Shown in pieces: positions 1 to 64,000 of a stretch of DNA of 64,000 nt. The position numbers were made by a program, and so were the translations under genes. The notes under the pieces are model-generated. The model saw nothing but the letters and a program-made list of their open reading frames with translations. It was not told where the DNA came from and ran no database searches. Origin of the DNA: Actinomadura sp. DC4 (GTDB taxonomy: Bacteria; Actinomycetota; Actinomycetes; Streptosporangiales; Streptosporangiaceae); assembly GCF_030406325.1 (NCBI RefSeq), contig NZ_JAUEQY010000017.1:1-64000 (forward strand). The letters run 5' to 3'. The first letter of the stretch is position 1. Each line of letters opens with the position of its first letter.

Positions 1-97
1 CCTCACCCAGCCCGACCCCCGCCTCCTCCAACCCCAGCCCGATCGCCTCACCCAACCCCGCCGTCGTACGGTCCGCCACACCCTCCGTACCGGCCAT
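1..97 (-). CDS. Possible truncated coding fragment at window edge
   Basis: An open minus-strand frame starts at an ATG at 97 (MAGTEGVADRTTAG) and runs off the left edge, with G or C in most third codon positions. No family is recognised. The same frame is also open upstream into the poly-C tract (poly-G on this strand), so the true N-terminus may have been lost to the artefact described for 120-334. Only about 32 residues are visible, so it could be non-coding. Confidence 0.25.
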   Translation of the reverse strand, partial: MAGTEGVADRTTAGLGEAIGLGLEEAGVGLGE

Positions 98-119
98 GAA
101 CGCCCGCCGCCGCGCCCGG

Positions 120-304
<185 letters not shown>

Positions 305-334
305 GTGTCTGGTGTTCGGACGTGTGCTCTGCCG
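305..334 (+). other. Illumina adapter-like sequence embedded in the assembly
   Basis: This stretch matches the start of the TruSeq read-2 adapter at 26 of 30 bases by eye, including an uninterrupted GACGTGTGCTCT core. Its translation SGVRTCALP resembles SGVQTCALP, a peptide produced when this adapter is translated in contaminated assemblies. The join to the TetR fragment that follows is therefore doubtful. Confidence 0.8.
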
Positions 335-874
335 TGCCCCGGCCGCCGGCCGCGCCGCGCCGCGCGGCGCGGCGCCGCGACCAGCCGGCGCATCCTCGAC
401 GCGGCCGCCGAGGAGTTCACCGAGCGCGTCATCGCCGCGGCGCGCACCGACAAGGCCCGGTTCCACGCCTACTTCGGCAGCAAGGAGGGCCTGTTCGACG
501 TGGCGATCGCCGACCGTGTGGGCCTCACCACCGAGGCCGTCCCGTCCGACGTCGAGGGCCTGCCCGGCTGGGCCGTCGGGGTCTACGACCAGAACCTTTG
601 CCGGCCCGACCTGGTCCGGCTGGAGCGGCACCCGACCGGCCTGTGGTCCGACAGCACCGCCCAGCACGAGCCGAAGCTCACGGCCGAGACCCAGGCCGCG
701 GGTCGCCTGCGGGGCGGCGACCCGTTCGACCTGATGGTCCTACTCATCGGCATGGCGTGCGCCTGGTCGCCGGCCGGCGGCCTCTGCACCGCCACCGCCG
801 ACGAGCCCCCCGCCGAGCACGACCGCCGCCGGGCCCTGCTGCGCGGCTGCGTCGCGCGCGCCGTGGCCCCATGA
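335..874 (+). pseudogene. Damaged TetR-family regulator
   Basis: The frame encodes a TetR-like protein: RRILDAAAEEF (helix 1), then ARTDKARFHAYFGSKEGLF (recognition-helix region), then a ligand-binding-like C-terminus ending at 874. About nine or ten residues normally found between EEFxER and the ARTDKAR segment are missing, which removes part of the helix-turn-helix. The C-terminal half also looks shortened around DLVRLERHPTG. No natural start codon is visible because the frame runs back into the adapter-like sequence. The GC-rich stem at about 350-376 may have helped cause a misassembly. It may be an intact gene damaged by assembly, or a true pseudogene. It converges on the SDR gene, whose stop lies 2 bp away. 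Confidence 0.6.
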
Positions 875-875
875 G

Positions 876-1583
876 TCACCAGGGGAGGGGGCCCTCGGCG
901 GCGAAGTAGCCTCCGGTCGGGCCGTCCGGTCCCGCCTGCGCCATCCGCGCGATGATCTCAGCGCCCTGCCCGGCGCTCTGGCGGCCGGTGTGCCCGTTCA
1001 GGTCGGTTCTGGAGAAACCGGGCTCCACGGCGTTGATCCGCATGCCGGGGAACGCCTTTGCGTACTGCACTGTGATCATGTTGACGGCCGTCTTCGACGC
1101 CGGGTACGCGACGCCCCGGTAGGCGTGGGAGGGGGTGCCCGGGGCGGTGACGCGGGTGAGCGAGGCCAGGCCGCTGCTGACGTTGACCACGACCGGGGCG
1201 ACGGAGCGCCGCAGCAGCGGGAGGAACGCGTGCAGGACCCGTACCGTGCCGAAGACGTTCGTCTCGAACGTCTCCCGCATCACCTCGGCGGTCAGCTCCG
1301 CGGCGCCGATCACGGTGCCGCCGCTCAGCTCCGCCTGGACGCCGGCGTTGTTGACGAGGACGTCCAGCCCTCCGCCGGCCTCGACGGCGCGCGCCGCGGC
1401 CGCCACGGACGCGTCGTCGGTGACGTCGATCCGCACCGCCCGCGCGCCCAGCTCCGCGGCGGCGCGGCGCCCGCGTCCGGCGTCCCGGCTCCCCACGTAG
1501 ACGGTGTGTCCCGCGGCGACGAGCCGGCGGGCGGTCTCGAAACCGAGACCCTTGTTCGCTCCGGTGATCAGTGTTGTCGTCAT
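876..1583 (-). CDS. Short-chain dehydrogenase/reductase
   Basis: A 235-residue cytoplasmic NAD(P)(H)-dependent SDR oxidoreductase. Visible motifs are the Rossmann TGANKGLG at residues 7-14, NNAG at 78-81, a catalytic Ser near 137, and Tyr160/Lys164 in YPASK. The length is normal for a classical SDR and the substrate is not predictable. The frame is open far upstream, but ATG at 1583 is chosen because MTTTLITGANKG is the usual SDR N-terminus. It is divergent from the XRE regulator at 1686 with a 102-bp gap. Pairing of an SDR with an MmyB-like XRE regulator is common in actinomycetes and suggests control by that regulator (inference). Confidence 0.9.
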   Translation of the reverse strand: MTTTLITGANKGLGFETARRLVAAGHTVYVGSRDAGRGRRAAAELGARAVRIDVTDDASVAAAARAVEAGGGLDVLVNNAGVQAELSGGTVIGAAELTAEVMRETFETNVFGTVRVLHAFLPLLRRSVAPVVVNVSSGLASLTRVTAPGTPSHAYRGVAYPASKTAVNMITVQYAKAFPGMRINAVEPGFSRTDLNGHTGRQSAGQGAEIIARMAQAGPDGPTGGYFAAEGPLPW

Positions 1584-1685
1584 GGCCCCACGGTCGGGCC
1601 GGGGACGTCCGGGCCACCAGTCGTCTCCGCTTCCTGGGACCGTCAGTGCCAGGACGATCCGGCCGGGACGGTGCACAGTGGTGTC

Positions 1686-2516
1686 ATGGCGAGGACGGAG
1701 TTCGGGCACACGGTACGGCGCTGGCGGGACCGGGTGTCCCCGGAGGCGGCCGGACTGCCCGCCGGCGGGCACCGGCGCGCGGCGGGGCTGCGCCGTGAGG
1801 AGCTCGCGCTGCTGGCCGGGATCTCGGTCGACTACGTCACCCGCCTCGAACAAGGCCGGGCCGCCAACCCCTCGGAGCAGGTCGTCGAGGCGCTCGGCCG
1901 GGCCCTGCGCGTGTCCGCCGCCGAGCGCGAGCACCTGTTCAAGGTCGCGGGGCTGGTCCCTCCGGGGCGGGGCACGGTCCCCGCCCACATCACGCCGGGC
2001 GTCCAGCGGATGCTGGACCGTCTGGCCGGCACGCCCGTCGCGGTCAGCGACGCGACATGGACGCTGCTGGTGGCCAACCCGCTGTACACGGCGCTGATGG
2101 GGGAATATCACGGCGACGACCGCAACGCGGTCTGGCGCACCTTCCTGGGCACCGGCGGCCGTGTGCGCCACACGCCGCAGGCCCGGCGGGAGATCGAGGT
2201 CGCGCAGGTCTGCGCGCTGCGTACGACGGCGAGCCGCTATCCGGCGGACCGGCGGCTGCGGCGCCTGGTCGCGGAACTGCGGGCCGGCAGCGACCGGTTC
2301 GCCGGGCTGTGGGACTCCGGCGCCGTCGGGCGGCACGAGGCGGCGCGCAAGACCGTCGACCACCCGCAGGTGGGCGTCCTGACGCTGGACTGCGACGTGC
2401 TCAGCGTCGAGGGCAGCGACCTACGGATCATGGTCTACACGGCCGAGCCCGGCACCCGGGACGCCGAACGCCTCGAGCTCCTGGGCGTCGTCGGCACCCA
2501 GACCCTCGCCGGCTAG
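1686..2516 (+). CDS. XRE-family regulator with MmyB-like ligand domain
   Basis: A 276-residue regulator. Residues about 30-85 form an XRE helix-turn-helix (GLRREELALLAGISVDYVTRLEQG). The rest resembles the MmyB-type ligand-binding domain, with the usual WNxLxxAL-like start replaced by WTLLVANPLYTALMGEY. ATG at 1686 is preferred because the HTH begins shortly after it; the longer upstream frame is only GC-rich read-through. Its divergent neighbour is the SDR at 876-1583, the likely target. The 3' end overlaps the last 4 bp of the convergent gene at 2513. Confidence 0.88.
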   Translation: MARTEFGHTVRRWRDRVSPEAAGLPAGGHRRAAGLRREELALLAGISVDYVTRLEQGRAANPSEQVVEALGRALRVSAAEREHLFKVAGLVPPGRGTVPAHITPGVQRMLDRLAGTPVAVSDATWTLLVANPLYTALMGEYHGDDRNAVWRTFLGTGGRVRHTPQARREIEVAQVCALRTTASRYPADRRLRRLVAELRAGSDRFAGLWDSGAVGRHEAARKTVDHPQVGVLTLDCDVLSVEGSDLRIMVYTAEPGTRDAERLELLGVVGTQTLAG

Positions 2517-2986
2517 CCGCGGGTCAGGGCGCGCAGGAGGTCCGGCCGGTCCAGCGTCGCGACCTGCCAGGTGCGGGTCCGGAGCGTGCCCCGGTTCCGG
2601 TAGTCGCGCATGATCTCGACGTGCGCGCGCAGCCGGAGGTGCTCCACGCCCTGCGCGGCCAGGATCTGGCCGAGGTCGTTGCCGGCGAAGGCGCTGACGC
2701 GGTTCTTGTGGACGACGATCTCCCCGTCCGCCGGGAACACGTCGGGGTGGATGGCGGCGTCGGGATCGCCGGCCGTGTAGCGGTGGTGCGGGAGGGCGCC
2801 GAATATCTTGTTGCGGGGGTGGGCGCCGGCGTGGCCGGGGCGCAGCCGGAGCGCCACGTGGATGACCGGGACGCCCGCGGCGCGAGCCGTCTCGATCGCG
2901 CCCACGGCGTACGGCAGGTAGTCCGCGGGCGTGCGCGCGAGGTGGCCGGCCTTGAGGTCCATGGCGAGCAGGGCGGTACGGGGCAT
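2513..2986 (-). CDS. Isochorismatase-like hydrolase lacking its catalytic segment
   Basis: A 157-residue protein whose first two thirds match the isochorismatase (cysteine hydrolase) fold: a beta strand with the conserved Asp (LLAMDL, residues 6-11), then IHVALRLRPGHAGAHPRN, then VHKNRVSAFAGNDLGQIL, where the lysine and the AFxxxDL pattern are typical. The next part should carry a G-[IV]-[AS]-T-x-x-[CG]-V nucleophile elbow. Instead the sequence reads LRAHVEIMRDYRNRGT and ends early, about 20-30 residues shorter than family members. It is probably catalytically inactive or a decaying gene. The next gene in the same direction, MFS 3006-4412, ends 20 bp upstream of its start. Confidence 0.65.
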   Translation of the reverse strand: MPRTALLAMDLKAGHLARTPADYLPYAVGAIETARAAGVPVIHVALRLRPGHAGAHPRNKIFGALPHHRYTAGDPDAAIHPDVFPADGEIVVHKNRVSAFAGNDLGQILAAQGVEHLRLRAHVEIMRDYRNRGTLRTRTWQVATLDRPDLLRALTRG

Positions 2987-3005
2987 CGCGTGCCTTTCGT
3001 TCAGG

Positions 3006-4412
3006 TCAGGTGGGGGTCTCCGCCGTACGGCCGAGCGTTCGGTCGAAGACGGTCAGGAGCAGGTAGAGCACGCCCGCGCCGAGCATGATCCAGGCGAGTT
3101 CGTGCATGCCGCCGGTGTCCGCGCGCCGCCCGAAGGAGACGGCCGTCGTGGAGGAGGCGACCATCGAGCCGACATAGGCGAAGGTGCGCAGCAGGCCGGC
3201 CGAGGAGGCGGTGCGCTCGGGGTCGGACTGGAAGTAGACGGAGTTCTGCAGGGCCAGACTGTTCAGGCCCTGCGGGAGGCCGAAGACCAGGGCGACGAGG
3301 ACCAGCGCCCACACGGGGCTGTCCTCGGTGAGCGTCAGCATCACCCCGCAGGCGGCGATCTGCCCGAGCGCGCCGGCGAGCAGCTTGCCGCGTACGCCCC
3401 TGCGCCGCCCGGAGACGATCGCGACGCCGATGGCAACCAGGAACATCGGGATCTGCGCCAGCCCGGCGTGGAAGGGCGAGAGACCGAAGCCCTCCTCCGT
3501 CCACTGGGTGAACCCGTACAGGAAGGAGTAGGAGACGACGTAGGCGACCAGCGCGCGCAGGTAGGTGACCAGCAGCGGCGTGTTGCCGCCGCCCAGCACC
3601 CGCAGGTCGATGAACGGGGTGGCGGCCCGCAGCTCCCTCGCCGCGAACGCGGCGCTCGCGGCGACGGCGATCACCAGCAGGTACCAGTCGCGCAGGTGCA
3701 GGTTCATCAGGAACAGCAGCAGCGAGAGCAGCATCGCGGCGAACAGTGCCATGCCGGGCAGATCGATCCGGTCGGCGAGGCCTCCGCGCCGCGGGGGCTC
3801 GGGCTCCCGGGGCAGCCGCAGCAGCCCCAGCAGCACGGCCGCGGCGGCCAGCGGCACGTTCAGCGCGAAGGTGGCGCGCCAGCCGCCCAGGCCGATCAGC
3901 AGGCCGCCCAGCAGCGGGCCGATCACGGCGATGGTCTGGTTGGTGACGGCCAGGGCGGTCAGCACCCCGCCGGGGCTGTCCCGGCCGGTGCGCGCGGCCT
4001 CGCTGCGCAGCAGCGCCATCGCGGCCGGGTACCCGGCGCAGGTGCCGAACCCCAGCAGGACCCGCGAGGCGATCAGCACCCCCAGGTCCGGCGCCAGGGT
4101 GCCGATGACCCCGGCGACCCCGACCAGGCTCGTGCTGACCAGGAAGAGCCGGCGCGGCCCGAAGACGTCGATGAGCCGGCCCACGACCGGCTGCCCGAGG
4201 GCCGTGGCCAGGTAGAGGGCCGAGACCAGCCACGCCGTCCGCGAGGGCGGCGCGCCCAGCGCGTCGCCGATGGGGACGAGCGTGACGGCGATGATCGTCG
4301 AGTTGACCGGGTTCAGGACCGAGCCGAGCATCATCGGCGGCAGCAGCCGCCGGTCGAAGCCCCCCGCCGCCGTCGTAGCGCCGGTCGAGGGCCGGGTCGC
4401 GGGTTCAGTCAC
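3006..4412 (-). CDS. MFS drug transporter (DHA2-like)
   Basis: A 468-residue inner-membrane proton-coupled transporter with many hydrophobic helices. An MFS motif A-like loop GRLIDVFGPRRLF follows helix 2, and a motif C-like region (ALAVTNQTIAVIGPLLGG) occurs in the fifth helix. Length and layout fit the 12-14-helix DHA2 drug efflux group. The start is GTG at 4412, inside the end of the MarR gene: the 8-bp overlap GTGACTGA implies translational coupling. The marR-efflux operon suggests inducible export of a toxic compound, but the substrate cannot be inferred. Confidence 0.88.
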   Translation of the reverse strand: MTEPATRPSTGATTAAGGFDRRLLPPMMLGSVLNPVNSTIIAVTLVPIGDALGAPPSRTAWLVSALYLATALGQPVVGRLIDVFGPRRLFLVSTSLVGVAGVIGTLAPDLGVLIASRVLLGFGTCAGYPAAMALLRSEAARTGRDSPGGVLTALAVTNQTIAVIGPLLGGLLIGLGGWRATFALNVPLAAAAVLLGLLRLPREPEPPRRGGLADRIDLPGMALFAAMLLSLLLFLMNLHLRDWYLLVIAVAASAAFAARELRAATPFIDLRVLGGGNTPLLVTYLRALVAYVVSYSFLYGFTQWTEEGFGLSPFHAGLAQIPMFLVAIGVAIVSGRRRGVRGKLLAGALGQIAACGVMLTLTEDSPVWALVLVALVFGLPQGLNSLALQNSVYFQSDPERTASSAGLLRTFAYVGSMVASSTTAVSFGRRADTGGMHELAWIMLGAGVLYLLLTVFDRTLGRTAETPT

Positions 4413-4851
4413 GGGTGAGGCGCTCCAGCACCGCCATCGCGGCGATCACGGCCCGCCGTTCCTCCTCGGTGCACCGGTTCTGCAACCGGCCGGCGAGCCA
4501 CTCCTGCCGGGCCTGCCGTCCCTCCTCCACCCGCCGGTGCCCCGCCGCGGTCAGCGCGATCAGCAGCCGGCGCCCGTCATCGGGGTCGGGCCGCCGTTCC
4601 ACCAGCCCCAGGGCGGTCAGTGACGCGACCGTGGCCGTCATCGACTGGTGGCGCACCCCCTCGGCCGAGGCGAGCTCACTGGCCGTGACGCCCTGCTCCC
4701 CGGACAGGCGCGTCAGCACCGACTCCTGGCCGAAGGTGATGTCCCCGGCCCCGGCGGCGTTCAGGATGCGACGCCGCAGACGGCCGATGATCATGCGGAC
4801 CTCGCGTGAGGCCTGGACCGCCGAGGGGGACGGGCGCGGGCTGTCGTTCAT
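4405..4851 (-). CDS. MarR-family regulator
   Basis: A 148-residue winged-helix regulator. The DNA-binding core is VTASELASAEGVRHQSMTA (recognition region), followed by the wing LVERRPDPDDGRR, which matches the MarR signature DxRD/GRR. ATG at 4851 is preferred over the GTG three codons upstream. It is the first gene of a two-gene operon with the MFS transporter and probably represses that operon. A repeated TGTACA site lies 31-50 bp upstream of the start. Confidence 0.9.
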   Translation of the reverse strand: MNDSPRPSPSAVQASREVRMIIGRLRRRILNAAGAGDITFGQESVLTRLSGEQGVTASELASAEGVRHQSMTATVASLTALGLVERRPDPDDGRRLLIALTAAGHRRVEEGRQARQEWLAGRLQNRCTEEERRAVIAAMAVLERLTRD

Positions 4852-4881
4852 GCGCCCCACCCTAGAACCCGCAGCTTGAGT

Positions 4882-4901
4882 TGTACAGTTTCAGCTGTAC
4901 A
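4882..4901. promoter_or_regulatory. Putative MarR operator (paired TGTACA)
   Basis: Two copies of the self-palindromic hexamer TGTACA are separated by 8 bp, upstream of the marR-MFS operon start at 4851. Each copy is followed by GTT, so the site also reads as a direct repeat TGTACAGTT. The position suits autorepression. This is inferred from symmetry only. Confidence 0.5.
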
Positions 4902-4947
4902 GTTCGGGCTGCGCTGAGTATCGGCGCAGCCTTCCCGGACCGCCGTG

Positions 4948-5448
4948 TCAGGCGCGCTGACGCTCCTCCCGCCGCCGGGCCAGCTCCTCCACCGCGCTCG
5001 GCAGCGTCGTCTCGAAGTCGATCAGCTTCGCCCAGGTCGGGGTCACCACGATCCGGACCATGCCGTCGTGGTAGAGCGAACGCACCTCCGCCTCCCACCC
5101 GGTCCGTTGCTCAGGCGTCATCTCATAGGTGCCGGTCGCCTGGAGATACTCGTCCGGGATGCCATCGACGGGGTCCAGCTCGGCCCGGCCCCGGATGAGC
5201 AGAATCTTGGGCGGGTGCACCTCGGTGTCGATCGTCAGGGCGACCATCGGGTCGTTGCGCAGGGCCGGGAGCTTCGGGGCGTTCTTCGCGGTGCACATGA
5301 CGATCTCCGAGCCGTTCCAGGCGAACGCGATCGGAACGTTGCGCGGTGTGCCGTCCCTGGCGACGTAGGCCAGGCGGGCCAGGTCGCGGGCCAGCAGTTC
5401 CCGGCTGATCGGCCGGTTCAGAATCTCGGTGATCTCGTTCGGTCGCAC
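4948..5448 (-). CDS. PPOX-class pyridoxamine-phosphate-oxidase-like flavoprotein
   Basis: A 166-residue split-barrel protein of the pyridoxamine 5'-phosphate oxidase-like superfamily, with FMN or F420 as likely cofactor. Characteristic segments are LARLAYVARDGTPRNVPIAF near the N-terminus and LTIDTEVHPPKILLIRGRAEL in the middle. GTG at 5448 is chosen because GGGAGG lies just upstream, although the frame stays open much further. It follows the VOC gene (5499-5939) on the same strand with 50 bp between them, so the two probably form an operon. Its reaction is unknown; split-barrel relatives reduce or bind small hydrophobic molecules. Confidence 0.82.
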   Translation of the reverse strand: MRPNEITEILNRPISRELLARDLARLAYVARDGTPRNVPIAFAWNGSEIVMCTAKNAPKLPALRNDPMVALTIDTEVHPPKILLIRGRAELDPVDGIPDEYLQATGTYEMTPEQRTGWEAEVRSLYHDGMVRIVVTPTWAKLIDFETTLPSAVEELARRREERQRA

Positions 5449-5498
5449 GGTGCCTCCCGTTGTCGTTCCCTGGTCCGGCGGATCGTTCCGGTCGGCCC

Positions 5499-5939
5499 TC
5501 AGCCGAGCTGCTCGGCCAGCGCGACGATGATCCCCTCGGGTCCGCGGACGTAGCAGAGCCGGTGGCTGTCCTGGTACTGCGCCACCTCTCCGACGAGTTC
5601 CGCGCCGTGGGCCCGCAGTCCGGCGACCGTGGCGTCGATGTCGTCGACGGCGAACATGACGCGATGCATGCCCAGCGTGTTGTGCGGCGGGTTGTGCGGG
5701 CCGGCGCCGATCGCCGCGGGGGAGTGGTATTTCGCCAGCTCGAGTCGCCCGTGGCCGTCCGGGGTCCGCATCATCGCGATGTCGCAGCGGACGCCGTCGA
5801 GCCCGACGGTGCGGTCCGCCCAGGGGCCCTCGATCCGCGCCGTGCCCTCCAGCTCCATGCCGAGTTCTCCGAAGAACGCGATGGCGGCCTCGAGGTCGTC
5901 GACGACGATGCCGACGTTGTCCATCCGCTGAATCGTCAC
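5499..5939 (-). CDS. VOC-family (glyoxalase-like) protein
   Basis: A 146-residue metal-dependent vicinal-oxygen-chelate fold protein with two beta-alpha-beta-beta-beta modules. The first begins MDNVGIVVDDLEAAIAFF and the second HRVMFAVDDIDATVAGLR. Possible metal ligands are the His of the second module and a Glu near the end (RGPEGIIVALAE). GTG at 5939 has GGAGAA upstream. Probably cotranscribed with the PPOX gene. Its upstream region carries an ECF-like promoter (5991-6017), and the divergent neighbours encode an ECF42-type sigma factor and its DGPF partner, so this pair may be part of that regulon (inference). Confidence 0.85.
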   Translation of the reverse strand: MTIQRMDNVGIVVDDLEAAIAFFGELGMELEGTARIEGPWADRTVGLDGVRCDIAMMRTPDGHGRLELAKYHSPAAIGAGPHNPPHNTLGMHRVMFAVDDIDATVAGLRAHGAELVGEVAQYQDSHRLCYVRGPEGIIVALAEQLG

Positions 5940-5990
5940 GGTGGTTCTCCTTTCTTCGTCGCGGCCTGCCGTGGCCGCTGGTGTACCTAG

Positions 5991-6017
5991 GACGGAGCCG
6001 GCACCGCGTTCTCGACA
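5991..6017 (-). promoter_or_regulatory. Putative ECF42-type promoter
   Basis: On the minus strand TGTCGA (6017-6012) is followed after exactly 17 bp by CGTC (5994-5991), about 52 bp upstream of the VOC start at 5939. TGTCGA with a CG[A/T]C -10 element is, as I recall, the motif described for ECF42 sigma factors, and a gene for such a factor lies close by. Confidence 0.5.
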
Positions 6018-6086
6018 ACCGGCGACGGCGAGATCGGAGAACCCGCCGGCGTACACAATGGGACGCACCCTGAAGAGGAGAACACG

Positions 6087-6497
6087 ATGGCCAGATATCT
6101 GCTGCTCAAGCACTACCGGGGCGCGCCCGCGTCGGCCAACGACGTGCCGATGGACCAGTGGACGCCGGAGGAGGTCTCGGCGCACGTGCAGTACATGCAG
6201 GACTTCGCGGACCGGCTGGAGGGCACCGGCGAGTTCGTCGAGAGTCAGGGGCTCTCGCCGGAGGGCACGTTCGTCCGCTCCGGCGGTGAGGGGCGGCCGC
6301 CGGTCACCGACGGGCCGTTCGCCGAGACCAAGGACCTGATCGCCGGCTGGATGGTGATCGACGTCGAGACCTACGAGCGGGCACTCGAGCTGGCCGGCGA
6401 GCTGTCCGCGGCTCCGGGTGCCGGCGGGAAGCCGATCGACGAGTGGCTCGAAATCCGCCCGTTCCTGGGCGCGCATGCGACATGCATCACGGAGTGA
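6087..6497 (+). CDS. YCII-related DGPF-domain protein
   Basis: A 136-residue protein of the YCII/DGPF family. The hallmark DGPF appears in PPVTDGPFAETKDLIAGWM, and the N-terminus MARYLLLKHYRG is typical. DGPF proteins are nearly always encoded next to ECF42-type sigma factors; their biochemical role is unresolved. The sigma gene starts 3 bp after its stop, so the two are one operon. AGAGGAG precedes the ATG. Confidence 0.92.
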   Translation: MARYLLLKHYRGAPASANDVPMDQWTPEEVSAHVQYMQDFADRLEGTGEFVESQGLSPEGTFVRSGGEGRPPVTDGPFAETKDLIAGWMVIDVETYERALELAGELSAAPGAGGKPIDEWLEIRPFLGAHATCITE

Positions 6498-6500
6498 CGC

Positions 6501-7649
6501 ATGGTGGATGAGGCCCTGCTGCGAACCCTCACCCCCGAGGTGATCGGGATCCTCGTCCGTCGCGGAGCCGACTTCGCGGCGGCCGAGGACGCCGTGCAGG
6601 ACGCCCTGGTCGAGGCCGTGCGCCTGTGGCCGGGCGACCCGCCGCGCGACCCCAAGGGGTGGCTGGTCACCGTGGCCTGGCGGAAGTTCCTCGACGCCGC
6701 CCGCGCCGACACCTCCCGGCGGCACCGCGAGGTACGCGTCGAGGACGAGCCCGCGCCCGGCCCGGGCGAGGCGGTGGACGACACGCTCCAGCTGTACTTC
6801 CTGTGCGCGCACCCGTCGCTCACCCCGGCCTCGGCCGTCGCGCTCACGCTGCGCGCGGTCGGCGGCCTGACCACACGCCAGATCGCACGGGCCTACCTCG
6901 TGCCGGAGGCGACCATGGCCCAGCGGATCAGCCGGGCCAAGCGGACCGTCGCCGACGTCCGCTTCGACCGGCCCGGGGACGTCGCCACGGTGCTGCGCGT
7001 GCTCTACCTGGTCTTCAACGAGGGCTACTCCGGCGACGTCGACCTCGCCGGCGAGGCGATCCGGCTCACCCGCGAGCTCGCGGCCAGGATCGACCACGAG
7101 GAGGTCGCGGGCCTGCTCGCGCTCATGCTGCTCCACCACGCGCGGCGCCCGGCGCGGACCGGCCCCGGCGGCCGGCTCGTGCCTCTCGCCGAGCAGGACC
7201 GCGGCCTGTGGGACACCCGGCTGATCGCCGAGGGCGTCGAGGTGCTCCAGGCGGCCCTCGCCCGCGACCGCCTGGGGGAGTTCCAGGCCCAGGCGGCCGT
7301 CGCCGCGCTGCACGCCGACGCCCCCACGGTCGAGGAGACCGACTGGGTGCAGATCGTCGAGTGGTACGACGAGCTGGTGGGCCTCACCGGCAGCCCCGTG
7401 GCCCGCCTCAACCGGGCCGTCGCGGTCGGCGAGGCGGACGGGCCGCGGGCCGGGCTGGCCGCCCTGGCGGAGCTCGACCCCGCCCTGCCGCGCCACACCG
7501 CCGTCGCGGCGTACCTGCACGAGCGTGACGGCGACCCGGTGACCGCGGCGCGGCTGTACGCCGAGGCCGCCCGGTCGGCGGCCAGCATCCCCGAACGCGA
7601 CCACCTCACGCGGCAGGCCGCACGGCTGAACGCGCGGCCGCGCCGTTGA
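6501..7649 (+). CDS. ECF42-type RNA polymerase sigma factor
   Basis: A 382-residue sigma factor, roughly twice the length of a plain ECF sigma. Region 2 is at about residues 10-70 (EDAVQDALVEAVRLWP, then WRKFLDAARAD). Region 4 is at about 105-150 (GGLTTRQIARAYLVPEATMAQRISRAKR). The long C-terminal extension (about 160-380) is helical and contains NEGYSG and RLNRAVAV, as in the DUF6596 domain of ECF42 proteins. In that group the extension, rather than an anti-sigma factor, is thought to control activity. No anti-sigma gene is present. It forms an operon with the DGPF gene and ends at a strong hairpin shared with the convergent aegerolysin gene. Confidence 0.9.
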   Translation: MVDEALLRTLTPEVIGILVRRGADFAAAEDAVQDALVEAVRLWPGDPPRDPKGWLVTVAWRKFLDAARADTSRRHREVRVEDEPAPGPGEAVDDTLQLYFLCAHPSLTPASAVALTLRAVGGLTTRQIARAYLVPEATMAQRISRAKRTVADVRFDRPGDVATVLRVLYLVFNEGYSGDVDLAGEAIRLTRELAARIDHEEVAGLLALMLLHHARRPARTGPGGRLVPLAEQDRGLWDTRLIAEGVEVLQAALARDRLGEFQAQAAVAALHADAPTVEETDWVQIVEWYDELVGLTGSPVARLNRAVAVGEADGPRAGLAALAELDPALPRHTAVAAYLHERDGDPVTAARLYAEAARSAASIPERDHLTRQAARLNARPRR

Positions 7650-7652
7650 GGC

Positions 7653-7690
7653 GAGAGACGCGGTAGGCCGGCCGGCCTACCGCGTCTCTC
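7653..7690. terminator. Perfect 38-bp palindrome, bidirectional terminator
   Basis: Two perfect 19-base arms (GAGAGACGCGGTAGGCCGG and its reverse complement) without a spacer lie 3 bp after the sigma gene stop at 7649 and 3 bp from the convergent aegerolysin-like gene stop at 7694. It lacks a long T tract, as is common in actinomycetes. Confidence 0.85.
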
Positions 7691-7693
7691 ATC

Positions 7694-8164
7694 TCACGCC
7701 GTGGGCTTGAAGGTGAACGACACTCCGGCGTGATTTCCGCTGCCGCCGACGATATGGGACTGGAATGCCCCGTCGGTCCCCGCGGTGTCGTAACTGTTCG
7801 ACCCGATGAACGGGTTGTCCCAGTGCAGATGGATTCGTTTGTTGTTGGCGGCCGGATTCCGGCAGGCCTGGGTGAAGTAGTCCGCTTCGCCCTCGGTCCC
7901 GGTGCCGACGCCGTTGGACTCGGACTCCCACTTGCCCTCGTCGCCCAGCTGGATGAGCCGGGGCGGCCGGGTCGTCCACTCGCCATGGTCGAGCCGTGCG
8001 GTGACCAGCAGCAGGTCGCACCGGGTGAGGTTGGCCAGGAACACCTCCACGCTGCGGGCCGCCCGCTTGGCGTCGGCGTGGGCCGCGGGAGCCGGGACGG
8101 ACAGGCCGGCGGACAGCAGGGCCGCGCCGGCGGCGGCACCCGCGAGTCCGATGGAATTGCGCAT
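7694..8164 (-). CDS. Secreted aegerolysin-like protein
   Basis: A 156-residue protein with a Sec signal peptide: MRNS, a hydrophobic run (IGLAGAAAGAALLSAGLSV), and a likely cut near PAAHADA. The mature part of about 125 residues looks like the aegerolysin beta-sandwich: N-terminal SVEVFLANLT, then LIQLGDEGKWESE, a GTEGEADYF segment, HWDNPFIGSNSYD, and VSFTFKP at the end. Aegerolysins bind specific membrane lipids and may act with pore-forming partners; no MACPF partner gene is in this window. ATG at 8164 follows an AAGGGGG ribosome site. Its upstream region is visibly less GC-rich than the surroundings. Confidence 0.68.
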   Translation of the reverse strand: MRNSIGLAGAAAGAALLSAGLSVPAPAAHADAKRAARSVEVFLANLTRCDLLLVTARLDHGEWTTRPPRLIQLGDEGKWESESNGVGTGTEGEADYFTQACRNPAANNKRIHLHWDNPFIGSNSYDTAGTDGAFQSHIVGGSGNHAGVSFTFKPTA

Positions 8165-8231
8165 GATTTCCCCCTTGCTACTCAGTGTGAACAGCAGAAC
8201 ACATGGTGCTATGACGCAAGGGGCTTGATCA

Positions 8232-8247
8232 TCAGTGAAAACACTGA
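8232..8247. promoter_or_regulatory. TCAGTG-AAAA-CACTGA dyad upstream of the aegerolysin gene
   Basis: A perfect 6-bp inverted repeat with an A4 centre, 68 bp upstream of the aegerolysin-like start at 8164 and 24 bp after the quinone reductase stop. It could be an operator for the secreted protein gene or a weak terminator of the reductase gene; the AT-rich setting favours a regulatory role. Confidence 0.4.
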
Positions 8248-8270
8248 CATTCAATTCGCGGGACCGGCCT

Positions 8271-9167
8271 TTATGGGACCAATAGCCACCGGCCCCGCTG
8301 CCCGCCGCCGGCGACCTTCTCGTACGCGGCCGCGGCCTCGGTCAGCGGCACCCGGCCGGCCACCCGCGGCTCCAGGACGCCGGAGGCGGCGAGGGCGAGG
8401 AGCTCGGCGAGCCTCCCGCCGTCGGGCTCGACGCTCAGGATGGCGACCTCGATGTCCCGCTCGGGCACCGCCACGGACTCCGCGGGCACGCCGGCGAACG
8501 TCCCGCCGTCGCGGATCGCGGGAAGGGCGGCCGAGTGCAGGACGGCGCCGTCGACGACCGCGTCGAACGAGGCCCCCGGCACCTCCGTGACGAGCTCACG
8601 CGCGCCGGCTCTCAGCACGAAGTCGCGGTCGGAGGCGCGCGCCAGCCCGGTGACGGCCCAGCCGGCGTGGGCGGCCAGCGCGACGGCGTACCCGCCCACC
8701 GCCCCGGCGGCGCCGGTGACCAGCAGGGTCCGCCCGCCGGCCGGGCCGAGCCGGTCCACCAGCCGTGCCGCGGTCAGGGCGTTGACCGGGACGGAGGCCG
8801 CGTCGACCGGGTCGAGGCCCTCCGGCAGCAGCGCGGCGCTCGCCGCCGGCACGACCGTCTCCTCGGCATGCGCGCGGGCCGGGGCCGAGACGTCGCCGTG
8901 CACCGCGGCGACCGGGTCACCGGCCGCGAAGCCGGTGACCTCCGCGCCGGTCGCGGTGACGACGCCGGTGAGGGAGAAGCCGATGCCGGCCGTGCCGGTG
9001 ATCCCGAAGATCGCCCGCGCCGGCCCGCCGGCGTAGAGGGTGTCCACCGGGTCGACCGACGCCGCCGTGACCCGGACCCGCAGGTCGCCCGGGCCCAGCG
9101 GGGGCAGCGTGACCTCCTCGCGGGTGATCGCGGAGGTGTCGGGCTTGGAAACGAGTGCGAATGTCAT
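8271..9167 (-). CDS. Zinc-free MDR-family quinone/alcohol oxidoreductase
   Basis: A 298-residue medium-chain dehydrogenase/reductase resembling NADPH:quinone reductases. It has an N-terminal GroES-like domain (LRVRVTAASVDPVDTLYAGG) and a nucleotide-binding motif TGAAGAVGGYAV at about 150-161. The catalytic and structural zinc ligands of alcohol dehydrogenases are absent. It is likely a cytosolic NADPH-dependent reductase of quinones or enones. It is divergent from the HxlR regulator at 9243, with a dyad between them, a familiar pairing for electrophile or quinone sensing. Confidence 0.85.
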   Translation of the reverse strand: MTFALVSKPDTSAITREEVTLPPLGPGDLRVRVTAASVDPVDTLYAGGPARAIFGITGTAGIGFSLTGVVTATGAEVTGFAAGDPVAAVHGDVSAPARAHAEETVVPAASAALLPEGLDPVDAASVPVNALTAARLVDRLGPAGGRTLLVTGAAGAVGGYAVALAAHAGWAVTGLARASDRDFVLRAGARELVTEVPGASFDAVVDGAVLHSAALPAIRDGGTFAGVPAESVAVPERDIEVAILSVEPDGGRLAELLALAASGVLEPRVAGRVPLTEAAAAYEKVAGGGQRGRWLLVP

Positions 9168-9180
9168 CGCCCCACCATCG

Positions 9181-9210
9181 GTGCTCTACTCTCTTTTAGG
9201 AAGTAGGCAC
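9181..9210. promoter_or_regulatory. Putative HxlR operator
   Basis: An imperfect dyad of about 30 bp, GTGCTCTACT / AGTAG-GCAC, with a single-base bulge in one arm and an AT-rich centre. It lies in the 75-bp gap between the divergent reductase (start 9167) and HxlR (start 9243), so it could repress both. Confidence 0.5.
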
Positions 9211-9242
9211 TTTGAGGTGGTGTAGGAACCCAGAGGTGAGCC

Positions 9243-9635
9243 ATGGACATGACCACGACGGATGAGCCGGTCGTGCGGTTCGACGCGTTCGCCGCCTCCT
9301 GCCCCAGCCGGCGGCTGCTCGACACGATCAGCAACAAGTGGGCGAGCCTGACGATCGTGGCGCTCGGCCTGGGCGGCCGGATGCGCTACTCCGAGCTGTC
9401 CGCGCGGATCGAGGGGGTGAGCCAGAAGATGCTGACCCAGACCCTGCGCAACCTCGAACGCGACGGCCTGCTGACCCGTACGGTGACGCCGTCGGTGCCC
9501 GTACGCGTCGACTACGAGCTCACGCCGCTGGGCATGTCCCTGCTCGAGCCGATGCACCACCTCAAGGAGTGGGCCGAGGCTCACATGCCCGAGGTCGACG
9601 CGGCACGCACCGCCTACGACGACGGCCGGGCCTGA
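9243..9635 (+). CDS. HxlR-family winged-helix regulator
   Basis: A 130-residue HxlR regulator with CPSRRLLDTISNKWASLTIVALG at 20-42, RYSELSARIEGVSQKMLTQTLR as the HTH, and a wing region DYELTPLGMSLLEPM. A single Cys near residue 20 sits at the position used for redox or electrophile sensing in HxlR/YodB relatives. It probably regulates the divergent quinone reductase. The gene ends in a palindrome that contains its stop codon. Confidence 0.9.
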   Translation: MDMTTTDEPVVRFDAFAASCPSRRLLDTISNKWASLTIVALGLGGRMRYSELSARIEGVSQKMLTQTLRNLERDGLLTRTVTPSVPVRVDYELTPLGMSLLEPMHHLKEWAEAHMPEVDAARTAYDDGRA

Positions 9636-9645
9636 CCGGTCAGGC
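9630..9645. terminator. Palindrome containing both convergent stop codons
   Basis: GCCTGACCGGTCAGGC is a perfect 16-bp palindrome. It holds the TGA of the HxlR gene (9633-9635) and the stop of the convergent phosphatase gene (9640-9642). A compact bidirectional termination signal is a plausible role. Confidence 0.5.
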
Positions 9646-10431
9646 GAGCAGGGCGGCCCGGAGCGCGGTGGCGTCTTCGGCGGTCCAGCCGTGGCGTTCG
9701 AGCCAGCCGTCCGGGCCGTCGTGGCGTTCGTCGAGGATGGTGAGGAACTTCTCCATCGTGTAGGCGTGCGGGCGGTGAGTGTCGGCGGGCCGCGAGTCCA
9801 GGTCCTGGGCGTAGGCGGGGCTGGAGCGCAGGCGCGCGAGGATGGCCTCGAGGCGGTCGCCGGTGGCGGTGTAGTCGGCGACGATCTCCTCGCGGGGGAC
9901 GCCGAGCACGTGCAGGACGAAGGCGATGACGACGCCCGTGCGGTCCTTGCCCGCGGCGCAGTGCACGATCGAGGTGCCCTCGCTCATGACCCGCAGCGCC
10001 GAGACGACGGAGTCGGGCCGGTCGGCGAGGTACCCGAGATAGTGGCCGACGCTGCGCTCGCTCTCGTGGCCGCCCTCCTCCTGCCGGTCCTGCCAGGGAA
10101 GGATCTTGTCGGTGTCGACCCTCGGGGTGTCGGCGTCCACGTCGGTGAGGCCACCGCCCTCGGCGAACAGCGACAGGTGGTGGATCGTGACGGCGGGCTC
10201 GCGGGTGAGCGGGCCGGGGCCCTCGATCTCGACCTCGATGTCGCTGCGCAGGTCGATGACGTGCCGCAGTCCGATGACGGTGACGAGACGATCGACGTCG
10301 CCGGGCGTGAGCCCCTGCAGGTTGTCCGAGCGGAGCAACAGGCCGGTACGGACGGTACGGCCGCCGGCCGTGACGAGGCCGCCCATGTCACGGACGTTGA
10401 CGGCGCCGTCGAGTTCGATCCATCGAGTCAT
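9640..10431 (-). CDS. Tyrosine phosphatase (DSP-like, Y_phosphatase3 type)
   Basis: A 263-residue cytosolic phosphatase. The P-loop CX5R motif is HCAAGKDRTG at about residues 156-165. The N-terminus (WIELDGAVNVRDMGGL) has the NxRDxGG signature of the MptpB-like phosphatases. Relatives act on phosphotyrosine, phosphoserine or phosphoinositides; the substrate here is unknown. It stands alone on its strand, with the isochorismate synthase gene upstream separated by a hairpin. Confidence 0.9.
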   Translation of the reverse strand: MTRWIELDGAVNVRDMGGLVTAGGRTVRTGLLLRSDNLQGLTPGDVDRLVTVIGLRHVIDLRSDIEVEIEGPGPLTREPAVTIHHLSLFAEGGGLTDVDADTPRVDTDKILPWQDRQEEGGHESERSVGHYLGYLADRPDSVVSALRVMSEGTSIVHCAAGKDRTGVVIAFVLHVLGVPREEIVADYTATGDRLEAILARLRSSPAYAQDLDSRPADTHRPHAYTMEKFLTILDERHDGPDGWLERHGWTAEDATALRAALLA

Positions 10432-10492
10432 GCTGATGACCCTATCCGGGCGAGATGTCGCCTCTCAGGCCGGTTCAGGCCGTCTGCGTGAC

Positions 10493-10512
10493 CACCGGGA
10501 GGTGCCCCGGTG
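10493..10512. terminator. Hairpin after the isochorismate synthase gene
   Basis: CACCGGG and CCCGGTG pair across a 6-base loop, 17 bp past the stop of the minus-strand isochorismate synthase gene. Confidence 0.5.
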
Positions 10513-10529
10513 TCCGAATCCGCCGCTGG

Positions 10530-11753
10530 TCAGCCGTCGATGGCGTAGCGCATGACGCGCAGCTTCGTCTGGGTCTCGGCCAGCTCGGCGGCCGGGTCGG
10601 AGCCGGCGACGATGCCGCCGCCCGCGTAGAGGCGGGCGCGGGCGCCCTCGACCTGGGCGCAGCGCAGCGCGATGCCCCATTCGCCGTCGCCGCGGGCGTC
10701 GATCCAGCCCACCGGGCCCGCGTAGCGGCCGCGCTCCATCGTCTCCAGTTCGCGGATCACGTCGACCGCGGTCTCGGTGGGGGTGCCGCCGACCGCCGGC
10801 GTCGGGTGCAGGGCCGCGACGACGTCCAGCACGGAACGCTCCTCGCCGAGCCGGCCGCGTACGGGGGTGGCCAGGTGGATGAGGTTGGACAGGCGCAGCA
10901 GCTCGGGGACCTCGGGCATGGTCAGCTCGCTGCACAGCGGGGCGAGGGCGCCGCGGACCATGTCGGCGGCGTAGGCGTGCTCCTCGCGGTCCTTGGCCGA
11001 GGCGAACAGCGTCTCGGCGGCGCCGTCGTCGGCGTCGCGGGCGATCGTGCCGGCCAGGACCAGGGACTCCACGTCGCCGCCCATGCGGCTGACGAGGAGC
11101 TCGGGGGTGGCGCCGACCAGCCCGGCGCAGGCGAAGGTGTAGCAGGAGGGGAAGCGGTCGGCGAGGCGGCGCAGCAGCACGCGGGTGTCGATAGGGGAGT
11201 CGGCGACCGCGAGCAGGTCACGGGCCAGGACGACCTTGGACAGGTGCCCGGCGCGGATGCGCTCGACCGCGGCGGCGACGGCGCGCATGTGGCGCGGCGC
11301 GTTGACCTCGCCGTCGGACCAGCGGACGCCGGAGGGCGCGGCCGGCGGGCGCATCAGGGCGAGCGGCTCGGGGTGGTCGCCGATCGTGGTGTACCAGGCG
11401 TGGCCGCCGCGGCGGCCCAGGACGACGCGCGGAACGATGAGGACCGAGTCGCCGGACTTGTCGTCGAAGGAGAAGCTGCCGAAGGCGACCGGGCCCGAGC
11501 CGGGGACGCCGAGCGGGTCCTCCACGGCGGCGGTGCCGAACACCGAGGCGAGCCATTCGCGGGCGCGGGTGAAGCGGTCCTCCCCGCCGGGCAGGACGAG
11601 CCGCGCGGCCTCGCCCCAGCCGACGAGGCCCTCGCCGTGCCGTACCCAGGCGAGCGCGTGGGTGTGCGGCAGGCGCGCCACGAGGTCGTCGGGCGCCGAG
11701 ACGGCGGCGGTCCGTACGACGAGGCGCTCGGGGACTCCCACTGCGACGTTCAC
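10530..11753 (-). CDS. Isochorismate synthase (chorismate-utilising enzyme)
   Basis: A 407-residue MenF/EntC/DhbC-type enzyme converting chorismate to isochorismate, the precursor of menaquinone or catechol siderophores. C-terminal chorismate-binding motifs are clear: KVVLARDLLAV, ATPELLVSRMGG, LAGTIARDADD, FASAKDREEHAYAADMVR, HPTPAVGGTP and GWIDARGDGEWGIALRC. GTG at 11753 is chosen because the preceding frame (Cys-, His- and Asn-rich) does not look coding. No other siderophore or menaquinone gene is nearby. An inverted repeat TTTGAAC-CT-GTTCAAA lies 22 bp upstream. Confidence 0.88.
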   Translation of the reverse strand: MNVAVGVPERLVVRTAAVSAPDDLVARLPHTHALAWVRHGEGLVGWGEAARLVLPGGEDRFTRAREWLASVFGTAAVEDPLGVPGSGPVAFGSFSFDDKSGDSVLIVPRVVLGRRGGHAWYTTIGDHPEPLALMRPPAAPSGVRWSDGEVNAPRHMRAVAAAVERIRAGHLSKVVLARDLLAVADSPIDTRVLLRRLADRFPSCYTFACAGLVGATPELLVSRMGGDVESLVLAGTIARDADDGAAETLFASAKDREEHAYAADMVRGALAPLCSELTMPEVPELLRLSNLIHLATPVRGRLGEERSVLDVVAALHPTPAVGGTPTETAVDVIRELETMERGRYAGPVGWIDARGDGEWGIALRCAQVEGARARLYAGGGIVAGSDPAAELAETQTKLRVMRYAIDG

Positions 11754-11774
11754 AACGCACCACTGTACGGGAGA

Positions 11775-11790
11775 TTTGAACCTGTTCAAA
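11775..11790. promoter_or_regulatory. TTTGAAC-CT-GTTCAAA dyad
   Basis: A perfect 7-bp inverted repeat 22-37 bp upstream of the isochorismate synthase start. A matching half site GTTCAAA recurs at about 11915 on the PadR side of the 222-bp divergent intergenic region. Operator-like; the binding protein is unknown. Confidence 0.45.
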
Positions 11791-11930
11791 CAGTGGGGAC
11801 CGCCGCAGCGGGTGTGATGCGTGAGACATCCCCGGCCTGTGTCCATCTCACTCTTTCCGCAGCTTAGCCGGGCTTATGTACGAACGAGCCGTACGAGTCG
11901 AGACATATCACCTTGTTCAAAGACTGAGTC

Positions 11931-11953
11931 CGATATATCGTTAAGGTATCTAG
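11931..11953. promoter_or_regulatory. AT-rich dyad upstream of the PadR gene
   Basis: CGATATATCG (itself palindromic) is followed by TTAAGGTATCTAG, giving an imperfect ATATATC/GGTATCT dyad, 23-45 bp before the PadR start. PadR proteins usually bind AT-rich dyads at their own promoter, so this is a candidate autoregulatory site. Confidence 0.4.
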
Positions 11954-11975
11954 ATGGTCGGGAAAGGAACAGGCG

Positions 11976-12607
11976 ATGGAACACTGGCCGCACGGACCCC
12001 ATGACCCCGCCGCGCACGCCGCCATGGGCGGTCCCGGAGCACCGCCCGGACCCCCGGGCCCGCCGCCGGGACCGCCCGGCTTCCCGCCCCCGTTGCCGGG
12101 CGCGCCCCCGATCCCCGGGCTCTTCGGCCCGGGCCCGATGCCCCACGGCGCGGCGCCGAAGGTGCGCAAGGGCGACGTGCGCGCGGCGGCGCTCGCGCTG
12201 CTCGCCGAGGGCCCGCGCAACGGTTACCAGATCATTCAGGAGATCACCGAGCGCAGCCACGGCATCTGGCGGCCCAGCCCCGGCTCGGTCTACCCGGCGC
12301 TGCAGCAGCTGGAGGACGAAGGGCTCGTACGGGCCGAGGAGGAGGGCGGGCGCCGCACGTACCGGCTCACCGGCGAGGGCCGGACCCACGTCGCCGACAA
12401 CCGCGAGGAGCTCACCGAGCCGTGGGCGGCGGTGGCGGAGTCGGTCAGCGAGGAGATGGTCGACCTGCGGGCGCTGTTCATGCAGCTCGGCATGGCCATG
12501 CGGCAGGTCATGGAGGCCGGCACCCCGGCGCAGCACGCCCGCACCCGCCAGATCCTCACCGAGACGCGGCGCTCGCTGTACCGGCTGCTGGCCGAGGAGG
12601 AGGACGA

Positions 12608-12611
<4 letters not shown>
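11976..12611 (+). CDS. PadR-family regulator with Pro/Gly-rich N-terminus
   Basis: A 211-residue protein. Residues 1-60 are an unusual Pro/Gly-rich, probably disordered tail (GPPGPPPGPPGFPPPLPG). A PadR winged helix follows (KGDVRAAALALLAEGPRNGY, then SPGSVYPALQQLEDEGLVR) and a helical dimerisation segment to the end. GGAAAGGAA precedes the ATG. The stop overlaps the ATG of the ABC ATPase gene (ATGA), so it is the first gene of a three-gene exporter operon. PadR proteins typically repress such operons until a ligand is exported. Confidence 0.9.
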
Positions 12612-13588
<977 letters not shown>

Positions 13589-13591
13589 GCG

Positions 13592-14461
13592 ATGGCAACC
13601 GACCTGCAGCCCGCCGTCGAGGTCGCCAAGGTCCACGTGGCGCGGCGCAGCGTGGCCCACGACCTTCGGGCCGTCAAGATCGTCCTGCATCGTGAGCTGC
13701 TGCGTTTCTTCTACGACCGCACCCGGATGGTCTCCCAGCTGATCCAGCCGGTGCTGTACCTGCTGGTCCTGGGCACCGGCCTGGGGGCGCTGGTGTCCGG
13801 CGGCGGGAACGTGGACCTGAAGACGTTCATCTTCCCGGGCGTCATCGCGATGTCGGTGATGTTCACCGGGATGTTCTCGGCGGCCTCGATCGTGTGGGAC
13901 CGGGAGTTCGGGTTCCTGCGCGAGATGCTCGTCGCCCCGGTCGGCCGTGCCGCGATCGTCATCGGCAAGGTCCTGGGCGGCGCGGTCGTGGCCACCTCCC
14001 AGGGCGTGGTGATCCTCGCCCTGGCGGGGCTGGCCGGCGTGCCGTACGACCCGGTCATGATCGCCGCGCTCGTGGTGCTGATGTTCGCCGGAGCGTTCAC
14101 GATCACGGCGTTCGGGGTGGTGCTGGCCGCGCGGATCAAGAAGATGCAGTCCTTCTTTGGAATCATGCAGATGGCGATGATGCCGATGATGTTCCTGTCC
14201 GGGGCGCTGTTCCCGCTGTCGGGCCTGCCGGGCTGGCTGAGCTTCCTGACCCGCGTCAACCCGCTGACGTACGCGGTGGACCCGCTGCGCCACGAGGTGT
14301 TCGCGCACCTCAAGGCGAACGCGCAGCTGAAGGCCCGGTTCGACCCGGGCGTCACCTGGTTCGGCTGGCACGTGCCGCCGCTGGTGGAGATCGGCATGGT
14401 CCTGGTGCTGGGCGCGGCGCTGCTCGGCATCGCGATCGCCCAGTTCCGCCGTACCGACTGA
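13592..14461 (+). CDS. ABC-2 type permease of the PadR-linked exporter
   Basis: A 289-residue membrane protein with about six transmembrane helices after a cytoplasmic N-terminus of about 45 residues. The family pattern is clear: HRELLRFFYDRTRMVSQLIQP, then FGFLREMLVAPVGR, then MPMMFLSGALFPLSGLPGW. GAGGAGATG precedes the ATG at 13592. It forms the membrane channel with the upstream ATPase. Its stop lies 1 bp from the convergent dehydrogenase stop. The sequence, including a GWH motif near the C-terminus, parallels the permease at 42711-43544. Confidence 0.92.
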   Translation: MATDLQPAVEVAKVHVARRSVAHDLRAVKIVLHRELLRFFYDRTRMVSQLIQPVLYLLVLGTGLGALVSGGGNVDLKTFIFPGVIAMSVMFTGMFSAASIVWDREFGFLREMLVAPVGRAAIVIGKVLGGAVVATSQGVVILALAGLAGVPYDPVMIAALVVLMFAGAFTITAFGVVLAARIKKMQSFFGIMQMAMMPMMFLSGALFPLSGLPGWLSFLTRVNPLTYAVDPLRHEVFAHLKANAQLKARFDPGVTWFGWHVPPLVEIGMVLVLGAALLGIAIAQFRRTD

Positions 14462-14462
14462 G

Positions 14463-15485
14463 TCAGGGTTCGATGATCGTCACGCCGGCGGGCGGCGCGG
14501 TTCCCATGGCCGTCAGCGCCGCCGGCGTCTCGGCGAGGCCGATCGTGGCGGTGACCAGGCGGTCGGGACGCAGGGTGCCGGCGGCGACCAGGTCCAGCAT
14601 CGGCCCGTACGCGCGGGCGGGCATCCCGTGGCTGCCCAGCACCGCCAGCTCGTAGGCGATGACGCGGTCCATCGCCACCTCGGGGGCCTCCGGCAGCAGG
14701 CCGACCTGGATGTGACGTCCGCGCCTGCGCAGGCACGCGATCGAGTCCGCGCAGGTCGCCGCGTTGCCGAGCGCGTCGAGGGACACGTGCGCGCCGCCCG
14801 AGGTCAGTTCCCGTATCGCCTCGGGGACGCCGCCGGGGCCCTGGACACAGGCCGCGGCGCCGAACGTGGTCGCCAGGTCCAGCGCGGCGGGGGAGACGTC
14901 GACGGCGACGACGCGCGCCCCGGCCGCCGCGGCGATCATCACCGCGGACAGGCCGACGCCGCCGCAGCCGTGCACCGCCACCCACGCGCCCGGCGCGACG
15001 CGCCCGTGGACCGTCAGGGCGCGGAAGGCGGTGGCGAACCGGCAGCCGAGCGCGGCCGCCGCGCGTACGTCCATGGACCCGGGCAGCGGCACCAGGTTGA
15101 CGTCGGCGTGGTCGATGGCGACGTACTCGGCGAACGAGCCCCAGTGCGTGAACCCGGGCTGGGTCTGGTGCTCACAGACCTGCTGCTCGCCGGCGGAGCA
15201 GGCGGCGCAACGCCCGCACGCGCAGACGAACGGGACCGTGACGCGCTCCCCGGCGCGGTGGCCGGTCACCTCCGGGCCGGCGGCCTCGACGACGCCGGCC
15301 AGCTCGTGCCCGGGGACGTGCGGCAGCGCGATGCCGGGCTCGTGGCCCATCCAGCCGTGCCAATCGCTACGGCACAGGCCGGTCGCCTCGACCCGGATCA
15401 CCACGCCGTGCGGCGGCGGCACCGGGTCGGGCAGGCCGGCCACCCGCGGCACGCCGCCGAACTCCTCGTACATCACCGCGCGCAT
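14463..15485 (-). CDS. Zinc-dependent alcohol dehydrogenase
   Basis: A 340-residue MDR alcohol dehydrogenase. It has catalytic zinc ligand Cys in ATGLCRSDWHGW, the GHELAG motif, and a structural zinc cluster CACGRCAACSAGEQQVC. The NAD-binding GCGGVGLSAV motif follows in the second half. ATG at 15485 (MRAVMYEEFG) is preferred over GTG at 15494. It may reduce or oxidise alcohols or aldehydes in the cytosol. The short stretch between this gene and the deaminase gene is duplicated at 48.4 kb. Confidence 0.92.
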   Translation of the reverse strand: MRAVMYEEFGGVPRVAGLPDPVPPPHGVVIRVEATGLCRSDWHGWMGHEPGIALPHVPGHELAGVVEAAGPEVTGHRAGERVTVPFVCACGRCAACSAGEQQVCEHQTQPGFTHWGSFAEYVAIDHADVNLVPLPGSMDVRAAAALGCRFATAFRALTVHGRVAPGAWVAVHGCGGVGLSAVMIAAAAGARVVAVDVSPAALDLATTFGAAACVQGPGGVPEAIRELTSGGAHVSLDALGNAATCADSIACLRRRGRHIQVGLLPEAPEVAMDRVIAYELAVLGSHGMPARAYGPMLDLVAAGTLRPDRLVTATIGLAETPAALTAMGTAPPAGVTIIEP

Positions 15486-15510
15486 CGCGATCACCGTACC
15501 GGCACGGCGG

Positions 15511-15933
15511 TCAGTAGTAGCCCTCGACCGCGGCGCGGGCCTCCTCGTGCAGGGCCGGGCCCTCCTGCGGGACGACCGGCCAGCCGCCGCCCGGCTTGAG
15601 GGCGGAGAGCTGGTCGTTGGACAGCGCGAACACGACCCGGCCCAGGCCGGAGCGTTCGATGGCGCCCGCGCACATGCCGCACGGCTGGCAGCTCGTGTAC
15701 ATCGTGGTGGCCGCCGCGGTGACGGGGTCGAGCTCGCGCGCCGCCCAGACGGCGAGCTTCAGCTCGGGGTGGGCGCTGATGTCGGCGCCGGTGACGGTTG
15801 TGTTGCGCTCTTCGGCGAGCACGGCGCCGTCCGGGGCGGCCAGCAGCGACCCGAACGGCGGATCGCCGTTCGCGCGCGCCTCGGCGGCCAGCGCGACGGC
15901 GCGGCGGAGCAGTTCCTCTTCTGCGGCGTTCAT
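15511..15933 (-). CDS. Nucleoside deaminase family protein
   Basis: A 140-residue zinc-dependent deaminase of the CMP/dCMP fold. Zinc ligands are His and catalytic Glu in AHPELKLAVWAA (an HPE variant of the usual HAE) and the two Cys in SCQPCGMCAGAI. Guanine-deaminase-like and tRNA-adenosine-deaminase-like proteins share this pattern; the substrate is not clear. Its ATG overlaps the stop of the LLM gene (ATGA), so the two are coupled. The 3' end (VPQEGPALHEEARAAVEGYY) has a mutated second copy at about 48.4 kb. Confidence 0.85.
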   Translation of the reverse strand: MNAAEEELLRRAVALAAEARANGDPPFGSLLAAPDGAVLAEERNTTVTGADISAHPELKLAVWAARELDPVTAAATTMYTSCQPCGMCAGAIERSGLGRVVFALSNDQLSALKPGGGWPVVPQEGPALHEEARAAVEGYY

Positions 15934-16784
15934 GATGATCCTTTGAGGTCGAGGGCGGCGGCCACGGTCGCTAGGTCGCGCCAGGCCCGCCGCGGGTGAC
16001 GGGTCTCTTCGGGGTCGCCGTCGAACGGGTCGAGGACGACGGTGCCGGCGCCGAGCCCGCGGAGCCGTTCCAGGTCGTCGGTGACCTGCTCCAGCGTTCC
16101 TTCGCCGGCGAGGCGGTCCGGGCCGGTGAGCGGCGCGGCGGTCAGGCGCAGCACGACGCGCGGCACGACGGGGGGTACGGGGCGCCCTTCCTCCTCGGCG
16201 ATGGCGGCGAGACGGCCGAGCGCCGCGCGGGTCCACGGGAGGCTGCGGCGCAGCGGGTGCCAGGCGTCGCCGAGGCGTACGGCGCGGCGCATGCCGGCGT
16301 CGCTGTTGCCGCCGACCCAGATCGGGATCGGCGAGCCGAGGTCGTAGTCCGCCTCGTCCGCCCACGCGGCGCGCATCGTCTGGAGGTGTTCGTCGGTGAG
16401 CCGGCCGCGCCGCTCGAACGGGACGCCGAGCGCCGCGAACTCCTGGCGGGCCCAGCCGACGCCCACGCCGAGGACCAGCCGCCCGCCGCTGAGCCGGTGG
16501 AGGTTGGCGGCCATGCGGGCGACGAGCAGCGGATGCCGGTACGGGACGATGAGGACCGTGGTCCCGAGGCGTACCCGTTCGGTGACGCCGGCCAGCCACG
16601 ACAGCGTCGTGAACGGCTCGTAGAACGGCGCGGGGTACTGCTCGGCGACGTCGGGGGTCACCGCGACGTGGTCGGAGACCATCAGCAGGTCAAAGCCCAG
16701 GCCCTCCACGGTGCGCGCCCAGTCGCGCAGCACGCCGGGGTCGGTGCCGGGGCCGAAGTTGGGGACGTTCACGCCGATCTTCAC
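15930..16784 (-). CDS. LLM-class F420-dependent oxidoreductase
   Basis: A 284-residue luciferase-like monooxygenase-fold protein. The N-terminus MKIGVNVPNFGPGTDPG and the segments LGVGVGWARQEFAALGVPFERRGRLTDE and IPIWVGGNSDAGMRRAVRLGDAWHP are typical of F420-dependent members such as TIGR03619-type enzymes. It probably transfers hydride between F420 and an unknown substrate. Translationally coupled to the deaminase. Divergent from the Lrp regulator at 16878, a likely regulatory partner. Confidence 0.88.
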   Translation of the reverse strand: MKIGVNVPNFGPGTDPGVLRDWARTVEGLGFDLLMVSDHVAVTPDVAEQYPAPFYEPFTTLSWLAGVTERVRLGTTVLIVPYRHPLLVARMAANLHRLSGGRLVLGVGVGWARQEFAALGVPFERRGRLTDEHLQTMRAAWADEADYDLGSPIPIWVGGNSDAGMRRAVRLGDAWHPLRRSLPWTRAALGRLAAIAEEEGRPVPPVVPRVVLRLTAAPLTGPDRLAGEGTLEQVTDDLERLRGLGAGTVVLDPFDGDPEETRHPRRAWRDLATVAAALDLKGSS

Positions 16785-16877
16785 GCCACCAGGCTATCCA
16801 GGAGCTCGACGCCGCCGGAAGAGGCTTCTCCCGGCTTGCGGGCTGTTCGGCCGTGGATCTGCCGGTATATTCGAGGA

Positions 16878-17348
16878 ATGGCCGAGATTCTTGATGCGAC
16901 GGACTGGGCGATCCTCGTCGAGGTCCAGCGGGACGGCCGGATCCCGCTGACCGAGCTGGGCCGGCGGGTCAGCCTCAGCGCGTCGGCGACCACCGAACGC
17001 GTCAAGCGCCTGGAGGCGACGGGCGTCATCACCGGCTACCGCGCCGACGTCGACCTTGAGAAGGTCGGCTTCGCGGTGCTGGCCGTCGTACGCCTGAAGT
17101 ACCCCGGCAACCGGCACGGGCCGCTGCACGAGCTGCTGGAGGAGCGCCTGGAGATCCTGGAGTGCCTGCGCACGACGGGCGATGACTGTTACACGCTCAA
17201 GGTCGCGGCGGCGTCGATGGGGCACCTCGAGGCGCTCATGGGGGAGCTGGCGGAGTTCGGCAGCACGACGACCAACATCGTCTACAGCCAGACCCTGCCC
17301 TACCGCGGGCCCCGGCGCCCCGCCGCCGGCTTTGAGGGTTCTGAGTAG
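16878..17348 (+). CDS. Lrp/AsnC-family regulator
   Basis: A 156-residue regulator. The N-terminal HTH is DATDWAILVEVQRDGRIPLT with SASATTERVKRLEATGVI, and the RAM ligand domain follows (VLAVVRLKYPG, then CLRTTGDDCYTLKVAA). ATG at 16878 has a GAGGA just upstream. Lrp proteins sense amino acids or related metabolites. It is divergent from the LLM-deaminase operon and probably controls it and itself. Confidence 0.9.
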   Translation: MAEILDATDWAILVEVQRDGRIPLTELGRRVSLSASATTERVKRLEATGVITGYRADVDLEKVGFAVLAVVRLKYPGNRHGPLHELLEERLEILECLRTTGDDCYTLKVAAASMGHLEALMGELAEFGSTTTNIVYSQTLPYRGPRRPAAGFEGSE

Positions 17349-17407
17349 CAGACCTGCCGTTCTTGCGGGAAAGTGCCAACCGAGGGTTCAACGATACGGT
17401 CGAATCC

Positions 17408-18655
17408 ATGGCATTTCACATCGATGAGTCCGCCCATGCCCTCACGGCCACCGCCGTCATGGGACTGCTCCCGGCCCGGCCGCGGCTGCTCGCGCTGGGC
17501 GAGCCCACACACGGCGAGGACACGCTCCTGGACCTGCGCAACGCGCTCTTCCGGCAGCTCGTCGAGCAGGAGGGCTACCAGACGATCGCGATCGAGAGCG
17601 ACTGCCTCATGGGCCTGGCCGTGGACGACCACGTCACCTCGGGCATGGGCACCCTCGACGAGGCGATGGAGCACGGCTTCAGCCACGGGTTCGGCGCGTC
17701 CGCCGCCAACCGCGAGCTGGTCCGCTGGATGCGCGCGTGCAACGACGGACGGGCCCCGTCCGAACGGCTCCGCTTCGCCGGCTTCGACGGCCCGCTGGAG
17801 ATCACCGGCGCCGCCGGCCCCCGGCAGGCCCTCACCGCGCTCCACGCCTACCTCGCGACCTGGGTGGACGCGGACCTGCTCCCGTGCGGCGAGCAGACGC
17901 TCGACCGCCTGCTCGGCGCCGACGCCCGGTGGACCGAGCCCGCCGCGATGATGGACCCCTCCCGGTCCGCGGGCCGGTCGGCCGAGGCCGCGGAGCTGCG
18001 GCCGCTCGCCGACGATCTGGTGGCCCTGCTCGACGCGCAGACGCCGCACCTGATCGCGGCGTCCTCGCGGGAGGCCTGGGACCGGGCACGCCTGTACGGG
18101 CGCACCGCGGTCGGCCTGCTGCGCTACCACTACTGGATGGCCGACACCTCGCCGGGCCGCATGGCACGGCTGGTCGGCCAGCGGGACGCGATGATGGCCG
18201 GCAACCTCCTCGCCCTCGCCGAACGGGGCCCGGCGCTGGTGTTCGCCCACAACGCCCATCTGCAACGGGAGAAGAGCGCGATGCGGCTCGGCGACCTGCC
18301 GGTGGAATGGTGGAGCGCCGGCGCGCTCGTGAGCGCCCACCTGGGCGAGAAGTACGCCTTCCTCGCCACCGCCCTCGGCACGATCCGCCACCGGGGAGTC
18401 GACGCTCCACCCGCCGACACCCTCGAAGGCCTCTTGTACGCGCTCCCGGAGGACCGCTACGTCGTCGACGCCCCCAGGCTGGCCATCGCCTTCGGCGCCG
18501 CGCCGCCCGCCCCCCGCGTCTCGCCCTGGTTCGGCTACGCCCCGCTCGACCCGGCCCACCTGGCCGGAACCGACGGAGTCGTCTTCGTCAAGGACGCCCT
18601 GCCCCCTGCATCCGGGTCGGCGGCTCCATCGGCTGACGGCCCTCGGCCGCGCTGA
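17408..18655 (+). CDS. Erythromycin esterase family protein
   Basis: A 415-residue protein of the EreA/EreB-like superfamily. Key pattern LLALGEPTHGEDTLLDLRN carries the conserved Glu and His of the active site; IAIESD, LRFAGFDGPLE and LVFAHNAHLQR follow as in the family. Members hydrolyse macrolide lactones or act on unrelated esters, and many actinomycete members have no proven macrolide activity. ATG at 17408 is chosen over an upstream GTG in the same frame. No ribosome-methylase or macrolide gene is nearby. Confidence 0.85.
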   Translation: MAFHIDESAHALTATAVMGLLPARPRLLALGEPTHGEDTLLDLRNALFRQLVEQEGYQTIAIESDCLMGLAVDDHVTSGMGTLDEAMEHGFSHGFGASAANRELVRWMRACNDGRAPSERLRFAGFDGPLEITGAAGPRQALTALHAYLATWVDADLLPCGEQTLDRLLGADARWTEPAAMMDPSRSAGRSAEAAELRPLADDLVALLDAQTPHLIAASSREAWDRARLYGRTAVGLLRYHYWMADTSPGRMARLVGQRDAMMAGNLLALAERGPALVFAHNAHLQREKSAMRLGDLPVEWWSAGALVSAHLGEKYAFLATALGTIRHRGVDAPPADTLEGLLYALPEDRYVVDAPRLAIAFGAAPPAPRVSPWFGYAPLDPAHLAGTDGVVFVKDALPPASGSAAPSADGPRPR

Positions 18656-18669
18656 TACGTGGCGGCGTG

Positions 18670-19794
18670 TCAGGACGGTCTCGCTTCGGGGGCGAAGGCG
18701 GGCAGCTTCTCGAGACTGCCGCGCACGGCCTCGGCGCCGTACTCGAACATCTGCCGCTCGTAGTCGCCGACCGCGCTGAGCAGATCCTGGCGGCCTTCGC
18801 CGGCCCCGATCAGGCGGCGGCGCAGCAGGTCGGCGTCGCGCAGCGCGGTGTTCGCGCCGTTGCCGCCGGTCGGGGAGGTGGCGTGGATCGCGTCGCCGAG
18901 CAGCGTGACCGGGCCGGACGCCCAGCGCTCGCCGGGCTCGACCACCCGGATGGACAGCAGCGTGCTGTTGTCCGGGTCGGCCTGATCGATCAGCGCGCGC
19001 AGCTCCGGGTGCCAGCCCTCCATCCTGGACAGCACGGCGTCCTGCGCGCTCAGGCCCCCCAGCGAGCCGTCCGGCGGCAGGATCATGGCCCAGCGCACGT
19101 AGTCGCCGATGTCGGGCAGCGTGACTTCGGGGGCCAGCCGCTCGGCGGCCTGCTTCGGCGGGGTGCGGAAGCGCATCGCGCCGAGCAGCAGGCTGACGCC
19201 GCCGCCCGTGATCTTCGAGCCGTAGGCCGTGGACAGGCCGGCGAACTCCTCGGTCAGCGGGGTGCGGCCGATGACGAACCGGACGCCGGTGTCGGTCGGC
19301 GTGGTCCGCGGCGACAACACCCCGCGGACCGCGGAGGTGACCCCGTCCGCGCCGACGAGCAGGTCGGCGGTGGCCGGGCCGCGGCGGGCGAACCGGGCTT
19401 CGACGTTCCCGCCGGCCCGCACGTCGTAGCCGGTCAGCATGGCATCGGTGTGCACGGTGAGGCCGGTCAGCAACAGGTGCCGCAGCACCTGCCGGTCGAC
19501 CACGATGCCGGTCCGGCCCGCGCCGAGCCTGCCGATCTCGTTCAGCCGCGGGTCCAGGATCAGCTGCTCGGCGGAGGCGTCCATGACGATCTCGTCCAGC
19601 AGCGGGTGCCAGCGCGCCGGCAGGCAGTCGCGTACCGCCTGGAAACCGATCAGGTTCAGCACGAGCCGGTACCCCTGGAACCGCGCGCCGATCCCCGGGT
19701 CGCGCTCGAACACCTCGGCCTCGATCCCGGCACCACGCAGACCCTGCGCGAGAGCCAGGCCTCCCAGACCGGCTCCGACAACGGAAACTCGCAC
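18670..19794 (-). CDS. FAD-dependent monooxygenase
   Basis: A 374-residue single-component flavoprotein hydroxylase of the PHBH fold. It has the FAD-binding GAGLGGLALAQGL at the N-terminus, the middle ADLLVGADGVTSAVR (DG motif), and the second FAD motif LLGDAIHATSPTGGNGANTALRDA. It probably hydroxylates or detoxifies an aromatic compound, in the manner of tetracycline- or rifampicin-type monooxygenases. GTG at 19794 is preferred for ribosome-site spacing (GGGGG upstream). It is divergent from a TetR regulator with clear operators between them. Confidence 0.88.
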   Translation of the reverse strand: MRVSVVGAGLGGLALAQGLRGAGIEAEVFERDPGIGARFQGYRLVLNLIGFQAVRDCLPARWHPLLDEIVMDASAEQLILDPRLNEIGRLGAGRTGIVVDRQVLRHLLLTGLTVHTDAMLTGYDVRAGGNVEARFARRGPATADLLVGADGVTSAVRGVLSPRTTPTDTGVRFVIGRTPLTEEFAGLSTAYGSKITGGGVSLLLGAMRFRTPPKQAAERLAPEVTLPDIGDYVRWAMILPPDGSLGGLSAQDAVLSRMEGWHPELRALIDQADPDNSTLLSIRVVEPGERWASGPVTLLGDAIHATSPTGGNGANTALRDADLLRRRLIGAGEGRQDLLSAVGDYERQMFEYGAEAVRGSLEKLPAFAPEARPS

Positions 19795-19815
19795 CACGCA
19801 CCCCCGGAAATGATA

Positions 19816-19866
19816 CGAACTTAGTTCGTTCGGACGATCTAAGTCCTACTCAACGAACTTAGATCG
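19816..19866. promoter_or_regulatory. Tandem TetR operators
   Basis: Two dyads lie between the divergent monooxygenase and TetR genes. The first is CGAACT-T-AGTTCG (19816-19828). The second is a perfect 10-bp inverted repeat CGATCTAAGT (19835-19844) / ACTTAGATCG (19857-19866). They share a CTTAG/CTAAG core. Confidence 0.7.
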
Positions 19867-19887
19867 TGTCAAGTTATAGTGGCCGGC

Positions 19888-20610
19888 ATGTCCGCCGATC
19901 CCCGCCGACGCCGCGCGGCTCGCCACGCCCAGCCCACGGCGAAGACCGCCGCGCCGGTACCACGCAAGAAGCCGATCACCGTCGAACGGATCACCGACGC
20001 CGCCCTGGAGGTCGTCGCCACCGAGGGGTATGACGCGCTGACCATCCGCCGGGTCGCCGCCGTTCTCGGCACCGGCCCGTCGTCGCTGTACGCCCACATC
20101 GTCAACAAGGACGACATCGACGACCTGCTGATCGGGCGGCTGTGCTCGGAGCTGGCACTGCCCGAGCCCGATCCGGCGCGCTGGCGTGAGCAGATCCGAG
20201 ACGTGTGCGCCCGGATCCGCGACCAGTACCTGAGGTATCCGGGCATCTCCCGGGCCGCGCTCGCGATGGCCCCGACCAACCTGGAGACCCTGCGGGTGAA
20301 CGAGGGGATGCTCGCGATCCTGCTCGCCGGGGGCATCCAGCCGCGGACCGCGGCCTGGGCCATCGACGCCCTCTCGCTCTACGTCGCCGGCTACGCGCTG
20401 GAGACCTCCATGGTCCGGCAGCGGCGGAAGGACCCGGACGCGACCTGGGTCCTGACCCAGGACCAGCTGGTCGACCGCTTCAACGCCCTGCCCCAGGCCG
20501 CCTTCCCCAACACCAGGCGGTACGCGACCGAACTCACCTCCGGCACCGGACACCAGCGCTTCGACTTCGCCCTCGCGCTGCTCATCGACAACCTCGGCAA
20601 GGTCCCCTGA
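19888..20610 (+). CDS. TetR-family regulator
   Basis: A 240-residue TetR protein. The HTH is ITVERITDAALEVVATEGYD, then LTIRRVAAVLGTGPSSLYAHI. The C-terminal domain resembles the TetR_C type found beside flavin monooxygenases and drug genes. ATG at 19888 is preferred over the GTG at 19879 because TATAGT (19875-19880) could be a -10 box that yields a leaderless transcript starting at this ATG. It probably represses itself and the divergent monooxygenase through the two operators. Confidence 0.9.
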   Translation: MSADPRRRRAARHAQPTAKTAAPVPRKKPITVERITDAALEVVATEGYDALTIRRVAAVLGTGPSSLYAHIVNKDDIDDLLIGRLCSELALPEPDPARWREQIRDVCARIRDQYLRYPGISRAALAMAPTNLETLRVNEGMLAILLAGGIQPRTAAWAIDALSLYVAGYALETSMVRQRRKDPDATWVLTQDQLVDRFNALPQAAFPNTRRYATELTSGTGHQRFDFALALLIDNLGKVP

Positions 20611-20630
20611 GCGGGGCGTACGGTCGGAGG

Positions 20631-21542
20631 GTGCGATTCGCGATCTCCATTCCCCAGTTCGTCGCCGACGGCGCGTTCGACCCGGCCGCGTTCCGCGCGT
20701 ACCTCACGCGCGCCGAGGCGCTCGGCTTCGACGGCGCCTGGACGCAGGAGCAGATCCTCGGCGCGGCCCCGGTGCTGGGCCCGGTCGAGACGCTCACGTA
20801 CGCGGCCGCGTGCACCGAACGGCTGCGCCTGGGCTGCGCGGTCTTCGTCACCCCGCTGCACGGCCCGCTGCACCTCGCCAAGAGCCTCGCCACCCTCGAC
20901 CAGCTCAGCCGCGGGCGCCTGGAGGTCGGTGTGGGGACCGGCGGGCGCGGCCGGATGTTCCCGGCGTTCGGCGTCGACCCCGACCATCTGGTCGGGCGGT
21001 TCACCGAGGGGCTGCGGCTGATGAAGGCCTGCTGGACCGAGCCCCGCATCACCTTCGAGGGCCGATTCTGGCAGCTGCGGGACGCGGCGATGGAGCCCAA
21101 GCCGTTCCAGAAGCCGCACCCGCCGGTCTGGTTCGGCGCCAACCATCCCGACGCGCTGCGCCGCGCGGTCCGCCACGGCGACGGATTCATCGGCGCCGGG
21201 TCCACGACCACCGGCCGGTTCGCCGAGCAGGTCCAGGTCGTACGCGAGGCGCTCGGCGAGCAGGGGCGGGACCCGGCCGGGTTCGGCATCGCCAAACGCG
21301 TCTACGTCGCGGTCGACGACGACACGGCGCGCGGCGCCCGCGAGATCGGCGCGGCGCTCGACCGGCTCTACGGCCGGAGCGGACTGGCGCCGGTCGCGGT
21401 CTCCGGCCCGCCGGAGGCGTGCGCCGAAGGACTGCGGGAGGTCGCCGCGGCCGGGGCGGAGACGATCCTGCTCACCCCGCTGTTCGCCGAGGCCGCGCAG
21501 ATGGAGCGCCTGGCCGCCGAGGTGGTCCCGGCACTGTCCTGA
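20631..21542 (+). CDS. LLM-class F420-dependent oxidoreductase
   Basis: A 303-residue luciferase-like fold protein. Visible are MRFAISIPQFVADGAFDP at the start, the family core LSRGRLEVGVGTGGRGRMFPAFGVD, and PPVWFGANHPDALRRAVRHGDGF. GTG at 20631 is chosen because the protein begins here like its relatives; CGGAGG lies just upstream. It starts 20 bp after the TetR stop, so it may be cotranscribed with it. Substrate unknown; F420 rather than FMN is likely from the lineage. Confidence 0.87.
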   Translation: MRFAISIPQFVADGAFDPAAFRAYLTRAEALGFDGAWTQEQILGAAPVLGPVETLTYAAACTERLRLGCAVFVTPLHGPLHLAKSLATLDQLSRGRLEVGVGTGGRGRMFPAFGVDPDHLVGRFTEGLRLMKACWTEPRITFEGRFWQLRDAAMEPKPFQKPHPPVWFGANHPDALRRAVRHGDGFIGAGSTTTGRFAEQVQVVREALGEQGRDPAGFGIAKRVYVAVDDDTARGAREIGAALDRLYGRSGLAPVAVSGPPEACAEGLREVAAAGAETILLTPLFAEAAQMERLAAEVVPALS

Positions 21543-21556
21543 CGAGCCAATATGCC

Positions 21557-21586
21557 TTGACAGGTATATTCCCGCGTGGCTATGTT
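21557..21586 (+). promoter_or_regulatory. Promoter of arsR-SRPBCC operon, probably leaderless
   Basis: TTGACA (21557-21562), an 18-bp spacer and TATGTT (21581-21586). Transcription would begin at about 21593, which is the GTG start of the ArsR gene, so the mRNA probably lacks a leader. Confidence 0.6.
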
Positions 21587-21592
21587 CGCTGC

Positions 21593-21919
21593 GTGGCAAC
21601 CTTTGACGTGCTCGCCGAGCCGACGCGGCGGCGGATCCTCGATCTGCTGCTGGAGCGGCCCCGCCCCGTCGCCGAGCTGACCGAGGCCCTCGGGCTCACC
21701 CAGCCCGGCACCTCCAAGCACCTGCGCGTGCTGCGCGAGGCCGGGCTGGTCCGGGTCCGCGCCGAGGCGCAGCGCCGCTGGTACGAGCTGCGGCCCGAGC
21801 CGCTGGCCGAGATCGACGCGTGGCTGCGGCCGTACCGGCGCCTGTGGGCCGGCTCCCTCGACGCCCTCGAACGGCACCTGGACACGATGCCCGACACCCC
21901 CACGGAGGACCACGCGTGA
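21593..21919 (+). CDS. ArsR-family regulator
   Basis: A 108-residue winged-helix protein: FDVLAEPTRRRILDLLLERP, then VAELTEALGLTQPGTSKHLR as HTH, and the wing VRVRAEAQRRWYELRPEPL. No metal-binding Cys pair is present, so it belongs to the metal-independent ArsR group that is typically paired with SRPBCC proteins. The stop overlaps the GTG of the SRPBCC gene (GTGA). It likely autoregulates the two-gene operon. Confidence 0.93.
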   Translation: MATFDVLAEPTRRRILDLLLERPRPVAELTEALGLTQPGTSKHLRVLREAGLVRVRAEAQRRWYELRPEPLAEIDAWLRPYRRLWAGSLDALERHLDTMPDTPTEDHA

Positions 21920-22818
21920 ACGGATCCCTGCACACCGCCGGCGGGCGCAACGTCCTGCGGTTCGAGCGGCGGCTCGCCCACCCGGTCGAGAAGGTCTGGC
22001 GGGCGGTCACCGAACCGGCCGAGCTCGCGCACTGGTTCCCGGCCATGGTCGCGATGGAGCCGCGGGTCGGCGGGGCGATGCGGTTCACCTTCCCGGGCGG
22101 GGAGATGGACCCCACCGACGGGACCGTCACCGAGCTGGACCCGCCGCGCGTGTTCGCCTTCGTCTGGGCCGGCGACCCGCTGCGCATCGAGCTGGCCCCC
22201 GACGGCGAGGGCACCCTGCTGACCTTCACCTACACCTTCCAGGATCGCCCGATGGCCGGCAGCTACGCCACCGGCTGGCACACCTGCCTCGACGCCCTCG
22301 CGCACGCCCTAGCCGGGACCGCCCCGCAGGAGCCCGCGCCCTACCCCGAACGGCACGACGCCTTCGTCGAGGAGTTCGGGCTGGGGGAGGGCACCGCGGG
22401 CGAGGACGGCACGGTCCGGTTCGAACGCCTGCTGCCCCATCCGGCCGAGAAGGTCTGGGCCGCCCTCACCGGCCCGGACGCTCCCGCCACCGGCGGGGAG
22501 CCGCCCCTGCCCGTCACCAACGGCTACGTCCCGGCCGGCCCGCTCACCGAGGTCGAGACCGGCACGGTGCTGGAGTACGCCTGGCTGTCGGACGGCGTGC
22601 CCGCCGGGCGGGTCCGCTGGGAGCTGACCGGCGGCCACCCCGCGGGCACCCGCGTCGTACTGACCCAGACGCGGCCCGGCGACCGCACCACCGCACTCGC
22701 CGCCTGGCACACCCAACTGGAGATCCTCGCCGACCACCTGCGCGGCGTCACCCGCTGCCCGTGGCCGAAGGAACGCACCGAGGAGCTGCGGCGACACTAC
22801 GAGCGGGTGGCCAGGTAG
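21916..22818 (+). CDS. Tandem SRPBCC (AHSA1-like) domain protein
   Basis: A 300-residue protein with two START-like SRPBCC/AHSA1 domains. The first opens LRFERRLAHPVEKVWRAVTEP and the second VRFERLLPHPAEKVWAALTGP, an evident internal duplication. Such domains bind hydrophobic ligands in a deep cavity. It is coupled to ArsR, a pairing frequent in actinomycetes. Its last 22 bp overlap the convergent methyltransferase-like gene. Confidence 0.88.
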   Translation: MNGSLHTAGGRNVLRFERRLAHPVEKVWRAVTEPAELAHWFPAMVAMEPRVGGAMRFTFPGGEMDPTDGTVTELDPPRVFAFVWAGDPLRIELAPDGEGTLLTFTYTFQDRPMAGSYATGWHTCLDALAHALAGTAPQEPAPYPERHDAFVEEFGLGEGTAGEDGTVRFERLLPHPAEKVWAALTGPDAPATGGEPPLPVTNGYVPAGPLTEVETGTVLEYAWLSDGVPAGRVRWELTGGHPAGTRVVLTQTRPGDRTTALAAWHTQLEILADHLRGVTRCPWPKERTEELRRHYERVAR

Positions 22819-23429
22819 ACGACGTCGGGCTCGCCGCGCGCGACCGGTACGGCGAGCGCGGACACGTCGGTGAACCGCTCCCGCAGCCGTTCCTCGAACG
22901 CGGGCGCGGCACCGGCGCTCCATACCGCCAGCACCCCGCCCGGGCGCAGCCGCCCCGCCAGCAGGGCCGGGTCGTACAGCGCGGCGTTGCCCTCGGTGAC
23001 GGTCCAGTCCGGGCCGTTGTCGATGTCCAGGCACAGCACGTCGTAGCCGCCCTCGCCCGTGCGCAGCCAGCCGACCAGGTCGGCGCGCTCGACCCGTACG
23101 CGCGGGTCCTCCAGCGCTCCGCCGGAGTAGGGGCGCAGGTGCGTGGCGTGCCAGCCGATGACCGCCGGCTCACGCTCGACGACGGTGACGGTGCGGGTGC
23201 GGGGAGAGCGCAGGGCCTCGGCGAGGGAGAACCCAACGCCGAGCCCGCCGATGAGGACGTCGGCCGGGCGCGCGAGGCGGTCGAGGGCGGCGCGGACCAG
23301 CAGCCGCTCGGACTCACCGGCACGGGTGTCCATCAGGAACATCCCGTTGCTGATGATCTCCAAGTGCCGCCCGTCGCCGCGCAGGACCAGCTCACCGTTC
23401 TCGCCGGCCCGCCGCTCATAGACCTCCAC
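22797..23429 (-). CDS. Spermidine-synthase-like methyltransferase-fold protein
   Basis: A 210-residue Rossmann-fold protein. VLIGGLGVGFSLAEAL is the glycine-rich cofactor loop, VTVVEREPAVIGW the acidic loop, and DVLCLDIDNGPDW the central strand. The pattern resembles spermidine synthases (aminopropyltransferases) and their orphan relatives, but it is shorter than true SpeE and lacks a recognisable polyamine-binding N-domain. GTG start at 23429. Function unassigned; it may be a small-molecule methyltransferase. Confidence 0.75.
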   Translation of the reverse strand: MEVYERRAGENGELVLRGDGRHLEIISNGMFLMDTRAGESERLLVRAALDRLARPADVLIGGLGVGFSLAEALRSPRTRTVTVVEREPAVIGWHATHLRPYSGGALEDPRVRVERADLVGWLRTGEGGYDVLCLDIDNGPDWTVTEGNAALYDPALLAGRLRPGGVLAVWSAGAAPAFEERLRERFTDVSALAVPVARGEPDVVYLATRS

Positions 23430-23491
23430 GTGGCCTCAGCCTAGACCGCGCCGAAGCCCCCGCGCCGCCGGAACCGATCAGACCTCGTCGA

Positions 23492-23938
23492 TCAGTCGAG
23501 GGGCGTGAGCAGCACGACCGGGATCTCGCGGGAGGTCTTCCGCGCGTACTCGTCATAGAGCGGGAAGATGTCCACCATCTGGGCCCAGAGGGCCGTGCGC
23601 TCGGCCGGGGACGCGACGCGGGCACGCGCGGTGAACCGGCGCGTGCCGGCCTGCACCCCGACGCTGGGGTCCGCCACGAGGTTCATGAACCACGCCGGGT
23701 CCTCCTCGGCACCGCCCTTGGAGGCGACGACGACGTACTCGCCGCCGGCGGTGCCGTAGATCAGGCAGGTGCGGCGAGGCGTGCCGGTCCGGCGTCCGGT
23801 CGTGACGAGCACGAGGGTGTGCACGCCGTTGTTCTCATGGCCCTCGGTACCGCCCGAGGCCAGATACGTGCGGGTGTGCTCGGCGACCCAGTCCCACTGT
23901 GAGTCGGTGGCGCGGTCCAGATCCTCGGCGATGGCCAT
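23492..23938 (-). CDS. Ddn-like F420-dependent nitroreductase family protein
   Basis: A 148-residue split-barrel protein of the deazaflavin-dependent nitroreductase family. LVLVTTGRRTGTPRRTCLIYG and YVVVASKGGAEEDPAWFMNLVADP are signature segments that line the F420 pocket. ATG at 23938 follows GGAAGGA. Relatives such as Ddn reduce quinones and nitro compounds using F420H2. The next gene upstream on the strand is the DHFR-like protein. Confidence 0.88.
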   Translation of the reverse strand: MAIAEDLDRATDSQWDWVAEHTRTYLASGGTEGHENNGVHTLVLVTTGRRTGTPRRTCLIYGTAGGEYVVVASKGGAEEDPAWFMNLVADPSVGVQAGTRRFTARARVASPAERTALWAQMVDIFPLYDEYARKTSREIPVVLLTPLD

Positions 23939-24003
23939 GGCGGCTGTCCTTCCGGTACGGGGGATGGCGGCCACACGGGCCGCGTGCGAACAGAGCTTTC
24001 CGC

Positions 24004-24570
24004 TTATCTCTTGATCTCATAGCGCAGGAGTGCCACGCCGTTTCCGAACCCGGTGGCCTCGGCCAGCCTCAGGTCCCGCCCGTCCTCGAAAACGCGCGTC
24101 CCCCTGCCGCGTGACGCCGGGCAGACCAGCATCCGGACCTCGTCGACGACGCCGGCGTCCAGCAGGGAGTGCATGAGCCTCAGGCTTCCCCACAGCCAGA
24201 TGTCCTTGCCGCTCCGCTCCTTGAGCTCCCCGATGGTGGCGACCGGGTCGCGCGTCACGGTCGCGGCGGGAAAGCCGCCCCAGGGGGCGTCGTCCAGCTT
24301 CGAGGAGACGACGAACTTGGTGAGGCCGTTGAGCTTCTCGCCGTACTCGCCCTGCTCGTCGGCGTACGGCCAGTAGTCCTTGGACTGGGCGTAGGTGTTC
24401 GCGCCGAGGATCATCGTGTCGACCGAGTCGATGAACCCCATCACGCTCGCCTTGAACGCCGGGTCGGTCCGGTCGGAGAAGGGCTCCCCGGACACGAAGC
24501 CGAGCCCGCCGTCCTCCTCCGCGGCGATGTTGTCGACGGTGACCCACTGCTGGACTATGAGCTTTCGCAT
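24004..24570 (-). CDS. Dihydrofolate reductase family (RibD C-like) protein
   Basis: A 188-residue protein of the DHFR-like/RibD C-terminal superfamily: MRKLIVQQWVTVDNIAA at the start, MILGANTYAQSKDYWPY in the middle, and KDIWLWGSLRLMHSLLDAGVVDEVRMLV as the NADPH-binding part. ATG at 24570 has GGAAGGGAC upstream. Members of this group are common in actinomycetes and mostly of unknown reaction; it is unlikely to be the essential FolA. Confidence 0.88.
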   Translation of the reverse strand: MRKLIVQQWVTVDNIAAEEDGGLGFVSGEPFSDRTDPAFKASVMGFIDSVDTMILGANTYAQSKDYWPYADEQGEYGEKLNGLTKFVVSSKLDDAPWGGFPAATVTRDPVATIGELKERSGKDIWLWGSLRLMHSLLDAGVVDEVRMLVCPASRGRGTRVFEDGRDLRLAEATGFGNGVALLRYEIKR

Positions 24571-24679
24571 GACTGTCCCTTCCGGTACGCGCGGCCACGC
24601 GGGCCGCATCCGCACCGGGGACGGAGCCGTCACGCCGATCTCGACATCCCGGCCCCGTCCTTTCGGCGGGCCGGCCGGA

Positions 24680-25687
24680 TCACAGCAGCGGCAGCTGCTC
24701 GGCCACCGGCGCCGGGGGAACCTTCGGCGCCGGGGCGGGCGCGCGGAGCGGCCGCCCGCCCCGGCCGACGCCGTACTCGGCGGCCAGCTCCGCGACCTTG
24801 GCGGAGATGCGCCGCTGGTAGTCCTTCGGCGCGTACGCCCCGCGCCCGTACAGCCGCTCGTACGGGGCGACGAGCTCGGGGTGGCACTCGCGCAGCCAGC
24901 TCATGAACCACTCGCGGGCGCCCGGCCGCAGGTGCAGCACGATCGCCGACACCGACGTCGCGCCGGCCTCGGCGATGCCGCGGACCGCGGCCTCCAGCTG
25001 ACGCGGCGTGTCGGACAGGTAGGGCACGATCGGGCCCATGAGCACGCCGCAGGCGATGCCGTGCTCGCCGAGGGTCGCGCACACCTCCAGCCGCTTGTGC
25101 GGGCTCGGCGTGCCCGGCTCGACCAGCCGCCACAGCTCCTTGTCGACCGAGCCGACCGACACGGCCGTGCCGACCTCGGTGCGCTCGGCCGCCTCCTCCA
25201 GCAGCGGCAGGTCCCGCAGGATCAACGAGCCCTTGGTGAGGATGGAGAAGGGGTTCGCCGCGTCGCGCAGCGCCTCGATGATGCCGGGCATCAGGCGGTA
25301 GCGGCCCTCGGCGCGCTGGTAGCAGTCGACGTTGGTGCCCATCGCGATGTGCTCGCCCGCCCACTTGGGCGCGGCGAGCTCGCGGCGGACCAGCTCGGGC
25401 GCGTTGACCTTCACCACGATCTGGGAGTCGAAGTCGTGTCCCGCGTCGAAGTCGAGATAGGTGTGGGTGTTGCGGGCGAAGCAGTAGCGGCAGGCATGGC
25501 TGCAGCCGCGGTACGGATTGATCGTCCAGGCGAACGGCACACGTGAGGCGCCCGGCACCTTGTTGATGATCGACTTGGCCCGGATCTCGTGGAAGGTGAT
25601 CCCGCGGAACTCCGGGGTGTCGACCGTGACCGGGGTCCCGAACAGGCCCGGCTCCTGGCCATCGAGTGACAACGCGTCCCAACGCAT
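24680..25687 (-). CDS. Radical SAM protein (Rv2578c/SplB-like)
   Basis: A 335-residue radical SAM enzyme. INPYRGCSHACRYCFARNTH contains CxxxCxxC for the 4Fe-4S cluster, followed by GTNVDCYQRAEGRYRLMPGI, as in the Rv2578c-type radical SAM family related to spore photoproduct lyase. The substrate in this family is not established. The proline/alanine-rich C-terminus (LRAPAPAPKVPPAPVAEQ) is a nonconserved tail. It is divergent from the small protein at 25782. Confidence 0.9.
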   Translation of the reverse strand: MRWDALSLDGQEPGLFGTPVTVDTPEFRGITFHEIRAKSIINKVPGASRVPFAWTINPYRGCSHACRYCFARNTHTYLDFDAGHDFDSQIVVKVNAPELVRRELAAPKWAGEHIAMGTNVDCYQRAEGRYRLMPGIIEALRDAANPFSILTKGSLILRDLPLLEEAAERTEVGTAVSVGSVDKELWRLVEPGTPSPHKRLEVCATLGEHGIACGVLMGPIVPYLSDTPRQLEAAVRGIAEAGATSVSAIVLHLRPGAREWFMSWLRECHPELVAPYERLYGRGAYAPKDYQRRISAKVAELAAEYGVGRGGRPLRAPAPAPKVPPAPVAEQLPLL

Positions 25688-25781
25688 CCCCTCATGCTAG
25701 AACATGTGTTCGAGGTGAACCGTTCGCGGGGGCGTCCCCGTGTGCCTGATAAGGACCGCACGCCGACCGAAGGGCCGACCG

Positions 25782-26207
25782 ATGACCACACCGCAGACCG
25801 CGCTGCCCAAGACGCAGAACACCCCGGTGCTGCGCACCGACTACTCCGACCAGCCGCGCTGGGAGGCCGTGCGCGAGGCGATCGAGACGCCCAACGAGGA
25901 CGAGTTCAAGGCGTACGTGGACTACCTCGACGACCCGATCTACCGCGACCTGACGCCGGAGCAGATCCTCACGCTGGTCCCCGACGAGGCCTTCGGGCAC
26001 CGCATCGTGATCGTGGCCGACGCCGTCGCGCTGGCCTCGGAGGAGATGCCGATGCTGGTCATCGACGTGTCCGACGAGCGCGGGCGGGCGATCCGCGTCG
26101 TCGTCGAGGAGCTGTGGGGCATCGAGAACAACCTGTCGATCGCCAACATGGACTACGTCGAGTTCGCCGACTCGGTCGACGAGGACGGGGTCTTCCGCGG
26201 CTTCTGA
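25782..26207 (+). CDS. Conserved DUF6924-like acidic protein
   Basis: A 141-residue acidic protein: VLRTDYSDQPRWEAVREAIE near the N-terminus, VIVADAVALASEEMPMLVIDV in the middle, and NLSIANMDYVEFADSVDEDG near the end. This resembles the uncharacterised DUF6924 family of actinobacteria. ATG at 25782 is preferred over an earlier in-frame ATG because MTTPQTALPK begins the conserved part. No enzymatic motif is visible and function is unknown. It ends 7 bp before the convergent protease gene. Confidence 0.75.
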   Translation: MTTPQTALPKTQNTPVLRTDYSDQPRWEAVREAIETPNEDEFKAYVDYLDDPIYRDLTPEQILTLVPDEAFGHRIVIVADAVALASEEMPMLVIDVSDERGRAIRVVVEELWGIENNLSIANMDYVEFADSVDEDGVFRGF

Positions 26208-26214
26208 GCGGCGG

Positions 26215-27291
26215 TCAGGGCAGGTGTTCGAGGGTACGGGCCAGGTCGCGCGGGGTGACGATGCCGACCAGGCGCTCGCCCTCGAAGACCAGCATCCGCC
26301 CGCGGGCCAGCCGGGGCAGCAGGTCGGCCAGGGACGCCTGCGCGCTGGTGCGCTCGGCGTCCTCGACGACGGCCGAGACCGGCTCGCCGGCCTCCTGCGC
26401 GCGGATCCTGGCCGCCGTCACGACGCCGCGTACGACGCCGTCGTCGACCAGCGGATAGGCGGTGTGGCGGTGGCGGGGGAGCATCTCGCGCAGAAACTCC
26501 GCCGCCGTCATCGAGGCGGGCACCGTGAACGGGTCGGGCGTCATGATCCGGCCGATCGTGATGCCGTCCAGGCGGGCCGCCGCCCGCGCCTGGCCCGCCT
26601 CCAGGCCGGCCGCCGCGATCAGGAACCAGCCGATGAGGATCAGCCACAGCCCGCTGAAGTTCCACAGCGACACGTAGAAGCCGGCGACCATGGCGATCCA
26701 GCCGAAGCCCCGCCCGGCCGCCGAGGCGCGCAGCGTCGCCTTCGTACGGTCGCCGGACAGCCGCCACAGCAGCGCGTGCACGAGCCGCCCGCCGTCCAGC
26801 GGCGCCGCCGGGATCACGTTGAAAAGCGCGAGCACGACGTTGATCGCCGCCAGCCAGGCCAGGCAGCCGGCGACCATTCCGTTCATGCCGGCGATCAGCA
26901 GGACCGCCGAGGCGCCCGCGAGCACCACGCCCAGCAGTAGACTCACGAGCGGCCCGGACCCGGCGATCCGCAGCTCGGCACCCGGGCTCTCCGGCTCGCC
27001 CTCGAACCGCGCGACCCCGCCCAGCAGCCACAGCGTGATGCCTTCGACGGTCAGGCCGTTGCGGCGCGCGACGATGGCGTGCGCCAGCTCGTGCGCGAGC
27101 AGCGACGCGAGAAACGCCGCGGCGGTGACCAGCCCGCCGAGGACGTACACCACCGGGTGCAGGCCTTTGTAGGACTGCGGCAGGCGCTCGGCGGCCAGCC
27201 CGTACGCGAGGAGGGTGAAGACCACGAGGACGGTCCAGTTGACGCCGACGCGGACGCCGACGATCCGGCCGAGCCGGAAGGTGTCGTTCAT
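26215..27291 (-). CDS. Site-2 protease family with CBS domains
   Basis: A 358-residue integral-membrane zinc metalloprotease. Zinc ligands are in HELAH at residues 67-71, and the third ligand is Asp166 in NVIPAAPLDGGR. About six hydrophobic segments precede a C-terminal CBS pair (GRIMTPDPFTVPASMTAAEF, then LVGIVTPRDLARTLE). It resembles the Rip3 / SpoIVFB-CBS group, which cleave within membranes and sense adenine nucleotides through CBS. Substrate unknown. Confidence 0.93.
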   Translation of the reverse strand: MNDTFRLGRIVGVRVGVNWTVLVVFTLLAYGLAAERLPQSYKGLHPVVYVLGGLVTAAAFLASLLAHELAHAIVARRNGLTVEGITLWLLGGVARFEGEPESPGAELRIAGSGPLVSLLLGVVLAGASAVLLIAGMNGMVAGCLAWLAAINVVLALFNVIPAAPLDGGRLVHALLWRLSGDRTKATLRASAAGRGFGWIAMVAGFYVSLWNFSGLWLILIGWFLIAAAGLEAGQARAAARLDGITIGRIMTPDPFTVPASMTAAEFLREMLPRHRHTAYPLVDDGVVRGVVTAARIRAQEAGEPVSAVVEDAERTSAQASLADLLPRLARGRMLVFEGERLVGIVTPRDLARTLEHLP

Positions 27292-27370
27292 GCGCCGCCG
27301 CCTTCAGAGAGTGCCACTTCTGAACCGATACCCGGTTGCGCGCCGGGACTCTCCGGCAGAATGCCATCTC

Positions 27371-28945
27371 ATGAGCCGGTCTCGGGGGCGAAGCAAAGCA
27401 GCGGCTCTGGTCCTCATCGCGGCCATCGCCGGGGTGAGCGCGGGATGTGCGGACCGGCACGACCCGCCGGCGGCGTCCGCGGCCGGGGTCCCGGCGGCCG
27501 AATGCGGCCAGACCGCCGCACGCGCGGACCCGGCGCGGCGCACCCGCGCGATGTGGATCACGACGGTCAACAACGGCGACTGGCCGAACAAGCGGGGGCT
27601 GTCGGCCGCCAAGCAGCAGGCGCAGTACCGCCATCTGCTCGACGTGGCCAAGAAGCTCAACCTCAACACCGTCTACGTGCAGATCCGCCCGGCCGCCGAC
27701 GCGTTCTACGCCTCCAAGTACGAGCCGTGGTCGCAGTACCTCACCGGCCACCAGGGCGGCGACCCGGGCTATGACCCGCTGAAGTTCCTGGTCGCCGAGG
27801 CGCACGCGCGGGGCCTGGAGTTCCACGCCTGGTTCAACCCCTACCGCGCGAGCGCGCAGGCCGACCGGAACAAGCTCGCGCCGAACAGCCAGGCGCGGCT
27901 GCACCCGGACTGGGTGCACCGCTACGGCGGCGCGCTGTGGTTCGACCCGGGCCTGCCGCAGGTGCGCGACCTGGTCGGCAAGGTCGTCATGGACGTGGTG
28001 AACCGCTACGACGTCGACGGCGTGCACCTGGACGACTACTTCTACCCCTATCCGCTGCCCGGCCAGTCCTTCCCCGACAGCGCCACGTTCAAGAAGTACG
28101 GCTCCGGCTACAAGAACCTCGGCGACTGGCGGCGGCACAACGTCGACGCCCTCATCCAGAGCCTGCACACCCAGATCCACAAGGCCAAGCCGTCGGTGCG
28201 CTTCGGCATCAGCCCGTTCGGGGTCTGGCGCAACAAGTCCCGCGACCCCGCCGGGTCGGCCACCACCGCGCTGCAGAGCTATGACGACATCTTCGCCGAC
28301 AGCCGCAAGTGGGTGCGCAGCGGCTGGGTCGACTACATCGCGCCGCAGCTCTACTGGCCGATCGGCTTCAAGGCCGCCGACTACCGCACGCTCGTCGCCT
28401 GGTGGGCCAAGCAGGTCGCCGGCACCCACGTGCAGCTCGTCATCGGGCAGGCCGCCTACCAGGTCGGGCAGGCCGGGCCCTGGAAGGACCCGGCCGAGCT
28501 GTCGCGGCACGTCGCCCTCGACGCCCGCTACCCCCAGGTCGGCGGCGAGGCCTACTTCAGCGCCCGCGACCTCGACCAGGACCGCCACGGCTTCGCCTCA
28601 CGCCTGCTGCGCGACCACTACTCCCGCCCGGCCCTGCCGCCGGCCGCCGGCACCGGCGCCGCGCCCTCGGCGCCGGGCGGCCTGAAGGTCAAGGACGGGA
28701 AGCTGACCTGGAAGGGCTCGGGCGCCGCGGAGTACGCCGTCTACCGCGGCCCGGCCAAGGGCCCGGCCTGCATCGCGCCGGACGGCCGGCTCCTGGTGAA
28801 GGTCGTCGACGGCGGCACGCACTCGGCCACCGACACCACCGCCAAGCCCGGCCACGCCTACACCTACTACGTCACCGCGCTCGACCGCCGGCACCGCGAG
28901 AGCCCGACCACCCACGGCGCGGCCGTGACCGCCGCCCGCAAATAG
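27371..28945 (+). CDS. Lipoprotein glycosyl hydrolase (GHL10 type) with FN3-like tail
   Basis: A 524-residue exported protein. The signal peptide ends in a lipobox-like GVSAGC at about residues 22-27. The catalytic domain matches the family-10-like glycosyl hydrolases (YngK/DUF187): AMWITTVNNGDWP, LNLNTVYVQIRPAADAFY, FHAWFNPYR, and VDGVHLDDYFYPYP with acidic residues in the putative active site. A C-terminal beta-sandwich of about 90 residues (LKVKDGKLTWKGSGAAEYAVY) looks like FN3. It could act on peptidoglycan or cell-wall glycans at the outer membrane face. A strong hairpin follows at 29028. Confidence 0.88.
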   Translation: MSRSRGRSKAAALVLIAAIAGVSAGCADRHDPPAASAAGVPAAECGQTAARADPARRTRAMWITTVNNGDWPNKRGLSAAKQQAQYRHLLDVAKKLNLNTVYVQIRPAADAFYASKYEPWSQYLTGHQGGDPGYDPLKFLVAEAHARGLEFHAWFNPYRASAQADRNKLAPNSQARLHPDWVHRYGGALWFDPGLPQVRDLVGKVVMDVVNRYDVDGVHLDDYFYPYPLPGQSFPDSATFKKYGSGYKNLGDWRRHNVDALIQSLHTQIHKAKPSVRFGISPFGVWRNKSRDPAGSATTALQSYDDIFADSRKWVRSGWVDYIAPQLYWPIGFKAADYRTLVAWWAKQVAGTHVQLVIGQAAYQVGQAGPWKDPAELSRHVALDARYPQVGGEAYFSARDLDQDRHGFASRLLRDHYSRPALPPAAGTGAAPSAPGGLKVKDGKLTWKGSGAAEYAVYRGPAKGPACIAPDGRLLVKVVDGGTHSATDTTAKPGHAYTYYVTALDRRHRESPTTHGAAVTAARK

Positions 28946-29027
28946 CGGCCTTCGGCCCGCGCAGGAACCGCGATGATGAGCGGGAGCGCGGGGGAGACCT
29001 GGCCGGCGTCGCGAAGCGACCCGAACG

Positions 29028-29074
29028 CCGTCGCGATCCCGCCGCCGGCAAGGTCGGCGGCCGGATCGCGACGG
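29028..29074. terminator. Long hairpin after the glycosyl hydrolase gene
   Basis: A 12-bp stem (CCGTCGCGATCC / GGATCGCGACGG) continues, after one mismatch, into a 6-bp GCCGCC/GGCGGC inner stem. It is one of the most stable hairpins in the window, starting 83 bp after the stop. Confidence 0.75.
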
Positions 29075-29109
29075 GAGAGAACACGACGAGGAGGAGCACG
29101 CGTCCGGCG

Positions 29110-29245
29110 CGGCGGCCCGGCCGGGCGCCTCACCCCCGCCGCAGGCCTCGCCCTCCGCACAACCGGGCACGACGGCCTGGCCGGAGACCTCTCCCCGCCC
29201 GGGACGACGTCATGGCCGGACACCCGGCCCGTACCGCGCCGGGGT
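29110..29245 (+). pseudogene. Decayed copy of the linker of the 52.7-55.0 kb protein
   Basis: This strand reads QPGTTAWPETSP, then loses frame. The same bases occur, on the opposite strand, in the gene at 52653-55046 (about 53490-53620), where the linker reads QPGTTAWPETSPPPEAMPGTT. The 29-kb copy lacks about 14 bases of the original, which shifts the frame. It is a fragment only, in a 308-bp gap without a real gene. A second, now lost paralogue or a duplicated fragment could explain it. Confidence 0.7.
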
Positions 29246-29253
29246 GGGACCCC

Positions 29254-29838
29254 TCAGCCCCGGGGCTTGGCCACCAGCTCGAGGATCTCGGCGGTGGTGC
29301 CGGTCTCCCCGAGGCGCGGGAAGATCCGCTCGACGCTGTTGTGGTGCGCGTCCGCGTCCAGGTCGGTCATCGCGTCCGTCGCGAGCGTGACGTGGTAGCC
29401 GTGCTCGTGCGCGGCGCGCGCGGTGGACTCCACACCGATGCTCGTCGCGACGCCGGCCAGCACGATCTGGGTGACGCCCCGGCGGCGCAGCTGCAGGTCC
29501 AGGTCGGTGCCGTGGAAGGCGCCCCAGTTGCGCTTGGTCACCACGATGTCCTCCGGGTGGCCGGCGAGGGCGTCGACGATGGCGTCCCAGCCCTCCGGCG
29601 GGGTGCCGGTCCGCCGCGGAGCCTGCGTACGGCCCGGCACGGCGTCCGCCCCGTCCGGGCTGAAGGTGACGCGTACGAGCACGACCGGCGCGCCGTCCGC
29701 GCGGAACGCCTCGGCCAGCTCGACGGTGCGCGCGACCACCTCGCCGACGGGATGCGGCGTACCCGGCGCGGTGACGACGCCGTTCTGCAGGTCGATGACG
29801 ACCAGCGCGGTATGCGGGTCGAGCGTGGTGACGGACAT
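29254..29838 (-). CDS. Isochorismatase family hydrolase (non-cysteine type)
   Basis: A 194-residue protein with the isochorismatase fold: ALVVIDLQNGVV with the catalytic Asp, VVTKRNWGAFHGTDLDLQL with the Lys, and GVATSIGVESTARAAHEHGY at the nucleophile elbow. The usual catalytic Cys is replaced by Gly/Ser here, as in the large TSxGVxSTAR subgroup. It is likely a hydrolase or a lyase of uncertain substrate. Unlike the degenerate relative at 2513 it has the full-length fold. A presumed promoter region of 66 bp separates it from the propeller gene. Confidence 0.87.
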   Translation of the reverse strand: MSVTTLDPHTALVVIDLQNGVVTAPGTPHPVGEVVARTVELAEAFRADGAPVVLVRVTFSPDGADAVPGRTQAPRRTGTPPEGWDAIVDALAGHPEDIVVTKRNWGAFHGTDLDLQLRRRGVTQIVLAGVATSIGVESTARAAHEHGYHVTLATDAMTDLDADAHHNSVERIFPRLGETGTTAEILELVAKPRG

Positions 29839-29904
29839 GGGGGACCCTTCTTCCGGTCGCCGCCGGCCTGGGCCGGCCGGCGGCGAGGGCCCACGCTAAA
29901 GCCT

Positions 29905-30849
29905 TCAGTCTGGACTGTCCAGTTGGAGCTTGTCAGCCTGAGCTGAAGAACTCAGGCTACGGTCCAGCCGGGCGACTCTCCCCAGTTCCAGGGCCGTCCA
30001 GAGCGCGCCGTCCGGGCCCACGGCGATGCCGTGCGGTTCCGAGGACGGCGTGGGCAGGTCGTACTCGGTGATCACGCCGGCGGGCGTGATGCTCCCGAGG
30101 CGGCCCGCGCCCCACTCGGTGAACCAGCACTCACCGGAGGGCGCGGCGACGATCGCATGGGGTCTCGCGGCCCGGTCGGGCAGCGGGAACTCACCGATCG
30201 CGCCGTCCGCGCCGAGCCTGCCGATCTGCCCCGCGCCGATCTCCACGAACCACACCGCGCCGTCCACCCCGCACGCGATGCCCACCGGCGCCGCGCCGGG
30301 AGTGGGCAGCCGGTGCAGCGTCACCTCGCCGTCGAGGCCGATACGGCCGACGGCGTCGGCCTGGTTGAGGGTGAACCACAGCGCCCCGTCGGGGCCGGAA
30401 GCGATCGCGGAGGGGAACGCCCCCGGCGCGGGGACGGAGAAGTGGGAGATCAGGCCGTCGGTGGTGACGCGGCCGATCCGGTCGGTCCGCATCTCGGTGA
30501 ACCACAGCGCCCCGTCCGCGCCCGGGCAGATCCCGAACGGCCCGCCTGGCTCGGGCAGCTCGAACGCCGTGAGGGTCCCGTCGGTGGTGATCCGGCCGAT
30601 GTGGTGGTCGGCGGAGCGGGTGTACCACAGCGCGCCGTCCGGGCCCGGGGTGATGACGGCCGGCCCGCACCCCGCGGGGCCGGCGGGATACCGGGTGAGG
30701 CCGCCGTCGACGGTCAGGCGGGCGATCTCTCCGCTGTGGATCAGGGTGAGCCACAGCGCGCCGTCGGGACCGGCCGTGATGCCGTACGGGCCCGCCTCCG
30801 CGCCTGAGACCGGGAACTCCCGGATCGAGGTGTGCTCGGTGTGCTGCAT
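29905..30849 (-). CDS. Virginiamycin B lyase-like beta-propeller
   Basis: A 314-residue seven-bladed propeller built from about seven repeats of the form GPDGALWFTE (for example GPDGALWLT, GPDGALWYT, GADGALWFT). RPHAIVAAPSGECWFTEWGA carries the His and Glu positions that form the active site of Vgb-type streptogramin B lyases. Vgb opens the streptogramin B ring; many actinomycete homologues are unproven. ATG at 30849 is preferred because MQHTEHTSIREFPV starts the first blade. No signal peptide. Confidence 0.87.
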   Translation of the reverse strand: MQHTEHTSIREFPVSGAEAGPYGITAGPDGALWLTLIHSGEIARLTVDGGLTRYPAGPAGCGPAVITPGPDGALWYTRSADHHIGRITTDGTLTAFELPEPGGPFGICPGADGALWFTEMRTDRIGRVTTDGLISHFSVPAPGAFPSAIASGPDGALWFTLNQADAVGRIGLDGEVTLHRLPTPGAAPVGIACGVDGAVWFVEIGAGQIGRLGADGAIGEFPLPDRAARPHAIVAAPSGECWFTEWGAGRLGSITPAGVITEYDLPTPSSEPHGIAVGPDGALWTALELGRVARLDRSLSSSAQADKLQLDSPD

Positions 30850-31019
30850 GAACGTCCTTTCCCATGCCGTGCCCAGCCTCGCCACCCTGCCCACCGTCAC
30901 TCCGGTGCCGCAAACGCATTAACGACCTGGACGGCCCTACCGCCATCCGCACTCCGGGGTCATCGGAATGTGGGTCTCGGGCCGGAGCCGGAGGCGGGCG
31001 TCTGGATCCGGGTCGGGCA

Positions 31020-31041
31020 TTTGCTGCACACTGATGGCAAA
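31020..31041. promoter_or_regulatory. Operator-like dyad upstream of the GntR-SBP gene
   Basis: TTTGC, 12 bp, then GCAAA, 27 bp before the regulator's start at 31068. The same layout (TTTGC-N12-CCAAT) recurs at 32584-32605 in front of the ABC importer. Confidence 0.5.
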
Positions 31042-31067
31042 CAATCGCCCCGCCGATGAGGACAGAC

Positions 31068-32507
31068 ATGGAGCCCGCGCCACCCCTTCCGGCGTACTAC
31101 CGGCTCAAGCGGCGCCTGCTCGGCGACATCGAGGCCGGTCACTACGGCCCGGCCGGGAGGCTGCCCACCGAGCACGAGCTGTGCGCCGCCTACGGCCTCA
31201 GCCGTACGCCGGTGGCGCGGGCGCTGTCGGAGCTGGCCGCCGAGGGCGTCGTGGTCCGGCACCGTCGCCGCGGCACCTTCGTCAACCCCGGCTGGGTCGC
31301 CGCGCTCCAGGCCGCGCCGAAGGTGTCGGTGATGGCCAGCGAGGGCGGCTGGGCCGGGCAGTTGAGAGAGGCGGCGGGCAACGACCTGCGGCTGGAGATC
31401 ACCACGGCGCCCTTCGGCGACCTGCGGGTCATGTTCCGCCGGGCCATCGCCGAAGGCCGCGGGCCCGACCTCGCCATCGTCGACTCGGTGTGGGTGGCGG
31501 AGTTCGCCGAGTCGCACATGCTCACCCCGATCGCCGAGCTGGACCCGGACTGGACCGCCGAGCACGACGCCGACTTCCTGCCGCCGTTCGTCGGCGCCTA
31601 CCGCCTCGACGGCGACGGCGGACGCAGCGTCGCCGTGCAGGCCCCGGCCGACGTCGCCGGCCTGTGGTACGACCGCGAGGCACTGGCCGCGGCCGGCGCC
31701 GAGCCGCCGCGGACCTGGCGTGACCTGCGCGCCCTCGGCCGCCGGCTCGCCGAGGGCGCCCCGCGCGGCCGGCACGCCCTGGTCCTGCCCGGCGGGCCGG
31801 CGGCGGGGGAGACCGCCACGTACGCGCTGGTGGCGCTGCTGGTCGCCAACGGCGCGACCGTCCTCACGCCCGAGACGGTGACGCTGGACGGCCCGGCCGC
31901 GGTCGAGACGCTGCGGTTCCTGCGCCGGCTCGTCGACGACGGGGTGCTGCCGTCGGAGGTGGTGACCTACGACCGGGACCGCGCCGCGCGGCTGCTCGCC
32001 GCGGGCCGCGCCGGCATGTTCCTCGGCGGCAGCTACCAGGCCGAGACGCTCGCCGAGGAGACCGGGACGCCGCTGGCCGAGGTCGCTGGCCGGTTCGGGT
32101 TCGTGCCCGTCCCGGCCGGGCCGTACGGGCCGCCGCGGATCCTGTGCGGCGGCATGGTCTACTGCGTGCCGCGCCAGGCGCGCCACCCGGAGCTGGCGAT
32201 GCGGCTGCTGCGCGCGGCGACCGCGCCCAAGTGGCTGGAGGAGGTGTGCCGCGAGACGGGGCAGCTCCCGCCCCGGCGCAGCGTCCTGGACGCGCTGGCC
32301 CCGGTCTCGGCCTTCCACGCCGGGACCGCGGCCCTGCTCGAGCACGCCGTCATGCGCCCGCCGGTGCCCGCGTACGCGCTGGTGTCCGCGCAGCTTCAGG
32401 CGATGGTCGAAGGCGTGCTGACCCGCCGCTGGAGCCCCGCGGCCGCCGTGGCGCTCGCCGCCGACCGGATCAGTGCGATCACCGGCCGTCCCGTCGTCCG
32501 TCCCTGA
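31068..32507 (+). CDS. GntR DNA-binding domain fused to a solute-binding-protein sensor
   Basis: A 479-residue soluble regulator. Residues about 10-75 form a GntR winged helix (RLPTEHELCAAYGLSRTPVAR, then VVRHRRRGTFVN). Residues about 85-470 resemble a family 1 sugar-binding protein of ABC importers (DLAIVDSVWVAEFAESHMLT, VAGLWYDREALAAAGAEPPRTW, FLGGSYQAETLAEETG), but there is no signal peptide. The sugar-binding module thus probably works as the intracellular inducer-binding domain. ATG at 31068 has AGGA just before it. It precedes the sugar importer genes by 115 bp and probably controls them. Confidence 0.88.
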   Translation: MEPAPPLPAYYRLKRRLLGDIEAGHYGPAGRLPTEHELCAAYGLSRTPVARALSELAAEGVVVRHRRRGTFVNPGWVAALQAAPKVSVMASEGGWAGQLREAAGNDLRLEITTAPFGDLRVMFRRAIAEGRGPDLAIVDSVWVAEFAESHMLTPIAELDPDWTAEHDADFLPPFVGAYRLDGDGGRSVAVQAPADVAGLWYDREALAAAGAEPPRTWRDLRALGRRLAEGAPRGRHALVLPGGPAAGETATYALVALLVANGATVLTPETVTLDGPAAVETLRFLRRLVDDGVLPSEVVTYDRDRAARLLAAGRAGMFLGGSYQAETLAEETGTPLAEVAGRFGFVPVPAGPYGPPRILCGGMVYCVPRQARHPELAMRLLRAATAPKWLEEVCRETGQLPPRRSVLDALAPVSAFHAGTAALLEHAVMRPPVPAYALVSAQLQAMVEGVLTRRWSPAAAVALAADRISAITGRPVVRP

Positions 32508-32556
32508 TGACCCGCAACAGCGACGTAACTCCGGAGTAAGGGATTCGTCACCACTC

Positions 32557-32585
32557 TTGACGTCACGCGCCCGTCCTTCCACATT
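32557..32585 (+). promoter_or_regulatory. Candidate promoter of the sugar importer
   Basis: TTGACG (32557-32562), a 17-bp spacer and CACATT (32580-32585). The operator-like dyad at 32584-32605 begins at the -10 end and covers the start-site region, so repressor binding would block initiation. Confidence 0.4.
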
Positions 32586-32605
32586 TGCCACAACGTTATG
32601 CCAAT
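32584..32605. promoter_or_regulatory. Operator-like dyad before the sugar importer
   Basis: TTTGC-N12-CCAAT with a central AACGTT palindrome. It matches the spacing of the dyad at 31020-31041 upstream of the GntR-SBP regulator. Confidence 0.5.
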
Positions 32606-32622
32606 TCGCGGAGGTGCTGCGC

Positions 32623-33972
32623 ATGAGGCGGCAATGGGCTCTGGTGATGACAGCGGTGACGGTCGCGGCGGGGTTGAGCGCCTGCGGTGACAGCGGATCC
32701 TCGGACAGCAAGACGATCAAGGTGGCGTACCAGAAGTTCGGGAACTTCATCGGCGCCGACGAGCTGTTCAAGAAGGTCAAGCCGGTCTTCGAGCAGCAGA
32801 ACCCCGGCGTGAAGCTCAAGCTGATCCCCGTCGAGGCCGACGAGAACTCCTACTACACCAAGCTCGGCCTGATGCGCCGGTCCAAGGCCACCGCGCCCGA
32901 CGTCGCCTACGAGGACACGTTCTTCGTCAACTCCGACGCCGAGGCCAAGTTCCTCATGCCGCTGGACTCCAAGCTCGGCGCGTGGCCGGACTGGGGCCAG
33001 TTCATCGGCGCGGCCAAGGCGGCCGGCAGGGCCGGCGACGGCCGCACGTACGGCATCCCGATGGGCACCGACACCCGCGGCCTCTGGTACAACCGGAAGA
33101 TCTTCGCCAAGGCGGGCCTGCCCGACAAGTGGGAGCCCAAGAGCTGGAACGACGTGCTCACCGCCGCCCGCCAGATCAAGGCCAAGGTCCCCGGCGTCAT
33201 CCCGCTCAACGTCTACGCCGGCAAGGGCGTCGGCGAGGCCGCCTCCATGCAGGGCTTCGAGATGCTGCTGTACGGCACGGGCAACAAGCTCTACGACGAC
33301 CAGACCAAGAAGTGGATCGCCCCGAGCCGCGGCATGACCGACTCGATGAACCTCCTCAAGACGATCTCCTCGGAAAAGCTCGGCCCGACGCCGCAGCAGG
33401 CGCTCGACCCGCACTGGAGCGACAACGTCGGCGGCCAGGAGCTCCCGCAGGGCAAGCTCGCCATCGACCTGGACGGCTCGTGGCTGCCCCAGGCGTGGAT
33501 CCCCGGCGGCGCCTCGGCCTGGCCCGAATGGTCCTCGACGCTCGGCACCGCGCCGATGCCCACCCAGAACGGCCAGGCGCCCGGCAAGGTGTCGCTGTCC
33601 GGAGGCTGGCTGCTGTCCGTCGGCGCCAACACCAACAACCCCGACGCCGCGTGGAAGCTCGTCCAGCTCGCCATGAACAAGGAGAACTCCCTGTTCTTCT
33701 ACGTCAAGGCCACCCAGGTCTCGGTGCGCGGTGACGTCACCAGCGACCCGGCGTACGTGAAGGGCAACCCCACCCAGAAGTTCTGGACCGACCTGGTCTC
33801 GGTCACCCAGTACCGGCCCGCGTACAGCGTCTATCCGCAGATCTCCAACCAGCTCCAGGCCGCGACCGAGTCCGTCGTGACCGGCCAGGCGAGCCCGGAC
33901 AAGGCGACGAACGACCTGGCCGGCCAGATCAAGCAGCTCGCCGGACCGGACAAGGTCGAAGGAGCCCCCTGA
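32623..33972 (+). CDS. Sugar ABC transporter solute-binding lipoprotein
   Basis: A 449-residue exported lipoprotein. Signal peptide MRRQWALVMTAVTVAAG is followed by lipobox LSAC, with Cys at residue 19. The mature protein is a family 1 binding protein (KIFAKAGLPDKWEPKSWNDV, FVNSDAEAKFLMPLDSKLGA), probably for an oligosaccharide. ATG at 32623 has GGAGG 8 bases upstream. The stop overlaps the first permease's ATG (TGATG). It delivers ligand to the two permeases that follow; an ATPase gene is not in the operon, so a shared MsiK-type ATPase is expected. Confidence 0.93.
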   Translation: MRRQWALVMTAVTVAAGLSACGDSGSSDSKTIKVAYQKFGNFIGADELFKKVKPVFEQQNPGVKLKLIPVEADENSYYTKLGLMRRSKATAPDVAYEDTFFVNSDAEAKFLMPLDSKLGAWPDWGQFIGAAKAAGRAGDGRTYGIPMGTDTRGLWYNRKIFAKAGLPDKWEPKSWNDVLTAARQIKAKVPGVIPLNVYAGKGVGEAASMQGFEMLLYGTGNKLYDDQTKKWIAPSRGMTDSMNLLKTISSEKLGPTPQQALDPHWSDNVGGQELPQGKLAIDLDGSWLPQAWIPGGASAWPEWSSTLGTAPMPTQNGQAPGKVSLSGGWLLSVGANTNNPDAAWKLVQLAMNKENSLFFYVKATQVSVRGDVTSDPAYVKGNPTQKFWTDLVSVTQYRPAYSVYPQISNQLQAATESVVTGQASPDKATNDLAGQIKQLAGPDKVEGAP

Positions 33973-34898
33973 TGGTGGCGGTGGGACTCCCCGAGCCCAC
34001 CCGGACCGCCTCCCGCCGTCCGCGCAACGTGCGCGGGCGGCGGGCCGCCGGCCGGATCCTGCCGATGATCCCCGCCTTCGCCCTGCTGGCCCTGTTCTTC
34101 CTCGGCCCGATCCTGTGGTGCGTCTACGCCTCCTTCACCGACGTCGCCCTCACCGGCGCGACCGCGAGCACCCCGCACCTGATCGGGCTGCGCAACTACC
34201 GGCGGATGTTCGACGATCCGGCGTTCCGCCAGTCGCTGTGGCTCACCGTGGTGTTCGTCCTCGGCTCGGCCGTGATCGGGCAGAACGTCGGCGGCATGGT
34301 CCTGGCGCTGCTGATGAAGTCGCGCAGCCGCCTCGCCCGCGCCGTGGTCGGCGCCATCGTCGTCGGCGCGTGGGTGATGCCCGAGCTGGTCGCCGGGTTC
34401 GTCTGGTACGCGTTTCTGTCCGACGACGGCACCCTCAACGCGATCCTGCGCGGCGTCGGGCTGGGCGGCAAGAGCTGGCTGTACGCGACGCCGCTGCTGG
34501 CCGTCACCCTGGCCAACATCTGGCGGGGCACCGCGTTCTCCATGCTCGTCTACTCCGCGGCGCTGTCGAACGTGCCCGATGACCTGCTGGAGGCCGCGGC
34601 GGTCGACGGCGCCTCGGCGTACCGGCGGCTGCGGCACATCACGCTGCCGCTGATGCGCCGCGCGGTGATGACCAACCTGATGACGATCACGCTGCAGACC
34701 CTGGCGGTGTTCACCCTGATCTTCGTGATGACCGGCGGCGGGCCCGGCACCAAGACCCAGACCCTGCCGATCTACATGTACCAGTCGGCGTTCAAGTTCT
34801 ACCAGCTCGGCTACGGCGCGGCGCTGGCCATCGTGCTGCTCGCCGTCGGCGCCGTCTTCTCCGTCGTCTACCTGCGGATGATGCGGGAGGAGGTGTGA
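33972..34898 (+). CDS. Sugar ABC permease (MalF-like)
   Basis: A 308-residue membrane protein with about six helices after a basic cytoplasmic N-terminus. The EAA loop is clear: DDLLEAAAVDGASAYRRLRHITLPLM, with the consensus EAAxxDGA. The stop overlaps the GTG of the second permease (GTGA). It forms one half of the channel of the importer with the 34895 product. Confidence 0.93.
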   Translation: MVAVGLPEPTRTASRRPRNVRGRRAAGRILPMIPAFALLALFFLGPILWCVYASFTDVALTGATASTPHLIGLRNYRRMFDDPAFRQSLWLTVVFVLGSAVIGQNVGGMVLALLMKSRSRLARAVVGAIVVGAWVMPELVAGFVWYAFLSDDGTLNAILRGVGLGGKSWLYATPLLAVTLANIWRGTAFSMLVYSAALSNVPDDLLEAAAVDGASAYRRLRHITLPLMRRAVMTNLMTITLQTLAVFTLIFVMTGGGPGTKTQTLPIYMYQSAFKFYQLGYGAALAIVLLAVGAVFSVVYLRMMREEV

Positions 34899-35758
34899 CG
34901 ACGGCCGCCCGTACGCTCCCGCGCCCGGCCACGACGTCCCCGCGCCGGCGCAACGCCGCGGCCGCCGCCTACCTCGTGCTCGCACTGATCGCGCTCGCCT
35001 ACCTCGTCCCGTTCGGCTGGCTGTTCCTGTCCTCGGTCTCGGACGACGCGACGCTCGGCACCTCGGTCCCGGAGCATTTCACGCTGAGGAACTTCGCCGA
35101 CGTGCTGACCGGCGACAACCTGCACGCGCTGGTCAACAGCCTCGTGCTGTCGCTGGGATCGGCACTGCTGACCCTCGTGCTCGCCGCGCCGGCCGCCTAC
35201 CCGCTCTCGCGCTACACCCACAGGTTCGGCCGGCCGATCCTGCTCATCCTGCTGTTCGCCACCGGCCTGCCCATCACCGCGATCCTCGTCCCGGTGTACG
35301 GGTTGTTCGTCCAGCTCGACCTGCTCGACTCCATCCCGGCGACCGTGCTGTTCCTCACCGCGACCGGCCTGCCGATGGCGATCTGGCTGATGAAGAACTT
35401 CATGGACGAGGTGCCGATCTCGCTGGAGGAGGCGGCGTGGGTGGACGGCGCGTCGGGGTTCCGCGCCCTGCTGCGGATCGTCCTGCCGCTGATGCTGCCG
35501 GGCACCGCGGTGGTGTTCACCTTCACGTTCGCGCTGACGTGGGGCAACTTCTTCGTGCCGTTCATCCTGCTGGTCGACCCGGCCAAGCAGCCCGCCTCGG
35601 TCGTGATCTTCCAGTACTTCGGGCTGCACGGGACCGCCTCGTACGGCCTGCTCGCCGCCTTCTCGGTCCTGTACTCGACACCCGTCGTCGTGCTGTACAC
35701 CGTGGTCCAGCGCGTCCTGGGCAACGCCTTCGCCCTGTCCGGCGCCGTCAAGGGCTGA
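34895..35758 (+). CDS. Sugar ABC permease (MalG-like)
   Basis: A 287-residue membrane protein. The EAA loop is ISLEEAAWVDGASGFRALLRIVLPLML. GTG at 34895 overlaps the previous gene. It is the last gene of the importer operon and is followed by a 9-bp hairpin at 35788. With no ATPase gene here, energy is probably supplied by an unlinked ATPase. Confidence 0.93.
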   Translation: MTTAARTLPRPATTSPRRRNAAAAAYLVLALIALAYLVPFGWLFLSSVSDDATLGTSVPEHFTLRNFADVLTGDNLHALVNSLVLSLGSALLTLVLAAPAAYPLSRYTHRFGRPILLILLFATGLPITAILVPVYGLFVQLDLLDSIPATVLFLTATGLPMAIWLMKNFMDEVPISLEEAAWVDGASGFRALLRIVLPLMLPGTAVVFTFTFALTWGNFFVPFILLVDPAKQPASVVIFQYFGLHGTASYGLLAAFSVLYSTPVVVLYTVVQRVLGNAFALSGAVKG

Positions 35759-35787
35759 GCGCCCTACGGCCGCTTGTTCTGTCAGCT

Positions 35788-35816
35788 CCGCCGCGCACCG
35801 CCGTGACGCGCGGCGG
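35788..35816. terminator. Terminator of the sugar importer operon
   Basis: CCGCCGCGC and GCGCGGCGG pair perfectly across an 11-base loop, 29 bp after the last permease stop. Confidence 0.7.
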
Positions 35817-35932
35817 GCACCGTCCGGAGGCGAATACGAGAACGATCGGTATCGGAGTCGTTCCTGAAGGTTTCCCTCAGGAGTCAAAGGGGGGATGATT
35901 CGAGGAAATGTGTGACCCCCTGGAGGTGCGGT

Positions 35933-36136
35933 ATGGCGCTCTCGATGGAAGAGGAGCGAATCCTCACAGAGATCGCATCTCAACTCGGCCAGGAGGACCC
36001 GGCCCTGGCCGGCCGCCTGGCGAACTTCGGCCGCCTGCGCAGGCGCCGGCGCATCCGCGCCATCGCGGCGGTCGTCGTCGCGATCCTCGTGATCGCCTCA
36101 CTGGTGGGAGCGGCGTTCGTCACGATCCCCACCTGA
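35933..36136 (+). CDS. DUF3040 small membrane protein
   Basis: A 67-residue protein beginning MALSMEEERILTEIASQLGQ, the typical DUF3040 start. An arginine-rich stretch (RLRRRRRIRAIAA) precedes one C-terminal transmembrane helix. TGGAGG precedes the ATG. DUF3040 proteins are widespread in actinobacteria and of unknown function. It is monocistronic, followed by a strong hairpin. Confidence 0.88.
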   Translation: MALSMEEERILTEIASQLGQEDPALAGRLANFGRLRRRRRIRAIAAVVVAILVIASLVGAAFVTIPT

Positions 36137-36147
36137 CAGACGTGAAC

Positions 36148-36175
36148 GTCCCCGCCGGACGAGTCCGGCGGGGAC
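36148..36175. terminator. Terminator after the DUF3040 gene
   Basis: A perfect 12-bp stem (GTCCCCGCCGGA / TCCGGCGGGGAC) with a CGAG loop, 11 bp after the stop. The remaining 240 bp to the sigma gene at 36414 show no further clear element. Confidence 0.8.
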
Positions 36176-36413
36176 GGCACGCCTGTGCCGGTGTGGTGGT
36201 CGCCTCGCGGCGAAGGCACAACGCGGCTCCTGCTCCGGCCGATGGCCGGCGGTATTCCACGAAGGCGATAGGTGCGGCCCGGGGACACATGCCACACCGG
36301 CACCCCCAGCGTAACTTGTTCCCCACCGTGGATATTCCAACGCCGCCCGTGTCGGCCTCTCACGTGCGCACCGGCCCCGCAACCGTACGGGGCCCCGCGG
36401 GGTTCTCATCTCC

Positions 36414-36980
36414 GTGACCGACACCGACATCCGTACCTCCGTCACCGCCAGGCTCGCCGAGGACCTCGACGCCGGGTTCGCCGAGCTGTTCGACGGCTAC
36501 CGCAACGTGGTGTTCTCCACCGCGCTGCGGCTGTGCGGGCGGTGGGCCGACGCGGAGGACCTCACCGCCGAGGCGTTCCTGCGCGCCTACCGGGCGCTGG
36601 CCGGCTACGACGCCGAACGGATCGCCGCGCTCAGTGTCCGGGCCTGGCTGCTGACGATCCTGACGAACCTGTGGCGCAACAGCGCGCGCTCGGCCGCCCG
36701 GCACCCGCCTCCGGCACCACTGGAGAACTCACCCGACCCCGTCGACCCCCGCGAGGGAGCCGAACAGGTCGCCGAACGGCACGAGACCGGCCGTGAGCTG
36801 GCCGCGCTGCTCGGCGAGCTCACCGACGAACAACGGCTCGCGGTCGTGCTCCGGCACGTCGCGGACCTGCCGATCGCCGACATCGCCACCGTGCTCGGCA
36901 GCCCGCAGGGCACGGTCAAATCCCACATCTCGCGGGGCCTCGGACGGCTCCGCCGGCTCTACGAGGGGGAGCGCCCATGA
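36414..36980 (+). CDS. ECF-type RNA polymerase sigma factor
   Basis: A 188-residue sigma-70-family factor. Region 2 at about 20-90 (AELFDGYRNVVFSTALRLCG, then WADAEDLTAEAFLRAYRALAGY). Region 4 at about 130-180 (LTDEQRLAVVLRHVADLPIADIATVLG, then GTVKSHISRGLGRLRRL). GTG at 36414 is the first credible start. No anti-sigma gene is adjacent; the stop overlaps the ATG of the Ogt-Ada gene, so they are cotranscribed and coupled. Confidence 0.88.
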   Translation: MTDTDIRTSVTARLAEDLDAGFAELFDGYRNVVFSTALRLCGRWADAEDLTAEAFLRAYRALAGYDAERIAALSVRAWLLTILTNLWRNSARSAARHPPPAPLENSPDPVDPREGAEQVAERHETGRELAALLGELTDEQRLAVVLRHVADLPIADIATVLGSPQGTVKSHISRGLGRLRRLYEGERP

Positions 36981-37741
36981 ACGGTCTCGAACAGGACCCG
37001 CTGGCCGAGGGCCTGGCGGCACTGTCCGTCGACGCCCCGCCGGGCCTGCTGGACCGGGTCGCCGCACGCTGGGTACGTGTCGAGGCCCCGATCGGCGACG
37101 TCTACGTCGCCTCCACCGACCACGGCATCGCCTACCTGCGGACCGGACCCGGCGAAGAGGACTTCACCGCCTCCTTCCGCCGCCGATTCGGCCGCCCGCT
37201 GCTGCCCGCCGACCGCCCGCCCGCCGGGCTCGTCCCGGCGCTGCGCACCGGCCGCACCGGCGACCTGCGGCTGGACCTGCGCGGGCTGAGCCCGTTCGAG
37301 GCCGACGTGCTGCAGGCGGCGCGGACCATCCCGCGCGGTGAGATGCGGCCCTACTCCTGGATCGCCCGGGAGATCGGCCGGCCCCGCGCGGTCCGCGCGG
37401 TCGGCACCGCGCTCGGCCACAACCCGGTGCCGCTGCTGATCCCCTGCCACCGGGTCATCCGCGCCGACGGCGGCATCGGCCAGTACGTCTTCGGCACCCC
37501 GGCCAAGGAGACGCTGCTGCGCGCCGAGAACGTCAACGTCGACGAGGTGGGCGCGCTCGCCGCCGGCAACGTCCACCTGATCGGCAGCGACACGACCGGC
37601 ATCGTGTGCCTGCCGAGCTGCCACAACGCCCGGCGGATCGCCCCGGCCCACCGCCGCGGCTTCCGCTCCATGGCGCTCGCCGCCGCGGCCGGCTACCGCC
37701 CGTGCCGGCACTGCCGTCCGGCCGCCGCGAACCGACCATGA
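36977..37741 (+). CDS. O6-methylguanine-DNA methyltransferase fused to a C-terminal Ada zinc domain
   Basis: A 254-residue fusion. The central part has the Ogt alkyl-acceptor motif: residue Cys157 in LIPCHRVIRADGGIG, with helix-hairpin DVLQAARTIPRGEMRPYSWI before it. The C-terminal region (about 195-250) has VCLPSC and PCRHCRP, the paired cysteines of the Ada N-terminal metal-binding domain, and an AdaA-like RRGFRSMALAAAAGY. This places the Ada zinc domain after, not before, the Ogt domain. It repairs alkylated DNA and may sense methylphosphotriesters. The gene is coupled to an ECF sigma factor, suggesting damage-responsive control. Confidence 0.85.
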   Translation: MNGLEQDPLAEGLAALSVDAPPGLLDRVAARWVRVEAPIGDVYVASTDHGIAYLRTGPGEEDFTASFRRRFGRPLLPADRPPAGLVPALRTGRTGDLRLDLRGLSPFEADVLQAARTIPRGEMRPYSWIAREIGRPRAVRAVGTALGHNPVPLLIPCHRVIRADGGIGQYVFGTPAKETLLRAENVNVDEVGALAAGNVHLIGSDTTGIVCLPSCHNARRIAPAHRRGFRSMALAAAAGYRPCRHCRPAAANRP

Positions 37742-37771
37742 CCACCCTCCGTTTGTAGTTGACTTCTCAGG

Positions 37772-38692
37772 GTGACAGTCGCTGAGCGTTTCACGGTACC
37801 GGCGTCGATCCTCATCGCCCTGACGGGCTGCCCGGGAGCGGCAGCGAGCGGGACGGAAGGCCCGCGCGCTCCCGTGGCGGTCCGGGCTCCGCTCAGCGCC
37901 GAGGTGCTCCGGGCGATGACCCGGGACCGGCTCTCGCCCGACGCCGCGGTCGCGGCCTACTGGACCGCCGGCCGGATGCGCGTGGCCGGCCGGCCGCCCG
38001 GCGGCGCGCCACCGGTGTCACGGCGGGCCGGGGCGCCGCTCGGGATCGCCGGCCGCACGGTGGGGAAGGTGTTCTTCCGCGACGCCGCCCACGGCCGGGA
38101 CTTCTCCTGCTCCGCCGCGGTGGTCGCCGGCCCGTCCATGAGCCTGCTCGCCACCGCGGGACACTGCGTGTACGACGCCGGCGGCACCTGGCACCAGAAC
38201 TGGATCTTCGTGCCGGCCTACGACCGGGGCCGGCGGCCGTACGGCGTCTGGCGAGCGACCTGGCTGGCCACCTTCACCGGCTGGACGGCGCGCAAGGAGC
38301 CCGACCTCGACGTGGCGTTCGTGAAGGTGGCGGCCATGGACGGCAGGCCACTGGCCGGGGTCGTCGGCGGCAACGGGATCCGCGGCGGGTTCTCGTCGCG
38401 GACCCGCCCGGTGACGGTCGTCGGCTATCCGTTCCTGCCGCCCTATCCCGGCGACCGGCAGTACCAGTGCCGGCGGGTCGCCGAGCCGGCGGGCCACCGG
38501 CTGCGGATGGCGTGCCCGCTCACCACCGGCGCCAGCGGGGGCCCGTGGCTGGACGGCTATGACCCGGCGACCGGCCGCGGCGACCTCGTCGGGGTGACCA
38601 CGAACACCGATCTGGCCAACACCACGCTGTGGAGCCCGCCGTTCGACGACGGGGTGCTGGCCCTCTCCCGCTGGGCCGACCGGCTCCCGTGA
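37772..38692 (+). CDS. Secreted trypsin-like serine protease
   Basis: A 306-residue exported protein. N-terminal hydrophobic segment ends in LTGC, which could be a lipobox. Catalytic residues are His131 in ATAGHCV, an Asp in DLDVAF, and Ser255 in GASGGPW. It has the V8/trypsin-like layout with a prosegment of about 90 residues. It converges on the lanthipeptide synthetase gene with 2 bp between stops. It might process exported precursor peptides, but that is only a positional inference. Confidence 0.88.
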   Translation: MTVAERFTVPASILIALTGCPGAAASGTEGPRAPVAVRAPLSAEVLRAMTRDRLSPDAAVAAYWTAGRMRVAGRPPGGAPPVSRRAGAPLGIAGRTVGKVFFRDAAHGRDFSCSAAVVAGPSMSLLATAGHCVYDAGGTWHQNWIFVPAYDRGRRPYGVWRATWLATFTGWTARKEPDLDVAFVKVAAMDGRPLAGVVGGNGIRGGFSSRTRPVTVVGYPFLPPYPGDRQYQCRRVAEPAGHRLRMACPLTTGASGGPWLDGYDPATGRGDLVGVTTNTDLANTTLWSPPFDDGVLALSRWADRLP

Positions 38693-38694
38693 CG

Positions 38695-41271
38695 TCAGAA
38701 CGCCACGGGGTCCAGCCACAGGCGCGGCGCGCCCGGGTCGCCGAGCCGGCGCAGGAAGGACAGCATGCCCGCCGTGCCGGTCGACCAGCCCCCGCTGCTG
38801 TCGTGAAGCGAGGTGTCGGGGAAGATCGGGGCGTCGGCCGGGCCCCCGGCCCTGGCGAGGAGCAGGTCGGCGACCCGGCGCGCCTGCAGCAGGTGCGCCT
38901 CGTCTCCCGTGGCGCGGGCGAGATCGAGGAAGAACTCCCCGATGCCCGCCAGCCCGCAGCACTGCGTCAGGGCGTACATCCGCGGCGCGAGGCCCCGGCA
39001 GGCCGTGGCGGCGTCGAGCGCCAGGTCCAGATGGCCGTCGTCGCCGAGTTCACGCGCGGCCCGTACGAGTGATGCCCCGATGCCCGCGAGCCCCTGGCAG
39101 AAGGAGGCGTGCATCGGCTTCGCCGAGGGGCACCGGGCGGCGTCGATCAACGGCGGCAGGTGCTGGGCGAGCAGGTCGCACCGCTTGCGCAGGGCGGGCT
39201 CGACATCCTCCCCCTCCGCGGCGGCGTGGTAGGCGGCCAGGAAGTGCACGACGCCGGCGAGGCCGTGCGAGAAGCCCAGAGTGCGCGACACCTGCGTGCA
39301 GTCGGCGTAGTCGAGCGGCTCCTCGGTCAGGCCGGCGGGGGAGTCGTCGGTGAGGAGCCGTCGCGCGCACTCCGCGGCGAGGTCCATGCGGCCGGCGTCA
39401 CCGGTGAGCCGCCACAGGAGCAACTGCCCGGTGCCGATGCCCGCCAGGCCGTTGTGCTGGTCGTCGGCGGTCACGCGGGAGAGCACCGGGCGGGCCATCG
39501 GCCCGGCGAGAGACGTCAGGACCTCGTCGTCCAGCGCGGCGCCGGCCGCGGCGACGAACACCGCGATGCCGGTGTCGCCGGTGTAGAACGCGGGGCGGCC
39601 GCGGCGCAGGGTCCGCAGCCCGTTGGTCCAGTAGGCCAGGGCCCGCGCCAGGTCGCGTGCCGGTCCGTCGCCCTCGTGGTGGAGCAGTTCCATGCCCATG
39701 CCGGCGCTGCCGCGGTAAAGGTTGACGGGGCTGGCGACGATGCCGCCGGTGAGGTCCGCGCCGGCCATGAGCCGTGTGGCGTGCCGAGACACCTCGGCGA
39801 CGCTGTGGCCGACCGCGGCGCGGTGCGTTCGCCCGCCGGGGGCGGCCGGCGCGGGTACGGAGGAGCCACGGCCGGAGCGGATGGCGTCGGCCGCCCCGCG
39901 CCGCTCCGCGGGGTCGGCGGCCAGCAGTCCGAGGATCGCGCCGGTGATACCGCCGCGCCCGTCCAGCACGGCGGCCGCGCGTCCGGTGTCGTGGTTGTGC
40001 GGGTCTCCGGTGAGCCAGGTCGGCGGCACGCCCGTGGCGGCGTAGAACAGCGTGGCGCCCAGGGAGAAGTAGTCGGCCTCGACGGTGCCCGGCTCGTCGC
40101 GCTCCTGCTCGGGCGGGCTGTAGCCGGGGGTCCAGCCGAACAGCTGGGCGTCCCCGGCGTGGCTGATCTCGAAGTCGACCAGGCAGGGACGGCCCGTGGC
40201 GTCGTCGAGGACGACGTTGGTCGGGTTGACGTCGCGCACCAGCACGCCCCGCTCGTGCACCCGGTCGAGGAGCTCCAGCAACGTGCCGGCCAGCCGGGGA
40301 AGGCTCCGCGACGCCGGGTCGGCGGTGTAGAGCCCGTTCTCGGCGACGTCGCGGCCGAGCGCCAGCGCGCCCATGTCGGTGATGGCGAGGTATTCGCGGT
40401 CCTCGTGCCGGAAGTGGTCGACCATCGCCGGAACCCCGTCGAGGCCGGACAGCCTCTCCAGGACGTATCGCTCGTTGCGCAGCCGTGCCCGTGAGTCGCG
40501 CCCTCGTGAGTCCTCGTTGACGAAGGCCCGCGCCTCCTTGACGATCACCTGGCGCTGCTCGGCGGTGTCGAGCGCCCGGTACACGACGCCCTTGCCGTTG
40601 CGGGTCAGGGCCCGCTCCACCTGGTAGCGCCCGCCGAGCATGACCGCCGCGGCGCCGGGCTCCGCCCGTACGGGCCGGCGCTCGGCGGCGAAGGGGTCGG
40701 GCAGCCACGGAGGCTGCCAGTACGACTCGTTCGCGGCGCCCGGCAGCGTCCTGCCCTCCGGGTCGGTGACCACGAGCTCGAAGTCGCCGTCGTCGTTGTC
40801 GTCGTACACCGGCCGAAAGGGCCCGTACCGGTAGTAGACGGGTGCGTCCGGGTGGACGCGCCGGTCGCTGTACACGCGGGGCGCCTCCAATCCGGCGAGG
40901 TCGGCGGCGAGCCTGCGGGCGAGCTCCACGACGTCCCCGTGTCCGGCGTAGACCGTCATCGCCTTACCGATCGCGCCGGGATGGTTGTTGGAGGAGTTGA
41001 GGTCGCGCAGCAGTCGGCCGGACCGGACGACCTTGAAATGACAGGGGATGGACAGCAGCGTGGGCAGACTCCGCCGCATCGTCTCCATCAGCGTCGCGGG
41101 ACGCGCGGCCAGATGGATCTTCCAGCCTTGTACGGGGAACGGGAACGCCGGATCCTCCACGACCAGCCACGTGCCGTTCGGGTAGTGCACCCGGGTGTTC
41201 CCGGCGAGCTGTTCGGCCAGTGCGGCACGGACAGCCTTCTCCTCGGGCCCGAGGGTGGTTTGGTTAGCCAT
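38695..41271 (-). CDS. Class III/IV-type lanthipeptide synthetase (LanKC-like)
   Basis: An 858-residue three-domain enzyme. Residues 1-200 form the phosphothreonine/serine lyase-like domain (APVYYRYGPFRPVYDDNDD). Residues about 215-480 are a Ser/Thr kinase with RDVNPTN (Asp347) and DFEIS in place of DFG. Residues about 500-858 are a LanC-like cyclase with FSHGLAG (His669), FCQGLAG (Cys725) and QCCGLAGIG (Cys771, Cys772), positions that bind zinc in LanC and LanL. Classical LanKC cyclases lack these, so this enzyme mixes class III-like front domains with a putative zinc site. Its substrate is probably the 51-residue peptide encoded just upstream. Confidence 0.85.
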   Translation of the reverse strand: MANQTTLGPEEKAVRAALAEQLAGNTRVHYPNGTWLVVEDPAFPFPVQGWKIHLAARPATLMETMRRSLPTLLSIPCHFKVVRSGRLLRDLNSSNNHPGAIGKAMTVYAGHGDVVELARRLAADLAGLEAPRVYSDRRVHPDAPVYYRYGPFRPVYDDNDDGDFELVVTDPEGRTLPGAANESYWQPPWLPDPFAAERRPVRAEPGAAAVMLGGRYQVERALTRNGKGVVYRALDTAEQRQVIVKEARAFVNEDSRGRDSRARLRNERYVLERLSGLDGVPAMVDHFRHEDREYLAITDMGALALGRDVAENGLYTADPASRSLPRLAGTLLELLDRVHERGVLVRDVNPTNVVLDDATGRPCLVDFEISHAGDAQLFGWTPGYSPPEQERDEPGTVEADYFSLGATLFYAATGVPPTWLTGDPHNHDTGRAAAVLDGRGGITGAILGLLAADPAERRGAADAIRSGRGSSVPAPAAPGGRTHRAAVGHSVAEVSRHATRLMAGADLTGGIVASPVNLYRGSAGMGMELLHHEGDGPARDLARALAYWTNGLRTLRRGRPAFYTGDTGIAVFVAAAGAALDDEVLTSLAGPMARPVLSRVTADDQHNGLAGIGTGQLLLWRLTGDAGRMDLAAECARRLLTDDSPAGLTEEPLDYADCTQVSRTLGFSHGLAGVVHFLAAYHAAAEGEDVEPALRKRCDLLAQHLPPLIDAARCPSAKPMHASFCQGLAGIGASLVRAARELGDDGHLDLALDAATACRGLAPRMYALTQCCGLAGIGEFFLDLARATGDEAHLLQARRVADLLLARAGGPADAPIFPDTSLHDSSGGWSTGTAGMLSFLRRLGDPGAPRLWLDPVAF

Positions 41272-41333
41272 TTCGCCGGCCTTCCGCTCGATCTACTCAC
41301 CGGCCCGTACGGCCGCCGGCCTCGTTGAATGCC

Positions 41334-41364
41334 CGAGGGGCCATCAACGGTCGATGGCCCCTCG
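41334..41364. terminator. Hairpin between precursor and synthetase genes
   Basis: A perfect 12-bp stem (CGAGGGGCCATC / GATGGCCCCTCG) with a 7-base loop, between the precursor stop (41417) and the synthetase start (41271). It is probably a partial terminator that lets the small precursor be made in excess of the enzyme. It lies downstream of one gene and upstream of the other on the same strand. Confidence 0.65.
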
Positions 41365-41416
41365 GCCGCCCGGCGGTCAGCGCATGCTCACCATGGGCGT
41401 TGGTGCGGTTGTCAGG

Positions 41417-41572
41417 TCAGGCCTGGGTGCTGAAGTCGTCACACAGCAGGGTCCGACCCCAGTGACACACCGTGCAGCTGCCGGCCTGGATCTGGGGGAC
41501 ATCCGACGGGACGCCGGCCAGGGACTCCGGCTGGATCGCGCCCGCGTCGCGCGGTTCGGTCAGAGTGAGCAC
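41417..41572 (-). CDS. Candidate lanthipeptide precursor peptide
   Basis: A 51-residue peptide. N-terminal leader-like part: MLTLTEPRDAGAIQPESLAG, continuing VPSDVPQIQAG. Core-like C-terminal part: SCTVCHWGRTLLCDDFSTQA with Cys33, Cys36 and Cys44 and Ser/Thr at 32, 34, 41, 48 and 49 to form thioether rings. The GTG start at 41572 has AGGAGG upstream. It is directly upstream of the synthetase gene (145 bp to its start), on the same strand. I recognise no named lanthipeptide. It could be a non-coding leader, but the Cys pattern and position argue for a precursor. Confidence 0.75.
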   Translation of the reverse strand: MLTLTEPRDAGAIQPESLAGVPSDVPQIQAGSCTVCHWGRTLLCDDFSTQA

Positions 41573-41709
41573 ATCTCCTCCTAGTGCGATTACCGTACGT
41601 TACACTACAACTACAGATAGTAAGCAGGATGGCATCGGATGTCTACCCTGCGTCATCTTCAGCGGAAGAAAGCACCCGTGAGGCGATCACAGAGAGTGAC
41701 GGAGACCGA
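41573..41709. promoter_or_regulatory. Divergent promoter region of the lanthipeptide locus
   Basis: Markedly AT-richer than its surroundings (TACACTACAACTACAGATAG at 41603-41622). It lies between the precursor gene (minus) and the exporter genes (plus), so it likely holds both promoters. No dedicated regulator gene is adjacent. TTAC and GTAA flank the central stretch as a weak dyad. Confidence 0.4.
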
Positions 41710-42714
41710 ATGGCCGTACGTTCCCGGCACAGCGACGGCCGGTCCGCCACCGGCACCGATGAGCCCCTCGCCTCGGTGCCGGTCATCCAGGCGCGCGACC
41801 TTGCCAAGTCCTATCCGGAAGGCCCCGCCGTACGCGGGGTCGACCTGACCGTCCCGGCCGGTCAGACCTTCGGTTTCCTCGGCCCCAACGGAGCCGGGAA
41901 GACCACGACCATCGCGATGCTGTGCACGCTGACGGCGCCGTCCGCCGGGCGGGCCTGGGTCGCCGGTCACGACGTGGTCGCCGACGCGCACCGGGTGCGG
42001 CGCCAGATCGGCCTGGTCTTCCAGGACACCACCCTCGACCAGGGGCTCACCGCCTGGGAGAATCTCCGTTTCCACGCCCGCCTCCACGGCGTTCCGGCGG
42101 CCGACGCCCGGACCCGCGCGCGCGACCTGCTGGACCTGGCCGGGCTGAGCCGGCGGCGCGACTCTTTGGTCGGCACCTTCTCCGGCGGCATGAAACGGCG
42201 CCTGGAGATCGTGCGCGGGCTGATGCACCGGCCCCGGGTGCTGTTCCTGGACGAGCCGACCATCGGCCTCGACCCGCAGACGCGCGCCCAGATCTGGCAC
42301 CACCTGCACGAGCTACGGCGCCGGGAGCGGGTCACCCTCTTCCTGACGACGCACTACCTCGACGAGGCCGAGCACTGCGACCGCATCGCCATCATCGACG
42401 ACGGCCGGATCATCGCCGAGGGCACCCCCGCCGAGCTCAAGACCGTCATCGGCGCGGACCGCGTCGAGCTCCGGTCGAGCGACGACCGGGCCGCCGCCGC
42501 GCAGTTGCGCGACCGGTTCGGCCTGCACGCCACCGAGGGCGAGGGCTCGCTGCGGGTACGCGTCGAGGACGGCGCCGCCTTCGTGCCGCGCATGTGCGCG
42601 GCCCTCACCGTCGCGATCCGGTCGGTCACCGTCGTACGGCCGAGCCTCGACGACGTGTTCTTCCACTACACCGGCCGCACCATCCGCGAGACCGACCAGG
42701 GAGCCAGGCGATGA
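41710..42714 (+). CDS. Lanthipeptide-locus ABC exporter ATPase
   Basis: A 334-residue ATPase: Walker A GPNGAGKTTT, signature FSGGMKRRLEIVRG, Walker B VLFLDEPTIGLDP, switch FLTTHYLDEAEHC, and a C-terminal SLDDVFFHYTGRTIRE. ATG at 41710 has GGAG five bases before it; an earlier in-frame start would include a non-conserved N-terminus. ATGA overlap with the permease gene. Probably exports the lanthipeptide or confers self-protection. It is a close paralogue of the ATPase at 12608-13588. Confidence 0.93.
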   Translation: MAVRSRHSDGRSATGTDEPLASVPVIQARDLAKSYPEGPAVRGVDLTVPAGQTFGFLGPNGAGKTTTIAMLCTLTAPSAGRAWVAGHDVVADAHRVRRQIGLVFQDTTLDQGLTAWENLRFHARLHGVPAADARTRARDLLDLAGLSRRRDSLVGTFSGGMKRRLEIVRGLMHRPRVLFLDEPTIGLDPQTRAQIWHHLHELRRRERVTLFLTTHYLDEAEHCDRIAIIDDGRIIAEGTPAELKTVIGADRVELRSSDDRAAAAQLRDRFGLHATEGEGSLRVRVEDGAAFVPRMCAALTVAIRSVTVVRPSLDDVFFHYTGRTIRETDQGARR

Positions 42715-43544
42715 GCACATCGGCACCCGCCGCCCGGCGGCTCACCGGCGAACTGTCGGCCCTGCTCGTCATCTGGCAGCGCGACATGCTGCACTACCGC
42801 CGTGACCGCCTGAAGATCCTGGTCACGGTGCTCCAGCCGGTCATGATGCTCACGGTCCTGGGCGCGGGCCTGGCCTCGCTGCTGCCCGCCACCGGAGGCG
42901 CCGACTACCGCACCTTCCTGTTCCCCGGCATGCTGATGATGACGATCCAGGCGCCGGCCATCTCGGCCGGCGTCTCGCTGGTGACCGACCGGCAGTCGGG
43001 CTTCCTGCGGGAGATCACCCTGGCGCCCGTACGGCGGGAGACCGTGCTGGTCGGCCGGTGCCTGGGCGGCGCGAGCATCGCCACCTGCCAGGGCGCCCTG
43101 CTCCTGCCGCTGGCAGGCATCGCCGAACTGCCCTACGACCCGGTCACGCTCGCCCTGCTGCTCGGCGAAACGGTGATCATCGCCTTCATGATGACGGCGC
43201 TGGGCGTGCTGCTCGCCATCGCGATCAGCCGCACCGAGTCCTTCTACGCCGTGCTCAGCATCATCACGATGCCGCTGATCTTCTTGTCCGGGGCGATGTT
43301 CCCGGTCAAGGACCTGCCGGGCTGGCTGTTCTCGGCGGTCCTGCTCAACCCCGTGAGCTACGCCGTCGACGCGCTCCGCCGGACGATCACCGCCCGCCTG
43401 CCGGGCCCGGTGCCCGCGGCGCTGTTCGACGGGCCGCACTGGGGCGGCTGGCATCCGCCCGTTCTCCTCGAACTGGCCGGCATCGCCCTGACCGGTGCCA
43501 CGATGCTCGCCTGGGCGGGGCGCCGCTTCGGGCGTGCCTCGTGA
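42711..43544 (+). CDS. Lanthipeptide-locus ABC-2 permease
   Basis: A 277-residue membrane protein with about six helices: IWQRDMLHYRRDRLKILVTV at the N-terminus, GFLREITLAPVRRETVLVGR in the middle, MPLIFLSGAMFPVKDLPGWL after. The ATG at 42711 overlaps the ATPase stop. The same family as the permease at 13592-14461. It pairs with the ATPase to form the exporter. Confidence 0.92.
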   Translation: MSTSAPAARRLTGELSALLVIWQRDMLHYRRDRLKILVTVLQPVMMLTVLGAGLASLLPATGGADYRTFLFPGMLMMTIQAPAISAGVSLVTDRQSGFLREITLAPVRRETVLVGRCLGGASIATCQGALLLPLAGIAELPYDPVTLALLLGETVIIAFMMTALGVLLAIAISRTESFYAVLSIITMPLIFLSGAMFPVKDLPGWLFSAVLLNPVSYAVDALRRTITARLPGPVPAALFDGPHWGGWHPPVLLELAGIALTGATMLAWAGRRFGRAS

Positions 43545-43582
43545 CCTGCTGATTTGCCGACCTGCCGGATCGCGTTGAGCCG

Positions 43583-44899
43583 GTGTTCAGGATCATCGTG
43601 TTGACTGTATCGGTCACCCGCCGTCGAAACCCAAGGTCCTCCGCCTTGACCACCACCGCCTCGGCCATCACGACAACGACCGTTACGGGCCCGGCCGCCA
43701 CCGCGCCCGCACCGCCACCCGCCGGGTCCCGCGACCCCTACTTCGACAACGCGAAATTCCTCGCGGTCGTCCTCGTCGTCATCGGCCACGCCTGGGAGCC
43801 GCTGCGCGCCCAGAACGTCGGCGGCCGGGTGCTGGAGGCCGCGCAGACCTTCGTCTACGCCTTCCATCTGCCGGTCTTCATCGTCATGTGCGGCTACTTC
43901 TCCCGCGGCTTCACGGCCGGCCGCGACCGTACGCGCAAGCTCGTCGCGGCGATCATCGTCCCGTACGTCATCTTCAGCGTGGCCTACCCGCTGTGGGCCG
44001 GGCTGCTCGCGGGGAACCACGTCGGCTGGGACCCTCTCGAGCCGTACTACCTGACCTGGTTCATGCCCGCCCTGCTGCTGTGGCGGCTGTCCACGCCGCT
44101 GTGGCAGCAACTGCGCTACCCGATCACGGCGGCTCTGGTGATCTCGATGATCGCGGGGTTCGTCACCCTGCCGAGCATGCTGAACGCCGCGCAGGTGCTG
44201 TCGTTCCTGCCGTTCTTCGTCATCGGGCTCACCCTGCGCCCCCACCACTTCGCGTTCCTGCGGCGCCGCGCGATGCGAGCCGCCGGCGCGGCGCTGCTGG
44301 TGGCCGGCGGCGGTGCCGCGTACGCGGCCGCGCTCACCGTCGACCCCGAGTGGGTGCACTGGCGGCGCAGCTTCGTCCAGCTCGGCGTCGGCGAACCGGC
44401 CGGCGTGGGCTTCCGGCTGATCGCACTCGGCGCGGCGGTGGCGCTGACCGTGGGGTTCCTGGCGGTCGTGCCCGGCCGCCGCACGTGGTTCACGCGGTTC
44501 GGCTCGGCGAGCATGTACGTCTACCTGCTGCACGGTTTCGTGACGCTCTTCCTGTCCTACCAGGGCTGGTACTACCGGGTCAGCGGCCCGGAGGTCGTGC
44601 TGGTCACCGTGGGCTGCGGGGCGCTGGCGGTCGTGCTGTCCAGCGGCGCCGTACGAGGGGCGTTCCGCTGGGCGGTCGAGCCGCGCATGGACTGGCTGTT
44701 CCAGCCCAGGACGCCGGCCGTCGTCTCAACGCGCGTTGTGAAAAATGACGCCGAGCACGTGCCGGCTGCCGGACCGGACCTCGCTCACGCCGTGCCGCAT
44801 CGCGACCCGCCGGAACCCCCGCGCGCCGGGCACCGGACGGTGCCGCACCGGGAAGACCAGCCCCTGGCCGACCCCCGGCCGGGCGACGACCGGCCGTGA
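43583..44899 (+). CDS. Membrane acyltransferase family 3 protein
   Basis: A 438-residue protein with about ten transmembrane helices of the acyltransferase-3 family. Catalytic His is in VVIGHAWEP near residue 69 and the characteristic AFHLPVFIVMCGYFSRGF follows. The start is uncertain: GTG at 43583, or TTG at 43647 just before the conserved part. The C-terminal 60 residues, from VVKNDAEHVP on, are Pro/His-rich, cover the 2OG-oxygenase gene in antisense, and do not look like family sequence. It could acylate a sugar or the lanthipeptide. Confidence 0.82.
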   Translation: MFRIIVLTVSVTRRRNPRSSALTTTASAITTTTVTGPAATAPAPPPAGSRDPYFDNAKFLAVVLVVIGHAWEPLRAQNVGGRVLEAAQTFVYAFHLPVFIVMCGYFSRGFTAGRDRTRKLVAAIIVPYVIFSVAYPLWAGLLAGNHVGWDPLEPYYLTWFMPALLLWRLSTPLWQQLRYPITAALVISMIAGFVTLPSMLNAAQVLSFLPFFVIGLTLRPHHFAFLRRRAMRAAGAALLVAGGGAAYAAALTVDPEWVHWRRSFVQLGVGEPAGVGFRLIALGAAVALTVGFLAVVPGRRTWFTRFGSASMYVYLLHGFVTLFLSYQGWYYRVSGPEVVLVTVGCGALAVVLSSGAVRGAFRWAVEPRMDWLFQPRTPAVVSTRVVKNDAEHVPAAGPDLAHAVPHRDPPEPPRAGHRTVPHREDQPLADPRPGDDRP

Positions 44900-45457
44900 C
44901 TGCTGCCGGGGCCGCTGCTCCACGAAAACGCTCTCGCCGCCGGTGAAGTCGGCGTCGGGCACGCTGAGCATGAACGCCACCTGCAGCGGGAACGTCACCT
45001 CGCCGTAGACGTCCTGGTGCAGGCAGTTGTGACCACCGGGCCCGTACCTCAGCAGCAGGGGCGTCGGCCGGTGCTGACCCGCTGCGGCGCAGCGTTCCCG
45101 CAGGTCATCGAGGCGCTCGGGGAACGCCGGCTCGCCCAGCCGGGCGGCCCAGCGGTTCGCGATGCGCGCCAGCGGCGGGTACAGGGCCTCCCGCAGCTCT
45201 CCTACGGGGTCCGGGAGCGGGTCGGCGAAATAGCGGTAGGAGCCCTCGCCGAACGCGTGCCGGGCCATCACGATCGTGCTGCGGAACAGCTCGTCCCGGT
45301 CGTAGAGCGCGATGAGCTCGGCGCAGCGCTCGGGCGTCAGGAGCGGCTGGGTCACCGCGATCCCGGTGCGGTCGAGCTCGGCCTCCAGCCTCGCCCAGTC
45401 CGGGCCGGTCTCGGCGATCTCGCCGGTCTCGTCGGTGAGGATCATCTGCTCGGTCAT
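44726..45457 (-). CDS. 2-oxoglutarate/Fe(II)-dependent oxygenase
   Basis: A 243-residue non-haem iron oxygenase of the prolyl-4-hydroxylase-like fold. CLHQDVYGEVTFPLQVAF carries HxD, and MRHGVSEVRSGSRHVLGVIF carries the distal His and the Arg that binds 2-oxoglutarate. ATG at 45457 has GGGGAG upstream. The gene overlaps the acyltransferase tail by 174 bp on the opposite strand. It is near the lanthipeptide genes and could hydroxylate a peptide residue, but its substrate is unknown. Confidence 0.85.
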   Translation of the reverse strand: MTEQMILTDETGEIAETGPDWARLEAELDRTGIAVTQPLLTPERCAELIALYDRDELFRSTIVMARHAFGEGSYRYFADPLPDPVGELREALYPPLARIANRWAARLGEPAFPERLDDLRERCAAAGQHRPTPLLLRYGPGGHNCLHQDVYGEVTFPLQVAFMLSVPDADFTGGESVFVEQRPRQQSRPVVARPGVGQGLVFPVRHRPVPGARGFRRVAMRHGVSEVRSGSRHVLGVIFHNAR

Positions 45458-45492
45458 GCGTCTCCCCCTGTCGGCTGAAGTCGTCCTCCTGG

Positions 45493-45524
45493 GGAACACC
45501 GGCCGGGCTCAGAGGGTTGCGCGG
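45493..45524. repeat. Left copy of a 32-bp direct repeat
   Basis: Identical over 32 bp to 48596-48627, beginning GGAACACCGGCCGGGCTCAG. Weaker similarity extends about 25 bp further left (CTGTCGGC at 45468). It contains the stop codon of the toxin-like gene (45509-45511). Confidence 0.9.
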
Positions 45525-47932
45525 TCGGCTGGACCCGGCGACCCGGCCCAGGCCACGGCGACATTGACACAGAACTCACCGTCGCTGCGGCGAGGGTATC
45601 TCCAGCGCAGGCCGGCGGAATCGGTCACTGCGTTCGCCTGATCCCTGTGGGCGACGCGGAGTCCCACGCCGGCCTGCGCGCCCCCTAGCGCACCGACCGC
45701 CCGGTCGCCGGCCGGCCGCACCTGCTCGGAGACGAGCCGGAAACCGCGTCCCACGCCTGTAATGAAGGCTTCGGCGACGATCGATGCTCTTCCGCCGAGT
45801 GCGAGCCTGAGCTCATAGGAGCTCAGCCGGTCGTGGACGTAGCGGACGAGGCTCTCATCCGCGACCGGTCGGCGACCGCGGTCACGAAGCGCCTGGTTCA
45901 CCCGATCCACCGTGAACGCCAGTTTCTCGCGGTCGAGCGGTATCGGTGCGGGGAGACTCTCCTCCCTGCGCGGGTATCGCTGTTGCGGGCCTCCGAGATC
46001 GTCATAAAGCTCTCGCAAATATGCGCTCTCGTGAGGAAGTTCCTGGTCGTAGGGCCTCCCGAACACCAGCCCCGAAAAATACTCGGCCACGAACTCGTGC
46101 GGGCTTTTCCCGTTTCCTGCATAGTGACTGATTCGTTCTATCCAGGAGCTCTTCGCCGGGTCGATCAGTGCGGTACGACTCAGGTCGACGATGGAGAACT
46201 CGTCGGCGAGATGGTGACCGAGCTCGTGCACGATGAGCGCCACTTCCACCTCTTCGAAGTGGCCGGCCAGCTGCCGTGCCGCTCCGGGGCGATGCCGCAG
46301 AGACTCTATCTCTCCGATTATCAGGCTGTTGACGCCTTCGTAGTAGGCCGCACCGACCGACGGAAAGCCGTAGATTGCGATCTCGGTGATGTCCAGCGTG
46401 GGAGGACGTCCCGGCCGGACCGGGGGCGTGCTGCCGATGGTCAGCCATCGTGTGTACTTGGGCAGCCACACCTCAAGATCCGGCACCTCGAACCCCGCGG
46501 CCTGGACATGGTCGACCGCTCGCCGCACCCACCCGATCCGTCTGTCCACCACGGGCTGAGGGGTGGTCGGATCGTAATGTACGGCGATTTGTGTTCCGCC
46601 GGCGGTAAGGGTGCGCGTCGCGAAGGCGGGCGTTCCTTCCTCACCTCGATGATTAAGGTCCCGGTCGGTGCTCCGATCCTGGCGATTCAGATAAATGTTT
46701 TCTATCTCGGGATATCTGTGCCTTACCGAATCCGTCATGAGTTCGCGCACGACGTCATCGGGCAGGTCGGATGCCACACCGGCCCGCGTTTTGATGGCCG
46801 TGACCTGCCTGTCCCTGTCCTCCCGTGCGATGACGGCATTCCTACTCAGCATTTGCTGGACGTCGCGAGCGGCGAAATTCTGCTGATGAGCGGTCAGGGA
46901 CCCGGAGGCGGTGAGCCGGTAGAGATGTTTGGCCAGGGACGGCGCGAGGTCGTAGTAGCGCCCACGTCGTGCGCGCTCGGCCGCGTCGGGCGGGAGGGTG
47001 TCGACTCCCCACCAACCGGGGCCTCGCCCCGGACGGGGATCACGGGCAGGCCTGCCGAGAACGCCCGGGCCCGGCTCCGGGGTGGCGCCGATGTGGGAGG
47101 TGGCCTTGTCGGTGAGCGCCTCGACGATCGACCCGCCGGCCAGCGTCCGGAGGGGTTCGCTGGTCACCGGTTGTGCGGTGGTCAGATCGATGTGCAGGGC
47201 ACGGGCGTCGGCGACGGGACCGAGGGGGCTGTTCAGCGGGTCGGTCATGGCGGGGGTGAGGTCTTTGAGCACGGCGGTGTGGCCGTCGTAGTCGAGGACC
47301 TTGACGCCCTGGGTCGTGTTGATGAGCACGAGGGCGTGGCCGACCGTGGAGCGGCCGACGATGACGGTCGTGGCGGTGTTCTCGCGCTCGACCGTCTCGA
47401 CCACGGCTCTCCAGGACCGGACTCGTTCCCAGCTTCCGGGCTGGTTCAGCCGGCGCCGCGCGCTCGGATCCGCCGAGGCCGCCGCGTCATCGACCCATCG
47501 CACCCCCGCCGGCGGTTTGACGCCTTGGCGGAAGACCCCGGCCAGGACCGCTTCGGCGAACTCCAGGCAACGCCCGGCGACGTCGGGGACACGATTGCGC
47601 TCGACCTGACCGGTCGCATACGACAGCACCTGGAGCAGCTGGTCGTCCGCGTCGGCCGCCGGACCGCCCATCTGGGCCGGCGGCTGATAGGGAAGGCCGT
47701 TTTCCCGGCCGGTGGCCCGGCCCCGGGGCCCGACCGCGCGCAACGCCTTGGCCTTGACGCTCAGGCCGGCGTCGGGGTTTCGCGGCAACGGCACGTACCG
47801 CACCCGGCCATCGTCACCGACGGCCGGCATGTACACGGCGGCTTCCACACACGCGGCGACGCTGTGGCCGGAGGCCCGCCAATCAACCACCGGGACCGCC
47901 ACCGGCCCGGCGCCCACGCCTGATCCCGACAC
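45509..47932 (-). CDS. Large toxin-like protein with papain-like and metallopeptidase domains
   Basis: An 807-residue protein without a signal peptide. After a conserved N-terminus (HSVAACVEAAVYMPAVG), residues about 115-220 look like a papain-fold toxin domain: Cys122 in RCLEFAEAVL, His199 in GHALVLIN, Asp214 in VKVLDYDG. Residues about 475-660 contain a zinc metallopeptidase: HELGHH (569-574) with downstream PHEFVAEYFSGL (Glu617), similar in layout to anthrax lethal-factor-like toxin domains. GTG at 47932 has AGGGG upstream; TTG at 47947 is the alternative. Base composition is visibly lower in GC than the neighbours. The last few codons lie in the direct repeat. No immunity gene is recognised. 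Confidence 0.75.
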   Translation of the reverse strand: MSGSGVGAGPVAVPVVDWRASGHSVAACVEAAVYMPAVGDDGRVRYVPLPRNPDAGLSVKAKALRAVGPRGRATGRENGLPYQPPAQMGGPAADADDQLLQVLSYATGQVERNRVPDVAGRCLEFAEAVLAGVFRQGVKPPAGVRWVDDAAASADPSARRRLNQPGSWERVRSWRAVVETVERENTATTVIVGRSTVGHALVLINTTQGVKVLDYDGHTAVLKDLTPAMTDPLNSPLGPVADARALHIDLTTAQPVTSEPLRTLAGGSIVEALTDKATSHIGATPEPGPGVLGRPARDPRPGRGPGWWGVDTLPPDAAERARRGRYYDLAPSLAKHLYRLTASGSLTAHQQNFAARDVQQMLSRNAVIAREDRDRQVTAIKTRAGVASDLPDDVVRELMTDSVRHRYPEIENIYLNRQDRSTDRDLNHRGEEGTPAFATRTLTAGGTQIAVHYDPTTPQPVVDRRIGWVRRAVDHVQAAGFEVPDLEVWLPKYTRWLTIGSTPPVRPGRPPTLDITEIAIYGFPSVGAAYYEGVNSLIIGEIESLRHRPGAARQLAGHFEEVEVALIVHELGHHLADEFSIVDLSRTALIDPAKSSWIERISHYAGNGKSPHEFVAEYFSGLVFGRPYDQELPHESAYLRELYDDLGGPQQRYPRREESLPAPIPLDREKLAFTVDRVNQALRDRGRRPVADESLVRYVHDRLSSYELRLALGGRASIVAEAFITGVGRGFRLVSEQVRPAGDRAVGALGGAQAGVGLRVAHRDQANAVTDSAGLRWRYPRRSDGEFCVNVAVAWAGSPGPADRATL

Positions 47933-48089
47933 CAACCCGCCCCTCAATACCGTGTCCCGGACGCCCCCAGTCTGCCTAACTCAGGGAGAAATCGGTGCCC
48001 CCTTTCGAGGCGAACCGGGAGCCGTTCGTACTCGCGTACGGAACGGCGGGGTCGTGGACGGACGGCGGGCCGGAGCCGGCGTTCGTGAG

Positions 48090-48270
48090 GGGACCGTCCT
48101 GCAGGACCTCACCGGCCAACCCGAGATCCTCACCTCGCTCGGCGTCGCCGAGGACCGGATCTACCTCGACAAGCGACCGGCCGGTACCAGCGATACCAGC
48201 CTGCGCTCGGCCGGCCCTGGCCGCCGTACGCGCCGGCGACACCCTCGTGGTCGCGAGGCTCGACCGCTCG
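48090..48270 (+). pseudogene. Decayed serine recombinase (resolvase) remnant
   Basis: Parts of a resolvase/invertase N-terminal catalytic domain are readable in two frames: ILTSLGVAEDRIYLDKRPAGTS in one, then ALAAVRAGDTLVVARLDRS in another about 30 bases later. The pattern (LTxLGVxxDRIYxDxGLTGT ... ALAAxRAGDTLVVxKLDRLARS) is standard for this family. A frameshift near 48200-48215 and loss of the catalytic Ser segment and DNA-binding domain make it nonfunctional. Confidence 0.78.
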
Positions 48271-48379
48271 AACCCGTGCGCGTACGGGCGAGACCGAGGT
48301 CGCCGCGGGCGGGACCAGCAGGTACGCGTACAGGCTCGGTATCGCGATGGGCCGATCACGTCGTCGTCCCAGCGGCCCA

Positions 48380-48484
48380 GCGCGATCACCGCGCGTACCG
48401 GCGGTCGGTGGTGGCCCTCGACCGCGGCGCGGGCCTCCTCGTGCAGGGCCGGGCCGTTCTGCGGGACGACCGGCCGGCCGCCGG
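48380..48484 (+). pseudogene. Displaced copy of the 15.5-kb dehydrogenase/deaminase junction
   Basis: This stretch closely matches 15487-15587: it repeats the CGCGATCACC just before the dehydrogenase gene, the short gap, and the 3' end of the deaminase gene (QNGPALHEEARAAVEGHH on the minus strand, compared with QEGPALHEEARAAVEGYY). It ends abruptly at about 48484, and the deaminase active site is not present. The sequence from 48271 to 48379 shows nothing recognisable. Confidence 0.8.
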
Positions 48485-48580
48485 GTCGGCGACACCCGGG
48501 GCGCCGGGCGGAAGCATCTACGGCCTCCCTGCCCACACCCGATGACCTTTGGGCCAGGGCCGCCGGGAAGCCTCTGTCGG

Positions 48581-48605
48581 CCGGTGTTCCCCCGAGGAAC
48601 ACCGG
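48581..48605. terminator. Hairpin terminator of the NERD gene
   Basis: CCGGTGTTCC and GGAACACCGG pair perfectly across a 5-base CCCGA loop, 24 bp beyond the NERD gene stop. Its right arm is the start of the 32-bp direct repeat; the left copy of the repeat at 45493 lacks the left arm. Confidence 0.75.
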
Positions 48606-48627
48606 CCGGGCTCAGAGGGTTGCGCGG
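48596..48627. repeat. Right copy of the 32-bp direct repeat
   Basis: Identical to 45493-45524. It ends 1 bp before the NERD stop codon at 48629-48631. The two copies bound a 3.07-kb segment with the toxin-like gene, the recombinase remnant and the displaced junction. Confidence 0.9.
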
Positions 48628-48628
48628 G

Positions 48629-49384
48629 TCAGCGGACGATGAGGGCCTGGCGGCTGATGGGCAGGGAGTGCGCGGCCTCGTAGATGGCCGCGATCTCTTC
48701 GGGCGTGTAGCGGATCCGCCGGTTGCGGATCCAGTGGGGGAGACGGTGGGCCCGCAGCATCGTGATGCCCTCGGCGCTCACCCTGCCGCGCCGGAGGTCG
48801 CCGCCGTACACGACGAGCACCGGTTCGACGGGTACCTCGCCGTCGAGCCGCTTGCCCAGCATTTCGGCGGCCAGACGGGCGGTCTCGCGAAATTCGGCGG
48901 CCATCTTCTTACCCGGCCGTTCATCGACATATAGTGTGCCGCCGTATTCGGCTATTTCGGTCTCCGGCGGTACGGCCCGATTCTCGATGAGGAGCACGCC
49001 GGTACTCCCGATCACCAAATGGTCGAGCTGACCGCGCCCGGGGATGTTCCGGCCGTGCAGCACGCGGAATCCGCGCGGCTCGACGAACGCCCGCAGGATG
49101 CGTGCCGTACGGCGCTCGCCCCGCTGTCCCTTGCGCCACACGCTCTCGGCCGCGCGCTTGCGCCAGTGCCACAGAGCGTCGGCGCCCGCGGCCACCAGCG
49201 CCAGCAGCAGTCCCCACCACAACGACAGCACCCAGGTGCCGATGACCAGGGCCGCGGCGGCGATCGCGCCTCGGACCTGCAGCCGCCGGCGCAGGCCCTG
49301 CGCCCACAGCTGCTCGTGGATGGACTGCGGGGACCCGCCGACGAACGCGGGGTTGTCGGCAACGTAGATCGACTTACCTATCAT
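48629..49384 (-). CDS. NERD-domain membrane protein
   Basis: A 251-residue protein. Two hydrophobic segments (about residues 38-75, AAAALVIGTWVLSLWWGLLL) precede a nuclease-related NERD domain: KGQRGERRTARILRAFVEPR, then VLHGRNIPGRGQLDHLVIGSTGVLLIEN, then YGGTLYVDERPGKK. ATG at 49384 is chosen over the upstream ORF extension, which is AT-rich and non-conserved. NERD domains are inferred endonuclease-like; its cellular role here is unknown. It flanks the toxin island. Confidence 0.85.
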   Translation of the reverse strand: MIGKSIYVADNPAFVGGSPQSIHEQLWAQGLRRRLQVRGAIAAAALVIGTWVLSLWWGLLLALVAAGADALWHWRKRAAESVWRKGQRGERRTARILRAFVEPRGFRVLHGRNIPGRGQLDHLVIGSTGVLLIENRAVPPETEIAEYGGTLYVDERPGKKMAAEFRETARLAAEMLGKRLDGEVPVEPVLVVYGGDLRRGRVSAEGITMLRAHRLPHWIRNRRIRYTPEEIAAIYEAAHSLPISRQALIVR

Positions 49385-49633
49385 TTTTCGAAGCCTTTCC
49401 GCGATACCGCCTTCATTGTTACCGGCAACGCGGAAAACTGCACTAGCAGGTAAGGAAGTTAGCTCCGGAATGTCAATCTTGCAGAATGTGTAATGCATCC
49501 GTTGATAAAACTTTCACTGCAAGGTACCGGACGGTACGAACGAGTCGCCCGAGGCTCCCGTGCAGCGGTGGCCGACCATGTCGGCAGCCGGTTGAACGGC
49601 CGACGATGTGTCACGCCCGGGCCGGATGGGCGG
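49385..49633. other. AT-richer intergenic region, no gene seen
   Basis: Contains the NERD promoter region and a stretch (49490-49520) with TGATAAAACTTTCACTGC that is unusually AT-rich for this genome. The minus-strand frame of the NERD gene stays open into it for about 38 codons (HYTFCKIDIPELTSLPASAV), but I do not call it coding. No RNA gene was recognised. Confidence 0.4.
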
Positions 49634-50278
49634 TCACGGGCCCGGGGCGACGGCGAGCACACAGGCGACCGGCGGGTCGAGGTCGAGGGTCCTGACGCTG
49701 AGCTGGGCGAAGCCGACCTGAGTGAGCAGGTCCTGGAGCTCTCGGGCGGCCCGGGCGGTGGTGTCCTCGGTGGCTCCGGGGCAGCGGGGCTGGCTGACGA
49801 GCGCGATGCGTCCTCCGGGGCGAAGCAGGCGGCGCAGCTCGCGAAGCCGCTCCACCGGGTCCGGCCAGAATCCCAGGGAGTTGACGGCGAGGATGACGTC
49901 GAGCGGGTCGCCGAAGTCCGGCAACCGTTCCACGGAGGACTGCGTGAGGTGTACGCGGCGGGCACGCACGGCGGCGGCGTTGCGCCGGGCGGCATGCCGG
50001 ACCATGGCCTGGGAGTGGTCGACGCCGAAGACGTGGCCCCGGGTGGCGCGGCCGGCGAACGCGGCGATGGCGACGCCGGGACCGAAGCCGATCTCGAGCA
50101 CCCGGTCGGTGGGCCGCACGTCCAGCAACGACACCGCCCAGATGTTCCGCTGCCGGTTGGAGGGGCGGAGGGCGAACATCCAGCCGTTCGCCCACCCGAC
50201 GACGCCCTGAGGGTGATGGGCCTGGCGCACCAGATATCCGATCACGCGTTGCTTGAGGGCCGTACCCGCTGTCTGCAT
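49634..50278 (-). CDS. Class I SAM-dependent methyltransferase
   Basis: A 214-residue methyltransferase. VLEIGFGPGVAIAAFAG is motif I (SAM-binding GxGxG-like), HVFGVDHSQAMVRHAARRN the acidic loop, and PLDVILAVNSLGFWPD motif II. It methylates an unknown small molecule. It is divergent from the MerR regulator at 50317, with a perfect dyad between their start sites, so MerR probably controls it. Confidence 0.9.
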   Translation of the reverse strand: MQTAGTALKQRVIGYLVRQAHHPQGVVGWANGWMFALRPSNRQRNIWAVSLLDVRPTDRVLEIGFGPGVAIAAFAGRATRGHVFGVDHSQAMVRHAARRNAAAVRARRVHLTQSSVERLPDFGDPLDVILAVNSLGFWPDPVERLRELRRLLRPGGRIALVSQPRCPGATEDTTARAARELQDLLTQVGFAQLSVRTLDLDPPVACVLAVAPGP

Positions 50279-50294
50279 GATCGTCAGTGAACGG

Positions 50295-50312
50295 CTTCAA
50301 GTACGCTTGAAG
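50295..50312. promoter_or_regulatory. MerR-family operator
   Basis: CTTCAAG-TACG-CTTGAAG is a perfect 7-bp inverted repeat with a 4-bp centre, between the divergent methyltransferase (start 50278) and MerR (start 50317) genes. MerR proteins bind such dyads within the spacer of target promoters. Confidence 0.7.
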
Positions 50313-50316
50313 TCAA

Positions 50317-50754
50317 ATGGATGATCAGTTGACGATCGGTGAGCTGGCGAGCCGCACCGGTGTCGCCACCTCCGCGCTGCGCTATTGGGAGGAGATCGGC
50401 CTGCTCCCCGCGCCCGCGCGGGTCTCCGGCCACCGGCGTTATCCGCCGTCGGCGATCCGGCTGGTCGGGGTGGTGCTGTTGCTGCGCGACGTCGGCTTCA
50501 CGCTGCGCGAGGTCACGACCTTCATCGGACCGCGGTCGCCGGCCGGGGACGGCCGGCGGGAGCTGTACCAGCGAAAACTCACCGAGCTGGACCAGCGGAT
50601 CGCGCAGGCGCAGGTGGCGCGCACGGCCATCGCCCACGGCCTGGCCTGCCCGCACGAGGACATCTTCGAATGTTCCAACTTCGCCGGCGGGGTCGCGGCG
50701 TTCCTGGCGGGAGCTTCTCTCGAAGAGGCGCACGATCAGATCCACGCGAGCTGA
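50317..50754 (+). CDS. MerR-family regulator with C-terminal cysteines
   Basis: A 145-residue regulator. The N-terminal HTH is LTIGELASRTGVATSALRYWEEIGLLP with the wing RVSGHRRYPPSAIR. A coiled-coil dimerisation helix follows. The end carries CPHEDIFECSN, with two Cys that could bind metal or an FeS cluster in a SoxR-like manner, though the spacing differs from SoxR. It likely regulates the divergent methyltransferase. Confidence 0.9.
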   Translation: MDDQLTIGELASRTGVATSALRYWEEIGLLPAPARVSGHRRYPPSAIRLVGVVLLLRDVGFTLREVTTFIGPRSPAGDGRRELYQRKLTELDQRIAQAQVARTAIAHGLACPHEDIFECSNFAGGVAAFLAGASLEEAHDQIHAS

Positions 50755-50765
50755 GCCGCCAGAGA

Positions 50766-50778
50766 GCCCGCTGCGGGC
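50766..50778. terminator. GCCCGC-T-GCGGGC hairpin after the MerR gene
   Basis: A 6-bp inverted repeat with a one-base centre, 12 bp after the MerR stop. An inverted sister copy, CCCGCAGCGGG, occurs near 50859-50871 in the same 187-bp gap. Confidence 0.4.
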
Positions 50779-50886
50779 CCAGGCCTATGTTGTCGCGCTG
50801 CACGGCCGCACCCGCGGGTGCTGCGAAGCCGCCAGCCAATCGGGCGAGAGGTTGCGCCCGCAGCGGGATGCTCTTTGGTGTGCCGA

Positions 50887-50904
50887 GCGGCCCCCCGGGG
50901 CCGC
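50887..50904. terminator. GC-rich hairpin between convergent genes
   Basis: GCGGCCCC-CC-GGGGCCGC is a perfect 8-bp stem followed on the plus strand by CATTTCTCTCTTT. It lies between the convergent MerR gene and alpha/beta hydrolase gene. Confidence 0.6.
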
Positions 50905-50941
50905 AAGGCACATTTCTCTCTTTACCCGCTGATACCGCAAG

Positions 50942-51724
50942 CTATACGGCTGAACTTCCGTCAAGAAGGACCTTGGCCACCAGCTTCGGGTCGTCGGCCA
51001 TCGGCACGTGCCCGCAGTCGGGCAGCCACACGAACTTCACGTGCGGCAGGTTCTGCTGCGCCCGTACGGCCTGGCCGGTGCGCAGGAGCCGGTCCCGGGT
51101 GCCCCAGGCGATGGTCGCCGGTACGTCGCGCAGCGCGCCGTTGAAGGTGATGCCACGCCCGGCCCGCAGGGTCGGGGAGAATCCAACGGCGCCGCGCAGC
51201 GCGGCCGCGTCGGCGAGCAGCGTCTCGACGTCGATCAGATCCGGATGGCCGTAGATCATGCCGAACATGAGGTTCCGGCGGCGCGGTGAGCGCGCGAGCC
51301 GCCGCACCATCGGGGCGGGCAGTGCCGCGCCCAGCCTGCTGGCGCGCAGGACCGCCGCGGCGTACCGCAGCTCCATCGGCGTGAAGAACCCGGCCGGGGA
51401 CAGCGCGGTCACCGAGCGGGCCAGTCCGCGGTCGGCCGCCTCCAGCGCGAACAGGCCGCCGAGGGAGTTGCCGGCCACGTGCGGGCGGTCCAGGCCGAGC
51501 TTGTCGGTGAACTCGCCCAGCACCGTGACGACCGAGTCCAGGTCGTACGGCATGCCGGGCGACAGGGGCGGGGAGGCGCCGAAGCCGGGAAGGTCGACGG
51601 CGATGACGTCGCGTTCTTCGGCGAGGAGGTCGATGACCGGCTCCCAGGCCTGCCAGCGGTGGCCGATCCCGTGCATGAGGAGCAGCGGCGGGCCATCACC
51701 CCGCCGCTCGAAAACGATGTCCAC
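50942..51724 (-). CDS. Alpha/beta hydrolase
   Basis: A 260-residue cytosolic alpha/beta-fold hydrolase. The oxyanion motif is LLLMHGIGHRWQAW, the nucleophile elbow GNSLGG, the acid in WGTRDRLLR, and the catalytic His in PDCGHVPMADDP. GTG at 51724 is the start. Substrate not predictable; such proteins hydrolyse esters, epoxides or haloalkanes. It is divergent from the NAD(P)H-binding protein at 51803. Confidence 0.88.
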   Translation of the reverse strand: MDIVFERRGDGPPLLLMHGIGHRWQAWEPVIDLLAEERDVIAVDLPGFGASPPLSPGMPYDLDSVVTVLGEFTDKLGLDRPHVAGNSLGGLFALEAADRGLARSVTALSPAGFFTPMELRYAAAVLRASRLGAALPAPMVRRLARSPRRRNLMFGMIYGHPDLIDVETLLADAAALRGAVGFSPTLRAGRGITFNGALRDVPATIAWGTRDRLLRTGQAVRAQQNLPHVKFVWLPDCGHVPMADDPKLVAKVLLDGSSAV

Positions 51725-51802
51725 GCATCGACATTAAACCTAAGTTACTGGCCAGTCACCGTGATGGCGGTCACCCTGGACCGCCCGGAAGGAAGGTCGT
51801 AG

Positions 51803-52648
51803 ATGATTCTGGTAACCGGAGCGACCGGCACGGTCGGGCGCCCTCTCGTCGAGCTCCTGCGCGCCGAGGGCGTCGCGGTCCGCGCCGTGACCCGCAACCC
51901 GCGCGCGGGCCTGCCGGAGGGCGTCGAGACGGTCGTGGGAGACCCCGCGGAGACGTTCGCGTCGGCCCTGGAGGGCGTCACCACCCTGTTCTTCAACCCC
52001 GCCGCGTTCGGCGCCGCCGCGGCCGAGGCCGTCGCGCGCGCCGGCGACCACGGGGTCCGCCGCGTCGTGCTGCTGTCGGCCCTGGCCGCGGGCAACGAGA
52101 CGGGCCGGTACCTGACCGACGTCGCCGTCAGGAACCGGGCGATCGAGGACGCCCTCACCGCGACCGGCGCGGAGTGGACGATCCTGCGGCCCGGCGCGTT
52201 CGCCGCCAACAGCCTGGCCCCGTGGTCGGGGCAGATCCGCTCGGGCGACGTCGTACGGGGCGCCCACCCCGGGGCCGCGTCCGCGCCCATCCACGAACGC
52301 GACATCGCCGCGGTCGCCGTACGCGCCCTGCGCACCGGCGACCTGGCGGGCGGGCGGCACGAGCTGACCGGCCCGCGCTCGCTCACCCAGGAGGAGATGG
52401 TCGCCGCCATCGGCGCCGTGCTCGGCCGGAAGCTGCGCTATGAGGAGATCACGGCCGAGCGGGCCCGCGAGGTCCTGGTAGGGCACGGACTGCCCGAGGA
52501 GCACGCCGGGGCGCTCATCGCCCTGCAGGGCGCCTCCGTCGGGCGGCCCGCCTACGTCACGGAGGAGGTCGAGCGCATTCTCGGCCGTCCCGCGCTCACC
52601 TACGAGCGGTGGGCCGCCGACCACGCCGGGGCGTTCCGGGCCGGCTGA
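51803..52648 (+). CDS. NAD(P)H-binding protein (NmrA/atypical SDR)
   Basis: A 281-residue atypical SDR. The dinucleotide motif is LVTGATGTVGRPL, followed by VRRVVLLSALAAGNE and EWTILRPGAFAANSL, as in the NmrA/SDR_a5 group. These proteins reduce quinones or bind NAD(P) as sensors. GGAAGG precedes the ATG. Its end lies 4 bp before the convergent large gene. Confidence 0.9.
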   Translation: MILVTGATGTVGRPLVELLRAEGVAVRAVTRNPRAGLPEGVETVVGDPAETFASALEGVTTLFFNPAAFGAAAAEAVARAGDHGVRRVVLLSALAAGNETGRYLTDVAVRNRAIEDALTATGAEWTILRPGAFAANSLAPWSGQIRSGDVVRGAHPGAASAPIHERDIAAVAVRALRTGDLAGGRHELTGPRSLTQEEMVAAIGAVLGRKLRYEEITAERAREVLVGHGLPEEHAGALIALQGASVGRPAYVTEEVERILGRPALTYERWAADHAGAFRAG

Positions 52649-52652
52649 CCGC

Positions 52653-55046
52653 TCAGCCTTCGAGCTCGGCCGCGACGCCCTCGAAGTCGCCCGGCTCCAG
52701 CGGCATCGCGCCCTCGCCGCGGAACACCTGCGTCTCGCCGGCCTGGCTGAGGTGCCGGCTGCACGCCCGGTCGAGGTAGGCCTCGACCAGCCGGGCGTTG
52801 GTGAGACGCCCGCGCCCGCGCAGCCGGCCCAGGTCGCGCCGTACCACCGCCCACGCCTCCCGGGTCGGCTGCAGGTGCCGTTCGGCGGCGAGCAGGGCGG
52901 CCAGCTCCACGCGGGTGTCGGCGTCGGACAGGTCCGGCAGGCGGATGATCCGGAAGTCGGTGACGAGCTCGGGGCCGACCTCGCTGAGGGCGCTCAGCCG
53001 CTCCGGCGCGCAGGTGGCGGTGATCGTGGTGTCGCTGACGCCCTCGACCCGTGCCCGGTAGAGCGCCGCGGCGTACGCGGCGCCGCGGTCGTCGTCGAGC
53101 AGGAGGGCGTCCAGGCCCTCGATCAGCAGCGTGTGCCCGGCGTACTCGGCGAAACGTTCGCGCAACTGCCGGGGGTCGGTCTCGGCCAGGTCGTCGGCGT
53201 CGAGCGTGTGCACGTCGCCGCTGCTCACACCGCCCTCGGCGAGCGCGCGGGCGATCATGCGGGTGAGGCGGCGCTGCCCGCAGGAGATGTCGCCGACGAG
53301 GAGCACGGCCGGGGCCGAGGCACTGGAGACCTCCTGGCCGCGCAGGCTCTGCACCCACTTGCCGCGCCGGCGCAGCTCGGTGAGCAGCCGCTCGACGTCG
53401 TCGTCGCCGGGCAGGAACCTGATGCCGTGCGCCTCCACGGGGTTGGAGGCCACGGGGTCGGGCGTGACCGCGGTGGGCGGTACGGGCTGGGTGCCCGGCC
53501 ACGATGTCGTCCCGGGCATGGCCTCGGGCGGGGGAGAGGTCTCCGGCCAGGCCGTCGTGCCCGGTTGTGAGGGGGCGGATGCCTGGGGCGGAGGTGAGGC
53601 GCCCGGCCAGGCCGTCGTGGCGCCCTGCGCGGGCGGGGCCTCCTCGGCGTCGGCCTTGCGCTGTTCGGCCAGGTGCGCCCGCGCCGCCTCGATGATCTCC
53701 CAGGGGCTCATCGACTCGCCGGCCACCGGGTCGGGCGCCGCGACGAGGCTGTTCATCAGGGCCGACGGCACGGTGAAGCCCGGCCTCGGCGGGGCCAGGC
53801 CGGCGAGGCGGCACCAGGACAGGTCGGTGGAGTAGGACGCGGCCAGCAGCGTCCGCAGGATCTGCGGGTCGGCGCCGGCGACCGCGTCGGGCAGCGCCCC
53901 GCCGACCGGCCACAGGCGCCGCAGCGGATGGCCGGGCTGGGAGAAGGACTGCAGCGTGCGTACGGCTTCGGGGTCCAGCCAGGCCATCGCGGTGCTCGCG
54001 GCGCCGGGCGCGCCCTCAAGGTCCGCGGCGAGCAGGGCCAGCGCGACGCGGCGCGCCTCGGCCGGTCCGCTCGCCGCCGAGGGCAGCGCGGCGGCCGCGG
54101 CGGCCAGGTCATAGCAGGCGAGCCGGAAGTGGTCGCCCGGGGCGGCCTCGCGCAGCAGCGCGACGCGCAGTTGCGGCGGGCAGCGGCGCAGCCACTCCTG
54201 GATGACCGCAGCGTCGCCGAAGCGGATGCCGCCGTGGTCGCGCTGGACCATCTGCAGGGTCGCGCCGGACATCGCCGACAGGGCGTCGGCGCGCGGCTGG
54301 AAGACGGCGCCGCCGCGCAGCGTCTCGGCCGTCTCCCACACGGTGCGGGCGACGTGCGCGGCGCCCATCGGGTCGTTGTTCCGCAGGCGCTCGGCGTACG
54401 CGCCGGCGATCAGCGACAGGTCCGGCTGCAGGAACCAGCGCGGCCCGCCGTCGGCGCCGCTGAGGTAGCGGGAGAACAGGCCGAGGATGGGATGGTCGGC
54501 GTCGGCGACCGGTGCGCCCGCGCACCACAGCACCGAGAACAGGCAGACCGCGATCGGGCTCGGCGTGCCGGGCACGAACTGCGGGTCGTGGATCGGGAAC
54601 TGCGCCGGGTTGACGTTGCCGGCGGTGGCGAGCACCTGCTGGAGCCGGGCGAGCAGCTGCGGAGGGGGCGGCGCGCCGAACAGCCCGTCGCCGGCCAGCG
54701 CGCCGGGGGTCAGGTCCGGGCCGGCCGGCATGATCGAGGGGGGTACGGGCGGGCTGCCCGCACCCGGTGGCGCGGGCATCATCGACTGGCGTACGGCCGG
54801 GTCGAACGGCGGCGGGCACAGGTGCCAGTTGCCCTCCAGCCCGCAGCGGTACCAGCGGCCCCACACCCCGAACAGCCACCACTCGCCGGCGCCGGCGAGC
54901 ATCCGCGAGGTGATCGCCTGGGCGCGCTGCGGCGGAACGGCGCTCATCCACCATGGCGAGGCGGTCATGGCGCGGACGTCCGTTTCGATCGCTGCGAACG
55001 GGTCTGCGGTGGGCGCGCCGGGTGCCTGCCAAGTCACCCTGGGCAT
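52653..55046 (-). CDS. Large protein with AAA-like domain and degenerate Walker motifs
   Basis: A 797-residue protein of unrecognised family. The N-terminal about 450 residues are alanine-rich with a Trp-rich start (GEWWLFGVWGRWYRCGLEGN). A Pro/Ser/Trp linker at about 480-540 repeats (G/P)-x-TT-(A/S)-WP-x-x-x-PPP, for example QPGTTAWPETSPPP and PGTTSWPGTQPVPP. The C-terminal about 210 residues look AAA-like: VLLVGDISCGQRRLTRMIARAL replaces Walker A GxxxxGKT, and HTLLIEGLDALLLDDD sits at Walker B. Nucleotide hydrolysis is therefore uncertain. ATG at 55046 is preferred over TTG at 55064. A piece of its linker is duplicated at 29.1 kb. Confidence 0.72.
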   Translation of the reverse strand: MPRVTWQAPGAPTADPFAAIETDVRAMTASPWWMSAVPPQRAQAITSRMLAGAGEWWLFGVWGRWYRCGLEGNWHLCPPPFDPAVRQSMMPAPPGAGSPPVPPSIMPAGPDLTPGALAGDGLFGAPPPPQLLARLQQVLATAGNVNPAQFPIHDPQFVPGTPSPIAVCLFSVLWCAGAPVADADHPILGLFSRYLSGADGGPRWFLQPDLSLIAGAYAERLRNNDPMGAAHVARTVWETAETLRGGAVFQPRADALSAMSGATLQMVQRDHGGIRFGDAAVIQEWLRRCPPQLRVALLREAAPGDHFRLACYDLAAAAAALPSAASGPAEARRVALALLAADLEGAPGAASTAMAWLDPEAVRTLQSFSQPGHPLRRLWPVGGALPDAVAGADPQILRTLLAASYSTDLSWCRLAGLAPPRPGFTVPSALMNSLVAAPDPVAGESMSPWEIIEAARAHLAEQRKADAEEAPPAQGATTAWPGASPPPQASAPSQPGTTAWPETSPPPEAMPGTTSWPGTQPVPPTAVTPDPVASNPVEAHGIRFLPGDDDVERLLTELRRRGKWVQSLRGQEVSSASAPAVLLVGDISCGQRRLTRMIARALAEGGVSSGDVHTLDADDLAETDPRQLRERFAEYAGHTLLIEGLDALLLDDDRGAAYAAALYRARVEGVSDTTITATCAPERLSALSEVGPELVTDFRIIRLPDLSDADTRVELAALLAAERHLQPTREAWAVVRRDLGRLRGRGRLTNARLVEAYLDRACSRHLSQAGETQVFRGEGAMPLEPGDFEGVAAELEG

Positions 55047-55058
55047 GGTAGTGCTTCG

Positions 55059-55075
55059 CGACAATCCGATTGTCG
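55059..55075. promoter_or_regulatory. CGACAATC-C-GATTGTCG dyad
   Basis: A perfect 8-bp inverted repeat with a one-base centre, upstream of both divergent genes (55046 minus, 55131 plus). Candidate operator. Confidence 0.5.
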
Positions 55076-55079
55076 TAGG

Positions 55080-55108
55080 TAAGGACCATGATGTAGTTAT
55101 GCTCCTTA
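55080..55108. promoter_or_regulatory. TAAGGA...TCCTTA dyad before EamA gene
   Basis: TAAGGA and TCCTTA flank 17 bp with CAT and ATG inside, 23 bp before the EamA start. AT-richer than flanking sequence. No regulator gene adjacent. Confidence 0.35.
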
Positions 55109-55130
55109 ACTGCGACGAAAGAGGTGCTTG

Positions 55131-56108
55131 ATGAATGCCGTACGGCTGAAGGCGTGGGGCCTGGGATTCGGGGTCTTCTCCTCGGTCGCCTTCGGGACGT
55201 CGGGTTCGTTCGGCAAGGCGCTGATCGGCGCCGGCCTGTCGCCGTTGCAGGCGTCATGGGTCCGCGTGGCGGCGGCCGCGCTGGTCCTGCTCCCGGTCGC
55301 GCTGGTGCTGCGCCCGCGCGCCACCGCGCTGGCCGTACGGCACCACTGGCGGCTTCTCGTCCCGCTCGGCCTGGTGGGCGTGGCGGGGTGCCAGACGTTC
55401 TACTTCGTGGCGGCCTCGCGTCTGCCGGTCGGGGTGGCGATCCTGCTGGAGTTCACCGGCCCGGTGCTCGTGGTCGGCTGGACGCGTTTCGTGCTGCGCA
55501 CCCCCCTCCCGCGCTCGGCCGCGCTCGGGGTGGCGATCGCGCTGGCCGGGCTCACCTGCGTGGTCGAGGTCTGGTCGGGGCTGCGGCTGGACCTGCTCGG
55601 CGTGCTGGCCGGGCTCGCCGCGGCGGCCTGCCAGGCGGCGTTCTTCCTGCTCGCCGACCGGGCGAGCGGCCGGATCGACCCGCTGGTGATGACCGCCGGC
55701 GGGTTCGCGGTCGGGGCGGTGACCATGGCCCTGGTCGTCCCGCCGTGGCATGTCCCCTGGCACGTGATAGGGGGGAACGTGGCGTTCGGCGACCACACCG
55801 CGCCCGGCTGGCTCCTGCTCACGCTGCTGGTGCTGGTCAGCACCGTCATCGCGTACGTCGCCAGCGTGGCGGCCGTGCACCGGCTGTCGGCGCCGATCGC
55901 GGGCGCGGTGGGCTATGTGGAGGCGGTCGCCGCGTCGGTGTTCGCCTGGCTGACTCTGGGCGAGCACCTGTCCCCGGTCCAGATCGCGGGCGGAGTGATC
56001 GTGCTGGCCGGCGCGTTCGTCGCCCAGCGCTCGGTCGCCGCGCGCGAGCCGGTGCCCGGGGAGGTGCTCGTCGTCGAGCCCGCCGTCGTCACGCGTGCCG
56101 GCGGATGA
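55131..56108 (+). CDS. EamA-family (DMT) transporter
   Basis: A 325-residue membrane protein with about ten hydrophobic helices in two halves, each like the EamA domain (FSSVAFGTSGSFGKALIGAG, then IAGAVGYVEAVAASVFAWLTLGE). Drug/metabolite exporters of this type move amino acids, nucleosides or unknown metabolites. ATG at 55131 follows GAGGTG. The last 20 bp overlap the convergent ABC permease gene. Confidence 0.9.
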   Translation: MNAVRLKAWGLGFGVFSSVAFGTSGSFGKALIGAGLSPLQASWVRVAAAALVLLPVALVLRPRATALAVRHHWRLLVPLGLVGVAGCQTFYFVAASRLPVGVAILLEFTGPVLVVGWTRFVLRTPLPRSAALGVAIALAGLTCVVEVWSGLRLDLLGVLAGLAAAACQAAFFLLADRASGRIDPLVMTAGGFAVGAVTMALVVPPWHVPWHVIGGNVAFGDHTAPGWLLLTLLVLVSTVIAYVASVAAVHRLSAPIAGAVGYVEAVAASVFAWLTLGEHLSPVQIAGGVIVLAGAFVAQRSVAAREPVPGEVLVVEPAVVTRAGG

Positions 56109-56826
56109 ACGTCCGGGTGCCGGCCGTCACGGCGGCCACCGCGAACGCCAGCGACACCACCACGCCGGCCGCGAGGGCGCCCGAGGCGTAGTGGCCGGCG
56201 AAGGCCGCGCGCAGTCCCTCGACCACGTAGCGGAAGGGCGTCGCGCGAGAGATCGCGTCCAGCCAGCCCGGCGCCGTCGACATCGGCAGCAGCGCCCCCG
56301 ACAGCAGCAGCATCGGCACGATGAACGTACTGGCCATCGGCGCGAACATCTCCTGCCGCCGCAGCACGAGTGCGAAGGCGTACGACAGCGAGGCGAGGCT
56401 GACGGCCAGCGGCACCAGCAGCGCCACGCCGATGAGCAGCCCGGCCACCGGCACGCGGAAGCCGAAGGCGAACCCGAGCGCGACGACCAGGGCCGACTGG
56501 CCCAGCAGCACGACGACGTTGGTCAGGACCCGGCCCAGCAGCAGCGCGGTGCGGCCGGCCGGGGTGACCCGCTGCCGTTCGAGCACGCCGAAGCGCGCGT
56601 CGAAGACGATGCCGAACCCGGCCAGGCCCGCGCTGAGCAGGGCGAGCTGCATCAGCACGCCGGGGACGAACACCTGCCAGCTGTCCGGCCCGAGGTAGGC
56701 GCTCAGCAGCGGGCCGAACAATGCGAGGTTGAGGACGGGCTGGACCGCGCCGAAGACCAGGCCGGCCTTGCCGCCCATCGTCAGCCGTAGCTGGTGGCAG
56801 AAGATCAGCCAGATGTCACGCAGCAC
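56089..56826 (-). CDS. ABC-2 type permease (DrrB-like)
   Basis: A 245-residue membrane protein with about six helices: MLRDIWLIFCHQLRLTMGGK at the N-terminus, FGVLERQRVTPAGRTALLLGR as the cytoplasmic coupling element, and IVPMLLLSGALLPMSTAPGW. It starts 11 bp inside the ATPase gene's 3' end, so they are coupled. With the ATPase it exports a drug-like molecule. Confidence 0.9.
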   Translation of the reverse strand: MLRDIWLIFCHQLRLTMGGKAGLVFGAVQPVLNLALFGPLLSAYLGPDSWQVFVPGVLMQLALLSAGLAGFGIVFDARFGVLERQRVTPAGRTALLLGRVLTNVVVLLGQSALVVALGFAFGFRVPVAGLLIGVALLVPLAVSLASLSYAFALVLRRQEMFAPMASTFIVPMLLLSGALLPMSTAPGWLDAISRATPFRYVVEGLRAAFAGHYASGALAAGVVVSLAFAVAAVTAGTRTFIRRHA

Positions 56827-57745
56827 GGGAGCCCTCCCGGGCGGTGAGGGCCAGGAAGACGTCGTCGAGGGTCGGCCGGGTGAGCCGGATCGAGCGCGGC
56901 CGTACGCCCCCGGCGTCCAGGGCCCGGGTGAGCTCGAGGAGGATGCGGTCGCCGTGCTCGGCGGTGATGCGGAGCGTGTCGCCGCTGACCTGCACGTTCC
57001 GTACGGCGGTCAGGCCGGAAAGCGCGGCGCGGGCCTGGCCGGCGTCGCCGTCGATCTCCACGGTGACGATGTCGCCGGACAGCCTGCGCTTGAGGTCGTC
57101 GGGGGTGCCCTCACCGACGATCCGGCCCTGGTCGATGACGAGGATCCGGTCGCACAGCGCGTCCGCCTCGTCCAGGTAGTGCGTCGTCAGGAAGACCGCG
57201 GTGCCGTGCCCGTCGCGCAGCCGCCGGACGTCGCGCCAGACCTCGGCGCGGCTCTGCGGGTCCAGCCCGGTGGTCGGCTCGTCCAGGAAGAGCAGCTCCG
57301 GCGTGTGGACGATGCCCAGCGCGATGTCGAGACGGCGTTTCTGCCCGCCGGACAGCGTCCCGATCACGCGGTCGGTGAGGCCGAACCGCTCCAGCAGCGC
57401 GCGTGAGCGGGCCTCCGGGTCCGGCACCCGGTACAGCCGCGCCTGCAGGAGGAGCTCGCGCATCGCGGTGCAGGCGGGGTTGGTGCCGCCGCCCTGGGCG
57501 ACGTAGCCGATCCGGCGCCGTACGGCGGCCGGGTCGCCGGTCAGGTCGCGGCCGGCGACGGTCGCCGTGCCGGCGGTGGGGTGGAGCAGGGTCGTGAGCA
57601 TTCGCAGCGTCGTCGTCTTGCCCGCGCCGTTCGGGCCCAGGAAGCCGACGATCTCTCCCGCGTCAACGGTCAGGTCGACGCCGCGTACCGCCTCGGCGCC
57701 AGAAAAGGACTTGGCGAGGCCACGCGCCTCGATGACGTGTTCCAT
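56816..57745 (-). CDS. ABC exporter ATPase (DrrA-like)
   Basis: A 309-residue ATPase: Walker A GPNGAGKTTT at about 37-46, signature LSGGQKRRLDIALG, Walker B LLFLDEPTTGLDP, switch FLTTHYLDEADALC, and the C-terminal extension ending LDDVFLALTAREG. It forms an operon with the permease. Divergent from a TetR with a perfect operator between, so expression is probably de-repressed by the exported compound. Confidence 0.95.
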   Translation of the reverse strand: MEHVIEARGLAKSFSGAEAVRGVDLTVDAGEIVGFLGPNGAGKTTTLRMLTTLLHPTAGTATVAGRDLTGDPAAVRRRIGYVAQGGGTNPACTAMRELLLQARLYRVPDPEARSRALLERFGLTDRVIGTLSGGQKRRLDIALGIVHTPELLFLDEPTTGLDPQSRAEVWRDVRRLRDGHGTAVFLTTHYLDEADALCDRILVIDQGRIVGEGTPDDLKRRLSGDIVTVEIDGDAGQARAALSGLTAVRNVQVSGDTLRITAEHGDRILLELTRALDAGGVRPRSIRLTRPTLDDVFLALTAREGSRAA

Positions 57746-57766
57746 GCGGTCGACCCTGGCACATTT

Positions 57767-57798
57767 TTGGTGTCACTACAAATTTTAAGTGACACCAA
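57767..57798. promoter_or_regulatory. TetR operator, perfect 11-bp inverted repeat
   Basis: TTGGTGTCACT and AGTGACACCAA flank a 10-bp AT-rich centre, between the divergent exporter (start 57745) and TetR (start 57817) genes. Confidence 0.8.
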
Positions 57799-57816
57799 GA
57801 TGGATACGATCGACGG

Positions 57817-58473
57817 ATGGCGGAGGAACTGAGCCTGCGCGAGCGCAAGAAGCGGGAGACCCGCGAGCGCATCGCGGACGTGGCCATGGGCCTGTTCATG
57901 CTGCGCGGCTTCGACCGGGTCACCGTCGCCGAGGTCGCCGACGCCGCCGGGGTGTCGGTCAACACGGTGTTCAACTACTTCCGTACCAAGGAGGACCTCT
58001 TCTTCGACCGGCAGGAGGCCGCCGTCGAGAGCCTCGGCCGCGTCGTGGCCGCCCGCGCCCCGGGCGAGTCGGCCGTCGAGGCGGTACGCCGCGACTTCGA
58101 GGCCGCGCTGGACCAGCGCGACTGGCGGTACGGCATCACCGGCGGCGCCCCGGACTTCTTCCGCATGGTGACCGAGAGCCCGGCCCTGTCGACCCGGATC
58201 CGCGAGATGGGCGCGCTGCGCGAGGAGTACCTCGCCCGCGTCCTCGCCGAGGAGACCGACGCCGGCCCCGACGACCCGACGCCACGGCTCGTCGCCGCCC
58301 AGCTCGTGGCGCTGACCCGTACGGTCTCAGAGGAGTTCCTGCGGCGCCGCCTGGCCGGAGAGCGCGTGGAGACCGCCGTCCCGGCGGCACGCGCCGCCGC
58401 CGGCCGCGCCTTCGACCTGCTCGAGTCCGGCGTCGGCGACTACGCGGTGAAGGCCACGTCCTCCCAGCCTTGA
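57817..58473 (+). CDS. TetR-family repressor of the DrrAB-type exporter
   Basis: A 218-residue TetR protein: HTH TRERIADVAMGLFMLRGFDR, then VTVAEVADAAGVSVNTVFNYF. The C-terminal domain has no recognised ligand signature. It lies divergent from the exporter and adjacent to the operator at 57767-57798, which probably serves both directions. A hairpin follows at 58508. Confidence 0.92.
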   Translation: MAEELSLRERKKRETRERIADVAMGLFMLRGFDRVTVAEVADAAGVSVNTVFNYFRTKEDLFFDRQEAAVESLGRVVAARAPGESAVEAVRRDFEAALDQRDWRYGITGGAPDFFRMVTESPALSTRIREMGALREEYLARVLAEETDAGPDDPTPRLVAAQLVALTRTVSEEFLRRRLAGERVETAVPAARAAAGRAFDLLESGVGDYAVKATSSQP

Positions 58474-58507
58474 CGGCGCGCGAACCCGGGTAGGTGCCTG
58501 GTAGGGG

Positions 58508-58526
58508 TCCGGGCGGCACGCCCGGA
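58508..58526. terminator. TCCGGGC/GCCCGGA hairpin
   Basis: A perfect 7-bp stem with a 5-base loop, 35 bp after the TetR stop and 15 bp before the TTG start of the ferredoxin-reductase fusion. Terminator of TetR or leader attenuator. Confidence 0.5.
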
Positions 58527-58540
58527 AAGGGGGGATCCGG

Positions 58541-60157
58541 TTGAGAGTCGTCGTCGATCTCACGCGCTGTCAGGGGTATGGCCAGTGCGTCTTCATGGCG
58601 CCCGAGGTCTTCGCCATGAGCGGCCGTGAGGCGCTCGCCTACGATCCCGACCCGCCCGAGGCGCTGCGCGAGCACGTCCTGCGGGCCGCGGCGGCCTGCC
58701 CGGTCCAGGCCCTGCACGTCGACCGCGTCTGCGCGCCGGACCCGGACCGCGCCCCCGGCCCGTACCCGGCCCAGGGCGATGACGGTTTCACCGGCCGCGT
58801 CGTCATCGTCGGTGCCTCCCTGGCGGGCCTGCGGGCCGCCGCGGTGCTGCGCCGGGAGGGGTTCACCGGCACGCTGACGATGATCGGCGACGAGCCGGGG
58901 GAGCCCTACGACCGGCCGCCGCTGTCCAAGCAGGTCCTCACCGGCCAGGTGGCCGCGAACGGCACCTCGCTGCCCCGGCTCGCCGACCTGGGCGCCGAAT
59001 GGCTGTGCGGGGTGCCCGCCACCGGCCTCGACCTGGACCGCCGCCGGGTCATCCTCGCCGACGGCCGCGACGTCACCTTCGACCGCCTGCTCATCGCCAC
59101 CGGCACCCGCGCCCGGCCCTGGCCCGACGCCGCGGAGGCCGCGCTCGACGGGGTCTTCACGCTCCGTACGGCCGAGGACGCCACGCGCCTGCGGCGGCGG
59201 CTCGCGTCCGGCACCGGCCGGGTCCTGGTCATCGGGGCCGGCTTCACCGGCTCGGAGATCGCCTCGGTCTGCCGGCAGCTCGGCCGCCCGGTGACCGTCG
59301 CCGAACGCGGCCCGGCGCCGCTGGTCGGCGCACTCGGCGGCGTGGTCGGCTCGGTGGCGGCCGACCTGCAGCGCGCGCACGGCGTGGACCTGCGCTGCGG
59401 CGTCAGCGTCACGGCCCTGGAAGGCGACCCCGAGGACGGCGGCCGGCTGCGGCGCGCCCGGTTGTCCGACGGCGACGTGCTCGAGGTCGACCTGGCCGTC
59501 GCCGCGCTCGGCGCGCTCCGCAACGTCGAGTGGCTGGAGGGCTCGGGCCTGGCGGCCGGGCCGTGGGGGGTCGCCTGCGACACGGGCTGCCGCGTCTTCG
59601 ACATCAACGGCCTGGTCACCGACGACGTCTTCGCCGCGGGGGACGTGGCACGCCTGCCCCACCCGGTCTACGAATACCAGTTCCTGACCCTGGAGCACTG
59701 GGGGAGTGCCGTCGCCCAGGCCGAGGTCGCCGCGCACAACATGGTCAGCGGCCAGAGCCGCCGCTGGCCCCACCTGGCCCTGCCGGTCTTCTGGTCCAGC
59801 CAGTTCGGCATCGAGATCAAGTCCGTGGGCGTCCCGACGTTCGCCGACGAGGTGATGATCACCCAGGGTGCCGCCGAGGAGTTCCGGTTCGTCGCCGTGT
59901 ACGGCTACCGCGGGCGGGTCACCGCCGCCGTCACCTTCGACCAGGGCACGTGGCTGGAGTTCTACCAGGGCCTGATCGAACAGGCCGCACCGTTCCCGCC
60001 GCGGTTCCGCACCGTCCACGGAGCCGGTGCGCCGTCACCGGTCCCGGCCGGGGTGCCCGACCGGGTCGCCGCCGGCCACGGCGCGACCGTCGTCGTGACC
60101 GGCCACGACCCGGCCGAACGCCGCGCCTCACTCGTGCACCGGCCCGTACGTCGCTGA
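58541..60157 (+). CDS. Ferredoxin-ferredoxin reductase fusion
   Basis: A 538-residue electron-transfer protein. Residues 1-65 are a 3Fe-4S-type ferredoxin: Cys10, Cys16 (RCQGYGQCVF) and Cys53 (CPVQAL), the three-Cys pattern of P450-associated ferredoxins. Residues about 80-520 are a pyridine nucleotide-disulfide reductase: FAD motif VVIVGASLAGLRAA, NAD motif VLVIGAGFTGSEIA, and GDVARLPHP. The two partners are normally separate genes. TTG at 58541 follows AAAGGGGGG. It precedes a P450 gene by 19 bp and so probably feeds electrons to it. Confidence 0.92.
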   Translation: MRVVVDLTRCQGYGQCVFMAPEVFAMSGREALAYDPDPPEALREHVLRAAAACPVQALHVDRVCAPDPDRAPGPYPAQGDDGFTGRVVIVGASLAGLRAAAVLRREGFTGTLTMIGDEPGEPYDRPPLSKQVLTGQVAANGTSLPRLADLGAEWLCGVPATGLDLDRRRVILADGRDVTFDRLLIATGTRARPWPDAAEAALDGVFTLRTAEDATRLRRRLASGTGRVLVIGAGFTGSEIASVCRQLGRPVTVAERGPAPLVGALGGVVGSVAADLQRAHGVDLRCGVSVTALEGDPEDGGRLRRARLSDGDVLEVDLAVAALGALRNVEWLEGSGLAAGPWGVACDTGCRVFDINGLVTDDVFAAGDVARLPHPVYEYQFLTLEHWGSAVAQAEVAAHNMVSGQSRRWPHLALPVFWSSQFGIEIKSVGVPTFADEVMITQGAAEEFRFVAVYGYRGRVTAAVTFDQGTWLEFYQGLIEQAAPFPPRFRTVHGAGAPSPVPAGVPDRVAAGHGATVVVTGHDPAERRASLVHRPVRR

Positions 60158-60176
60158 CCATGAAAGGAGGCCTCGC

Positions 60177-61400
60177 ATGACCGAGAGCCACGCGTTCGGG
60201 CGGATTCTCGACCACGCCGGCCGCGCCGACCCGTACCCGCTGTACGCCGAGCTCCGCAAGACGCCCGTGGCGCCACAGGAGGACGGCAGCTACGTCGTCA
60301 GCACCTACCACGAGATCGTCGCGCTGCTGCACGACCCGCGCATCAGCTCGGACCGCCGCAACCTCGACGACCGCTTCGACGCCCGCGAGTTCGGCGCGCC
60401 CGGCCAGGAGCCAGCCTTCATCGCACTCGACCCGCCCGAGCACGACCGGCTGCGCGGGCTGGCGATGCGCCACTTCGGGCCGCCGGACGCACCGGACCGG
60501 CTCGAGCGGCTCCGCCCGGAGCTGGGCGCGATCGTGACCGGTCTGATCGACGCCCTCGCCGGTCAGCACCGCGCCGACCTGGTCGAGGCGGTCGCCTACC
60601 CGTTCCCGGTGGCGGTGATCTGCCGGCTGCTCGGCGTACCGCCCGGGGACGAGCCGCGGTTCCACGTGTGGTCCACCGAGATCGTCGACTCGGTCGGGCC
60701 CGGAGAGAACGACATGGCCTCGCGCCAGAGCCACCGGGAGCGGGCCGCCACCGCGCTCAACGGCTACCTGGCCGGCCTCGCCGAGGCCCGCCGCGGCGCC
60801 CCCGGTGATGACCTGCTGTCCGGCCTGCTCACCCGTGACCGCGACGGCGCGTGCATGTCGCCGGCCGAGGTGGTCAGCACCGCGACGCTGCTGCTGATCG
60901 CCGGGCACGAGACCACCGTCAACCTCATCGCCAACGGCGTCCTCACCCTGCTGCGCCACCCGGCCCTTCTGGAGCGGCTGCGCCGCGAACCGGGCCTGGT
61001 CGTGGGGGTGGTGGAGGAGCTCCTGCGGTACGAGCCGCCGGTGCACTTCCCGGCGACGCGGGTGGCGCTGGACGACATCACCATCGGCGAGGTCACGATC
61101 CCGCGCGGCGCGCCGATCGTGCTCGCGCTCGCCGCGGGCAACCGTGACCCGGACTACGTCCAAGCGCCCGAGCGCTTCGACCCGTGCCGCGAGGCCAACC
61201 AGCACCTGGGCTTCGGCGGCGGCCTGCACTACTGCTTCGGCGCGCCGCTGGCCCGGCTGGAGACCCAGATCGCATTGGGAGAGCTCGCACGGCGGCTGCG
61301 GAAGCCCCGGCTGGTCGCCGACCCGCCGCCGTACCGGCCGAGCTCCTCACTGCGCGGCCCCCGGCACCTGCTGGTCGACTTCGACGGCATCGGCCCCTGA
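60177..61400 (+). CDS. Cytochrome P450
   Basis: A 407-residue soluble P450. I-helix GHETT at 243-247, ExxR in EELLRYEPP, the PERF-like segment PERFDPCR and the haem loop LGFGGGLHYCFGAPLARLE with Cys353. Likely substrate unknown; the family is too broad. It forms a self-contained redox pair with the upstream fusion. Its stop lies 4 bp from the end of the convergent kinase gene. Confidence 0.95.
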   Translation: MTESHAFGRILDHAGRADPYPLYAELRKTPVAPQEDGSYVVSTYHEIVALLHDPRISSDRRNLDDRFDAREFGAPGQEPAFIALDPPEHDRLRGLAMRHFGPPDAPDRLERLRPELGAIVTGLIDALAGQHRADLVEAVAYPFPVAVICRLLGVPPGDEPRFHVWSTEIVDSVGPGENDMASRQSHRERAATALNGYLAGLAEARRGAPGDDLLSGLLTRDRDGACMSPAEVVSTATLLLIAGHETTVNLIANGVLTLLRHPALLERLRREPGLVVGVVEELLRYEPPVHFPATRVALDDITIGEVTIPRGAPIVLALAAGNRDPDYVQAPERFDPCREANQHLGFGGGLHYCFGAPLARLETQIALGELARRLRKPRLVADPPPYRPSSSLRGPRHLLVDFDGIGP

Positions 61401-61404
61401 CGGA

Positions 61405-62951
61405 TCACCCGCGCGCGAGCGTCCACGCGGTGATCGTGAAGGTCAGCGTGTACGACGACGTCAGCTTCACCAGCTTCAGCGCGTTGACCTGGTTGGGCCG
61501 GACCGTCACCAGGCAGATGTGCATGCCCTTCGCCAGATCGTCGAAGGACAGCTGGGTGATCGGTTGCCTGTCGATCGCCTTCAGGCAGGTGGCGGCGTCC
61601 GGCGTGGAGGAGACGACCGCGAAGGACGCGTCGTCGCCGGGGGTGAGAACCGGCCGCTCCCCGGGCAGGCGTACACCAGGTCATCGGTGTCCTCGCTGCC
61701 GAGGTCGACCTTGGGACCCGAGGCCGAGAGCGTCACGCCCCGATCCCAGTACGTGTCGCACCCCTCTCCCGGGACGGTGAACCGGGCGTCCTCGTAGACC
61801 ACAGTGGGGGACCGGGAGGCCAGAGCCGACGCGCTCGGGGGCCGGCCCGAGTGTTCCTTGTCCGATACGGCGGCCAGAACGTAGACCAAGACGACGAGGG
61901 CGATGGCGATGGCGATGACCCCGGGCACCGGGACCCCGCGTCGCCAGGCGCGTTTCGGCGGCGGTGGCAGCCAAGGGGGCCGTGGCCAAGGGGGCGGCAC
62001 GGGCCAGAAGACCCTCGTCGGGTACGTCGGAGGCGGGCCCGGCGGCGGAGGCGGCAGCGGGACGGCCGAAGCGGCGAACGACGCGAACGCGTCGGCGATG
62101 ACCGGCGGCAGCCATGGGGCGATCCGCATCGTCTGCCCCGCGGTCTGGGCGCGGGCGAACTCCACGATCTCCTGCGGCGCCGGCCGTTCGCCGTCCTGCT
62201 TGGCGAGGCAGCGTTCGAGGAGATCGCGCAGAGCGTCGGGGCAGCCGCCGAGCTCCGGCGATTCGTTGATGATCCGGTAGAACAGCGCGTCCTGGTGACC
62301 CTCGCCGAAGGCGGTCCGCCCGGTCGCCGCGTACATCGTGAGCTGGCCGAGCGCGAAGACGTCGGTCCGCGACGTCACCGGCCGGCCGAGGATCTGCTCG
62401 GGCGCCATGTACGTCGGCGTGCCCACTCGTACGCCCGTCCGCGTCGCCGAGGTGGACTCGGCGGCGTGGGTGATCCCGAAGTCGATCACGCGCGGGCCGT
62501 CGTCGGCCAAGAGCACGTTCGCGGGCTTCAGGTCGCGGTGGACCAGACCGGCCGCGTGGATCGTGATGAGCGCCTCGGCGGCTCCGGCCAGCAACCGGCA
62601 GACCGTCGGAACCGGCAGCGGCCCGTGCTCGGCCACCGCCTCCTGTAACGACGGTCCCGGCACGTATGCGGTCGCCAGCCACGGCAGAGCCGCCTCGGCG
62701 TCGGAGTCCACGACCGGCGCGGTGTAGATGCCCTGCACCCGCTGGGCCGCCGCGACCTCCTGCCGGAACCTGCGCCGGAACTCGTCGTCCTCGGCGAACT
62801 CGGGCCGCAAGACCTTGATCGCGATCGCCCTGCCACCCGGGGTGAAGGACAGGTAGACCCGGCCCATCCCGCCCATGCCCAGCCTGGCGCGCAGGAGGTA
62901 ACCAGAGATCATCGTCGGATCGTCCGCCGCGAGCGGGGAGAAACGGGCCAA
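61405..62951 (-). CDS. Serine/threonine kinase with apparent C-terminal frameshift
   Basis: A eukaryote-like kinase: glycine loop GMGGMGRVYL at 25-34, Lys46, catalytic Asp140 in HRDLKPAN, DFG at 157-159, and a Pro-rich linker (PPPPPGPPPTYPT) before one transmembrane helix at about 345-362. The extracellular domain is read in frame up to LVYACPGS, then the annotated frame becomes low-complexity and stops at about 61581. Shifting by one base in the CCCC run at 61659-61662 restores a protein-like continuation (RPVLTPGDDASFAVVSSTP onward to TFTITAWTLARG) ending at TGA 61405. A lost base or an assembly error is likely. Confidence 0.82.
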
Positions 62952-63129
62952 GGCCCCTCCCAGAGTCGAACAACGCCCCCCTGATCCGCGAGCCTAACCC
63001 GGCGCCGGCCGACATCGCCCTTTCGGCCGCCAGACGGTGGTTTCGGCCTTTTCCGGAAGTGCTTTCGCGCAACCGGTTGCCAGGTCGCGGGGTTCTTCTG
63101 CGGACCTGTCCACGACATCCGGAGGATCC

Positions 63130-64000
63130 GTGTCACCCCCCTCGCATCGGCGGCGGCTCCTCGCCGTGCTGCTCATCGGCCAGTTCATGGCCAACATCGA
63201 CGTCGCGATCGTCAACGTCGCCGGCCCCGCGATCCGGCACGGGCTGCACGCCTCCGGCGGCGCGCTGGAGTTCGTCGTCTCCGGTTACACGCTGGCCTAC
63301 GCCGTGCTGCTGGTGACCGGCGCGCGGCTCGGCGACACCCGCGGCCACCGGCGCATGTTCCTGGCCGGGCTGGGCGGTTTCACGCTCGCCTCGCTGGCCT
63401 GCGGCCTGGCGCCGGAGGAGTACACACTGATCGTGGCCCGGATCCTCCAGGGCTCGGCGGCGGCGCTGATGGTGCCCCAGGTACTGTCCGGGATCCACGT
63501 GCACTTCTCCGGGCCGGCCCGCGCTCGCGCCCAGGCCATGCTCGTGCTCGCGCTGTCCGGCGGCGCGGTGGCCGGGCAGGTGCTCGGCGGCGTGCTCGTC
63601 AGTGCGGACCTGTTCGGCCTCGGCTGGCGGCCGGTCTTCCTCATCAACGTGCCGATCGGCGTCCTGCTGCTCGCCGCCGGGGCGCGGGTGCTGCCCGCCG
63701 ACCGCGGCGGCGCGGCCAAGCGGCTCGACCTCGGCGGTGTGGCGCTGCTGTCGGCTGCGGTCCTGCTCGCCGTCGTGCCGCTGGTGTTCGGCCGGGACCT
63801 GCACTGGCCCGCCTGGACCTGGGTGAGCATGGCGGCGAGCGTGCCCGTGCTCGCGGCGTTCGTCGGCCGGCAGCGACGCGTCGCATCGCGCGGCGGCGAC
63901 CCGCTGCTGAACCTGGACGTGCTCACCCGCCCCCTCGTACGGCGGACGATGACGGCGCACTTCGCCGCCACCGGCACGTACTTCTCGATGCTGTTCGTCG
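63130..64000 (+). CDS. MFS transporter (DHA2-like), partial
   Basis: The gene runs off the right edge after 290 codons. GTG at 63130 has GGAGG six bases upstream. Helices are evident: LLIGQFMANIDVAIVNVAGP, then LEFVVSGYTLAYAVLLVTGARLGD with motif A-like GDTRGHRRMF, and LMVPQVLSGIHVHF. The pattern fits EmrB/QacA-type drug exporters with 14 helices. Divergent from the kinase gene at 62951; the gap of 178 bp shows no clear element. Confidence 0.9.
   Translation, partial: MSPPSHRRRLLAVLLIGQFMANIDVAIVNVAGPAIRHGLHASGGALEFVVSGYTLAYAVLLVTGARLGDTRGHRRMFLAGLGGFTLASLACGLAPEEYTLIVARILQGSAAALMVPQVLSGIHVHFSGPARARAQAMLVLALSGGAVAGQVLGGVLVSADLFGLGWRPVFLINVPIGVLLLAAGARVLPADRGGAAKRLDLGGVALLSAAVLLAVVPLVFGRDLHWPAWTWVSMAASVPVLAAFVGRQRRVASRGGDPLLNLDVLTRPLVRRTMTAHFAATGTYFSMLFV

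Follow-up and report, generated by a model that had tools for sequence, protein, structure and literature searches.

A precursor gene ahead of a class IV synthetase gene

The window (the whole 64,000-nucleotide stretch of Actinomadura sp. DC4 that was analysed) carries lanA at 41417–41572 on the minus strand (read from 41572 to 41417), interpreted as encoding a 51-aa class IV lanthipeptide precursor with GTG as its first codon. The peptide terminates in SCTVCHWGRTLLCDDFSTQA, and EPRDAG lies near the N-terminus of its leader; as a guess, we place the leader/core boundary so that the core covers approximately residues 32–51 (SCTVCHWGRTLLCDDFSTQA). A ribosome binding site, AGGAGG (41577–41582, minus strand), stands 4 nt before the GTG, and the stop codon is followed after 145 nt by the ATG of lanL, both genes lying on the minus strand. 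The preliminary description had reported a 51-residue peptide at these coordinates, with three Cys and five Ser/Thr in its last 20 residues, a ribosome site and a position directly upstream of a synthetase gene in the same orientation. All of this is borne out by translation and mapping, with the frame on the minus strand; the plus strand of the same interval does not encode the peptide. No family in NCBIfam or Pfam matches the peptide at an E-value of 1.

The synthetase gene lanL (38695–41271, minus strand) encodes an 858-aa class IV enzyme with lyase, kinase and cyclase regions, the last with a CCG motif. Its product scores above the cut-off of the class IV model NF038150 (762.9 against 650 bits) and below that of the class III model (323.5 against 575 bits), and it contains the Pfam domains PF25816, PF00069 and PF05147 (RamC-N, kinase and LanC). 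It carries FCQG and QCCG motifs, which we take to be the zinc ligand sites of the LanC cyclase. The window enzyme falls in a low-scoring clade of 41 LanLs, every one of which has CCG at the cyclase zinc site; the other 49 aligned LanLs have CHG at this site with a single exception (L085). The window genome also encodes another class IV synthetase, which is CHG-type (L075, G000:C98:109263-111842), as well as four proteins more distantly related to the window LanL, including G000:C45:3723-6215.

Divergent from lanA on the plus strand lie a drrA-like ABC transporter ATPase gene (41710–42714; TIGR01188, 329 bits, cut-off 312.45), for which homology points to the in-frame ATG at 41710 as start rather than the GTG at 41584, and a drrB-like ABC-2 permease gene (42711–43544, plus strand; PF01061). 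This DrrAB-like pair is probably an exporter. Convergent with lanL is a gene for a trypsin-like serine protease (37772–38692, plus strand; PF13365; PDB 3cp7, E = 4.8e-27), probably secreted, as its N-terminus looks signal-like by eye, and a candidate leader peptidase. A hairpin (GGCCGAGGGGCCATCG...TTGATGGCCCCTCGGGC; 41331–41367, minus strand) separates lanA from lanL. Further genes encode an acyltransferase (43583–44899), a 2OG-Fe(II) oxygenase of family PF09859 (44726–45499, minus strand) and a protein at 45509–47947.

Conservation of the precursor across genomes

Searching the peptide against 100 relatives recovered the window itself and one 80% identical copy from a member of its genus (G003), plus two weak matches that both contain internal stops. 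A search for class IV synthetases, in which two candidates were scored per genome, gave matches at an E-value of 1e-150 in at least 121 of 341 genomes of the family. The stretches compared comprised 40 of the 42 listed matches below 830 bits (the window itself and G375:C93 were left out), together with 19 higher-scoring lanL matches and 30 further high-scoring loci. Scanning small frames near lanL at 45 of these loci located the precursor at L041, L037 (two in tandem), L040, L039 and L043. A DNA pattern of the core, run on one genome per species for 84,980 species (a collection that may omit the window genome and among whose matches the L037 copies are absent), matched six stretches, every one from Actinomadura or Actinoallomurus; four repeat loci named above, and two are new, L100 in A. 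livida and L097 in A. xylanilytica. The conserved homologues that the preliminary description had suggested seeking beside related synthetases are thus found in six other genomes, where the precursor adjoins a related lanL (L041, L037, L040, L039, L043 and L100). The L097 copy has no lanL nearby.

An alignment of the nine copies shows no change at 13 of the 21 positions in the core region and at 11 of the 29 in the leader, and GGAGG precedes the gene at approximately the same position in all eight copies other than the window's. The third codon position is the most variable in 8/8 comparisons with window lanA. Codons with a changed residue outnumber silently changed codons in each of these comparisons (10 against 9 for the nearest copy, L041); the leader is therefore free to change. 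The region 36000–52000 contains 129 frames of at least 40 aa, and GC-rich DNA of this kind could present lanA as a chance open frame, but sequence, start, ribosome site and position are all kept across genomes. We rule the chance frame out because of this conservation, and consider its probability practically nil. On the comparative sequence evidence lanA is a real gene, and what it encodes is very probably the precursor of a natural product with rings.

Homology with curvocidin

A phmmer search of solved structures aligned the window LanL with 8car (1295.9 bits, residues 8–857) and the lanA peptide with the CuvA chain of 8cav, a chain of 51 residues (E = 2.1e-17, residues 2–50). These structures represent the curvocidin pair CuvA/CuvL (PDB 8car and 8cav; Angew. 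Chem. 2023). CuvA and the window peptide are both 51 aa long, with an EPRDAG leader and a core of the form CTVCHWGxTxLCDDFST, sharing 15 of 20 core residues and differing at five; CuvL and the window LanL are both class IV enzymes with a CCG cyclase motif and are 69% identical. The LanL of L037 is letter-identical to 8car across chain residues 2–865, and the same cassette surrounds lanL there as in the window. One of its tandem precursors equals CuvA save for three leader residues, and the core of the other (SCTVCHWGRTVLCDDFSTQA) agrees with that of window lanA at 19 of 20 positions. We take the source of the 8car and 8cav proteins to be Thermomonospora curvata.

Close homology to CuvA and the single core difference at L037 therefore make the window peptide a member of the curvocidin kind. 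In all likelihood lanA encodes the precursor of a curvocidin-type class IV lanthipeptide; judged by its sequence it is an added close homologue of a known kind, not a new kind. The earlier proposal of a lanthipeptide precursor ahead of its own synthetase was right, given a lanL that passes the class IV model and a peptide homologous to CuvA. Its companion claim, of a core unlike any known lanthipeptide, fails against the CuvA match and the L037 core, and since the core has a known relative in curvocidin, the novel rings then predicted are not expected. By analogy, the window product would be expected to bear curvocidin's rings. The alternative of a novel ring pattern, with no kinship to known lanthipeptides, would agree with the failure of every family model to name the peptide, and with a literature search in which no open-access paper printed the letters CTVCHWG or EPRDAG. 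Such a pattern is nevertheless very improbable for a peptide with a homologue in CuvA over residues 2–50 and a near-identical core beside an 8car-identical LanL. A further search of open-access papers returned nothing for 8CAR/8CAV together with lanthipeptide; class IV lanthipeptides are treated in PMC7268733, PMC12328550 and PMC9576775.

Relatives in a neighbouring clade share the EPRDAG leader and a CCG-type LanL, and one of them scores 26.1 bits against the SflA-family model NF038148, whose cut-off is 25. The SflA-family core (HGPQACVNTCKRTVCSSFPCCPSIV) is unlike the window core, and SflA membership of the window peptide was rejected, NF038148 giving no match at an E-value of 1.

The conserved cassette and its hairpin

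We compared the cassette over 16 stretches and searched 20 stretches, each 8 to 17 kb long, by tblastn with nine proteins of the window (E 1e-8). The drrA-like and drrB-like genes accompany all six curvocidin-type relatives (L041, L037, L040, L039, L043 and L100) and also occur beside the cinnamycin-like loci L035, L036, L038 and L044. The serine protease is present in five of the six relatives, and His/Asp/Ser motifs, assigned by eye, are found in 6/6 aligned proteases, the window's included; stretches with cinnamycin-like cores gave no protease match. By these comparisons the precursor and synthetase genes form a conserved cassette with the exporter, the hairpin and, in all relatives but one, the protease. 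The exception is A. livida, in which no protease match was obtained over a stretch as long as 16 kb (L145). The A. livida lanL (L100, L145) is also without approximately 262 residues in frame (430–691 in window numbering), a gap that spans the kinase end and the cyclase start; gap and missing protease reflect either decay or an assembly fault.

The acyltransferase, the oxygenase and the 45509–47947 protein each lack a match in any of the 20 related stretches at an E-value of 1e-8, the 8 kb stretches among them being perhaps too short to reach these genes, and we excluded all three from the system because they are unmatched. For the same reason the oxygenase was rejected as a CinX-like Asp hydroxylase partner.

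A strong hairpin between lanA and lanL occurs in seven lanL-linked loci including the window, in eight copies (two in L037). In an alignment of these eight rows, from which L097 (unlinked, with a different hairpin) was left out, 98.1% of 104 cells are paired, against 29.8 to 51.9% in slid versions. Four of 13 pairs have changes on both sides, a count reached by 11 of 500 shuffles; the number of further pair types is no higher than in shuffles (459/500 reach it). The hairpin is probably a partial terminator or an mRNA stabiliser, and we infer that it would lower lanL relative to lanA, such that precursor outnumbers synthetase.

The solved relative and known LanL biochemistry together suggest how the cassette would operate. 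LanL would bind the EPRDAG leader, phosphorylate Ser/Thr of the core and then eliminate phosphate, after which its zinc cyclase would couple each of the three Cys to a dehydrated residue. Export of the peptide would fall to the DrrAB-type transporter, and the serine protease (37772–38692) would cut off the leader.

Sister loci with cinnamycin-like cores

A LanL tree of 38 rows chosen out of 90 groups the window with five other curvocidin-type rows (support 100/100). Sister to this group is L067 (99/96), whose precursor has a cinnamycin-like core, and next out are L035, L036, L038 and L044 with L058 (98/95). The precursors of L035, L036, L038 and L044 carry cinnamycin-like cores; for L058 a precursor was sought in its stretch and none was found. 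Class IV precursors with cinnamycin-like cores stand upstream of lanL at L035, L038, L044, L067 and L118 (for example, CRNTCVSGFTIRCDGYSL), and presumably all five cores have lost both lysinoalanine partner positions. The residue order of cinnamycin and duramycin, C..(S/T)..C..G..T..C-D, is present in the sister class IV cores and, loosely, in the window core. Cinnamycin and duramycin (NF033431, PF19398) belong to class II and have a leader that differs from that of the window; the synthetase of their family is a class II LanM, in place of which the window cassette has a class IV LanL. Unlike in the cinnamycin family, no hydroxylase is conserved beside window-type lanL in the 20 stretches compared.

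The L038 peptide falls below the cut-off of the cinnamycin model NF033431 (E = 9.5e-7, 29.4 bits, cut-off 35) and just passes PF19398 (26.8 bits, cut-off 26.6); the window peptide matches neither at an E-value of 1. Among 394 genomes of the class, NF033431 gave six matches at an E-value of 0.01: four above the cut-off, which are true cinnamycin-type precursors, a class IV precursor in G181 (27.6 bits) and one more with an internal stop. We scored cores on a profile of four true cinnamycin cores and compared each with 2000 Cys-fixed shuffles of itself. Scores as high came from 0 to 2 shuffles for the five sister cores and from none for L071, from 58 for the window core, from 8 to 78 for the eight other curvocidin-type cores and from 147 to 350 for four SflA-like cores; L072 and L074 gave no score. 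The cinnamycin likeness is, on this profile, good for the sister group and weak for the window core. On the LanL tree the curvocidin clade falls among lanLs with cinnamycin-like cores, a label that needs two changes. The curvocidin core may therefore derive from a cinnamycin-like one, or cinnamycin-like cores arose twice; we prefer the derivation. The precursors of L119 and L121 have two successive cinnamycin-like cores, ACVSTCVSGFTI(K/R)CDG...TCVTGATLRCDG.

Possible ring patterns

Our guess for the window core is the cinnamycin topology, with Cys2 joined to Thr18 or Ser17, Thr3 to Cys13 and Cys5 to Thr10. The ring positions are those that we take cinnamycin to have, and its Ser6 and Lys19 we assume to be the lysinoalanine partners; because their equivalents here are His and Gln/Ala, the guess includes no lysinoalanine bridge. 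Given the weak shuffle support for the window core, it rests mostly on descent. The L036 core has Pro in place of the Thr4 ring partner, which speaks against a strict keeping of the topology, and in L128, a copy with no start codon, Tyr replaces the middle Cys.

The T-x-x-C spacing is nearly constant and would fit a Thr10–Cys13 ring too. The core could accordingly be only partly cyclised, with rings Thr10–Cys13 and Ser1–Cys5 (N-to-C direction) and Cys2 free or oxidised: among the curvocidin-type, cinnamycin-like and unlinked cores T-x-x-C is absent only from the short L123 and L124, and all nine copies have Ser or Thr at position 1. That arrangement would leave one of the three Cys and the Ser17–Thr18 pair unexplained, all of them invariant in 9/9, and true cinnamycin-type precursors also keep T-x-x-C, to our knowledge with no Thr–Cys ring between those residues. 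Curvocidin, moreover, is reportedly tricyclic. We regard partial cyclisation as possible but doubtful. A peptide that is not simply a lanthipeptide, its CxxCH (CTVCH) binding metal or haem, is extremely improbable and was set aside as a main reading. C-x-x-C-H does recur in 9/9 aligned copies, and weak cytochrome c matches (E = 0.33 and 0.36) cover it, but the dedicated neighbouring LanL would use these Cys, L127 is without the His and L128 without one Cys, and no gene of the conserved cassette handles haem.

Precursors unlinked to a synthetase gene

A profile of 14 precursors, searched in 341 genomes at an E-value of 1e-3 with 20 candidates scored per genome, marked at least 26 places, its own 14 rows included, in at least 19 genomes. 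Actinomadura sp. J1-007 (G338) has at least five and A. xylanilytica (G337) at least three; the window genome has one at this threshold among the 20 of 136 candidates scored. All 12 new places lie in 14 stretches of approximately 16 kb that we compared. Eight of these contain lanL; the other six (L132–L135 in G338, L136–L137 in G337) have none at an E-value of 1e-10 within approximately 7.8 kb or more on each side. In the four unlinked precursors of G338 the leader is retained and the core differs between copies (TCTRCTHGGYTILCSDYSTRA and ICTHCGGDYTIMCEDTSTRF, for instance), and five of the six unlinked precursors have an ATG or GTG start preceded by GGAG or GGAGG. The sixth, L136 (= L128), which has no in-frame start codon and the Cys-to-Tyr change described above, looks decayed. 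When every candidate was scored, a single curvocidin-type LanL emerged in each of G338 and G337 (63 and 64% identical to that of the window), and the remaining matches in the two genomes reach 37% identity or less, which suggests that a single LanL serves scattered, unlinked precursors in trans.

Prochlorosins likewise come from several unlinked precursors with a kept leader and a varied core that share one synthetase, and the CCG cyclase motif is ProcM-type. J1-007 and A. xylanilytica resemble this arrangement; prochlorosins are class II, whereas the curvocidin-type system is class IV and has few copies. Unlinked class IV precursors are not mentioned in the passages concerned of PMC12328550 and PMC9576775. 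It is conceivable, though less likely than not, that curvocidin-type LanLs build peptides of cinnamycin topology and, in some hosts, modify several scattered precursors in the manner of prochlorosins, which would make them class IV counterparts of both class II systems. If LanL does serve scattered substrates, window lanA would be the single-substrate form.

Taken alone, window lanA is one more close curvocidin homologue; the greater importance lies with its relatives. Should class IV enzymes make cinnamycin-shaped peptides, with a leader and an enzyme unrelated to those of the cinnamycin family, this scaffold either arose twice or passed from one class to another. Mining confined to the few genes around a synthetase would overlook class IV products whose precursors are unlinked. 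Two further precursors, L123 (G309) and L124 (G313; wider stretches L142 and L143), lie beside LanLs of 54–55% identity, and their cores, with no Ser/Thr beyond the first Cys, end in GCAICRCGAA or GCAICRRAAA.
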